DNA of 36,554 nucleotides. It comes from an uncultured Lachnospiraceae bacterium. Lineage in GTDB: Bacteria > Bacillota > Clostridia > Lachnospirales > Lachnospiraceae. The notes beneath the pieces are model-generated. The model was not told the DNA's origin. It ran no database searches and saw nothing but the letters and a program-made list of their open reading frames with translations. The position numbers were made by a program, and so were the translations under genes. The stretch lies in the NCBI GenBank assembly GCA_947384285.1, contig CANDGI010000031.1:1-36554 (forward strand), read 5' to 3'. This document shows, one piece after another, positions 1 to 36,554 of the stretch; within the stretch, counting starts at the first letter, position 1; every line of letters starts with the position of its first letter.

Positions 1-83
1 CCTCTGTCCAGAGTACCGTCTGGATTGAATTTCACTCCGCCTTTGGTATCTGGTACCTGTTTTATACATACAACGATTTTCAC
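1..83 (-). CDS. etfB: Electron transfer flavoprotein beta subunit, N-terminal fragment
   Basis: The fragment runs off the left edge; only about 27 codons are present. The reading MKIVVCIKQVPDT is the characteristic N-terminus of EtfB, which with EtfA carries electrons from acyl-CoA dehydrogenase. The start is a GTG at 81-83 preceded by a GGAGTG ribosome site. It follows the acyl-CoA dehydrogenase gene by 44 bases on the same strand, the usual bcd-etfB order of butyrate operons, where the Bcd-EtfAB complex can bifurcate electrons from NADH to crotonyl-CoA and ferredoxin. The rest of the gene and any etfA lie outside the window. Confidence 0.88.
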   Translation of the reverse strand, partial: MKIVVCIKQVPDTKGGVKFNPDGTLDR

Positions 84-127
84 GGTAATTCACTCCTTAT
101 GATTTATTTTTCTTTGATATCTCCCGG

Positions 128-1282
128 CTATTTTAATAATGCGCCTGAAATAACCATACGCTGAACTTCAGAAGTTCCTTCGTAAATCTCTGTAATCTTA
201 GCATCACGCATCATACGCTCTACATCATATTCTCTGATGTATCCGTATCCGCCGAAGAGCTGTACGCATCTGGTGGTTACATCCATAGCAACCTCTGCTG
301 CAAATAATTTTGCCTTCGCTGCTTCTACAGAGTAAACCTTCTGGGTAGCCTTTGCCATAGCTGCTTTGTAAACGAGAAGCTGGGCTGCCTCAATCTTAGC
401 TGCCATATCTGCTAACTGGAACTGTGTATTCTGCTGTGCAGAAATGGAACGGCCAAACTGTTTTCTCTCTTTCGTATATGCGATGGTTGCATTCAATGCG
501 CCTTCTGCGATTCCAAGAGCCTGAGCTGCGATACCGATACGTCCGCCGTCCAAGGTATGCATTGCGATTGGGAAGCCCTTGCCTTCCGGTCCTAACAGAT
601 TCTCTTTTGGAATTCTGCAGTCTTCAAAAATCAATTCATAGGTAGCAGATCCGCGGATACCCATTTTCTTTTCCTTTGTTCCAAAGGAGAAGCCTGGCGT
701 TCCCTTTTCTACGATAAAGGTGGAGAAATTCTTTTTCTTTCTTCCTCTCTTATCCTGTACTACGCTGGTGATAGCGATTACAATATAGATATCAGCTTCT
801 TTTCCATTGGTGATAAAGCATTTGGAGCCATTCAATACCCATTCATCGCCGTCTAAAACAGCCTTGGTCTGGCAGCCCTGTGCGTCTGTGCCGGCGCCTG
901 GCTCTGTCAATGCAAAAGCGCCTAACTTCTCGCCCTTTGCCAACGGCGCCAGATATTTCTGTTTCTGCTCTTCATTGCCGTATGTCATGATAGGATCACA
1001 GCAGAGGGAAGTATGTGCAGACACGATAACGCCTGTGGTTCCGCATACCTTGGATAACTCTTCCACACACATAATGTAGGTAAGAGGATCGCAGCCCTGT
1101 CCGCCGTACTCTTTCGGAATCGGAATACCCATGAATCCTATTTTCTGCATTTTTTCTACGGTTCCTCTTGGGAATTTTTCTGTCTCATCAACTTCCTGAG
1201 CAAGAGGCTTTACTTCATTTTCAGCAAACTCCCTGAAAAGAGTTCTGGCCATTTCATGTTTTTTATCTAAAGAAAAATCCAT
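128..1282 (-). CDS. bcd: Acyl-CoA dehydrogenase, probably butyryl-CoA dehydrogenase
   Basis: Flavoprotein of 384 residues that interconverts crotonyl-CoA and butyryl-CoA in the cytoplasm. The start [14 protein letters not shown] is chosen because a GGAGG site lies just upstream (about 1293-1297); the frame stays open for 28 more codons without a good ribosome site. Visible family features are [11 protein letters not shown] in the flavin-binding middle domain, the RKQFGRSI segment, QLFGGYGY, and near the C-terminus IYEGTSEVQ, whose glutamate is the usual catalytic base. Length fits the short-chain family (about 380). Position between hbd and etfB supports the butyryl-CoA assignment; sequence alone cannot exclude another short-chain substrate. 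Confidence 0.93.
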
Positions 1283-1414
1283 GATACTTTTCCTCCAAAC
1301 TTTCTTTATATTTTTAAAACGGAGCTGCCGCATAAAAGATGAAATATGCAAACTATTGTTTTCCATTATGAAACACCTGCGTATTTTCCCTCTTGCAGCA
1401 GCTCCTTATCATGC

Positions 1415-1448
1415 CATGCACAGCCTGTCATACGCCAGGCTGTGCATG
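1415..1448 (-). repeat. Intercistronic hairpin, copy 1 of a repeated element
   Basis: A perfect 13-bp inverted repeat (1415-1427 and 1436-1448) with an 8-base loop lies 20 bases after the hbd stop and ahead of bcd. No T-run follows on the transcribed strand, so it is more likely an RNA processing or stability element than a terminator. The central 20 bases, GCCTGTCATACGCCAGGCTG on the plus strand, recur with three differences at 32080-32099 after glpF, so this appears to be a dispersed repeat rather than a chance hairpin. Confidence 0.75.
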
Positions 1449-1467
1449 ACGGTATGTTTACTATGTA

Positions 1468-2307
1468 TTATTTGCTGTAATCATAGAAGCCGATTCCAGT
1501 CTTCTGTCCCAATTTACCTGCACGTACCATTTTCTTTAACAATGGATGCGGACGGTATTTTGGATCGCCTGTCTCACTATATAATACGTTCATGATTGCA
1601 AGGCAGATATCAAGCCCAACCAAATCTCCCAGAGCCAGAGGTCCCATTGGATGGTTAGCGCCCAGCTTCATAGCTGTATCAATGCCTTCTACAGAAGCTA
1701 CGCCGTCTGCATAAATGCCAACTGCTTCATTGATCATCGGGATTAAAATCCTGTTTACCACAAATCCTGCTGCTTCATTTACTTCTACCGGAGTTTTGCC
1801 GATTTCTTCAGAAATCTTAACGATTTTGTCTTTCATGTCATCCGGTGTGTTCTCACCTTTGATAACCTCAATCAGCTTCATAACAGGAGCTGGGTTAAAG
1901 AAATGCATACCGATGACCGGCCTGTCAAGCCCCGCACCGATTTCTGTGATGGAAAGGGAAGATGTGTTGGTTGCAAACATGCAGTCCTTCTTTACGATAT
2001 CCTGCAGCTCTTTGAATGTCTGTTTCTTAACATCCATTACTTCCAATGCTGCCTCTACGATTAAATCGCAGTCACCGCAGATTTCCTTTGTGCCTGTGGT
2101 AATTTTAGCAAGGATCGCATCAGCCTTGGCCTGATCCATTTTGCCCTTAGCAACTCTCTTCTCAAATCCTTTTGCAATTTTGTTCTTGCCATTTGCAGCA
2201 AATTCATCATTGATATCGCAGAGACATACTTCGTATCCTTCTGTCTGTGCAAATGCCTGTGCAATTCCAGAACCCATGGTTCCTGCTCCAATAACGCCAA
2301 CTTTCAT
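1468..2307 (-). CDS. hbd: 3-hydroxybutyryl-CoA dehydrogenase
   Basis: NAD(P)-dependent enzyme of 279 residues converting acetoacetyl-CoA to 3-hydroxybutyryl-CoA, the second step from acetyl-CoA to butyrate. The start [14 protein letters not shown] opens directly with the Rossmann GxGxxG motif and has an AAGGAGGA site 5-12 bases upstream; the 20-codon open extension is rejected. Other marks are [17 protein letters not shown] with the catalytic histidine, GFVVNRIL, and [16 protein letters not shown] in the C-terminal domain. Length matches the family (about 280). It sits between thl and bcd on the same strand. No crotonase (crt), which catalyses the next step, is present in the sequenced part of the operon. 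Confidence 0.95.
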
Positions 2308-2333
2308 GATAGTCCTCCTTAAATTATTGTTAT

Positions 2334-2360
2334 GGGACGCCGGGCCAAGCCTGGCATCCC
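2334..2360 (-). other. Intercistronic hairpin between thl and hbd
   Basis: Arms 2334-2344 and 2350-2360 pair over 11 positions with one G-U and one mismatch. They fill most of the 75-base gap between the thl stop and hbd. No T-run follows, so read-through with RNA processing or stabilisation is more likely than termination. The sequence differs from the 1415-1448 element. Confidence 0.55.
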
Positions 2361-2382
2361 TAATCATCTATTCAGTAAAAAC

Positions 2383-3564
2383 TTAGTCTCTCTCAACGAT
2401 GGTAGAGCATCCCATACCGCCGCCGATGCAAAGTGTTGCAAGACCCTTCTTAGCATCCCTTCTTACCATCTCATGCAGCAAGGTAACAAGGATACGGCAT
2501 CCGCTGGCTCCTACTGGATGTCCAAGTGCAATGGCGCCGCCGTTTACATTTACTTTGCTCATATCAAAGTTCAAATCATGAGCTACTGCCAAGGACTGTG
2601 CTGCAAACGCTTCGTTTGCCTCTACCAAATCCATATCATCAATGGTTAATCCTGTTTTTTCAAATACTTTCTTTGTGGAAGCAACTGGTCCAACACCCAT
2701 GATGGATGGGTCAACTCCGCCAAGCGCTCCTGCTACGAAGGCTGCCATCGGGGTAACGCCTAATTCTTTTGCCTTCTCTTCGCTCATAACAACGATTGCT
2801 GCTGCGCCGTCGTTGATTCCAGAAGCGTTAGCTGCTGTAACAATTCCGTCTGGCTTGAAAGCGGGACGCAATTTGGAAATGCTTTCTTTTGTTGTGCCAG
2901 GACGAGGACCTTCGTCTGTATCTACAATTACAGTTTTCTTTTTCTGTTTTACTTCTACCGGAACGATTTCATCTTTGAATTTGCCGTCGTTCATTGCCTG
3001 TTCACACTTCTGCTGTGAATTAGCTGCAAACTCATCTAACTGCTCTCTGGTTAATTTCCACTGCTCTGCTACGTTCTCAGCAGTGATACCCATATGATAC
3101 TGGTTGAATGCATCCCACAATGCGTCATTCACCATGGTATCTACCAATGCAGCGTTGTTCATTCTATATCCGTAACGTCCCTGCATAGCAGCATAAGGAG
3201 CCATAGACATGTTTTCCATACCGCCTGCTACCACGATATCAGCATCGCCTGCCTGAATCATCTGAGCAGCCATATTTACGCAATTCAGACCAGAACCGCA
3301 GACTACATTCACAGTAACTGCTGGAGTTTCAATTGGTAAACCAGCTTTGATGGATGCCTGACGTGCCACGTTCTGTCCTAAGCCAGCCTGGATAACACAT
3401 CCCATATATACATGGTCAACCTGATCAGCCGGAACACCTGCTCTGCTTAATGCTTCCTTAATTACGATAGATCCCAACACTGGTGCTGGAGTTGTGCTTA
3501 AAGCCCCTCCCATAGTTCCGATTGCAGTACGGCAAGCGCCTGCCAAAACAACTTTCTTTGCCAT
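2383..3564 (-). CDS. thlA: Acetyl-CoA acetyltransferase (thiolase)
   Basis: Biosynthetic thiolase of 393 residues that condenses two acetyl-CoA to acetoacetyl-CoA. The start [16 protein letters not shown] has a GGAGACGAAGAAA leader; the frame is open upstream but lacks a better start. The nucleophilic cysteine lies in [15 protein letters not shown], the catalytic histidine in [13 protein letters not shown], and the second cysteine in LCIGGGMG, so all three active-site residues are intact, unlike in the second thiolase-like protein at 19027-20337. Length is standard. It is the first gene of a minus-strand operon with hbd, bcd and etfB, driven by the promoter at 3587-3615. The symbol could equally be atoB or thl. 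Confidence 0.95.
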
Positions 3565-3586
3565 TTTCTTCGTCTCCTTTTTAAAT

Positions 3587-3615
3587 ATTATGTATCGTGA
3601 AAACCTTTTTGACAA
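3587..3615 (-). promoter_or_regulatory. Promoter of the thl-hbd-bcd-etf operon
   Basis: On the minus strand, TTGTCA (3610-3615) is separated by exactly 17 bases from CATAAT (3587-3592); each differs from the sigma-A consensus at one position. The -10 box lies about 22 bases before the thl start codon, implying a very short leader. No operator is evident, so expression is probably strong and constitutive. Confidence 0.8.
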
Positions 3616-3869
3616 AATCACTAAATTTCATGTTATTTTTTTAACAATCTTCTGCCAAAAAAAAGGAAAACCGGCTGCTGGCATCTTCTATGCTGCCATG
3701 CCTGCAGGTTACTTCTGATACTTCCCGTTTTTCCCATGTTTCCATCACTCGATAAAAATATCCTAGCACATTTCCTTTTAAATTGCAAGAATTATCTTCC
3801 CCTGTCTGTATCCCCCATTTTTTGTCTATCTTTGTTATATTTTTATCATTCTTTCCGGTATTTTTCCTA

Positions 3870-3915
3870 GAAAAGAAGGCTGGTTTTTGTATATATTGCA
3901 CAAAAGCCAACCTTC
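3870..3915 (-). terminator. Terminator of the SleB-type hydrolase gene
   Basis: Arms 3900-3915 and 3875-3890 pair over 16 positions with one mismatch and one G-U around a short loop. On the minus strand the hairpin is followed by TTTTCT. It begins 28 bases after the stop of the hydrolase gene and separates it from the thl promoter. The rest of the 3565-3943 gap holds only that promoter; a minus-strand open frame at 3641-3910 has no homology I recognise. Confidence 0.8.
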
Positions 3916-3943
3916 CTGCACCTGAACGCCTTCCAGCTATGTA

Positions 3944-5149
3944 TTAATAAAAAACATGATTGCCAATGATCGTGCCTGGGATAGAGCCGTCATTTTTGCG
4001 GAAATAAAGGCAGTTGATGGTAATATTGCCGCCTAACACTTCCCCTGCTGCCTGGGTACAGCTCGCATCTGCCCCTGACGCCAGCACAGAAGCAAACCTT
4101 CCGCTGGCCACAGGAGAAAACTGTCCGCCCTGGTAAATCACCCCGGCTACCGTGTTGGGGAAATGGGAGCTTCTCACCCGGTTCATCACCACGCTGCCCA
4201 CCGCCAGCTTTCCTTCATAGCTTTCTCCCCCTGCCTCACACTGGATAATAGCCGCCAGCAAGGACAAATCCGAGCTGCTGCCCTGGGAGCCCCCGCCGGA
4301 ATTCCCATTTCCTTTGGAATCTTCCTTTCCTCCGGTTTCCTGCTTTTTCACGGCATTCTGCTGCCGCATCTCCGCCTCCTGCCGCTTGATTTCCTCCATC
4401 CGCTTGGCATCTTCGGCTGCCTTCTGCTTTTCCAGCTCTGCCTCATAAGCTTTCTGCCGTTCAATCTCGGCTTCATAGGAGGCCACATCCGCCTGTGCGC
4501 TTGCCAGCTGCTTTTTGGCTGCGCCCAATTTTTCTGATGTGCTGTCTACCAGCGCCGCCAGCTCCTGCTTTTTCCCTTCCTGCTGTTCCTGCAGGTCTGC
4601 CAGCAGCTTTTCATCCTCCGCAAGCTTCTGCTCCTTGGCTGCAATCTCATTTTTCGTGGCCCGGTACTCCTCAAGCATCTCCCGGTCATAATTGTGGATG
4701 CTTACAATGTATTCCCCTTTGCTCAAAAAATCTGCAAAATTCTCTGCGCTAAGCAGCACCTCCAGCATTCCCTCTGTATCCATTTCATACATGAACTGAA
4801 TGCGCTTTTTCATAGCGGCATATTGTTCCTTTTCCTTCTCCTTTGCCGCCTCCAAATCATTCCTGGCTGTCTCAAGGCTGTCCCTGGTATTGTTTAACTG
4901 CTCCTCTGTCTCATTCAGCTCTTCAATGACAGCAGCCAGGCTATTGTTAAATTCTTTCAAATCCCCTTCCAGATGGCTGGCCTCGTTGGACAGGCTGGCA
5001 GCCTCCTCCTTGGCCTTCTCCTTCTGCTTCTCCAGTCCCTCTATTCCTTCCTGTACCTTATCAATTTTCCCCTGAGTCGCAAAAACCGCTATACTGGATA
5101 TCCAACACAGGAAAAAAACTAACGCTATGCCCTTCCAAAATTTTCTCAT
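3944..5149 (-). CDS. Secreted coiled-coil protein with SleB-type cell wall hydrolase domain
   Basis: A 401-residue exported protein. Residues 1-25 form a signal peptide (basic MRKFWKG, then a hydrophobic run ending in VFA). Residues about 28-270 are a long charged coiled coil of the kind found in CwlO/PcsB/EnvC-like murein hydrolases. A Ser/Gly-rich linker (about 275-295) leads to a C-terminal domain with LLAAIIQCEAGGESYEGK, AVGSVVMNRV and GQFSPVASG, typical of the SleB/CwlJ hydrolase_2 family; the glutamate in CEAGGE is the expected catalytic residue. The start has a GGAGGAAAATC leader. A TATAAT at 5234-5239 is a possible -10 box with no convincing -35. It may act in spore germination or vegetative wall remodelling; the coiled coil favours a regulated vegetative role. 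Confidence 0.85.
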   Translation of the reverse strand: MRKFWKGIALVFFLCWISSIAVFATQGKIDKVQEGIEGLEKQKEKAKEEAASLSNEASHLEGDLKEFNNSLAAVIEELNETEEQLNNTRDSLETARNDLEAAKEKEKEQYAAMKKRIQFMYEMDTEGMLEVLLSAENFADFLSKGEYIVSIHNYDREMLEEYRATKNEIAAKEQKLAEDEKLLADLQEQQEGKKQELAALVDSTSEKLGAAKKQLASAQADVASYEAEIERQKAYEAELEKQKAAEDAKRMEEIKRQEAEMRQQNAVKKQETGGKEDSKGNGNSGGGSQGSSSDLSLLAAIIQCEAGGESYEGKLAVGSVVMNRVRSSHFPNTVAGVIYQGGQFSPVASGRFASVLASGADASCTQAAGEVLGGNITINCLYFRKNDGSIPGTIIGNHVFY

Positions 5150-5451
5150 GATTTTCCTCCAGTAAAATATAAGTTCGCTGGTCCTGCTGTCTGGCCATCC
5201 TTACGGAATGGAAGCCAAAAACTTTCATAAGCCATTATAGGTTCGTCCATCCTGCCGTCCAGCAGACCGCATTCACGTTATAATTTTATCATATCGGGAA
5301 GCATAAGACAATTCCCCAAACAAAAATCGACAGCATGCATCCAAAAATTTTTTATTTGTGCCAGTCTTTGCCAATTCCCATTTCTATCCGATATAATAGA
5401 AAACTGTAATAGTTTGCTATTTATGGCACAATCTGATACGGAGGTGTTTTC
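5150..5451. other. Divergent intergenic region between the hydrolase and HD-GYP genes
   Basis: This 302-base gap contains the plus-strand promoter listed separately and a possible minus-strand -10 (5234-5239). An imperfect inverted repeat links roughly 5175-5195 with 5250-5270 (a GGTCCTGCTG-like arm and a CAGCAGACC-like arm), flanking the minus-strand -10. I see no gene here; a 65-codon open frame across it lacks a ribosome site. Confidence 0.5.
5368..5397 (+). promoter_or_regulatory. Promoter of the HD-GYP gene
   Basis: TTGCCA (5368-5373), an 18-base spacer, then a perfect TATAAT (5392-5397). The predicted transcription start is about 48 bases before the GTG start codon at 5452. Confidence 0.8.
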
Positions 5452-6633
5452 GTGCAATATATAAAAATCAACCAACTAAAGCCCGGCATGCGCCTTGCAC
5501 GGCCTGTTTATAATAAAATGGGGGTTATGCTTTTTGAGCGGAATACAAAATTAACCCGCCAGGGAATTGCCAGTATTGAGAACTTCGGCCTTTGGGGAAT
5601 CTATATTCTGGAGCCTGCAGAACCTCTGCCGCCTCTCAGCAAGGAAGATATCGAAATGGAACGCTTTTTTACGGTCTCCACCTTCCGGCTGAAAGACGAT
5701 TTGAGCCTGCTGACCAACAACATGGCTCCTCAGAATATCATGACCCTGTCCCAGACCATCCTTAGGAATTTCGGTTCACTGGATCATAAAATCAATTTTC
5801 TGCGGACACTGCGCAGCAATGGGGACTATGTATACAAGCATAGTCTAAACACTGCCATTTTAGCTGCCATGATGGTCCACAAGCTCCATTATTCTTATGC
5901 CGAACAGCTGGCTATCGTGTGCGCCGCTCTCCTTCACGATGCGGGCATGCTGATGGTTCCAGACGAAGTTTTAGAGAAGGGAGACAGCCTTCTTTCCCAG
6001 GACGAACGCCGGCTGATCCAGGGCTATCTGGAAAAAGGCTACCAGATGCTCCACCCCGATTACAACGATTACAAGCTTCCTGAGCTTACCCTCCAGATTG
6101 TAGGCCAGACCGCCCGGCTGGAGCATAATGTAAAGATCCCCCTGCCCAAAAATATCCGCTGGACAAACGGAACCCATGTCATCCATGTGGCAAGCATGTT
6201 TGATGAACTGACCTCCATGAGCCTGGACAAAGAGCCAACCTCCGAAATCCGCGCCGTGCGGTTTCTTAGGGAGCATCCTGATTATTACCCAGCTCCCTTT
6301 GTGACTGCCCTCACCCAGTGCATCCACATCCTGCCTGGAGGCTGCTGTGTAGACTTTTCCAACGGGCAGAAGGGCATTGTGATAGAAGAAAACCAGAAAA
6401 ATTATGCGCAGCCTGTGGTAATCCTGTTCTCCGGCAACCAGCGTATTGACTTTAAGGATACCAGATTCCAGAAAACCATGCATATTTCAGATGTGATGAA
6501 AACCATGGATTTGCGTTTAAAGGTAGACCGGGAGACGTTAAAAAAATACACCAGCGATCCCAAAACCAAAGAAACGGCAAAGCGGTATTTGGAAAAGCGC
6601 AAGAAGCTTTTGGCTGCAGGACGGGTTCTGTGA
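5452..6633 (+). CDS. Degenerate HD-GYP domain protein
   Basis: A 393-residue cytoplasmic protein starting at GTG, with a GGAGGTG site 6-12 bases upstream. The N-terminal ~60 residues resemble the domain that often precedes HD-GYP modules (LKPGMRLARPVYNKMG). The middle carries HSLNTAILAAMMVHKL and the HD pair in AALLHDAGML. Classical HD-GYP enzymes hydrolyse cyclic di-GMP and need further ligands: the lysine of HDIGK, a histidine in an HPxxG motif, and HHExxDGxGYP. Here these read HDAGM, YLEKG and RLEHNVKIPLPKN, so most metal ligands and the GYP motif are missing. I infer a sensor or adaptor rather than an active phosphodiesterase. It is monocistronic, ended by a bidirectional terminator shared with galE. 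Confidence 0.8.
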   Translation: MQYIKINQLKPGMRLARPVYNKMGVMLFERNTKLTRQGIASIENFGLWGIYILEPAEPLPPLSKEDIEMERFFTVSTFRLKDDLSLLTNNMAPQNIMTLSQTILRNFGSLDHKINFLRTLRSNGDYVYKHSLNTAILAAMMVHKLHYSYAEQLAIVCAALLHDAGMLMVPDEVLEKGDSLLSQDERRLIQGYLEKGYQMLHPDYNDYKLPELTLQIVGQTARLEHNVKIPLPKNIRWTNGTHVIHVASMFDELTSMSLDKEPTSEIRAVRFLREHPDYYPAPFVTALTQCIHILPGGCCVDFSNGQKGIVIEENQKNYAQPVVILFSGNQRIDFKDTRFQKTMHISDVMKTMDLRLKVDRETLKKYTSDPKTKETAKRYLEKRKKLLAAGRVL

Positions 6634-6678
6634 GAATTCGTTTTTCCTGCTTTTCGAAATAATTATGAACGAAATAAA

Positions 6679-6724
6679 AACACTTCCTAGATAAACCATC
6701 CGATTTATTTAGGAAGTGTTTTTT
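6679..6724. terminator. Bidirectional terminator between HD-GYP gene and galE
   Basis: Arms 6679-6695 and 6704-6720 form a 17-bp stem with one G-U pair and an 8-base loop. T-runs follow on both strands: TTTTTTATT on plus and GTTTTTATTT on minus. It ends the convergent genes on either side. Confidence 0.9.
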
Positions 6725-6737
6725 ATTGCGGCAGCTA

Positions 6738-7754
6738 TCAGCTGCGGTATCCGTCTGGATTATTGCTCTGCCATCTCCAGGAATCCTCACACATCCTGTC
6801 AATGCCAAACTCTGCTTCCCAGCCAAGCTCATTCTTTGCCTTGGAAGCATCGGAATAGCAGGTAGCAATGTCCCCGGCTCTTCTTGGTTTGATTTCATAG
6901 GGAATTGGTTTTCCACAAGCCTTTTCATATGCCTTTACCACATCCAGCACGCTGTAGCCATTTCCTGTTCCCAGATTATAAATGCTGACGCCAGACTTAT
7001 CTTCAATCTTCTTCAATGCCTTCACATGGCCCTTTGCCAGGTCAACCACATGGATGTAGTCACGCACGCCCGTTCCATCCGGCGTATCATAATCATCCCC
7101 AAATACACCCAGGCATTTTAACTTGCCCACTGCCACCTGGGCAATGTAGGGCACCAGATTGTTTGGAATGCCCTTGGGGTCTTCCCCGATAATTCCGCTC
7201 TCATGAGCCCCGATCGGGTTAAAGTACCGGAGCAGCACCACGTTCCACTCTGGGTCTGCCACATGGAAATCGGCCAGAATCTGCTCTAACATTCCCTTGG
7301 TCTGCCCATAAGGATTGGTAATTTTTCCTTTCGGGCACTCTTCTGTAATCGGAATCATCGCCGGATCTCCGTAAACCGTTGCAGAGGAAGAGAAAATAAT
7401 ATTTTTTACTCCGTGTTTACGCATCACATCGCACAGAATCAATGTCCCGGTAATATTATTATGATAATATTCCAAAGGCTTCTGCACAGATTCCCCTACC
7501 GCCTTTAAGCCTGCAAAATGAATGACGCTGTCAATTTTCTCTTTTTCAAAAACTTCTTCCAGTCCCTTTGCGTCCAAAATGTCCACCTGATAAAACGGCA
7601 CCTTAGCCCCGGTAATCTTTTCCACTCTCTTTACCGCTTCTTCACTGGAATTTACCAGATTATCCACCACAACCACTTCATACCCAGCACTGATTAATTC
7701 AATACATGTGTGGCTTCCGATATAGCCTGCTCCGCCTGTTACTAAAATTGCCAT
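6738..7754 (-). CDS. galE: UDP-glucose 4-epimerase
   Basis: A 338-residue NAD-dependent epimerase interconverting UDP-glucose and UDP-galactose; many members also accept the N-acetylhexosamine forms. The start [15 protein letters not shown] opens with the Rossmann motif and has an AGGAGG site. Catalytic elements visible are FSSSATVYG and the YGQTK (YxxxK) pair, plus [13 protein letters not shown] and [15 protein letters not shown]. Length is standard. It is downstream of a NahK-like kinase and a nucleotidyltransferase on the same strand, but has its own promoter and a palindromic operator (7828-7888), so it can be expressed separately. This fits both the Leloir pathway and amino-sugar salvage. 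Confidence 0.96.
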
Positions 7755-7827
7755 AATGTTTACCTCCTGTCCATAATCTGCTTTCACTGCAAATGAGGGA
7801 TAAGCCCTTCCGGCCTCCTTACAGCAA

Positions 7828-7888
7828 AGTATACCACACCCCGCCTGTTTAGTAAATACTATTTTTATTTTACTCCAAATTTACTAAA
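7828..7888 (-). promoter_or_regulatory. galE promoter with palindromic operator
   Basis: On the minus strand TTTACT (7851-7856), a 17-base spacer and TATACT (7828-7833) form a sigma-A promoter. A 10-bp inverted repeat, TTTAGTAAAT at 7848-7857 and its exact complement at 7879-7888, has arms 31 bases apart (about three helical turns). The promoter-proximal arm covers the -35 box, which suggests repressor binding. The regulator is unknown. Confidence 0.7.
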
Positions 7889-7901
7889 ACATTATCTGCA
7901 A

Positions 7902-9008
7902 TCAACGCCCACTGCTTACCTCTCTCACAATTTCCTGCATTTTTTCCCACTTTTCTTCCATATCCGCCACCAGCTTCATCTGGGTACGGCACCGGTCCAG
8001 ATTATGGCCTTCCCGGTGAATCTTAAAATACACATCCCCCTTCAAGTAATCAGTCAGAAAACGTATGCCGTTTTCATATGTCATTACCTTCGCTCCCATG
8101 GGAAGCATGGCGATTTCTGTATCCGTCAGATTTCCAGCGCATCCAAGCAGAAATCCTTCGGTATAGATACGGAACAGTCTCAAATCACATCCCACTTTAG
8201 ACAAATCCCTTTCGTCCTCTGCAGCCGTACTTGCGCCAAACCGGATTGCATCCCCGAAATCATAGGCTGCCAGCCCCGGCATTACCGTATCCAGATCAAT
8301 GACGCAGATTCCTTTTCTCGTCTGGTTATCCACCATAATATTATTTAATTTGGTGTCGTTATGGGTCACCCGCAAAGGCATCTTACCTTCCGCAAGCATG
8401 TCGCCCAGCACACAGGCTGTCTCTTTCCTGGCGCGGAAAAACTCAATTTCTTCTGCTGCGTTTTCTGCCCTGCCGCATACGTCCTCCTCCACTGCTTTCA
8501 GAAAGACCTCATACCTGGCCTTTGTATCGTGGAAGCCGGCAATTGTCTCATGAAGAGTCTCTGCTGGATAATCTGCCAGCATCTGCTGAAACTTCCCAAA
8601 TGCCAAAGCACTCTCGTAAAAATCCTCATCCTTTTCTACCTTGTCATAGGTTTTGGCATCCTCAATCAGATAATACATACGCCAATATTCTCCCTGCTCA
8701 TCCAGAAAGAAGGCTTTCTGATCCCTGGCAGGAATGACAGTCAAAGTTTCCCTCTGTTCATCCCCTCCTGCCTCTGCAATTTTCTTTTTCAAAAATGTGG
8801 TAACGCCCAAAATATTTTCCATTACCTCCTCCGGCTTTGAAAAGATATTCCGGTTCATCCTCTGTAAAATAAAATTTCCTTCTCCTTCTACCAAAAATGT
8901 GTCATTGATATGCCCGCTGCCGTAGGGACGTATATCCTTAACCCTGCCTACCTGTTCAAATTGCTGCGCTGCATATTGCGCACTCTCCAGCTTTTCTCTT
9001 TCTTCCAT
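7902..9008 (-). CDS. nahK: NahK-like N-acetylhexosamine 1-kinase (phosphotransferase family)
   Basis: A 368-residue aminoglycoside-phosphotransferase-fold kinase. Motifs: GSGHINDTFLV near the N-terminus (nucleotide loop), FILQRMNRNIF, the catalytic loop VTHNDTKLNNIMVD, and the metal-binding VIDLDTVMPGLAAYDFGD. These match NahK/LnpB of the lacto-N-biose/galacto-N-biose pathway, which phosphorylates GlcNAc or GalNAc at C1. The ATG at 9008 is chosen because GAGGAG lies 10 bases upstream; the GTG six codons earlier overlaps that site. The gene follows the nucleotidyltransferase by 54 bases, presumably in one transcript. No lacto-N-biose phosphorylase is in the window, so free amino sugars may be the substrate. 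Exact sugar specificity is inferred. Confidence 0.8.
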   Translation of the reverse strand: MEEREKLESAQYAAQQFEQVGRVKDIRPYGSGHINDTFLVEGEGNFILQRMNRNIFSKPEEVMENILGVTTFLKKKIAEAGGDEQRETLTVIPARDQKAFFLDEQGEYWRMYYLIEDAKTYDKVEKDEDFYESALAFGKFQQMLADYPAETLHETIAGFHDTKARYEVFLKAVEEDVCGRAENAAEEIEFFRARKETACVLGDMLAEGKMPLRVTHNDTKLNNIMVDNQTRKGICVIDLDTVMPGLAAYDFGDAIRFGASTAAEDERDLSKVGCDLRLFRIYTEGFLLGCAGNLTDTEIAMLPMGAKVMTYENGIRFLTDYLKGDVYFKIHREGHNLDRCRTQMKLVADMEEKWEKMQEIVREVSSGR

Positions 9009-9062
9009 ACTTCTTTTGCTCCTCACAAACCAAATTCTGCTGCCGCTTTTGCACTCTTTGCC

Positions 9063-9977
9063 TTAAAATTCCTCTGGGTACAGCCCCTGCTCTTTTAATC
9101 CTGCAAGAGCTTTTACTACCATTTCCTTGTCTTCTTTGTAGGTAACGCCGAACCACTTGTCCTGGGAATTCAACACCTGCACAACCGCCTTTTCTGTACG
9201 CAGCAATTCACCTACTGCCATAGGAAGATAATACTCTGCTTTCATTGGATTTCCAGGCAGTTCCTCTTTCAGGAAATTTTCAAACCCTGCTTCCAGCTCC
9301 CCTAAAATGCTTTCTGAAAATCCCCAGATATTCATGGAAACCGTACTGTTCATAGGAATTTCTGTCCAGGTAACGCCGTCATCCTCCGTATAGAATGCCT
9401 GTTCTCCACGCTTTTCAATATGGGTGCGCTCGCAGATTCCTGTTAAAAGCCCTTCCCCGTCTGTCTCGCAGACGCCTCTGGCCACATGCCCATTCTCTGT
9501 AAGGGTATTTTTCAACTCATACCCTACCATGGTATAGCGGTATTTTTCATCATCCTGATGGGTCATCAGATAATCATAAATTGCCTTGTAAGCATGCTTT
9601 CCATAATAATCGTCCGCATTGATGACTGCAAAAGGCCCATCCAAAACTTCTTTGCAGCAAAGGATTGCATGGCCTGTGCCAAAAGGCTTCTCCCGGCCCT
9701 CTGGAACCTGAAATCCTGCGGGAATTTTCTCCAGCTCCTGATACACATATTCTACCTGTATCTTCTCGGAAATCCGGCTGCCGATGGTTTCTTTAAATAC
9801 AGCCTCATTGGCTTTCTTGATAATAAACACTACTTTTTCAAATCCCGCTTCCATAGCATCATAAATCGAAAAGTCCATGATGATATGCCCCTGGGGATCT
9901 ACCGGATCAATCTGCTTTAATCCGCCATAACGGCTTCCCATGCCTGCTGCCATAATTACTAAGGTTGGTTTTTTCAT
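9063..9977 (-). CDS. Sugar-1-phosphate nucleotidyltransferase
   Basis: A 304-residue nucleotidyltransferase. The N-terminus LVIMAAGMGSRYGGLKQIDPV is the nucleotide-binding signature of the family that makes NDP-sugars from NTP and sugar 1-phosphate; AVINADDYYG carries the metal-binding aspartate. The ATG at 9977 has AGGAGG nine bases upstream, whereas the ATG two codons earlier would leave only three. With the adjacent kinase and galE it would turn a hexosamine 1-phosphate into a UDP-sugar for epimerisation, an alternative to the GalT-type uridylyltransferase of bifidobacterial lnp operons. The promoter lies in the divergent region with the AraC-type gene. Confidence 0.8.
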   Translation of the reverse strand: MKKPTLVIMAAGMGSRYGGLKQIDPVDPQGHIIMDFSIYDAMEAGFEKVVFIIKKANEAVFKETIGSRISEKIQVEYVYQELEKIPAGFQVPEGREKPFGTGHAILCCKEVLDGPFAVINADDYYGKHAYKAIYDYLMTHQDDEKYRYTMVGYELKNTLTENGHVARGVCETDGEGLLTGICERTHIEKRGEQAFYTEDDGVTWTEIPMNSTVSMNIWGFSESILGELEAGFENFLKEELPGNPMKAEYYLPMAVGELLRTEKAVVQVLNSQDKWFGVTYKEDKEMVVKALAGLKEQGLYPEEF

Positions 9978-10035
9978 ATTCATCGCCCTCCTGGATTCCA
10001 GCACCTTTGCACTGGCTGTTTTTTCTTCTTTCATG

Positions 10036-10103
10036 ATAATACAAAAAAAATGTTCTGTATTTGCACAATATTTTTACTTTTTTGCACAATCCTATGTTAA
10101 AAT
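10036..10103. promoter_or_regulatory. Divergent control region with two direct 10-bp repeats
   Basis: TTTGCACAAT occurs at 10060-10069 and again, identically, at 10081-10090, a spacing of exactly 21 bases (two helical turns). This is the geometry of tandem half-sites bound by AraC-family activators. On the minus strand a TATTAT -10 box (10036-10041) places the -35 position of the kinase/transferase operon inside the first repeat, as at class II activator sites. On the plus strand TAAAAT (10098-10103) is a possible -10 for the regulator gene, which would put the second repeat over its promoter. Confidence 0.7.
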
Positions 10104-10137
10104 AGAAGAAAGCAATGCAAAAAAGAAAGGAACTTTT

Positions 10138-11064
10138 ATGGAATTTTATAAATACCCGCTGGCCAGCCTGTTTGAAATCCCGCAAATCGTCACCATCCAC
10201 TATTTTGAATACGGAAAAGACTTTACATTCCAGGGAGAATCCCATGATTTCTGGGAGTTTCTTTGCGTGGACAAAGGAGAGGTTACCGTTGCTGCCGGCC
10301 AAAAAACCCATATCCTGCACAAAGGCAATATTATTTTCCACAAACCCGGCCAATTTCATTCTGTAACCGCCAACGGGGTCATTGCGCCCAACCTTGTGGT
10401 CATCTCCTTTGTATGCAGCTCCCCAGCCATGGAATTTTTTGAAGATAAAATCCTCTTCCTTGGCGAAACCGAGCGCAGCCTTCTTGCCACCATTCTTACA
10501 GAGGCGGCAGATGCATTCCTGACCCCTTTAAACAATCCTTATACCCGCCAGCTCTCGGGAAACCCCAAACAGCTTCCTGGAGCTGAACAGCTGATTGGGC
10601 TTTCCCTGGAGCACTTTCTGATTTCCCTGTACCGCAAGGGGGCCATGCCCGCCCCAAGCGCAGTGCTTACCAAATCAACCAAATTAAAGCAGGATGACGA
10701 AATCTTCCTGCATATCCGCACTTACATGGAAGCCCAGCTTTCCCATGCCCTGACCCTGGAGCAAATCTGCCGTGATAACATGATTGGAATTTCCCAGCTT
10801 CAAAAGCTTTTCCGCAGCAAATGCGGCAGCGGCATTATGGAATATTTCTCACGCATGAAAATCCGCCGGGCGAAAGAGATGATACGGGAGCAGAATTTGA
10901 ATTTTACTCAGATTGCGGATTGTTTGGGTTACACTTCCATTCATTATTTTTCCCGGCAGTTTAAGAAAATAACCGGGATGACACCTTCGGAGTATTCGCT
11001 TTCCATTCAAATGTTGTCGGAGAATGGGAAAAATGCTGGGGGGGATTTTTCAGATATGCTGTAG
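10138..11064 (+). CDS. AraC-family transcriptional regulator with cupin-like sensor domain
   Basis: A 308-residue regulator. The N-terminal half (FEIPQIVTIHYFEYGKDF, FLCVDKGEVTVAAGQ, GNIIFHKPGQFHSV) is the AraC cupin-like sensing domain. The C-terminal ~100 residues contain two helix-turn-helix units: LTLEQICRDNMIGISQLQKLF and FTQIADCLGYTSIHYFSRQF, the latter followed by the KKITGMTPSEY signature. The ATG at 10138 has an AAAGGAAC site; the frame is open far upstream over the divergent gene. It is transcribed away from the kinase/nucleotidyltransferase operon and probably controls it through the 21-base-spaced repeats. The ligand is unknown; an amino sugar or its phosphate is a natural guess. 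Confidence 0.9.
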   Translation: MEFYKYPLASLFEIPQIVTIHYFEYGKDFTFQGESHDFWEFLCVDKGEVTVAAGQKTHILHKGNIIFHKPGQFHSVTANGVIAPNLVVISFVCSSPAMEFFEDKILFLGETERSLLATILTEAADAFLTPLNNPYTRQLSGNPKQLPGAEQLIGLSLEHFLISLYRKGAMPAPSAVLTKSTKLKQDDEIFLHIRTYMEAQLSHALTLEQICRDNMIGISQLQKLFRSKCGSGIMEYFSRMKIRRAKEMIREQNLNFTQIADCLGYTSIHYFSRQFKKITGMTPSEYSLSIQMLSENGKNAGGDFSDML

Positions 11065-11070
11065 TGCTGC

Positions 11071-11151
11071 AAAAAGATGGAACTGCCGGAAAATGAAATT
11101 TAGCTACAGCTTATACTGTGGGTGAATTTCATTTTCTGGCAGCCCCATCTT
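11071..11151. terminator. Convergent terminator between AraC-type gene and efp
   Basis: Arms 11074-11100 and 11125-11151 pair over 27 positions with a 2-base internal loop and one further mismatch. On the minus strand the stem is followed by TTTTT (plus-strand 11071-11075), a good end for transcripts from efp. On the plus strand the T content is lower (TCTATTTATG), but the stem lies only ten bases after the regulator stop. Confidence 0.75.
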
Positions 11152-11161
11152 CTATTTATGT

Positions 11162-11237
11162 CATTCTTATTTTTGAGATTTTTGTTTATGCATTTTCTGC
11201 ATTCTTATTTTTGAGATTTTTGTTTATGCATTTTCTG
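11162..11237. repeat. Tandem duplication of a 38-bp AT-rich unit
   Basis: Two identical 38-base units, 11162-11199 and 11200-11237, lie directly next to each other; a decayed start of a third unit follows (CATTTTTATT at 11238-11247). They are in the spacer between the convergent AraC-type gene and efp. Probably a replication-slippage product without function. Confidence 0.85.
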
Positions 11238-11269
11238 CATTTTTATTTATAATATTTTTTTGACATTTT

Positions 11270-11827
11270 TTATACCCTGGAAAGGTATTCTCCTGTCCTG
11301 GTGTCAATTTTAATTATGTCGTCCTGCTCTACGAACAAGGGAACGTATACAGTCGCACCGGTTTCTACTACTGCTGGCTTGGTTGCGCCTGTGGCGGTGT
11401 CGCCTTTAAAGCCTGGCTCTGTGTCTGTAATTTTAAGTTCTACAAACAAGGGCGGCTCTACTGCAAACACGCTTCCGTTGTGGGAGCACATTTTTACCAT
11501 CTCGTTCTCTTTTACAAACTTCAATGCATCCCCGATTGCCTCCTGGTCTAATGCAATCTGCTCATATGTTTCCACATCCATGAAATGGAACAAATCTCCG
11601 TCAGAATATAAGTACTGCATGTCCGCCCGGTCAATACGAGCCTGAGGACATTTTTCCGTTGGGCGGAATGTCTTCTCTACGATACCGCCGTTCTTGATGT
11701 TCTTCAGCTTTGTCCTTACAAACGCTGCGCCTTTTCCTGGTTTTACATGCTGGAACTCAATAATCTGGAAAATATTATTATCTAATTCAATCGTAATACC
11801 ATTTCTAAAATCTCCTGCTGAAATCAC
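11270..11827 (-). CDS. efp: Translation elongation factor P
   Basis: EF-P of 185 residues, which binds between the P and E sites of stalled ribosomes and promotes peptide bond formation at polyproline stretches. [15 protein letters not shown] and [21 protein letters not shown] are hallmark sequences; the lysine in the KPGKG loop is the position usually modified. The start is a GTG at 11825-11827 with AAGGAGG eight bases upstream, giving the standard length; an in-frame ATG eleven codons earlier overlaps the control region. The promoter is at 11882-11910. The C-terminal [22 protein letters not shown] is typical. Confidence 0.97.
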
Positions 11828-11881
11828 TGGGTTTTCCTCCTTCATTGCTTTTGGGTCCAATCTGCCCTGAACTTCTTAACT

Positions 11882-11910
11882 ATTCTATACTATACTGGCA
11901 GATTTTTCAA
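11882..11910 (-). promoter_or_regulatory. efp promoter
   Basis: TTGAAA (11905-11910), a 17-base spacer and TAGAAT (11882-11887) on the minus strand; the predicted start is about 50 bases before the GTG codon. An 8-bp inverted repeat (11859-11866 with 11897-11904) brackets the start site without a T-run. Confidence 0.75.
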
Positions 11911-11920
11911 CCTTTTTTTC

Positions 11921-12361
11921 CTATTCTTCTTCCAATCTGGAAATCAAGTCCACTCGCCTCTGATGCCTGCCCCCCATAAATTCAGCCCCTAGATAAGCTC
12001 TTACAATATCCTTCGCCTTTTCAGCCCCTACAATTCTCGCGCCGAAAGCTATGATATTTGCATCGTTGTGCTCTTTCACCAGGCGGGCCGTGGTGGTATC
12101 CGAGCAGACGGCGCAGCGGATTCCTTTTATTTTATTTGCTGCCAGTGAAATCCCCACTCCTGTTCCGCAAATCAGGATTCCGCAGTCTGCCTCCCCGGCG
12201 GCTACCGCCCGCGCTGCTTTTTCGCCATAGACAGGATAATCACAGCTTTCCGTGCTGTCTGTTCCAACATTAATGACTTCATGCCCCATTTCCTCCACCA
12301 GCTTGGTGATTTCTGCTTTTAATTCAACGCCGGAATGGTCGTTTCCAATTGCTATCTTCAC
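11921..12361 (-). CDS. rpiB: Ribose-5-phosphate isomerase B
   Basis: A 146-residue RpiB/LacAB-family isomerase that interconverts ribose 5-phosphate and ribulose 5-phosphate. MKIAIGNDHSGVELK opens the phosphate-binding fold, the cysteine in ILICGTGVGISLAANK is the family's catalytic residue, and NDANIIAFGARIVG and MGGRHQRRVDLI complete the pattern. Length fits RpiB. AGGAGGAGCAAAG precedes the start. Sequence does not exclude allose-6-phosphate isomerase, but the housekeeping neighbourhood (efp, nrdR) favours RpiB. Confidence 0.94.
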   Translation of the reverse strand: MKIAIGNDHSGVELKAEITKLVEEMGHEVINVGTDSTESCDYPVYGEKAARAVAAGEADCGILICGTGVGISLAANKIKGIRCAVCSDTTTARLVKEHNDANIIAFGARIVGAEKAKDIVRAYLGAEFMGGRHQRRVDLISRLEEE

Positions 12362-12461
12362 TTTGCTCCTCCTTTTTCCATTTCCTCTGTTATCTTTTCC
12401 AGCCGTAAGCCAGTTGATCTGCCAGCAAACCCAGCTTCTTTCAAAGAATATAATAAATCAG

Positions 12462-12959
12462 TTATTTCCTGCTTCTATGGTAAAAAAACAGCACAATCTT
12501 TTCTAAATACCGCTTCAATACAATCTGTATCTCTTCTTTTGGATGAATCGGCTTTGTCAAAATGGTCCGGATGCCTGCCCGGTTTGCCCCATACACATCC
12601 GTAAAAATCTGGTCTCCCACAAACAAAGTATTTTCCTTATGGGTTCCCATCAATTCCATAGCCCGTTCATAACCCAAGACCTTGGGCTTCCCTGCCTTAA
12701 AAATATACTGTACCTGCACCTCATCATTAAACATCTTTACCCGCGGTTCTTTATTATTTGACAAGAGACAGCACTGGTAGCCAAGCTTTTTCAGCTGGGC
12801 AAACAGCTTCTTGGCCCGTTCATCTGCCGGCGCCCCATGGGGCACAAGGGTATTGTCCACATCAAAAATAATCCCACGGTACCCTTCCAAAAACAACCGT
12901 TCAAATTCTATCTGATACGCAGAATCCAGATATTCATTGGGATAAAACCTTCTCAGCAT
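12462..12959 (-). CDS. yqeG: YqeG-family HAD phosphatase
   Basis: A 165-residue HAD-superfamily phosphatase of the YqeG (IIIA) type. The nucleophile motif is FDVDNTLVPHG, motif II is in CCLLSNNKEPRV, and motifs III/IV are in AGKPKVLGYERAME and LFVGDQIFTDVYGANRAG. Family members resemble phosphatidylglycerophosphate phosphatases; in Bacillus yqeG neighbours yqeH and aroE, an order not seen here. It starts 33 bases after nrdR and ends 100 bases before rpiB, apparently co-transcribed. Substrate not established. Confidence 0.88.
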   Translation of the reverse strand: MLRRFYPNEYLDSAYQIEFERLFLEGYRGIIFDVDNTLVPHGAPADERAKKLFAQLKKLGYQCCLLSNNKEPRVKMFNDEVQVQYIFKAGKPKVLGYERAMELMGTHKENTLFVGDQIFTDVYGANRAGIRTILTKPIHPKEEIQIVLKRYLEKIVLFFYHRSRK

Positions 12960-12992
12960 CCTTCCATTCTCCTCACCTGAACCAATCAGACA

Positions 12993-13445
12993 TCAGTTGT
13001 CCAATATTTTTTTCAGTTCGTCCATAAATGTATTCACATCTTTAAACTCCCGGTACACCGAGGCAAATCTCACATAGGCCACAGGGTCTAATTCCTGCAG
13101 CCTATTCATTACAAGCTCTCCAATTTCCGAACTGGAAATTTCCTTCTCCTCCCGATTAAAAATATCCACCTCCACCGTATCCACCAGCTGGCTGATCCTA
13201 TCTGCAGATACCGGACGCTTATGGCAGGCTCTGAGAATCCCCGCTTCTACCTTTGCCCGTTCATACTGCTCCCGGTTATTATCCTTCTTAATAACAATCA
13301 AGGGAATCGTCTCTACTTTCTCATAGGTGGTAAAACGCTTCCCACAATCATCACACAGCCGCCTTCTGCGGATCGAATAATTGTCGTCCGCAGGCCTGGA
13401 ATCTATGACCCGTGTATTATCGCTGCTGCAATATGGACATTTCAT
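12993..13445 (-). CDS. nrdR: Transcriptional repressor NrdR
   Basis: A 150-residue NrdR, the nucleotide-sensing repressor of ribonucleotide reductase genes. The N-terminal zinc ribbon has MKCPYCSSDNTRVIDSR and RRRLCDDCGKRFTTYE (four cysteines); the rest is an ATP-cone domain (PLIVIKKDNNREQYERAKV onward). Length is exact for the family. GGGGAGGGG precedes the start, and a near-perfect promoter lies at 13479-13507. No NrdR-box or ribonucleotide reductase gene was recognised in the window. Confidence 0.96.
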   Translation of the reverse strand: MKCPYCSSDNTRVIDSRPADDNYSIRRRRLCDDCGKRFTTYEKVETIPLIVIKKDNNREQYERAKVEAGILRACHKRPVSADRISQLVDTVEVDIFNREEKEISSSEIGELVMNRLQELDPVAYVRFASVYREFKDVNTFMDELKKILDN

Positions 13446-13478
13446 AGCAATCCCCTCCCCAAAATCTAATTTGCTTTC

Positions 13479-13507
13479 AGTATATCTTTCTTTTTTTTTA
13501 TTGTCAA
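13479..13507 (-). promoter_or_regulatory. nrdR promoter
   Basis: A perfect TTGACA (13502-13507), a 17-base A-rich spacer and TATACT (13479-13484) on the minus strand, about 35 bases before the nrdR start codon. Confidence 0.85.
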
Positions 13508-13556
13508 TAAAATTTCAAGATTATGGGGAATCCTCTGCTTCCCTCCACAGGGCAGC

Positions 13557-14810
13557 TTACCTGCGGCCGGGCTTTATCAGGAAGGACAAAAAAAGCCCGA
13601 TTACTGCAAAAACCAAAGCAATCAAAAATGAATATCTATAATCTCCTGTCTGCCAAAGCACTTTGCTTACAATCATCGGCCCAAGCAAACCGGCCATATT
13701 AAATCCAATGAACATAATCCCGTAATTGACGCTGGAATTCTTCGCTCCAAACTGCTGAGCCGTAAAACTTGGATACACGCCCATAAACGCGCCAAAACAC
13801 ACGCCCACCAGGCAGATTCCCACATAAAACAGTGGTGCAGAGCCATTTCCGCTAAGGTACAGAATCCCCATTGCAGCAATTGCCGCTGCAAATACTGCCC
13901 GAAGGGTCTCGATACAGCCGATACGGTCCGATACCATCCCTGCCAGAATCCGTCCGAAGGTGTTAAACAAAGCCAGCACGGAAACTACAACCGCCGCTGC
14001 CGCCGGCGTCATGCCAATCATATCCTGGGCGATATTCGATGCCTGGGAAATCGCCATCATCCCAAGAACGGCTCCAAAAAACAACATGACAATCATCCTG
14101 TAAAAAACAGGCGTCCGAAGCATCTCTTTCCAATCCATATTGACAGCCAGAGCATCCTGCTCCTGTATCTCTTTTTTCACAGGCGGCTCCCAGCCATCCG
14201 GTGCAAATCCATCCGGGCACTTCACAATCAGCTGGGAACAGGCGCCTACCACAAGAATAATTACAACGCCCATCAGAATAAACGCTTTGCTTACGCCGAA
14301 TCCATCAATCAAGCCATTTGCCACAGGCGGCACAATCACAGAAGAAATCCCGTAAGAAGCAGTGGCGATTCCCCCAGCCAGCCCTGCCTTATCCGGGAAA
14401 AATTTCACGGAATTGCTGATGGTGCAGCCATAGGCAAGGCCCATGGCAAGCCCGCTGAACAGCCCATACCCCGCCACAAGCATTGGAACGTTTGATGCAA
14501 ATCCGCAAATCACGTAACCCCATCCAAATAACACCCCTCCGATGAAAATCACCCATTTCGGCCCTATCCTCTGGTTTAAAAATCCACCGCCGATCATTGT
14601 GATAAACCCCAGACCATTGCCTACGGAAAAAACCACAGACAAATCAGCCGCCGTCAATTCCTTTCCCAGGACTTTGGAAAGATGCGCCGCCATCGGCGCT
14701 GCAAATACGCTCCATGCATAGAGCGCCCCTATACATAAATTAATCAGGCAGCTGGCCGATAGTACCAGCCAGCGCCTTTTGGTCAAATCCATACGTTCCT
14801 TCTTCTTCAT
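13557..14810 (-). CDS. MFS transporter, oxalate/formate antiporter (OFA) family
   Basis: A 417-residue membrane protein with about twelve hydrophobic segments. KRRWLVLSASCLINLCIG followed by GALYAWSVFAAPM is the N-terminal signature of the OFA family, which moves small carboxylates by exchange or proton symport; GYGLFSGLAMGLAYGCTISN and AGLAGGIATASYG also fit. The ATG at 14810 overlaps the stop of the upstream gene (ATGA) and has GGGAGG seven bases before it. It is the last gene of an eight-gene operon with thiolase, phosphotransacylase and butyrate kinase, so it probably imports the pathway substrate or exports the acid product. The cargo cannot be read from sequence. Confidence 0.88.
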   Translation of the reverse strand: MKKKERMDLTKRRWLVLSASCLINLCIGALYAWSVFAAPMAAHLSKVLGKELTAADLSVVFSVGNGLGFITMIGGGFLNQRIGPKWVIFIGGVLFGWGYVICGFASNVPMLVAGYGLFSGLAMGLAYGCTISNSVKFFPDKAGLAGGIATASYGISSVIVPPVANGLIDGFGVSKAFILMGVVIILVVGACSQLIVKCPDGFAPDGWEPPVKKEIQEQDALAVNMDWKEMLRTPVFYRMIVMLFFGAVLGMMAISQASNIAQDMIGMTPAAAAVVVSVLALFNTFGRILAGMVSDRIGCIETLRAVFAAAIAAMGILYLSGNGSAPLFYVGICLVGVCFGAFMGVYPSFTAQQFGAKNSSVNYGIMFIGFNMAGLLGPMIVSKVLWQTGDYRYSFLIALVFAVIGLFLSFLIKPGRR

Positions 14811-15631
14811 ACGTTGCCCTCCCATCCTTTCGCAGCATCCAACTGCTGCATGCTTTCTTTTTCTTCCTCTGATATGATTAACGCCACTGGCTCATCCTCC
14901 AGAGAATCCACATAAATCCATCCGTTGGCATAGGGGGGATATGGATACTGGTAAAAATGAAATCTCTTCCCTCTGCTGTTCTGGATGCATTTCATCATCC
15001 TCTGGGTCAAAGCTTTGGGATACAGTCTATCCTGGTGGGAGGTTAAGTAAACATCAAACTCCAGCTCCTGGATTTGCGCCAGGGTTTCGTACTGCGCCTG
15101 GCTGGACAAATGGTTCTGGAAATTTAAACACATCACCGGCGTTAACGCATCCCCGGACAAGAGCAGCTTCAAAGAGGGAATCCATATGCCAATGGATCCT
15201 TCGGTATGCCCTTTCAGGGAAACCACTCTGCATTCCATCCCTCCAAGGTCGAAGCCTTCAAATTCCAGGGGATGGATGCACGCCCAATCCTTTGGCGACG
15301 CCAAATAAGGCCAGGTATTCTCCTTGGCCAAATCCCGGATCCATCGGTTCAGGGTTTTCCCATCATAATTTTCCAGAATTGGAACATCCAATTTCGGAAG
15401 AAATACCTGTTCAAACTGGCAGTTCCCTCCAATATGGTCAAAATGCCCATGACTGTTTATGACAATAAGAGGAAGCTCTGTGATGGTTCCCAGAGCCTCC
15501 CTCATATTGTCAATTCCAGAACCGGTGTCAAACAAAAGAGCCTTGTTTCTGCCCACCACAAGGCTGCCGCAGCAGCCCGCCCTGTCCTTCAATACATATA
15601 CCTGTGGTAATACTTTTGTTATTGTAATCAT
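14807..15631 (-). CDS. Metallo-beta-lactamase-fold hydrolase
   Basis: A 274-residue cytoplasmic protein without signal peptide. The zinc-binding HxHxDH motif is intact in VINSHGHFDHIGG; further ligands are expected at the histidine of LKGHTEGSIG, the aspartate of LLLSGDAL and the histidine of YLTSHQDRLY. It overlaps both neighbours by four bases (ATGA), showing tight translational coupling with the DUF1097 gene and the transporter gene. In an operon with thiolase and phosphotransacylase, a thioesterase, lactonase or cyclic-diketone hydrolase role is plausible, but the family is too broad to choose. The C-terminal YQYPYPPYANGWIYVDSLEDE is unfamiliar and may shape substrate choice. Confidence 0.85.
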   Translation of the reverse strand: MITITKVLPQVYVLKDRAGCCGSLVVGRNKALLFDTGSGIDNMREALGTITELPLIVINSHGHFDHIGGNCQFEQVFLPKLDVPILENYDGKTLNRWIRDLAKENTWPYLASPKDWACIHPLEFEGFDLGGMECRVVSLKGHTEGSIGIWIPSLKLLLSGDALTPVMCLNFQNHLSSQAQYETLAQIQELEFDVYLTSHQDRLYPKALTQRMMKCIQNSRGKRFHFYQYPYPPYANGWIYVDSLEDEPVALIISEEEKESMQQLDAAKGWEGNV

Positions 15632-16131
15632 AGCTTACGTACCAAAAACTTCTGAAAGGCATCCACGCCCACCCCTACATAAAATACTCCGGCTATCATG
15701 GCTGCGCCGATCTGCATGGGCATCCTGCCAAGCTCTGAAACCTTCATAGGCCCCATAACCGTAAGGCCGATGGCCCATCCGCAAAGCCAGGCAGGCGTAA
15801 AGAACACCTTCGGCAAGGTTTCCCCGATCAGGACTGCAATTCCCCCAAGGACAAACAGGGTCAGGTACAATTCCACATTGGAAGGAAGGGGAAGCTTCTC
15901 CATCACAAAAATCGCAGCCACCGCCCACACATCCCCGGCAAGAAAACCTGCCGCAATTTTCAGCGCATCCTTTTGGTTGTTTCCATTTGCAACATAAAGG
16001 CCGGCGCAAATCAGTGCCACCGCGCCCACCTCGACGCCCAGATAGGGCGCCGCCACCGCCCAGATGGGCGGCAGAAGAGCAATGCCAAGCGCCAGGGTCA
16101 GCATATTCACTTTCTTTTGTCTCTTCTCCAT
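15628..16131 (-). CDS. DUF1097-family membrane protein, paralogue 1
   Basis: A 167-residue integral membrane protein with about five or six hydrophobic helices and little soluble sequence. The pattern (LPPIWAVAAPYLGVEVGAV, then a glycine-rich AGFLAGDVWAVAA, then GETLPKVFFTPAWLCG) fits the DUF1097 family, whose function is not known to me. The ATG at 16131 has GGGAG nine bases upstream; an open extension of twelve codons overlaps the butyrate kinase gene. It lies between butyrate kinase and the MBL-fold hydrolase. A second member occurs at 26416-26961 in the partner operon, so the family probably has a direct part in the pathway, for example small-acid movement across the membrane. Confidence 0.75.
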   Translation of the reverse strand: MEKRQKKVNMLTLALGIALLPPIWAVAAPYLGVEVGAVALICAGLYVANGNNQKDALKIAAGFLAGDVWAVAAIFVMEKLPLPSNVELYLTLFVLGGIAVLIGETLPKVFFTPAWLCGWAIGLTVMGPMKVSELGRMPMQIGAAMIAGVFYVGVGVDAFQKFLVRKL

Positions 16132-16156
16132 ATGCTTTGTCTCCCTTTCTTTCGCC

Positions 16157-17266
16157 TTACCAGTCAAAGCCGCTCCAGACCGGCTTTCCGGTGTATTCCT
16201 TTAATGCTTCTTCTCCCTTCAGCACCCGGATTGCCCCTGCAGCCATGGCTTCCATCTCGAACTCTCCCGGATAGGCGGCAACCTTCGCAATGAAAGAACA
16301 GCTTTCCGTAATCTGCGCCACCAAATCCTCGCTATGTACCATGCCGCCGCCAAGAAGAATGCCGTCCACCTTTCCATGCAGGACAGCAGCCATGGCGCCG
16401 ATGCCTTTTTCAATCTGGTAAATCATTGTATTCCACAGCATTTTTGCATATTCATCCCCGTTTTCTGCCCGGTTTGTCAGTTCCACCGCATCGGAAATCC
16501 CCACATGGTTCACAAATCCCCCGGTTCTGGTACACAGTTTTTTCACATCCGCTGCATCCAGATGGTTTTTTTCCATATAATCCAACAGATCTGAAACGGC
16601 TACGCTTCCGCATCTTGTAGGAGCCATAGGCCCCTCGCCGCCTACGATGTCATAGCCGTCTACCATTCTTCCCTGGCGGTGGGCAGATATGGAAATCCCT
16701 CCGCCAATATGGCACACCACATAATTGCAGCTCTCATACTCCTTCTTCAAGACATGCTTGCTGTGGCGGATGGCTGTTTCCTTCAGATTCAGCGCATGTA
16801 AATGAACCATCCGGTTTACGCCCCGGATCCCTGTCATCCTCGCTAAATCCTGGAGCTCATCTACATCCGGAGGATTGACCACCATTGCCTTTGCGTGATA
16901 CTTCACTGCAAATTCATTGGCAAGCTGGGAGCCCAAGGCAGCTGGGTGAATCACCCCGTTAGCACAGTTTTCTGCATGGTCAAGCATCAATTCCGATACC
17001 CCATAGGTTCCCCCTTCCATAGCCAAAAGCCCGCCGCCCCTGCCCACGAACACGTCGATATCCTCCAGGGAAACCCCTGCCTCCTCCAAAAGCTTTAAAA
17101 TCATATCCCGGCGGTAGGGAAGCTGATCTGGTATGGTCTGGTATCTGGCAAGCTCACTGGCGTCATGGGATACATTTTTTGTGTAAATGCATGCATCATC
17201 CTCAAATAATGCTATCTTTGTAGAAGTAGAGCCAGGATTAATCGCTAATACTTTATAATGTTCCAT
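16157..17266 (-). CDS. buk: Butyrate kinase family acyl kinase
   Basis: A 369-residue kinase of the acetate/butyrate kinase family. VLAINPGSTSTKIALFED is the N-terminal phosphate-binding signature, GGGLLAMEGGTYGV and HIGGGISISAHRQGRMVDGYD are typical of butyrate kinase, and GVDGILLGGGMVHSEDL-like sequence (KVDGILLGGGMV) lies near the C-terminus. It makes ATP from an acyl phosphate and releases the acid. It follows the phosphotransacylase gene by nine bases. This pair is not in the thl-hbd-bcd operon but in a catabolic operon with a different thiolase, so the acyl group may be something other than butyryl (propionyl, isobutyryl or another short chain). Confidence 0.92.
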   Translation of the reverse strand: MEHYKVLAINPGSTSTKIALFEDDACIYTKNVSHDASELARYQTIPDQLPYRRDMILKLLEEAGVSLEDIDVFVGRGGGLLAMEGGTYGVSELMLDHAENCANGVIHPAALGSQLANEFAVKYHAKAMVVNPPDVDELQDLARMTGIRGVNRMVHLHALNLKETAIRHSKHVLKKEYESCNYVVCHIGGGISISAHRQGRMVDGYDIVGGEGPMAPTRCGSVAVSDLLDYMEKNHLDAADVKKLCTRTGGFVNHVGISDAVELTNRAENGDEYAKMLWNTMIYQIEKGIGAMAAVLHGKVDGILLGGGMVHSEDLVAQITESCSFIAKVAAYPGEFEMEAMAAGAIRVLKGEEALKEYTGKPVWSGFDW

Positions 17267-17275
17267 TTTGTTCTC

Positions 17276-18277
17276 CTATCTGCTTCCTGCGGCGCGCACA
17301 GCGCTTATCACAATATTTCCTTTGATTTCGGAAACTGGCGCCCCTCTGGAACAATCGCATACCACTTTTTGAAATCCCTGCAGCATAGGCCCGTACGCAT
17401 CTGCATGGCCGAACTGCTGAATCAGCTTCACTCCCACATTTCCCACATTCAAATCGGGCCAGATTACAATATTCGCTTTGCCTGCAACCTTGCTCTCCCG
17501 GTTCACTTTCTTTTCTGCTACGGAGGGCGAAATTGCAGCGTCAAACTGGAATTCCCCGTCAATGGCAAGGTCTGGCCGCTGCTCCTTTGCAAGTTCCACC
17601 GCCTTTACCACTTTATCAATCAATTCTCCCTGGCCGCTTCCCAAGGTGGAATAGCTGACCATGGCACATCTTGGCTCCCAATCCATCAGCTCTTTTACCG
17701 TGTCGCAGGCAGAGATTGCAATATCTGCCAGCTGCTTTGCATCTGGATTGGTGCACACTGCGCTGTCCCCGATTGCAAGAAGGCTTCCCTCGCTTCCCTG
17801 GAAACCTGGGATGTCGCACAAGCCAATACTGGAAACTGTACTGATTCCTTCCTTTAATCCGATAATCATCTGGCCTGCCAGCAGCACGTCTCCGGTTGTG
17901 TTGTCAATGCCTGCAAAGGTTACGTCCGCTTCTCCCACCGCCTGCATCACCATTGCATAATACAGCGGATTCTGCATCCTTCGGTTTAAGGCTTTCTCTT
18001 TTAAAATTGTCTGGGGAAGGGCCACATACTTCTCAACCAATGTTTTCTTATAGCTCTCCTCGCTGATATCCACAATCTGGAAAACCTTTTCCTCATAGCC
18101 TCTTTCTTTGGCCGCCTTTTTGATTTCGGCGCCATCCCCTACAAGAACAGGGATAATATAGCCTTCCTGCCCTGTCTCATATGCAGCCTGCATCATTTTT
18201 TCATTCATCGCTTCTGGGAAAGCTACTTTTTGGGGATTCTCCTTGGCCTTCTGGTAAATTTCATCCAATACGTTCAT
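17276..18277 (-). CDS. Phosphate acyltransferase (Pta/Ptb family)
   Basis: A 333-residue enzyme exchanging CoA for phosphate on an acyl group. Signatures are VAFPEAMNEKM near the start, NPLYYAMVMQAVGEAD, MVSYSTLGSGQG, ELAKEQRPDLAIDGEFQFDAA, and NIVIWPDLNVGNVGVKLIQQF followed by AYGPMLQGF. Length and the C-terminal motifs fit phosphate acetyltransferase better than the shorter phosphate butyryltransferases, yet the next gene is a butyrate kinase, so substrate range is uncertain. The ATG at 18277 is chosen over an in-frame TTG seven codons earlier; AAGGAG lies 12 bases upstream. It follows the ACP gene by only four bases. Confidence 0.88.
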   Translation of the reverse strand: MNVLDEIYQKAKENPQKVAFPEAMNEKMMQAAYETGQEGYIIPVLVGDGAEIKKAAKERGYEEKVFQIVDISEESYKKTLVEKYVALPQTILKEKALNRRMQNPLYYAMVMQAVGEADVTFAGIDNTTGDVLLAGQMIIGLKEGISTVSSIGLCDIPGFQGSEGSLLAIGDSAVCTNPDAKQLADIAISACDTVKELMDWEPRCAMVSYSTLGSGQGELIDKVVKAVELAKEQRPDLAIDGEFQFDAAISPSVAEKKVNRESKVAGKANIVIWPDLNVGNVGVKLIQQFGHADAYGPMLQGFQKVVCDCSRGAPVSEIKGNIVISAVRAAGSR

Positions 18278-18281
18278 AATC

Positions 18282-18524
18282 CTATAATTCTCCTTCAACC
18301 AGGTTTACCAAATCCCCAATGGATGCACAGCCGCTTGCATCTGCCAGCATCAATTCCACATCCAGCTCATTTTCAATTTCTGCCACAAGGGCTACCATCT
18401 GCACGGATGCGCCGCCTAAATCTTCCTTGAATAATGTCTCCATTGAAAGCTTTGCTGCGTCCTGCTTGTAAGAGGTTGCCACCATATTGATTACCTGTGT
18501 TTCCAATTCTTTTCTTTCCATCAT
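18282..18524 (-). CDS. Atypical acyl carrier protein
   Basis: An 80-residue acidic four-helix protein of ACP type. The helix-II signature, normally LGxDSL, reads DLGGASVQMVALVAEIENEL, so serine 40 is kept as the likely phosphopantetheine site while the preceding aspartate is alanine and the following leucine is valine. LFKEDL before it and ASIGDLVNLVEGE at the end match ACP helices. GGAG lies six bases before the first ATG (a second ATG follows immediately). There are no fatty acid synthesis genes nearby; neighbours are a DUF35 protein, a thiolase and a phosphotransacylase, pointing to a dedicated carrier in this pathway. Whether it is pantetheinylated is untested. Confidence 0.8.
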   Translation of the reverse strand: MMERKELETQVINMVATSYKQDAAKLSMETLFKEDLGGASVQMVALVAEIENELDVELMLADASGCASIGDLVNLVEGEL

Positions 18525-18601
18525 TTTATTCTCCTTTTCTAAAAATCTTAAACAGATGGCCTGCTGTGTATCAAAATATAAATTATCTGCCGTAGTGCTA
18601 G

Positions 18602-19015
18602 CTAGCCTTCATCCAGGTCGAACACCACGGTTTTAAAACCGCCTTCCCGCTCAAAGATGGCGGCGTGGCAGTTTAGGGGAAGCTTTTCTGACAGCTGAGC
18701 CCGGTTCTTTTTGCTGATGCCCCGGACAACGGCATTCAGCCTTGTCCCTTCCTCTAATTCCACCTCGCCATATGCATATTTCCCTAATTTCTTATATTCC
18801 GGTTTGGAAGAAAGAGCAGCCGGAAGAACAATGGAATGCAGCTTTGCTTTTCCGCTGATTTCATACCATTCCGTCTCATAACTGCCGCATGCATTGCAGG
18901 CATATACCGGCGGAAACTCCACATTTCCGCATTCCGGGCATTTCCGCCCAAGAAATTTTCCTTCCTCCAGCCCTTCATAAAACCTCTGGACTACCTTTTC
19001 CAACTTAATCCCCAT
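18602..19015 (-). CDS. DUF35 Zn-ribbon/OB-fold acyl-CoA-associated protein
   Basis: A 137-residue protein. Residues about 1-20 form a helix (VVQRFYEGLEEGKFLG), followed by a rubredoxin-like zinc ribbon with two CxxC pairs (CPECGN and CNACGS) and an OB-fold (LHSIVLPAAL, YAYGEVELEEGTRLNAVV, CHAAIF). DUF35 proteins bind SCP-x/thiolase or HMG-CoA synthase partners and help hold or channel the CoA thioester, as in archaeal thiolase complexes, PhlB of the Phl acyltransferase and ChsH2 of steroid degradation. The ATG at 19015 has AGGAGG seven bases upstream, 11 bases after the thiolase stop, so the two probably form a complex. Confidence 0.88.
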   Translation of the reverse strand: MGIKLEKVVQRFYEGLEEGKFLGRKCPECGNVEFPPVYACNACGSYETEWYEISGKAKLHSIVLPAALSSKPEYKKLGKYAYGEVELEEGTRLNAVVRGISKKNRAQLSEKLPLNCHAAIFEREGGFKTVVFDLDEG

Positions 19016-19026
19016 GCTTATGCCTC

Positions 19027-20337
19027 CTATTCTTCTAACGTACGAATCACAACCGCCGCAACATTCTGCGCTCCGCCATATCCCCGGAGCATGGCTGTCC
19101 TTGGCTTGTGCTTCACCTGATGCTCCCCGCACTCGCCCCACAGCTGTTTGCATGCTTCGTATACGTCTGCCAGGCCGGAAGCCGCATGGGCATGGCCGAA
19201 GGAGGTGCGCCCGCCGTTTGTATTGATGGGCTTGTCGCCGTCCCATGCGGTCCGCCCGTCACAGATATATTTCCACCCTTCGCCGTGGGGAAGGTAGCCT
19301 GCAATCTCCGCAGACACCAGGTGGGAGGTGATGATAAAATCATTTGCGTAAAATAAATCCAAATCCTCCCCGGTCAATCCGGTCAGTTCATACACCTGGC
19401 GCACTGCCTCTTTGGTTGCCTCCACCTCAAAATGAGGCGTAGTGGCTTCACAGGCCGCGCTTCCAATGCCCAACACTTCAATGGGTTTGTGTTTCAGGTT
19501 TCTTGCAATTTCCGGTATCATTTCTGTTGCACATACAATGGCTGCCGCGGCGCCGTCGCATTTCAGCTCTATGCCGCCGGCACGGAGGAAATCTCCCATC
19601 CGGGGATTGTAAGGAGAATTCATGTATTCCTCCAATGTCATGCCCGCTTCCTTAGCAAGCTCTTCATAGGTTTTTCTTTCAATGGCCAATGGATTGACGG
19701 AGGCATTTCTCCTGTTATTGATGCACATCCAGTTCAACGTGTCATTCATCTGCTCCGATGTGATGCCCCTGGTTCTTACATACCACTCTGCCGCATCGTC
19801 ATAGATTAATTCCTGGCCTGCCATCAGGCTTCTGGTATAAGTCCGGTCATACAGCCATGACGTGGTTTTCAAAAATTTATCCATGGTCATCTTATCTCTT
19901 TTATAGGGATGTTTTGGGGATTCCACATTATCCGCTGGCGACGGCGTACTGTCCCCAAACTCCACAGCTCCGGTAAGAACGCAGTTATACTTTCCAGAAG
20001 CAACTGCATTCACTGCCTGTTCAATGGCAAGATACCCTGTACAGCATGCCTCGGAATGATGGATAGATCCTTTCCCTTTCATTCCAAACCAATTGGCAAC
20101 CTGCACATTCGGCGTCAAATAATTAGAACCATTCAAGGGACTGGCCTCGCCATGAAAATAAAAGTCCACATCCCTCGGATTTACGCCAGCGTCTTCCATG
20201 GCCTTCAGCGCTGCATATCCAAACATTTCCCCTTCTGTAAGCCCATCCGTCTCTGGATTATCTACCGTATACATAAACGGGGTGCAGCCAACGCCAATGA
20301 TTGACACGCTTCTTCCATACTTTCCCAAAGTACCCAT
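19027..20337 (-). CDS. SCP-x-like thiolase / lipid-transfer-type acetyltransferase
   Basis: A 436-residue thiolase-fold protein of the non-classical SCP-x group. It opens with SVSIIGVGCTPFM and ALKAMEDAGVNPRDVDFYF; the nucleophile is cysteine 98 or 99 in HHSEACCTGYLAIEQAV. NTNGGRTSFGHAHAASG (about 372-388) supplies the histidine. The last active-site loop, CxGGG in classical thiolases, reads LRGYGGAQNVAAV with no cysteine, which distinguishes it from the full thiolase at 2383-3564 and is usual for DUF35-associated members. Cleavage of a 3-oxoacyl-CoA, or a retro-aldol or acyl-transfer reaction, is possible. It is the first gene of the eight-gene operon; the promoter and operator are described at 20373-20475. 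Confidence 0.85.
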   Translation of the reverse strand: MGTLGKYGRSVSIIGVGCTPFMYTVDNPETDGLTEGEMFGYAALKAMEDAGVNPRDVDFYFHGEASPLNGSNYLTPNVQVANWFGMKGKGSIHHSEACCTGYLAIEQAVNAVASGKYNCVLTGAVEFGDSTPSPADNVESPKHPYKRDKMTMDKFLKTTSWLYDRTYTRSLMAGQELIYDDAAEWYVRTRGITSEQMNDTLNWMCINNRRNASVNPLAIERKTYEELAKEAGMTLEEYMNSPYNPRMGDFLRAGGIELKCDGAAAAIVCATEMIPEIARNLKHKPIEVLGIGSAACEATTPHFEVEATKEAVRQVYELTGLTGEDLDLFYANDFIITSHLVSAEIAGYLPHGEGWKYICDGRTAWDGDKPINTNGGRTSFGHAHAASGLADVYEACKQLWGECGEHQVKHKPRTAMLRGYGGAQNVAAVVIRTLEE

Positions 20338-20372
20338 AACTTTTTCTTCCTTCCTTTTCTTTTGATAGATTA

Positions 20373-20475
20373 AGTATAAAAAACTTTTTTCCTCATTTCA
20401 TCATGTCCTCATCCAATCTTTTCCTCTGACAGCCTGATTTTTTGTGCCCACGCACAATGCCCTTTGCGATATAAT
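20373..20475. promoter_or_regulatory. Divergent thiolase/pucR control region with palindromic operator
   Basis: A perfect 16-bp palindrome, TTGTGC-CCAC-GCACAA, lies at 20442-20457. On the plus strand it covers the -35 position of a perfect TATAAT (20470-20475), the likely promoter of the PucR-type gene, with no -35 consensus. On the minus strand the thiolase operon has TATACT (20373-20378), also with a poor -35, and the operator begins 64 bases upstream. The same operator occurs 65 bases from the -10 of the flavoprotein operon (28043-28058). TGAGGACA (minus strand, 20404-20411) also recurs there. I infer binding by the adjacent PucR-type protein. Confidence 0.75.
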
Positions 20476-20585
20476 AGAAGCGTAAAATTTTCACTCCCGC
20501 ATCACGTTCTTACCGCCAGCGCCAAAACAAGGCAAGGCCATTGGAACTGTTAAAAAGCAACTGCAACATGAAAGGAACATACAAG

Positions 20586-22133
20586 ATGGAATATATACAG
20601 CTTCTGAACCGTTTAGAGGAAAACGGATACCACTGCCGTGCATATGGAAACCAACTGCTGAACCCTGACTTAATCCATGCCCGCATCCTGACCGGGGAGC
20701 ATCAGGCCTATGCCCCATCCACACTGTATCTTACCTCCCCGGACCTGCTTCCAGACCCTGGGATGGACACTCCTATCATCCTATTCTGTCTGGGACAGGC
20801 TGCAGACTTTCATATTTACGAGAACAGTGTGTTCCAGGTGGTATCCTTTGCCCCTGGGATTTCCCATGGGGAACTGCTGAATTTTGTTTTGGAAAGCCTG
20901 ACGGAAATCCAAAAAATCACTGCCGGCATGCACATTCTGGTCAATGCATTGTTTTCTGGAAACGGGCTGCAATATCTGATTGACACTGCCACCGATTTAT
21001 TTGGAAACCCGATTTATGTCATTGACCTGCAATACAAATACCTGTCCATGTCCGCAGGCATTATGCCGGAAAATATGTTTTTCAACCAGGAAAGCTCCAC
21101 AGGCTATATCGGGGAAAGGGGGATTCAATATATTTGCAAAAACAAACTGGATGAAAAAGTCCATCGCACCAACCATGCTTACTATCATTTCAATCAATTA
21201 ATCCAAAAAGGAATGCTCATAGACACGGTTGAAATCCAGGGAATCGTGGTTGGGCATGTCATGATGCTGGAATCCGAGCACGCTTTTTATGATTTTGACA
21301 AAGAATTTTTCCATCGGTTCAGCAAACTGATTTCCATGGAGCTGCAAAAGGACTCCTCCTTCCGAAGAAACAAAGGCGTCATGTACTCCTATTTTCTCAT
21401 TGACTTAATCAGGCATCCAGGGAAAAATACAAATGGCATCCGGGAGCGGCTGAAGGTGATGGGCTATAACCCAAAAGAGACTTTTTACATTATTGCAATT
21501 CCAACCGTAGGCTACAGCACCTCCGATTTAAAAATGGAAGTGATTTTGGAGCAGATGCGCTTCCTGTTATCCGGCAGCATTTACGTCATCTATGAAAATA
21601 CCATTGTGTTTCTCATCAGCCGCAACTTAAACCAGCACTTAAGCGATTATGAGATGCACCAGCTGGAGCTCTACCTGAAGGCAAACAGCCTAAAGGCTGG
21701 CATCAGTAACTTTTACCGCGACCTGGAGGATACCGCCTATTTCTACCAGCAGGCAGTGTCCGCTGTACTTTTGGGCATAAAGCTGGACGCTTTCAGCTCC
21801 ATTTACTATTTCAGCGATTACTATCTCTACAAAATGTTAGAAACCATGGAGAAGGAAGGCCCGCAAATCCAGTTTCTCATCCAGCCTGGGCTGATGAAGC
21901 TTTATTTTTACGACCAGGAGCACGGTACAGATTTCATGGATACTATCATAGAATTTTTAAAGCATCCCGGCCATCCTGCCAGCATTGCAGATGCATTGCA
22001 CATCCACAAAAATACATTGCTGTACCGCATGGGCAAAATCAAGCAGATTACAGACTGCAGCTTTACCGAAGGGGAAGAGTTCATGAATTATAATCTGTCT
22101 GTTAAGATTATGAAATATCTGCATCTGATTTAA
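20586..22133 (+). CDS. PucR/CdaR-type transcriptional regulator
   Basis: A 515-residue regulator. The N-terminal ~120 residues form a PucR-like domain (LENGYHCRAYGNQLL onward), followed by a GAF-like region (FGNPIYVIDLQYKYLSMSAG) and a C-terminal PucR helix-turn-helix of the HTH_30 type (SIADALHIHKNTLLYRMGKIKQI). Such regulators respond to small metabolites and control purine, sugar-acid or amino-acid catabolism. The ATG at 20586 has AAAGGAAC nine bases upstream; two earlier ATGs in frame lack ribosome sites. It is divergent from the thiolase operon, convergent with the flavoprotein operon, and the shared operator suggests it activates both and controls itself. Confidence 0.88.
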   Translation: MEYIQLLNRLEENGYHCRAYGNQLLNPDLIHARILTGEHQAYAPSTLYLTSPDLLPDPGMDTPIILFCLGQAADFHIYENSVFQVVSFAPGISHGELLNFVLESLTEIQKITAGMHILVNALFSGNGLQYLIDTATDLFGNPIYVIDLQYKYLSMSAGIMPENMFFNQESSTGYIGERGIQYICKNKLDEKVHRTNHAYYHFNQLIQKGMLIDTVEIQGIVVGHVMMLESEHAFYDFDKEFFHRFSKLISMELQKDSSFRRNKGVMYSYFLIDLIRHPGKNTNGIRERLKVMGYNPKETFYIIAIPTVGYSTSDLKMEVILEQMRFLLSGSIYVIYENTIVFLISRNLNQHLSDYEMHQLELYLKANSLKAGISNFYRDLEDTAYFYQQAVSAVLLGIKLDAFSSIYYFSDYYLYKMLETMEKEGPQIQFLIQPGLMKLYFYDQEHGTDFMDTIIEFLKHPGHPASIADALHIHKNTLLYRMGKIKQITDCSFTEGEEFMNYNLSVKIMKYLHLI

Positions 22134-22148
22134 TCCCCTCCGGCACTG

Positions 22149-22207
22149 TTCCCTGCCTGGCAGGGAATCGGGCGCTGCTGGTGTTTTGCTTTTTGCAAGA
22201 TTTTTTT
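22149..22207 (+). terminator. Possible terminator after the PucR-type gene
   Basis: A perfect short hairpin TTCCCTGCC-T-GGCAGGGAA (22149-22167) starts 16 bases after the stop, and a weak TTGC/GCAA stem (22186-22198) is followed by seven T residues (22201-22207). Neither alone is a textbook terminator, but they occupy the convergent gap. Confidence 0.45.
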
Positions 22208-22212
22208 ATCAT

Positions 22213-22788
22213 CTATTTCCGTTTGCAGGGAATCGGGCGTTTCGGGCATTTTGGCTTTTCCGCCCCTGCACGGACAACGGCATCTTCCTCACATGCTTCC
22301 ATGCAGGCGCCGCATTGGATGCATTCTTTCTGATCTATCACATGTACAAACTTCGCTTTCCCTAAAATTGCTTCGTCCTCACATGCATCCATACAATCTC
22401 CGCAGCCGGTGCATCGGCCTGCAAGTATGTGGTAAGTCATAAACTTTTGGCAAACCGAAGCCCTGCACCCTTTCTTTGCGATATGATCTTCAAAATCCGC
22501 CCGGCAGGTATCAATCGCCGTAAGGACGGCAGCTCCAATCTCTTCCCCTGTCTCGCAAAGGGACTGGCTTTTCATCATCTCACAAAGCTCCTGCATCTGT
22601 GCCAGGTCAGAGCTTTTCCCTTTTTTCTCAGTAATGTCCCCAAGAATCATTTGAAGCTGTGTCACTCCCTCATATCCAAAGACGCATTTTCCGCATTCAG
22701 TACATTCATTTTTGGAAACTGCCTGATACAAAGTATCTACCACACACTCTGTGCTTTCCAGGTTTTTTATTTTCTCTAACATACTCAT
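22213..22788 (-). CDS. NuoF C-terminal-like iron-sulfur protein with two 4Fe-4S ferredoxin motifs
   Basis: A 191-residue soluble iron-sulfur protein. Residues about 28-110 (CTECGKCVFGYEGVTQL, DLAQMQELCEMMKSQSLCE, TAIDTCRADFEDHIAKKGC) resemble the N3-cluster domain at the end of NuoF/HydB-type subunits, but the FMN- and NADH-binding and SLBB parts are absent. The C-terminal part has two ferredoxin motifs, CTGCGDCMDAC and CIQCGACMEAC. The start at 22788 has GGGAGG ten bases upstream. It follows the NuoG/GltD fusion gene by 15 bases and is the last gene of the operon. I infer that it wires electrons between that fusion protein and the FAD-dependent reductase. Confidence 0.82.
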   Translation of the reverse strand: MSMLEKIKNLESTECVVDTLYQAVSKNECTECGKCVFGYEGVTQLQMILGDITEKKGKSSDLAQMQELCEMMKSQSLCETGEEIGAAVLTAIDTCRADFEDHIAKKGCRASVCQKFMTYHILAGRCTGCGDCMDACEDEAILGKAKFVHVIDQKECIQCGACMEACEEDAVVRAGAEKPKCPKRPIPCKRK

Positions 22789-22803
22789 TCCACAGGCACC
22801 TCC

Positions 22804-24894
22804 CTAGTACTCATTCCACAGCTTCGGCCTGTGAAGCAGAAGCCGCAAATCGCATTGCAGGCACCGGCTTGCCTCACATTGTGCCTGCTGGCAGGTCATC
22901 GGCTGTTCCACAAGCGAAAAATCCTTTGTCCGCAGGGATGCGTCCCTCACCTCAGGTTCCACCCTTGTCAAACCTGCGAATCCCTGATCCTGCCCCAGAT
23001 AGGGGGACGGCGCTTCTTCGTCCAGAAGCTTCTCACTGATATCCCCGTCTCCGCCCAGATATACATCCATCTGCTGGGCTGCCTTTCTCCCAGCGGCAAT
23101 TGCTGCGATAACAGACTTTGTCCCTGTCACCACATCTCCTGCTGCAAATACGCCTTCCATACTGGTTTTCAGGTTCTCGTCCACCTGGATGTATGGTCCA
23201 TGGGCCAGGGCAAGTTCCATCTCCTCCGTCCCCTCCGGCTTTTGTCCCACAGCAAAAATTACATTGTCTACCGCAATCACCTGATTGCTGCCTTCCACCA
23301 GCTCCATCACTGCCTTGTGGTTTTCATCGAAGTAGAATTTGTCAATCTTTTGGATTTCCACGCCTTCTGCCTTGCCAGTCCCGATAATTTTCAGGAAAGA
23401 GTGGGCTGGATGGAGAATGATGCCCTCCTGGCGGCCTTCTTCAATCTCATCTGGAGTGGAGGTCATCTGCTCCTCACTTTCCAGGCAGGCCATATGAACC
23501 TCTTTTGCTCCCAGCCGGACCGCAGTCCTGGCGCAGTCATATGCCACGTTGCCGCCTCCCAGCACCATGACCTTCTCCCCTACCGGAAGGGGCGTCCCCT
23601 TCCTTGCATGTTTCAGGAAATCCGCGTTTACATATACGCCGGGAAGATCGTTTCCTTCCATGGGAAGCCTGGTTCCCTGGTGGGTTCCGATGGAAACAAG
23701 TACGGTATCATATCCCTGGCCGAGAAGCTCTCTGGGACTGGCTGGGGCAGCTCCCGTTTTCAAGGTAAATCCTGCTTCCAGCATCGTATTGATTTCCTTA
23801 TCCAGCAATTCATCTGGCAGCCGGTAGGCCGGTATGCCATAGCGGCACTGTCCCCCTGCCTTCTCATTTTTCTCAAAGACAGTCACTTCATGTCCTTTTT
23901 TTGCCAGGTAATATGCCGCGGTCAGCCCTGCAGGCCCTGCGCCGATCACCGCTGCCTTCTTTCCGGCAGCGTCCTCTTTGCGGACGCGGGCTTTCCAGGC
24001 TCCGCTGTCATTTGCAGCTGCAAAACGTTTTAATCTGCAGATGGAAACAGGGGCATTCAACTCCCCTCGCTTACATTCTTCCTCACATGCATGGGTGCAG
24101 ATGCTTCCAAGGGTTTCTGGGAACGGAACCTTTTCCCGCACCACTGCTGCCGCCTTATCAAAGTCTCCTTTTTTGATATAGCGGATATACCGGGGAATAT
24201 CAATGTGCGCCGGGCATGTGCTTTTGCATGGCACAACATTTTCTGCGTAGGAACGCTCTTCCTTCATGATCTTTACCTGATCCATGATAGATCCGGTGGG
24301 ACAAACCTCAATGCATGCCCCGCAAAAACGGCACCCGGCATCTGCCAGGGATCTGCCCTCTGGAATGCCCGCCCGTATGCCTGCCGGGGTCTTGATATAG
24401 TCCAGCACCTTTACGCCCCGAAGCTCCTGGCAGGCGCGGATACATCTTCCGCAGCGTACACATCTGGTGAACAGATGGGATACCAAAGGATTGCTGTCAT
24501 CATTTGCCACGCTTCTGGATTTTTTTCTCCAGCCTTCCGGGCTGACGCCCATATACTGATACATAGACTGTAGCTCGCATTTTCCATATTTCGGGCATCC
24601 GGTACAGTCTGCTGGATGGGATGCCAATATCAATTCCATAGCCATCTTCCTTACTTTTGACGACTCCGGGCCGTTTACGGTAACCTCCATCCCCTCCTGC
24701 ACCTGTGTTTTGCAGGCAGGAACCGCCCCCTGCTGCCCTGCAATTTCCACGGAACACAGCCGGCATCCGCCTTTTGCCTCTAAATCCGGGTGGCTGCACA
24801 GGTGCGGGATAAAAACTCCTGCCTCCAATGCCGCATCTAATATATTCTGGCCTTCCCTTGCTTCAATTTCTTTTCCATCAATTGTAATCTTCAT
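22804..24894 (-). CDS. NuoG-like iron-sulfur / GltD-like NAD(P)H oxidoreductase fusion
   Basis: A 696-residue electron-transfer protein. Domains in order: a 2Fe-2S ferredoxin (about 1-75; C in PHLCSHP, CRLC, PACKT); a NuoG-type His-Cys 4Fe-4S segment (SHPADCTGCPKYGKCELQ); two 4Fe-4S motifs (CVRCGRCIRACQ, CRFCGACIEVCPTGS, to about 215); a GltD-type Fe-S region (CPAHIDIPRYI, CTHACEEECKRG); an FAD fold (AVIGAGPAGLTAAYYLAKKG, about 315); and an NAD(P) fold (VMVLGGGNVAYDCARTAVRLG, about 445), ending in SRCLQCDLR. Similar layouts occur with formate dehydrogenase, hydrogenase and Nfn-type enzymes. The ATG at 24894 is preferred over one four codons earlier. Likely function: passing NAD(P)H electrons to the reductase encoded just upstream. 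Confidence 0.86.
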   Translation of the reverse strand: MKITIDGKEIEAREGQNILDAALEAGVFIPHLCSHPDLEAKGGCRLCSVEIAGQQGAVPACKTQVQEGMEVTVNGPESSKVRKMAMELILASHPADCTGCPKYGKCELQSMYQYMGVSPEGWRKKSRSVANDDSNPLVSHLFTRCVRCGRCIRACQELRGVKVLDYIKTPAGIRAGIPEGRSLADAGCRFCGACIEVCPTGSIMDQVKIMKEERSYAENVVPCKSTCPAHIDIPRYIRYIKKGDFDKAAAVVREKVPFPETLGSICTHACEEECKRGELNAPVSICRLKRFAAANDSGAWKARVRKEDAAGKKAAVIGAGPAGLTAAYYLAKKGHEVTVFEKNEKAGGQCRYGIPAYRLPDELLDKEINTMLEAGFTLKTGAAPASPRELLGQGYDTVLVSIGTHQGTRLPMEGNDLPGVYVNADFLKHARKGTPLPVGEKVMVLGGGNVAYDCARTAVRLGAKEVHMACLESEEQMTSTPDEIEEGRQEGIILHPAHSFLKIIGTGKAEGVEIQKIDKFYFDENHKAVMELVEGSNQVIAVDNVIFAVGQKPEGTEEMELALAHGPYIQVDENLKTSMEGVFAAGDVVTGTKSVIAAIAAGRKAAQQMDVYLGGDGDISEKLLDEEAPSPYLGQDQGFAGLTRVEPEVRDASLRTKDFSLVEQPMTCQQAQCEASRCLQCDLRLLLHRPKLWNEY

Positions 24895-24909
24895 ATTGGC
24901 TACCATTCC

Positions 24910-26400
24910 TTAGTATTCAAAATCATCCAGCTCTGCCGCCGCATTCTCTCCAGCAATACGTCCGCTGTTTAAGCAAAATCCCATGGTGTTCCCTGACAAA
25001 ATAAAGGGATAGCTGTCTCCGAAAATATTGCATGCGTCCGTTCCCACGCAATACAGTCCTGGAATCACCTTGGCCTCCTGGGTAAGAACCTGGGTCTTGT
25101 GGTTGATTTTCACGCCGCCCAAGGAACCATAAGCTCCTACATTCTGCCTGCAGCAATAGAACGGGGCTTTTTCAATCGGCTGCATGTAACGCCTGTCTTT
25201 CTCAAAGATCTCGTCAAAACCGCTGGCGCACATTTCATTGTACTCTTCCACCTGCGCCTTCAGCCCTTCCACATCAATCCCAGCCTTTTGAGCCAGCTCT
25301 TCAATGGTGTCTGCCTGTGCAATCGGCTCGTAGCCATCTGCCAAATCTCTTTCCCACTGCTCGTCAAAATGATCATACAAGTCATGGGGATGTACATGGG
25401 AGACAATGTCCGGACCCTTTTTCTTATATTTTCTTAAAAGCTTGCTGTCAAAAATGGAAAAGGCGATGCTTCCCGGCTGTGCTGTGATGGCATTTCCTGT
25501 AAAAGTAGTATTGCCAATCTGGTCTTCCGGCATAAACCGTTCTCCGTTCCTGTTCACCCACAGGCAAGGCTGGCGGAAGGCTCCGTCCAGGATAAAATGA
25601 TTCATGTTGTCTGGAAGCTGGTACATCAATTCCATGGTGCATGGCTCTTTCCCTGCCCCTGCTTCCCATGCCATTTTCAATCCATCGCCCTTCATTCCCG
25701 GAATTGCAAAATTGAAAATTGTCTTTCCGAATTCATAGCCTGTTTCCTCCTGAATCATCTTGGGGTTATCTCCAAATCCTCCCGTTGCAATAATCACAGA
25801 GCTGGCCCTTGCTTCGATTTCTTCCCCGTCTTTTCCCTTTGCCAGGACGCCCACTGCTTTTCCCTCTTCCATGATAATCTTGGAAACCGGGGTTTCAAAC
25901 AAAAATTCCACGCCCAGCTCTACTGCATGCTCTGTCATTTTCTTGGTCATAGAGGTTGCCGCCCGGGGGCCTGGCACTCCGCCGCCTTCTGGTTTGCATA
26001 CATGCCAGGTAAACTCCCCATCGGAATATGCCCTGGTATCCTCCGGCGCGCTGAAAGCCCGCTGTACGCCTACAAATTCCACGCCCATATCCATCAGCCA
26101 GTCAATGGTGTCCCCGGACTTAAAATAGTAATCCCTTACCATACGCGCATCCACACGGTAATGGGTAAAATACATATGTTTGCGGAACGCCTCTCCCGGG
26201 GTCAGGGAAATCATGTGCTCCCTCTGTATCCTGGAGCCAACGCCCAGAGGACCCATTCCCATGTTGGCTGCCCCTCCGGTGGTGCTTGCTTTTTCAAAGA
26301 CCAGCACCTGCGCTCCGTTTTCTGCTGCCGCAATGCTCGCCGCAAGGCCGGATAACCCTGCTGCCACTACAATTACATCTGCTTTCATCTGTTTCATCAT
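24910..26400 (-). CDS. FAD-dependent reductase of the fumarate reductase / 3-ketosteroid dehydrogenase group
   Basis: A 496-residue cytoplasmic flavoprotein (FAD_binding_2 type), lacking signal peptide, haem motifs and FMN-binding domain. The dinucleotide motif reads VVAAGLSGLAASIAAAENG, with alanine for the first glycine of GxGxxG. Other marks are FEKASTTGGAANMG, SSVIIATGGFGDNPKM, and a C-terminal cap PGLYCVGTDACNIFGDSYP and GNTMGFCLNSGRIAGENAA. Relatives reduce or desaturate activated C=C bonds (fumarate, urocanate, cinnamate, 3-ketosteroids, bile-acid intermediates). AGGAGG lies four bases before the first ATG and seven before the second (26397); either could be used. The neighbouring Fe-S proteins probably feed it electrons. 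Substrate unknown. Confidence 0.85.
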   Translation of the reverse strand: MMKQMKADVIVVAAGLSGLAASIAAAENGAQVLVFEKASTTGGAANMGMGPLGVGSRIQREHMISLTPGEAFRKHMYFTHYRVDARMVRDYYFKSGDTIDWLMDMGVEFVGVQRAFSAPEDTRAYSDGEFTWHVCKPEGGGVPGPRAATSMTKKMTEHAVELGVEFLFETPVSKIIMEEGKAVGVLAKGKDGEEIEARASSVIIATGGFGDNPKMIQEETGYEFGKTIFNFAIPGMKGDGLKMAWEAGAGKEPCTMELMYQLPDNMNHFILDGAFRQPCLWVNRNGERFMPEDQIGNTTFTGNAITAQPGSIAFSIFDSKLLRKYKKKGPDIVSHVHPHDLYDHFDEQWERDLADGYEPIAQADTIEELAQKAGIDVEGLKAQVEEYNEMCASGFDEIFEKDRRYMQPIEKAPFYCCRQNVGAYGSLGGVKINHKTQVLTQEAKVIPGLYCVGTDACNIFGDSYPFILSGNTMGFCLNSGRIAGENAAAELDDFEY

Positions 26401-26415
26401 GCTACCTCCTGGTTT

Positions 26416-26961
26416 TTATTCTTCTTGGCCCATAATGGCTTTCATTGTTTTTTCTTTTCCAAAAACTGCAGAACAGACTGCCGTTCCACTAACCACCAAC
26501 GCAATACTTAAGATCATCCCGTAACAGAAAAATCCAATTAAATGAACCGGCGTCAAATCAACTTCCAGCATAAATACAAAAAATGTAGTGCTCATGCCAA
26601 GGAACAGGCATGGAACATTCCCAAAAACTGTCTTTACCAGAAATCCCTCATGGATGGTCAGCACAAGGAAAATAATGAGAATCGTGGGAACAATGTTCAC
26701 AACCATCTCTGGAGCAAATTTTCCAAAAATCCCCTGGACAATACCGTTGGCATGCGCCCATGCTACACCGCAGATATAGCATACAACCATGGACGGAATT
26801 TTCTTAAAATCAGCGCCTAATGCAAAAAACAGAAGCAATGGGAAAAAGAGCATCCACAGATACTGCCCAAATCCTGTTATTGCAAAGACCTGCATCAAAG
26901 CTGTAAGAACCACCGCCCCTGTAAAACTTTGTACCATTTTTATTTTCATTCTTTCACTCAT
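26416..26961 (-). CDS. DUF1097-family membrane protein, paralogue 2
   Basis: A 181-residue membrane protein with about five or six hydrophobic helices. The central VVCYICGVAWAHANGIVQG and VFGNVPCLFLGMSTTFF correspond in position to the GFLAGDVWAVAA and GETLPKVFFTPAWLCG stretches of the protein at 15628-16131, so both look like DUF1097 members that have diverged. AGAGGA lies eight bases before the ATG. It is between the flavodoxin-fold gene and the FAD reductase gene, with 15-18-base gaps. One family member in each of two co-regulated operons argues for two related membrane roles, perhaps substrate entry and product exit, or a hetero-oligomer. Confidence 0.75.
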   Translation of the reverse strand: MSERMKIKMVQSFTGAVVLTALMQVFAITGFGQYLWMLFFPLLLFFALGADFKKIPSMVVCYICGVAWAHANGIVQGIFGKFAPEMVVNIVPTILIIFLVLTIHEGFLVKTVFGNVPCLFLGMSTTFFVFMLEVDLTPVHLIGFFCYGMILSIALVVSGTAVCSAVFGKEKTMKAIMGQEE

Positions 26962-26979
26962 AGCATTTTTCCTCTTAAA

Positions 26980-27924
26980 CTAAATGGTTTTGAACTGCTT
27001 TTCTTTATACTTCGCCAGCTTCTCCTGGACAATTTTACGGTTTTCGGGATTGCTATAGAATCCCCCCTGGGTCTGCGCAATCTCTTCCAGATGCTTTGCC
27101 CGGCCAGCCACGGTGGTTCTGTCTTTCAAAAGGCCGTTTTCCTGGATAACAAACTTCCATTTTCCATCCTCAGTCTGCTCCAGCGTTCCGCCTGCACCGC
27201 ATACCTGGCATTCAATAGGATAGTGAAGCCCGTCCCACTGCTCCTCGCCTAACACCAGCGCATTGGAGTGGCAGTTGGGGCACCAGCCCATATCCTCGTC
27301 TCCAAGCCATTTCCGCTCCTCTGCCGGGGCAGCTGCTGCCGTCATAATGTTTTCCCCAAGCTTTCTTGCCCGAGCAATCAAATCATCATCCAACAAACAT
27401 TGCGCCATGCCTGGAACCCTGGTTGCCAGAATCATATCAACCACCTTCATATCTGTGGTAAACATGGTGGCCTGCAAGCCTTCCAAAGCCATAGACTGCC
27501 AGGAACGGGTGGAACCTCCTACTGCAATCAGCCCGGCAACCCTGTCCTTATGCTCAATCGCGCCTATTGTTTCCAAAAAAGCCGTCTCATAGCTCAAGCT
27601 TCTCTGGGCAAATGTAAGATACGCGCTTGCTGGCATTAAATCATATGTAGGCACAGAATAAATGACGGCGTCCTGGGTTAGCATAACGTCCATAATCTTT
27701 TTCTTTGCATCTTCTGCATCCAGCACACATCCCACATTCTTTCCCTGGGACATGCCCATGGTGCAGGAAGTGCATCCGGTACAATCCAGGATTTTATAAT
27801 CCTTTAAGTTAATCATAGTGACCTCGGCGCCCGCCTCCTCGCAGTACATCAATGCCTCTTTTAGCAATATTTCATTGTTGCTGTTCTTTCTTCCCGCTGC
27901 AATTCCCATTACTTTTACTGGCAT
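26980..27924 (-). CDS. Flavodoxin-fold NAD(P)H:FMN reductase with C-terminal zinc ribbon
   Basis: A 314-residue protein. Residues 1-190 are an NADPH-dependent FMN reductase/flavodoxin-like domain: VMGIAAGRKNSNNEILLKEAL (phosphate loop), CTGCTSCTMG, AVIYSVPTYDLMPASAYL and GLIAVGGSTRSWQSMALEG. Typical members end near residue 200. Here about 110 extra residues carry WCPNCHSNALVL and IECQVCGAGG, two CxxC pairs that should bind zinc or a cluster. The ATG at 27924 has GGAG seven bases upstream; a twelve-codon extension is rejected. It is the first gene of the five-gene operon. I infer that it supplies or exchanges reduced flavin, or acts as an electron carrier for the flavoprotein reductase. Confidence 0.8.
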   Translation of the reverse strand: MPVKVMGIAAGRKNSNNEILLKEALMYCEEAGAEVTMINLKDYKILDCTGCTSCTMGMSQGKNVGCVLDAEDAKKKIMDVMLTQDAVIYSVPTYDLMPASAYLTFAQRSLSYETAFLETIGAIEHKDRVAGLIAVGGSTRSWQSMALEGLQATMFTTDMKVVDMILATRVPGMAQCLLDDDLIARARKLGENIMTAAAAPAEERKWLGDEDMGWCPNCHSNALVLGEEQWDGLHYPIECQVCGAGGTLEQTEDGKWKFVIQENGLLKDRTTVAGRAKHLEEIAQTQGGFYSNPENRKIVQEKLAKYKEKQFKTI

Positions 27925-27972
27925 AGCAATTCTCCTTTTCTTTTGCTTCTCGCTTTTCATTTCTGTATGATA

Positions 27973-28058
27973 ATTATATTAGATTGACACTTTTTTAACA
28001 TCGTGTTCTGTCCTCAAATTTGGCGGAAATCTTTTTTGGATTTTGTGCCAGTACACAA
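27973..28058 (-). promoter_or_regulatory. Promoter and operator of the flavoprotein operon
   Basis: A perfect TATAAT lies on the minus strand at 27973-27978, but no good -35 box is found, as expected for an activated promoter. The operator TTGTGC-CAGT-ACACAA (28043-28058) begins 65 bases upstream. It matches the 20442-20457 operator at TTTTGTGCC and CACAA, 14 of 18 positions. TGAGGACA (28009-28016, minus strand) is also shared between the two regions. Confidence 0.72.
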
Positions 28059-28138
28059 AGTGTTATTCGGCAGCCCTTTTATACTGCAGCGAATATTTTT
28101 TATTTGGACGCGGAGGCCAATGCAAAAGCTCCCTTCCT

Positions 28139-28260
28139 CACGCAAACTGGGCAGCGTTCCGGCGGACTAACTGCTAACTGCGGCTAAGGAAGCCAGGAGA
28201 TCCTTCCTTCCTAAGTCGCAGTTAGCAGTTAGTCCGCCGGAACGCTGCCCAGTTTGTGTG
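28139..28260. repeat. 122-bp near-perfect palindrome
   Basis: Outer arms 28139-28182 and 28217-28260 are 44 bases each and complementary except for one position. The symmetry continues inward through 28183-28192 and 28207-28216 (8 of 10) and the AGGA/TCCT core at 28195-28204, centred between 28199 and 28200. Homology of the arms stops sharply at both ends. It has no open frame and no T-run. It lies between ylmC and the flavoprotein operon promoter; the remaining bases of the 27925-28357 gap (28059-28138 and 28261-28357) show nothing I recognise. It could be a palindromic mobile element, a strong RNA hairpin ending ylmC transcripts, or an assembly artefact. Confidence 0.9.
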
Positions 28261-28357
28261 CCAAAGAGCCATCCTGCCTTTCCGTCCGTACTCGCATAAT
28301 AAAAGTCCACTGTAAGTGCCAGCGCGTAGATTTTCTTCCGAATCCATGCTTATCGCT

Positions 28358-28606
28358 TCATCTAGGCGGCTTCGGTTCAGGAATTTCTACCAGAATGATA
28401 TCCGGCCCTATCTTCACCACCTGATTCCAGGGAATGACAATCTCGCTTTCCCTGCCAAACAGCCCCCAGCATCTTCCACAGCCCGGTATGATTAATGCCA
28501 GGATGCAGCCGTTTTTCGGATCAATATCCAAATCCACCACAAATCCCAGACATTTGCAATTACAGATATTGATAACTTCCTTTTCTTTTAAATCACATAG
28601 ACGCAT
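28358..28606 (-). CDS. ylmC: YlmC/YmxH-family PRC-barrel protein
   Basis: An 82-residue protein of the YlmC/YmxH family, small PRC-barrel proteins common in spore-forming Firmicutes. MRLCDLKEKEVINI, GFVVDLDIDPKNG, LALIIPG and EIVIPWNQVVKIGPDIILVEI follow the family pattern closely. The cysteines in CNCKC and CGRCW are extra and could bind metal. GGGGGA lies four bases before the ATG but is buried in a predicted hairpin (28607-28645). Function is not established beyond association with sporulating species. Confidence 0.85.
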   Translation of the reverse strand: MRLCDLKEKEVINICNCKCLGFVVDLDIDPKNGCILALIIPGCGRCWGLFGRESEIVIPWNQVVKIGPDIILVEIPEPKPPR

Positions 28607-28645
28607 AATATCCCCCTGATCTAAGATATGATGCAGAGGGATATT
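28607..28645 (-). promoter_or_regulatory. Hairpin covering the ylmC ribosome binding site
   Basis: Arms 28634-28645 and 28607-28618 pair over 12 positions (one G-U) around a 15-base loop. The second arm contains the whole GGGGGA ribosome site and ends at the base before the ATG. No T-run follows, so translational control, not termination, is the natural reading. Confidence 0.55.
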
Positions 28646-28673
28646 TGTTCTTCATTTGTATTGCGTTTTTCTT

Positions 28674-29033
28674 TTATAATACGTTCTTTGTAGCTATAAT
28701 GTCCACGCCTGTGCCTGCCACATCGCTTAGGATAACGTCTCCGATATGTACAGGTGCCTGAACCTTTACGCCCTTTAACTGTTTCATGATGTCAAAGATT
28801 TTTCCTTTCGGAATATCTTCTTTTGTTTTTACAGAAACTGCTGCAAGGCTTCCGCCTTCCACGATGACAGAGCTTGTAACGATTCTGGTTGGGTTTGTCA
28901 CTTCTTTTCTTGCATATACGTCACCGCGCTTGCAGGTATTGCCGGTAACGCTTACTACTTCCCCATTGTCCATTTCTACCTTTAACGGGCAGCCCATTGG
29001 GCATCCGATACAAATTAATTCTCTTGTTTCCAT
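28674..29033 (-). CDS. DUF1667 protein, probable third subunit of an anaerobic glycerol-3-phosphate dehydrogenase-like complex
   Basis: A 119-residue cysteine-rich protein. ELICIGCPMGCPLKVEMDNGEV and GNTCKRGDVYA give four conserved cysteines typical of DUF1667, which may hold an iron-sulfur cluster. The ATG at 29033 has GGAGGCG upstream and lies only four bases after the stop of the FAD-oxidoreductase gene. DUF1667 genes commonly follow glpA/glpB-like genes in clostridia, where this small protein appears to replace the membrane-linked GlpC. The electron acceptor is unknown. Confidence 0.85.
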   Translation of the reverse strand: METRELICIGCPMGCPLKVEMDNGEVVSVTGNTCKRGDVYARKEVTNPTRIVTSSVIVEGGSLAAVSVKTKEDIPKGKIFDIMKQLKGVKVQAPVHIGDVILSDVAGTGVDIIATKNVL

Positions 29034-29037
29034 AATT

Positions 29038-30309
29038 TTACGCCTCCTCAATCTTTACGGTAATCTGAGACAGATCTGAAAATGCTGCTAATTCTTCTTT
29101 TTTCAATACGACTTCTTCCATTTCTCCTGGCGCTACAACCGGGCGTTTCCTGTGAATGATACGCTGGTCATTCAGATATACAGACACATAGCAGTTCTTA
29201 TATACATCCCCTACGCGGAAACGCACCGTATGTTTCTCATCCATACGATCGGGATTGATGGTTTTGGGTACCGTGTAGCGTGCGCCTTCGGTAGCGACAA
29301 TGGGAATATCCTTCGCATTGCTTTCTTTATGTTTCGCGCCGTTCAATACATATTCAGCCGCATGCTTTCCAGCCGCAGATGCTTCTTCGGAAACAAAATC
29401 CACCAAGTCATGTACATGAAGCACATTGCCGCAGGCAAATACGCCTTCCACATTGGTTTCCAGGCATTCATTGACCAATGGGCCGGAGGTAACAGGGCTC
29501 ATTTCAACATTCAGGCTTCTGGATAATTCATTTTCCGGAATCAATCCGCAGGATAACAGCAATGTATCACAGGTATAGCGCTCTTCGGTTCCAGGAACCG
29601 GCCTTCTGTCTGGGCCTACCTCTGCAATCGTGATTGCTTCCACTCTTTCCTTGCCTTCAATATCCACAACGGTATGGCTTAATTTCAGCGGAATTCCATA
29701 GTCATCCAGACACTGGACAATATTTCTCTTTAATCCGCCGGAATAAGGCATCAATTCAGCTACAACCTTCACCTTTGCGCCTTCTAATGTCATTCTTCTT
29801 GCCATAATAAGCCCGATATCGCCGGAACCAAGGATTACAACCTCACGGCCAGGCATATATCCTTCCATATTCACAAGACGCTGCGCTGTACCAGCAGAAT
29901 AAATACCAGCGGGGCGGTATCCAGGAATATTCAAGGCGCCTCTGGAACGCTCTCTGCAGCCCATAGCAAGAATAATTGCCTTAGCCTGGATTTCAAACAT
30001 GCCTTCCTCACGGTTCATAGCTGTTACCACTTTACTGGGTGCAATATCCATAACCATGGTATTTAACTTATATTCGATTTTTTCATCTTTTAACTGGTCG
30101 ATAAACCTTCCTGCATATTCCGGGCCTGTCAGCTCTTCTTTGAATGTGTGAAGGCCGAATCCATTGTGGATACACTGATTCAGGATACCGCCCAGCTCCT
30201 TGTCTCTTTCTAATACTAAAATAGATTCTACTCCGCTTCTCTTTGCTGATACGGCTGCTGCAAGTCCAGCAGGGCCGCCTCCTATTATAACAATATCATA
30301 ATTTAACAT
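29038..30309 (-). CDS. FAD/NAD(P)-dependent oxidoreductase, GlpB-like partner
   Basis: A 423-residue pyridine nucleotide-disulfide-type flavoprotein. IVIIGGGPAGLAAAVSAKRSG binds FAD, VVILGSGDIGLIMARRMTLEG binds NAD(P), and TNVEGVFACGNVLHVHDLVD is the second FAD motif. LGGILNQCIHNGFGLHTF is typical of the subgroup paired with GlpA-like dehydrogenases and DUF1667 proteins. It starts 25 bases after the glpA-like stop. With its neighbours it probably moves electrons from glycerol-3-phosphate oxidation to NAD(P) or a soluble carrier. It is not homologous throughout to E. coli GlpB, so no symbol is given. Confidence 0.85.
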   Translation of the reverse strand: MLNYDIVIIGGGPAGLAAAVSAKRSGVESILVLERDKELGGILNQCIHNGFGLHTFKEELTGPEYAGRFIDQLKDEKIEYKLNTMVMDIAPSKVVTAMNREEGMFEIQAKAIILAMGCRERSRGALNIPGYRPAGIYSAGTAQRLVNMEGYMPGREVVILGSGDIGLIMARRMTLEGAKVKVVAELMPYSGGLKRNIVQCLDDYGIPLKLSHTVVDIEGKERVEAITIAEVGPDRRPVPGTEERYTCDTLLLSCGLIPENELSRSLNVEMSPVTSGPLVNECLETNVEGVFACGNVLHVHDLVDFVSEEASAAGKHAAEYVLNGAKHKESNAKDIPIVATEGARYTVPKTINPDRMDEKHTVRFRVGDVYKNCYVSVYLNDQRIIHRKRPVVAPGEMEEVVLKKEELAAFSDLSQITVKIEEA

Positions 30310-30334
30310 TTTTTTCCCTCCTGATTGGTCCCAA

Positions 30335-31771
30335 CTATATTCTATCTTTATTAATTCCTACAATGATCTTGGAGTTTCCGCCTGACTTGGTAATCTCGGA
30401 CGGATCTACGCCCCGTTCTCTTGCAAGGATTTCGATGGTTCTTGGAGAACAGAAACCAGACTGGCAGCGTCCCATTCCTGCCCTGGTGCGGCGCTTTACG
30501 CCGTCAAGGGATTTTGCACCCAGAGGACGTTTGATGGCATCAATGATTTCGCCTTCTGTAATCATTTCGCATCTGCAGATAATGTTTCCATATGCCGGGT
30601 TCTCTTTAATCAGAGCCGCACGTTCCTCATTGCTCAATGTCTTTGGATCTAAGATACCTTTTCTGGTTCCAACAAAGCCGGGGTCTTCTTCTGCGTTGGT
30701 CAGATCTTTCACAATTTCTGCTACCATTTTTCCAATTGCCGGAGCGCTGGTCAATCCAGGAGATTCAATTCCTGCGCAGTCAATGAAGCCTTTTGCATCT
30801 TCCAATTCGCCAATATAGAATTCATGTCCATCCTCATGGGCGCGCAATCCTGCAAAAGAAGTGATAACCTGACGGATGGGAAGGCCTTTTACGGTAGTTC
30901 CCGCTTTATTAATTAATTCGTCGATTCCCTCCTGGGTGGTGTTGGTTCCTTCTTTATTCTCAATATCAATTGCCGTAGGCCCTACCAGCGTGTTGCCATG
31001 GACAGTGGGAGATACCAAAACGCCTTTTCCAAATTTGCTTGGAAGCTGGAAAATCGTGTGTGTTACAAATCCTTCGGTAGAACGGTCTAACAAGCAGTAG
31101 TCTCCACGTCTTGGAGTGATGTGCAATTTCTTATCGCTTACCATATTGTGGAACTTGTCTGCATAAACCCCTGCAGCATTTACCACATACCTGGTCTCAA
31201 TTTCACCCTGGCTGGTCTTAACCACCCAGTTATCGCCCTTTTTCTCCAATCCTGTTACCTCGGTATCAAATTTGAATTCCACCCCATTGACTGCTGCATT
31301 TTCGGCAAACGCAATATTCATTCCAAAGGGGCATACAATACCGCCCGTAGGCGCATACAATGCTGCTACAGCTTCATCAGAAATATTCGGCTCCAGCTTT
31401 ACAAGCTCTTCCCTGTCAATAATGCGAAGATCCTTCACACCATTCTTAACCCCTCTGTCGTAGAGCTCCTGGAGATTTGGTTTCTCTTCCTCATGAAGGC
31501 ACACAACCAGGGAACCATTATTTTTATAATGGAAATCCAGCTCCTTGGAAAGCTCTTCCATCATCTGGCTGCCTTCCACGTTCAATTTTGCCATGAGGGA
31601 GCCTGCTGCCGCATCAAAGCCTGCATGTACAATCGCGCTGTTTGCTTTGGATGTCCCGCAGCATACATCTTCTTCTTTTTCCACTACGCAGACATTCAGT
31701 TTGTATCTGGAAAGTTCCCTAGCGGAAGCAGCTCCTGATACACCTGCACCAATAATTACTACATCATACAT
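30335..31771 (-). CDS. glpA: Glycerol-3-phosphate dehydrogenase, GlpA-like, with BFD-type 2Fe-2S domain
   Basis: A 478-residue enzyme oxidising glycerol 3-phosphate to dihydroxyacetone phosphate. Residues about 1-370 are a DAO-type FAD domain (VVIIGAGVSGAASARELSRY, ANSAIVHAGFDA, FAGLRAHEDGHEFYIG). The C-terminal part has a BFD-like [2Fe-2S] domain with CRCEMITEGEII and GMGRCQSGFCSPR. The ATG at 31771 is preferred; an in-frame GTG three codons earlier would leave the ribosome site too close. It is the first gene after a 342-base structured gap behind glpF, so its expression may be set separately. An L-2-hydroxyglutarate oxidase-like activity is possible from fold, but the glpKF context supports glycerol 3-phosphate. 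Confidence 0.87.
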   Translation of the reverse strand: MYDVVIIGAGVSGAASARELSRYKLNVCVVEKEEDVCCGTSKANSAIVHAGFDAAAGSLMAKLNVEGSQMMEELSKELDFHYKNNGSLVVCLHEEEKPNLQELYDRGVKNGVKDLRIIDREELVKLEPNISDEAVAALYAPTGGIVCPFGMNIAFAENAAVNGVEFKFDTEVTGLEKKGDNWVVKTSQGEIETRYVVNAAGVYADKFHNMVSDKKLHITPRRGDYCLLDRSTEGFVTHTIFQLPSKFGKGVLVSPTVHGNTLVGPTAIDIENKEGTNTTQEGIDELINKAGTTVKGLPIRQVITSFAGLRAHEDGHEFYIGELEDAKGFIDCAGIESPGLTSAPAIGKMVAEIVKDLTNAEEDPGFVGTRKGILDPKTLSNEERAALIKENPAYGNIICRCEMITEGEIIDAIKRPLGAKSLDGVKRRTRAGMGRCQSGFCSPRTIEILARERGVDPSEITKSGGNSKIIVGINKDRI

Positions 31772-32113
31772 ATTGTTCACCCATCCTTTTCTTACTCTTT
31801 TTTATTTTTTACTGTCTGTTTCTAAAAACATAGACAGATATTTTCCATTCTCATGCCGCCGAACCGGCTTTCACTTTTTCTTCTCTTCCTTATTTCCAAA
31901 CCACGCATATTTTTCTACTTATCAGAAATTGCAAATCTGTTTCTGATAAGCAGAAAAGCAACAATTACACTCCCCTTTCCGGGGAATGTAATCATTGCCT
32001 CTCTGTTATCTCTGCAATGCCATATTTACAACCTGTGCTTTCACCCAACTGCATCCCCCTATGAAAGGATGGCCATGCGGCCTGTCACACGATAGGCTGC
32101 GTATCATGGAAAT
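31772..32113 (-). other. Structured 342-base gap between glpF and glpA; possible GlpP-responsive leader
   Basis: No gene is seen. In transcription order the gap holds the repeat hairpin at 32074-32107; a 12-bp stem with a GGAAA loop (around 31971-31999) followed a few bases later by TTTT; an 11-bp inverted repeat (TTTCTGATAAG and its complement, 31919-31950); a small GCCGGTTCGGC stem; and a bulged CTGTCT/AGACAG stem before the glpA ribosome site. Such mutually exclusive-looking stems ahead of a GlpA/GlpD-type gene recall the GlpP-dependent antitermination leader of Bacillus glpD. No clear promoter was found inside it. Confidence 0.45.
32074..32107 (-). repeat. Post-glpF hairpin, copy 2 of a repeated element
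   Basis: GCCTGTCACACGATAGGCTG at 32080-32099 matches the element after hbd (1423-1442) at 17 of 20 positions, loop included, and both are bracketed by CATG sequences. It begins seven bases after the glpF stop on the transcribed strand. No T-run follows. Confidence 0.65.
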
Positions 32114-32818
32114 TTACCATGGAATCACTGAGTACAAACCAACTGCGATAAGAGCGCCGATGATTGGTCCAACCAATGTAACGATTCCATATCCCCAGTT
32201 AGAGCTTCCTTTTCCGCTGATTGGAAGAACTGCATGTGCCAGACGAGGACCAAGGTCACGGGCCGGGTTCATTGCATATCCTGTCAATCCGCCTAATGAC
32301 ATACCACAGGAAACGATAATTCCAAATACCAACAAGTTATTTACGCCAGCAGGTGCTTCTGCCGGGATACCTTTGATTGCGAATACCAATACGAAGGTTG
32401 CAACAACTTCTGCAAAAATGTTAAGTGGCAAATTCGGAATAGATGGTCCGCAGGAGAATACGCCTAACTTCGTTCCTGCTTCTTCTGTTGCATCAAACTG
32501 ATCCTTGAATGCAATCCATACAATCACCGCTCCAACAAATGCGCCTGCAAACTGTGCAATAATATATCCAGGCACCAGACTCCAAGCCATGCTTCCATCT
32601 GCTGCCAGAGCAATCGTCAAGGCCGGATTAAAATGAGCGCCGGATGCTGCGCCGAAAATGAACGCTGGCAGCATAACTGCAAGACCCCAGGCAATTGTAA
32701 TTTGGATGGAACCTGCACCTTTCATTCCTGATTTGTTCAAAGTTACGTTAGCAACAACGCCATCTCCTAAGATAATCAACATCATTGTTCCTACAAATTC
32801 TGCTATATATGGTAACAT
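32114..32818 (-). CDS. glpF: Glycerol uptake facilitator (aquaglyceroporin)
   Basis: A 234-residue MIP-family channel with six membrane helices. Both pore motifs are present: SGAHFNPALTIAL and GYAMNPARDLGPRLAH; the aspartate after the second NPA-type motif (NPARD) is the residue characteristic of glycerol facilitators. It allows passive entry of glycerol, trapped by GlpK. It starts 39 bases after glpK with an AGAAAGGGGAA site. Length is slightly short for GlpF (often 240-280) but no motif is missing. Confidence 0.95.
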   Translation of the reverse strand: MLPYIAEFVGTMMLIILGDGVVANVTLNKSGMKGAGSIQITIAWGLAVMLPAFIFGAASGAHFNPALTIALAADGSMAWSLVPGYIIAQFAGAFVGAVIVWIAFKDQFDATEEAGTKLGVFSCGPSIPNLPLNIFAEVVATFVLVFAIKGIPAEAPAGVNNLLVFGIIVSCGMSLGGLTGYAMNPARDLGPRLAHAVLPISGKGSSNWGYGIVTLVGPIIGALIAVGLYSVIPW

Positions 32819-32857
32819 TTCGTGTTCCCCTTTCTGCCTTCTATCTGCTTTTGTCTA

Positions 32858-35054
<2,197 letters not shown>

Positions 35055-35096
35055 CTCTCTTCCTCCTTATTGCCCTGTTCTCTGGGCGCCTTCTCC

Positions 35097-35663
35097 TTAC
35101 ATAAACCATATATCCTGGTTGGTCGTTGAAACCGAGATTGCCCCGGCACTTAGCGCATCAATCACATCCTCTCTATCATTAATTAATCCGCCGGCAATGA
35201 CATCCTGAGCGCTAAGCTCATGAATCTTTGCAATAATCTTCGGCATAACCCCTGGCAGTATCTCAATAAAATCTGCTTTGATCTGCTTTTTCTGCTTTTC
35301 TATACTCTGATAAGCCCTGGAATCCAGAACAAATATCCGGAAAATTGTATATAAGGACAACTCTTTGGCACGATTAATCATATTCATCCTGGTTGAAATA
35401 ATTCCATCTGCTTGTGTGTTTTTCTTGATATAATCCACCGCAATTTCATGGTTGCCCAATCCTTCGATTAAATCAATATGCACCAGCGCTATTTTTCCTG
35501 TTTGTTTGGCTCGTTTTACAATCTCCCCAATATTGCACATATTCCCAAACAAAATAAATACAATTCTCACCTCAGATTCCAGGCATCTTTCAATTCCCTC
35601 AAAATCTTTTACTGCTGCAATCACCGGACAATCCGTCATTGCATCATAAAATCTTTGTTCCAT
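35097..35663 (-). CDS. glpP: Glycerol uptake operon antiterminator
   Basis: A 188-residue GlpP-family protein with a TIM-barrel-like fold. PVIAAVKDFEGIERCLESEV, VHIDLIEGLGNHEIAVDYIK, ADGIISTRMNMINRAKEL, IEILPGVMPKIIAKI and VIAGGLINDREDVIDALSAGA are hallmark segments. In Bacillus, GlpP binds leader RNA of glp operons in the presence of glycerol 3-phosphate and prevents early termination. GGGAGG lies three to eight bases before the ATG. It has its own promoter (35814-35842), and an intrinsic terminator sits between promoter and start (35719-35776), so it may control itself. Candidate target: the glpF-glpA gap. Confidence 0.92.
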   Translation of the reverse strand: MEQRFYDAMTDCPVIAAVKDFEGIERCLESEVRIVFILFGNMCNIGEIVKRAKQTGKIALVHIDLIEGLGNHEIAVDYIKKNTQADGIISTRMNMINRAKELSLYTIFRIFVLDSRAYQSIEKQKKQIKADFIEILPGVMPKIIAKIHELSAQDVIAGGLINDREDVIDALSAGAISVSTTNQDIWFM

Positions 35664-35718
35664 AAGCCTCCCATGCCAGTTTTATTTCGTCACGTTTTTT
35701 GTTCAGCATCCACCTCCT

Positions 35719-35776
35719 AAAAAATAAAAAAGAGCAAAGCTAATAAGCAACATTTCTGCTGTGTTAACCTTACTCT
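35719..35776 (-). terminator. Attenuator-type terminator in the glpP leader
   Basis: Arms 35764-35776 and 35731-35743 pair over 13 positions (three G-U) around an inner CAGCA-GAAA-TGTTG stem, and are followed on the minus strand by TTTTTTATTTTTT (35719-35730). It lies downstream of the glpP promoter and about 55 bases before the start codon, so it should stop glpP transcription unless overcome. The G-U pairs suggest a stem tuned for regulated rather than absolute termination. Confidence 0.72.
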
Positions 35777-35813
35777 CCATTCTCCAGGCACTTGTTTGTT
35801 CTATTCTGTAAAT

Positions 35814-35842
35814 ATGTTAGCACTTTTCACAAAGAAATTCAA
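35814..35842 (-). promoter_or_regulatory. glpP promoter
   Basis: On the minus strand TTGAAT (35837-35842), a 17-base spacer and TAACAT (35814-35819) with an extended -10 TG (GTGCTAACAT). The predicted start is about 30 bases before the leader terminator stem. Confidence 0.6.
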
Positions 35843-36002
35843 GCATACTTTAAAAAAAAATAAAATTATATCTAAAAGCGTCAAAATTCATTCTCTCCTT
35901 TTAGTTGTTTTGTCTAGCGCTTTTTTCCCGTTTTTTTACTTTTCTCATGCATAATCATCTTTTCTACTCCCAGAAGCCCCTATTTCTCATACATCTTAAA
36001 TC

Positions 36003-36036
36003 AAATGTCAAAAAGTCCGCTGCTTTTTTGACATTT
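36003..36036. other. Inverted repeat in the glpP/hypothetical divergent region
   Basis: AAATGTCAAAAAG (36003-36015) and its near-exact complement (36023-36036) form a 13-bp stem with a seven-base loop. No gene reads into it from either side, so it is more likely an operator or cruciform than a terminator. It ends 15 bases before the -35 box of the plus-strand gene. The remaining part of 35843-36002 is AT-rich with no gene I can support. Confidence 0.5.
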
Positions 36037-36050
36037 CTTTGTTTTTGCCC

Positions 36051-36079
36051 TTGCACCAGGCTATATTTAAAGATATAAT
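36051..36079 (+). promoter_or_regulatory. Promoter of the small conserved gene
   Basis: TTGCAC (36051-36056), a 17-base spacer and a perfect TATAAT (36074-36079). The leader to the start codon would be about 145 bases. Confidence 0.8.
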
Positions 36080-36148
36080 ACAAGCACAGTCAGACGTGAT
36101 AATTGATTTTATCACAAATGCAGTTTAATTTTTGCCCACTCTCTTTTA

Positions 36149-36186
36149 GGCCAGGGTTCTGTTTCATTCGGAACCTCTGGTCTTTT
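36149..36186 (+). terminator. Possible attenuator in the leader of the small conserved gene
   Basis: GGCCAGGGTTC (36149-36159) pairs with GAACCTCTGGTC (36171-36182) with one bulged T, and is followed by TTTT (36183-36186). It lies between the promoter at 36051 and the start codon at 36233. A smaller GTGATAA/TTATCAC hairpin precedes it (about 36096-36115). Confidence 0.5.
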
Positions 36187-36232
36187 CCATTTGCGGGCTT
36201 ACTCGAAACTGTCTGAAGAAAGGAGCATGCTT

Positions 36233-36493
36233 ATGCGCATCTGGTTTAAGCTATGGAAGGACAACCATTTAACCAACGACACTGTCATCACGGATGACAG
36301 CGAAGATACACGGACACATAAGATTTTTAACGCTTTGGAGCAGGCCTGCTATGAATTTGATTTAAGCAAGCCCATCTGGCTGGACGCCACCATTGAAGAA
36401 TTCAAGCGCCACGGAAAGGCGCGGTTTTATCAGGATAATTTTGTGGAATCCATTGATTTTGATTTTCTGGAACTCCATGTGATTGAGGAATGA
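36233..36493 (+). CDS. Small conserved hypothetical protein
   Basis: An 86-residue soluble acidic protein starting MRIWFKLWKDNHLTND, with KIFNALEQACYEFDLSKPIWLDATIEEFKRH and FVESIDFDFLELHVIEE. I recognise the sequence type as one recurring in Lachnospiraceae genomes as an uncharacterised protein; no catalytic motif or membrane segment is visible. The ATG at 36233 has AAAGGAG seven bases upstream; an ATG two codons earlier leaves almost no spacing. It is monocistronic with its own promoter and a structured leader. A GGCTCTG/CAGAGCC inverted repeat (36496-36528) follows the stop without a clear T-run. Confidence 0.8.
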   Translation: MRIWFKLWKDNHLTNDTVITDDSEDTRTHKIFNALEQACYEFDLSKPIWLDATIEEFKRHGKARFYQDNFVESIDFDFLELHVIEE

Positions 36494-36554
36494 CTGGCTC
36501 TGCCTGCCGCCCGGCAAGCCCCAGAGCCGCTTGGGCTGTGAACGTCTAAGCTTC

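Follow-up and report, generated by a model that had tools for sequence, protein, structure and literature searches.

Two adjacent acid-metabolism operons of an uncultured Lachnospiraceae bacterium appear to be co-switched by the PucR-type gene between them

Introduction

What switches two adjacent anaerobic acid-metabolism operons that have a PucR-type regulatory gene between them? The question arises in a stretch of 36,554 nucleotides (the window) from an uncultured Lachnospiraceae bacterium (GCA_947384285.1, contig CANDGI010000031.1, positions 1 to 36,554; assembly of 3.23 Mb), in which the two operons appear, from their promoters, to be switched together by that gene. The original prediction, made from the letters of the window, was that both operons share a palindromic operator at a fixed distance from the -10 box and form one regulon around the PucR-type gene, and comparison across genomes supports it. 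According to the account in PMC7652997, few PucR-type regulators had been studied as of 2020 and fewer still had a defined operator; those described there are activators, and about half of the family carries a GGDEF-like domain. Our literature search found no studied PucR-type regulator from this family of gut bacteria.

Results

The genes and the regulator

The features of the locus are collected in Table 1. Thirteen genes had been assigned to the regulon; the count is fourteen, the carrier-protein-like gene (PF00550) having been missed. The shared operator groups the thiolase/phosphotransacylase/kinase set and the enoate-reductase-like set into one putative functional unit of uncharacterised acid-metabolism genes. 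The FAD_binding_2 product scores 338.9 with the VprA model NF053717 (cut-off 600) and is, by its sequence, a relative of VprA and not a member. Judging from the VprA, MFS, butyrate kinase and thiolase matches, we considered a hydroxycinnamate-like acid, another enoate or a monocarboxylate as candidate substrates of the pathway.

Table 1. Positions of genes, promoter boxes and operators in the window.
Feature	Position	Strand	Remarks
MFS transporter	13557..14825	-	above cut-off of L-lactate MFS transporter model NF049980
Metallo-beta-lactamase-fold hydrolase	14807..15631	-	
DUF1097 protein	15628..16167	-	
Butyrate kinase	16157..17266	-	TIGR02707, 370.5 against cut-off 289.1
Phosphate acyltransferase, pta (PF01515)	17276..18298	-	ATG start would be 18277
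Acyl carrier protein-like (PF00550)	18282..18524	-	80 aa; between DUF35-like gene and pta
DUF35-type zinc ribbon/OB protein (zf-ChsH2)	18602..19018	-	start inferred from conserved part
Thiolase-like (PF22691)	19027..20337	-	
-10 box, thiolase operon	20373..20378	-	TATACT
Weak -35 box, thiolase operon	20396..20401	-	ATGAAA, 4/6 match
Proximal weak operator	20401..20416	-	TTGGATGAGGACATGA; 9/12; 41 bp start to start from distal; last base common to -35
Distal strong operator, thiolase promoter	20442..20457	.	TTGTGC-N4-GCACAA, TTGTGCCCACGCACAA; also covers pucR -35 position
-10 box, pucR	20470..20475	+	TATAAT; starts 12 bases past operator in 4/4 species
PucR-type regulator	20586..22133	+	small N-terminal domain, CodY-like GAF, GGDEF-like PF17853, HTH_30 PF13556
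NuoF C-terminal-like 4Fe-4S protein	22213..22788	-	
NuoG-like Fe-S / GltD-like flavin oxidoreductase	22804..24906	-	
FAD_binding_2 reductase	24910..26400	-	top NCBIfam model is VprA (vinyl phenol reductase); score under cut-off
Second DUF1097 protein	26416..26961	-	
FMN_red-family flavoprotein	26980..27960	-	leads second operon
-10 box, flavoprotein operon	27973..27978	-	TATAAT
Weak -35 box, flavoprotein operon	27996..28001	-	ATGTTA, 3/6 match
Proximal weak operator	28001..28016	-	TGAGGACAGAACACGA; 8/12; 42 bp start to start from distal
Distal strong operator, flavoprotein operon promoter	28043..28058	.	TTGTGCCAGTACACAA

The regulator would be 515 aa long if ATG 20586 is its start, which we infer from the conserved start and a Shine-Dalgarno-like AAAGGA. 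It has a C-terminal HTH_30 domain (PF13556; E 2.2e-13, 50.2 bits against a cut-off of 27) and carries the GGDEF-like PF17853 (31.4 bits against 24.5). A search of solved structures with its sequence gave no match at E 0.001; the predicted fold of its C-terminal half matches MabR (Rv2242, PDB 9f80) and BAD_0249 (3onq), which are described as sharing this GGDEF-like plus HTH arrangement, whereas MabR has a globin-like N-domain (PMC11617747) and the middle domain here resembles, in the predicted structure, the GAF domain of CodY (2gx5; target-normalised TM 0.71-0.73). Since the PUCR domain PF07905 gave no match at E 0.001 and a CodY-like GAF domain stands instead, the protein belongs to the wider HTH_30 group (CdaR/AdeR-like) and is not a PucR in the narrow sense. 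Its CdaR/AdeR-like NCBIfam matches are weak: the AdeR model NF058503 gives 57.3, where its cut-off is 700. In G023 two frames are needed to read the regulator, which may therefore be broken or misassembled there.

The strong operators and their spacing

On re-reading, the letters and coordinates of both palindromes and both -10 boxes proved correct, and the extended sites do agree at 14/18 positions when they are lengthened by two bases on the 20440/28041 side. Whether the motif would turn out to be frequent elsewhere had been raised as a check: with no mismatch allowed, TTGTGC-N4-RCACAA occurs at two places only in the whole assembly, which are these two operators. The strict form TTGTGYN4RCACRA adds one place in G000 beyond the two promoters, within an ORF. 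Within the window alone, 14 matches were found at two mismatches against a shuffle mean of 6.69, a weak excess that 4/100 shuffles equalled. Scanning the genus genomes with the looser TTGTG-N6-CACRA gave 16/15, 13/17 and 10/7 matches relative to the reversed control, and 16/5 in G000; being close to control in three of four genomes, the bare scan was set aside as evidence, so that the argument rests on conservation and spacing. Further sites in seven genomes (15 rows) lay inside ORFs in eight cases, the extra G000 site among them, and between genes in seven, two of these at one locus; we claim none as a regulon member.

The two operators were said to lie 64 and 65 bases from their -10 boxes. 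That the distance is the same stands; the figures are coordinate differences, and the bases in between number 63 and 64. This spacing is found in 8 of 13 target-facing operators, three others having a spacing of 22, while across 2000 shuffles the most found at any neighbouring pair of offsets was three. Two operators from loci examined later have spacings of 64 and 63. Among 28 pairs, spacer identity was 21-57% in 27 and 75% in one. At G275 the distal site is present with no TATAAT/TATACT at 63/64. The -35 boxes of both promoters are poor, as had been noted, the entries in Table 1 being the best matches at 17-base spacing, and the first operator indeed overlies the -35 position of the PucR-type gene, as it does in the three congeners.

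A second, proximal operator

A weaker putative operator 41-42 bp downstream of the strong one, abutting the -35, is a new observation. Over 16 promoters, 14 of which had supplied the idea, the proximal copy scored a mean of 8.69 of 12 positions, reached in 0/5000 shuffles (single-base shuffles, which ignore shared ancestry); the only promoters not previously inspected for it, G482a and G482b, scored 10/12 and 8/12. The proximal offset was the top offset in each of three promoter groups, and four relatives have a single strong operator exactly at the proximal position. In the three promoters with a strong site at -42 that were tested, no distal copy rose above other offsets.

The same interval holds TGAGGACA, which had been pointed out between operator and promoter in both cases. 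It is present at both (20404-20411 and 28009-28016, minus strand), yet its distance from the -10 is 25 bases in one case and 30 in the other, so that the register differs, and it is not conserved in the three congeners. We rejected it as an element of its own, as it is not conserved and lies at differing distances; it falls, in two registers, inside the degraded second operator.

Conservation of the operators with the regulator

Both operators are kept in the three congeners, so that conservation upstream of the orthologous operons extends to 4/4 species holding the locus. At the flavoprotein operon the 64-base spacing and a proximal copy are kept in all four; the -10 in G023 has decayed to TATCCT. 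With the strict motif, 21/21 sites in 49 regulator loci (803 kb) lie at regulator or target promoters. A survey of 44 loci, grouped by regulator identity, located the relaxed motif upstream of the regulator in 10/11 loci at >=40% identity (G023 included), in 1/3 at 30-40% and in 3/30 below 30%, the operator being absent there in the other 27. The other two loci of the middle group carry their site at the target promoter instead (G342, 12/12; G119, 11/12), G342 having none ahead of the regulator gene itself. No operator was found at G073 (42% identity), G037 or either G996 homologue. The link between operator and regulator persists in other genera with differing divergent genes (thiolase, S15-type hydrolase operon, cupin). 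On a tree of 33 chosen regulators, 15 of them labelled operator-bearing, the label changes three times against 11.2 in shuffles (0/500 as low), and all 15 have HKNT in the recognition helix. The two operator copies before each operon, four helix turns apart, are thus predicted to be, most likely, binding sites of the PucR-type regulator.

Does one regulon for both operons extend further? It appears to hold in the genus and fails as a general rule: the FMN_red genes of G405 and G196 each face a second PucR paralogue, and the palindrome there is a different one. Eight other genomes yielded 10 FMN_red homologues, all of which lack the motif within 1.5 kb flanks. In G555, from another family, the vpr operon carries an 11/12 site, and a -10-like TATTAT stands 22 bases away. 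Two-operon control would accordingly be confined to the genus and, tentatively, this one locus. When 397 genomes of the family were scanned without bias for the combination of operator, spacing and -10, 15 matches arose against three in the control; seven of the 15 fell outside the window and had no PucR homologue next to them. Palindromes of the 5-N6-5 form occur in 31 of 44 homologue regions (shuffle mean 16.85, maximum 23 in 20 shuffles); other gaps are raised too (half-length 6: gaps 3, 4 and 10), and a general palindrome architecture is therefore only suggestive.

Discussion

How might one regulator raise both operons? The model that we favour, with considerable confidence, is a PucR-type activator that senses through a CodY-like domain, regulates its own gene and uses both sites at each target promoter. 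Counted from the -10 box, the strong distal 16-bp operator is centred at about -84 and the weak proximal copy, abutting the poor -35, at about -42, four helix turns away. A tetramer or higher oligomer of the regulator would probably fill both sites, with the distal one as its anchor. A ligand in the GAF domain, probably a small carboxylate of the pathway, would permit use of the proximal site and so recruit RNA polymerase; as this would happen at both promoters, expression of the two operons would increase in step. Autorepression would follow at the divergent promoter, where the distal site lies over the regulator's own -35.

The closest described parallel is GabR of Corynebacterium glutamicum, also a divergently encoded regulator with a PucR-kind HTH and two inverted repeats upstream of its target, within a bound region of -87 to -23; strong binding is reported only where both are present (PMC7652997). 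GabR differs in being described without a GGDEF-like domain, in its 21-bp repeats on a common 55-bp fragment (here 16-bp operators of unequal strength, 41-42 bp apart) and in that two operons are tied together here (PMC7652997). By description, AdeR and PutR of Bacillus subtilis are similar in that their sites are inverted repeats (24 and 17 bp) and their targets local and catabolic (PMC7652997), the regulator differing from AdeR in its model score.

Might the protein instead be a repressor of both operons, released by its ligand? In favour, the proximal operator adjoins the -35 at both targets, the -35 of pucR lies under the distal one, and PucR of B. subtilis both activates and represses (PMC7652997). 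Against this, a repressor bound to the strong site, near -84, would affect the target little, the target -35 boxes are poor, and the distance to the -10 is held at 63/64 while the spacer sequence drifts; we therefore judge repression unlikely. The palindrome might also belong to a different transcription factor, such as one of the LacI, CRP/FNR or Rex type, with the PucR-type gene merely one of its targets. TTGTG-N6-CACAA does resemble the outer bases of a lac-type operator; CRP and Rex sites have other half-site distances, the site tracks the regulator clade across genera with different target genes, and the strict motif has a single further place in G000, inside an ORF, all of which makes this reading quite improbable. 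Least credible, to the point of being nearly negligible, is that the thiolase/pucR site alone functions and the palindrome at the flavoprotein operon arose by chance. The motif-free FMN_red homologues of the eight other genomes would fit such a chance, whereas the retention of the second site in all four species, with its spacing and proximal copy, and the G555 vpr operon speak against it.

Beyond the activator model, we suggest with more doubt than conviction that PucR-type activators equipped with a CodY-like sensor form a class that works through two operators four helix turns apart, anchored near -84 and activating from near -42. One such activator may have captured the enoate-reductase-like operon in this genus: once a second PucR-type regulator had been lost, the operon would have gained an operator and been joined to a carrier-protein-linked thiolase/phosphotransacylase/kinase route, in which a carboxylate would serve to make ATP.

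For a regulator type with so few defined operators, the locus offers a concrete operator, a spacing rule, a likely recognition-helix signature and a proposed two-site activation model. It also lets one trace an operon that has apparently passed from one regulator to another, and, through a shared operator, would gather acid-metabolism genes without characterised roles into a single unit of function.

Two operators and their conservation in the genus

On re-reading the sequence, we found the palindrome TTGTGC-N4-RCACAA, the -10 box and the octamer TGAGGACA at both the thiolase and the flavoprotein promoter, exactly where the original prediction had placed them. The near-equal distance from operator to -10 box also held, although the intervening bases number 63 (thiolase) and 64 (flavoprotein) rather than 64 and 65. 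Rather than recurring at random positions, the exact motif was confined to these two promoters in a scan of the whole source assembly (3.23 Mb, 83% complete; the window is its contig C31), and when up to one mismatch was allowed there were 32 strand rows for the motif versus six for a reversed control.

A close counterpart of the regulator (80-93% identity) was present in three of the 28 congeners searched, genomes G015, G022 and G023, and in each of them both operons adjoin it. Alignment of their promoters with those of the window showed that the motif predicted upstream of both operons is indeed kept, as TTGTG-N6-CACRA, at each promoter in all four species. In these four species the -10 lies 63 bases from the operator at the thiolase promoter and 64 at the flavoprotein promoter (decayed to TATCCT in G023), and the pucR -10 lies 12 bases past the operator in all four. 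The octamer, which had been proposed as a shared element, is not kept in this alignment. The G023 regulator (locus L047) reads in two frames, reflecting either a broken gene or a sequencing error, and both operators are intact there. Directly upstream of the window's flavoprotein operator is an inverted repeat, possibly a small mobile element, where alignment with the three congeners is poor.

Coordinates of the features discussed (G, other genomes compared; L, loci taken from them)
Feature	Location	Details
Operator, thiolase promoter	window 20442-20457	
Operator, flavoprotein promoter	window 28043-28058	
Regulator gene pucR	window 20586-22133 (+)	between the two operons
Inverted repeat	window 28087-28312	arms 112 nt, 74% complementary, 2-nt gap
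Probable glycerol gene cluster	window 28674-34486	GlpK, MIP channel, type 2 glycerol-3-phosphate oxidase relative, NAD(P)-flavin oxidoreductase
Second PucR paralogue (G405)	L149:1844-3427	
Second PucR paralogue (G196)	L121:6467-8002	
S15/PepX-type hydrolase	L086:7005-8753	by Pfam
S15/PepX-type hydrolase	L093:7389-9152	by clustering
S15/PepX-type hydrolase	L094:10923-12683	by clustering
Operator-like palindrome L182	G415:C65:184827-184912	-10 at 64 bases, second site 8/12

Operator spacing and a second operator

TATAAT or TATACT stood at 63 or 64 bases from eight of 13 target-facing operators and at 22 bases from three; the remaining two (the G275 operator and, in G394, the copy nearer the regulator) had neither spacing. 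The maximum for any neighbouring pair of offsets in 2000 single-base shuffles was three, versus the eight observed. Identity between 63-base spacers was 21-57% in 27 of 28 pairs and 75% in the other, so that the spacers have kept their length as their sequence changed. Five loci fetched afterwards gave an operator in two, at spacings of 64 and 63, and none by the same pattern in G555 or at either of the two G996 loci. Scanning 397 genomes in an unbiased way for the operator, 63-64 bases and a -10 returned 15 matches versus three for the reversed control; of the 15, seven lie beside a PucR homologue, one is at the window flavoprotein promoter and seven are elsewhere. The L182 palindrome, with no PucR homologue within 1.5 kb, may be a distant regulon member or a chance occurrence.

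Across 16 promoters, the 16 bases starting 38 before the -10 matched TTGTGYN4RCACRA at a mean of 8.69/12, the mean over all offsets being 3.85/12; eight less redundant promoters scored 8.38/12, and none of 5000 shuffles reached either value at any offset. The same offset ranked top in each of three sets taken separately: thiolase promoters of the genus, flavoprotein promoters of the genus, and all other promoters. The idea of a second operator was drawn from sequences already inspected; two promoters scored without prior inspection for it, G482a and G482b, gave 10/12 and 8/12. A strong operator (11-12/12) stands exactly at this position, 22 bases from the -10, in G342, G394, G415 and G119. The sequences thus point to two arrangements: in one lineage the operator is centred near -42, in the other near -84 with a weak copy near -42, an offset of 42 bp or four helix turns; in CRP terms, positions of the -42 and -84 type are class II and class I. 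In G555, which belongs to another family, pta is preceded by a 10/12 site at -42 and the vpr operon by an 11/12 site with a 9/12 copy 41 bp further upstream; these are weaker evidence because they were found by scanning, with 69 sites of at least 8/12 beside a -10-like hexamer in 753 kb (both strands). To our knowledge, this two-operator layout has not been described for the family.

The site follows the regulator across genera

Regulator homologues (E 1e-30 or better) occurred in 26 of 397 family genomes, and the 44 regulator loci read comprised the 40 homologue rows of that search, the three congeners and G037. A relaxed operator preceded the regulator in 10 of 11 loci at 40% identity or more (including the split gene of G023), in one of three at 30-40% and in three of 30 below. 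The genes divergent from operator-bearing regulators differ by locus, and include the thiolase operon, an S15-hydrolase/pta/buk operon (G196, G216), S15/buk (G275) and a cupin/dehydrogenase operon (G162). At three loci (Table) the hydrolase gene, beside the same regulator and site, occupies the position that the thiolase and DUF35 genes have at other loci. The strict motif occurred 21 times in 49 loci (these 44 plus the five fetched later; 803 kb), always at a regulator or target promoter; since all were selected for containing the regulator, this is concentration inside regulator loci, not genome-wide specificity.

A tree was built from 33 chosen regulators, 15 of them labelled operator-bearing (G342 and G119 via target promoters); the label needs three changes on it versus 11.2 in shuffles, none of 500 being as low. 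All 15 carry HKNT in the recognition helix, and 15 of the other 18 have HKST, HRST or HRNT; G342b, G275b and G073 have HKNT without the operator.

Regulon genes and a change of regulator

An AlphaFold2 model (15 homologues as input; mean pLDDT 83.7, pTM 0.54) suggests that the regulator has a small N-terminal domain, a CodY-like GAF, a GGDEF-like domain and an HTH, with borders read off the model; a domain search of the window did not find PUCR (PF07905) in it. The thiolase operon encodes a thiolase, a DUF35-type protein, an acyl carrier protein-like protein, phosphate acyltransferase, butyrate kinase, a DUF1097 protein, a protein of metallo-beta-lactamase fold and a lactate/monocarboxylate-type MFS transporter. 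The flavoprotein operon encodes an FMN_red flavoprotein, a further DUF1097 protein, a reductase resembling VprA and two Fe-S proteins for electron transfer. The proposed single regulon stands, with fourteen genes including the regulator instead of thirteen, the acyl carrier protein-like gene having been omitted; that gene occurs in 15 of 18 related loci (queried with the window and G196 sequences). Operon extents were inferred from gene order because a terminator scan did no better than shuffles. Together the genes would provide for unsaturated-acid reduction and for thiolytic acyl release, perhaps via the carrier protein, leading to acyl phosphate and ATP.

In G196 and G405 a second PucR paralogue, with 20-24% identity to the window regulator, faces the FMN_red gene, with 16-bp palindromes (TGTTAAAATAATAACA, TCAGACAAACGTCTGA) unlike the TTGTGC operator. 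The four genus assemblies (the window's being 83% complete) yielded no counterpart; there the query matched the window-type regulator alone, at 19-20% identity. Most simply, the second regulator would have been lost and the flavoprotein promoter would have acquired the TTGTGC operator, which is the direction of change we infer.

Relation to known PucR-type systems

According to one paper, the PucR-type proteins so far studied are activators, Bacillus subtilis PucR being also a repressor, and GabR, an octamer, binds two inverted repeats of 21 bp between -87 and -23, and either alone weakly (PMC7652997). Two others describe the folds of MabR and BAD_0249, with a palindrome fitting two adjacent major grooves (PMC11617747), and activation of ald1 by AdeR through a site that precedes the ald1 promoter (PMC9894248). 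Our literature search, covering few subscription journals, turned up no study of the operator in this family. Judged by sequence comparison, the regulon signal is real and conserved, in a system of a known kind, and the regulator is predicted to occupy the operators and activate. Upstream of other PucR paralogues lie different 16-bp palindromes, TGTTA-N6-TAACA with HKST helices and TTCAACATTTGTTGAA with HRST, and this pairing of palindrome and helix hints at a readable recognition code.
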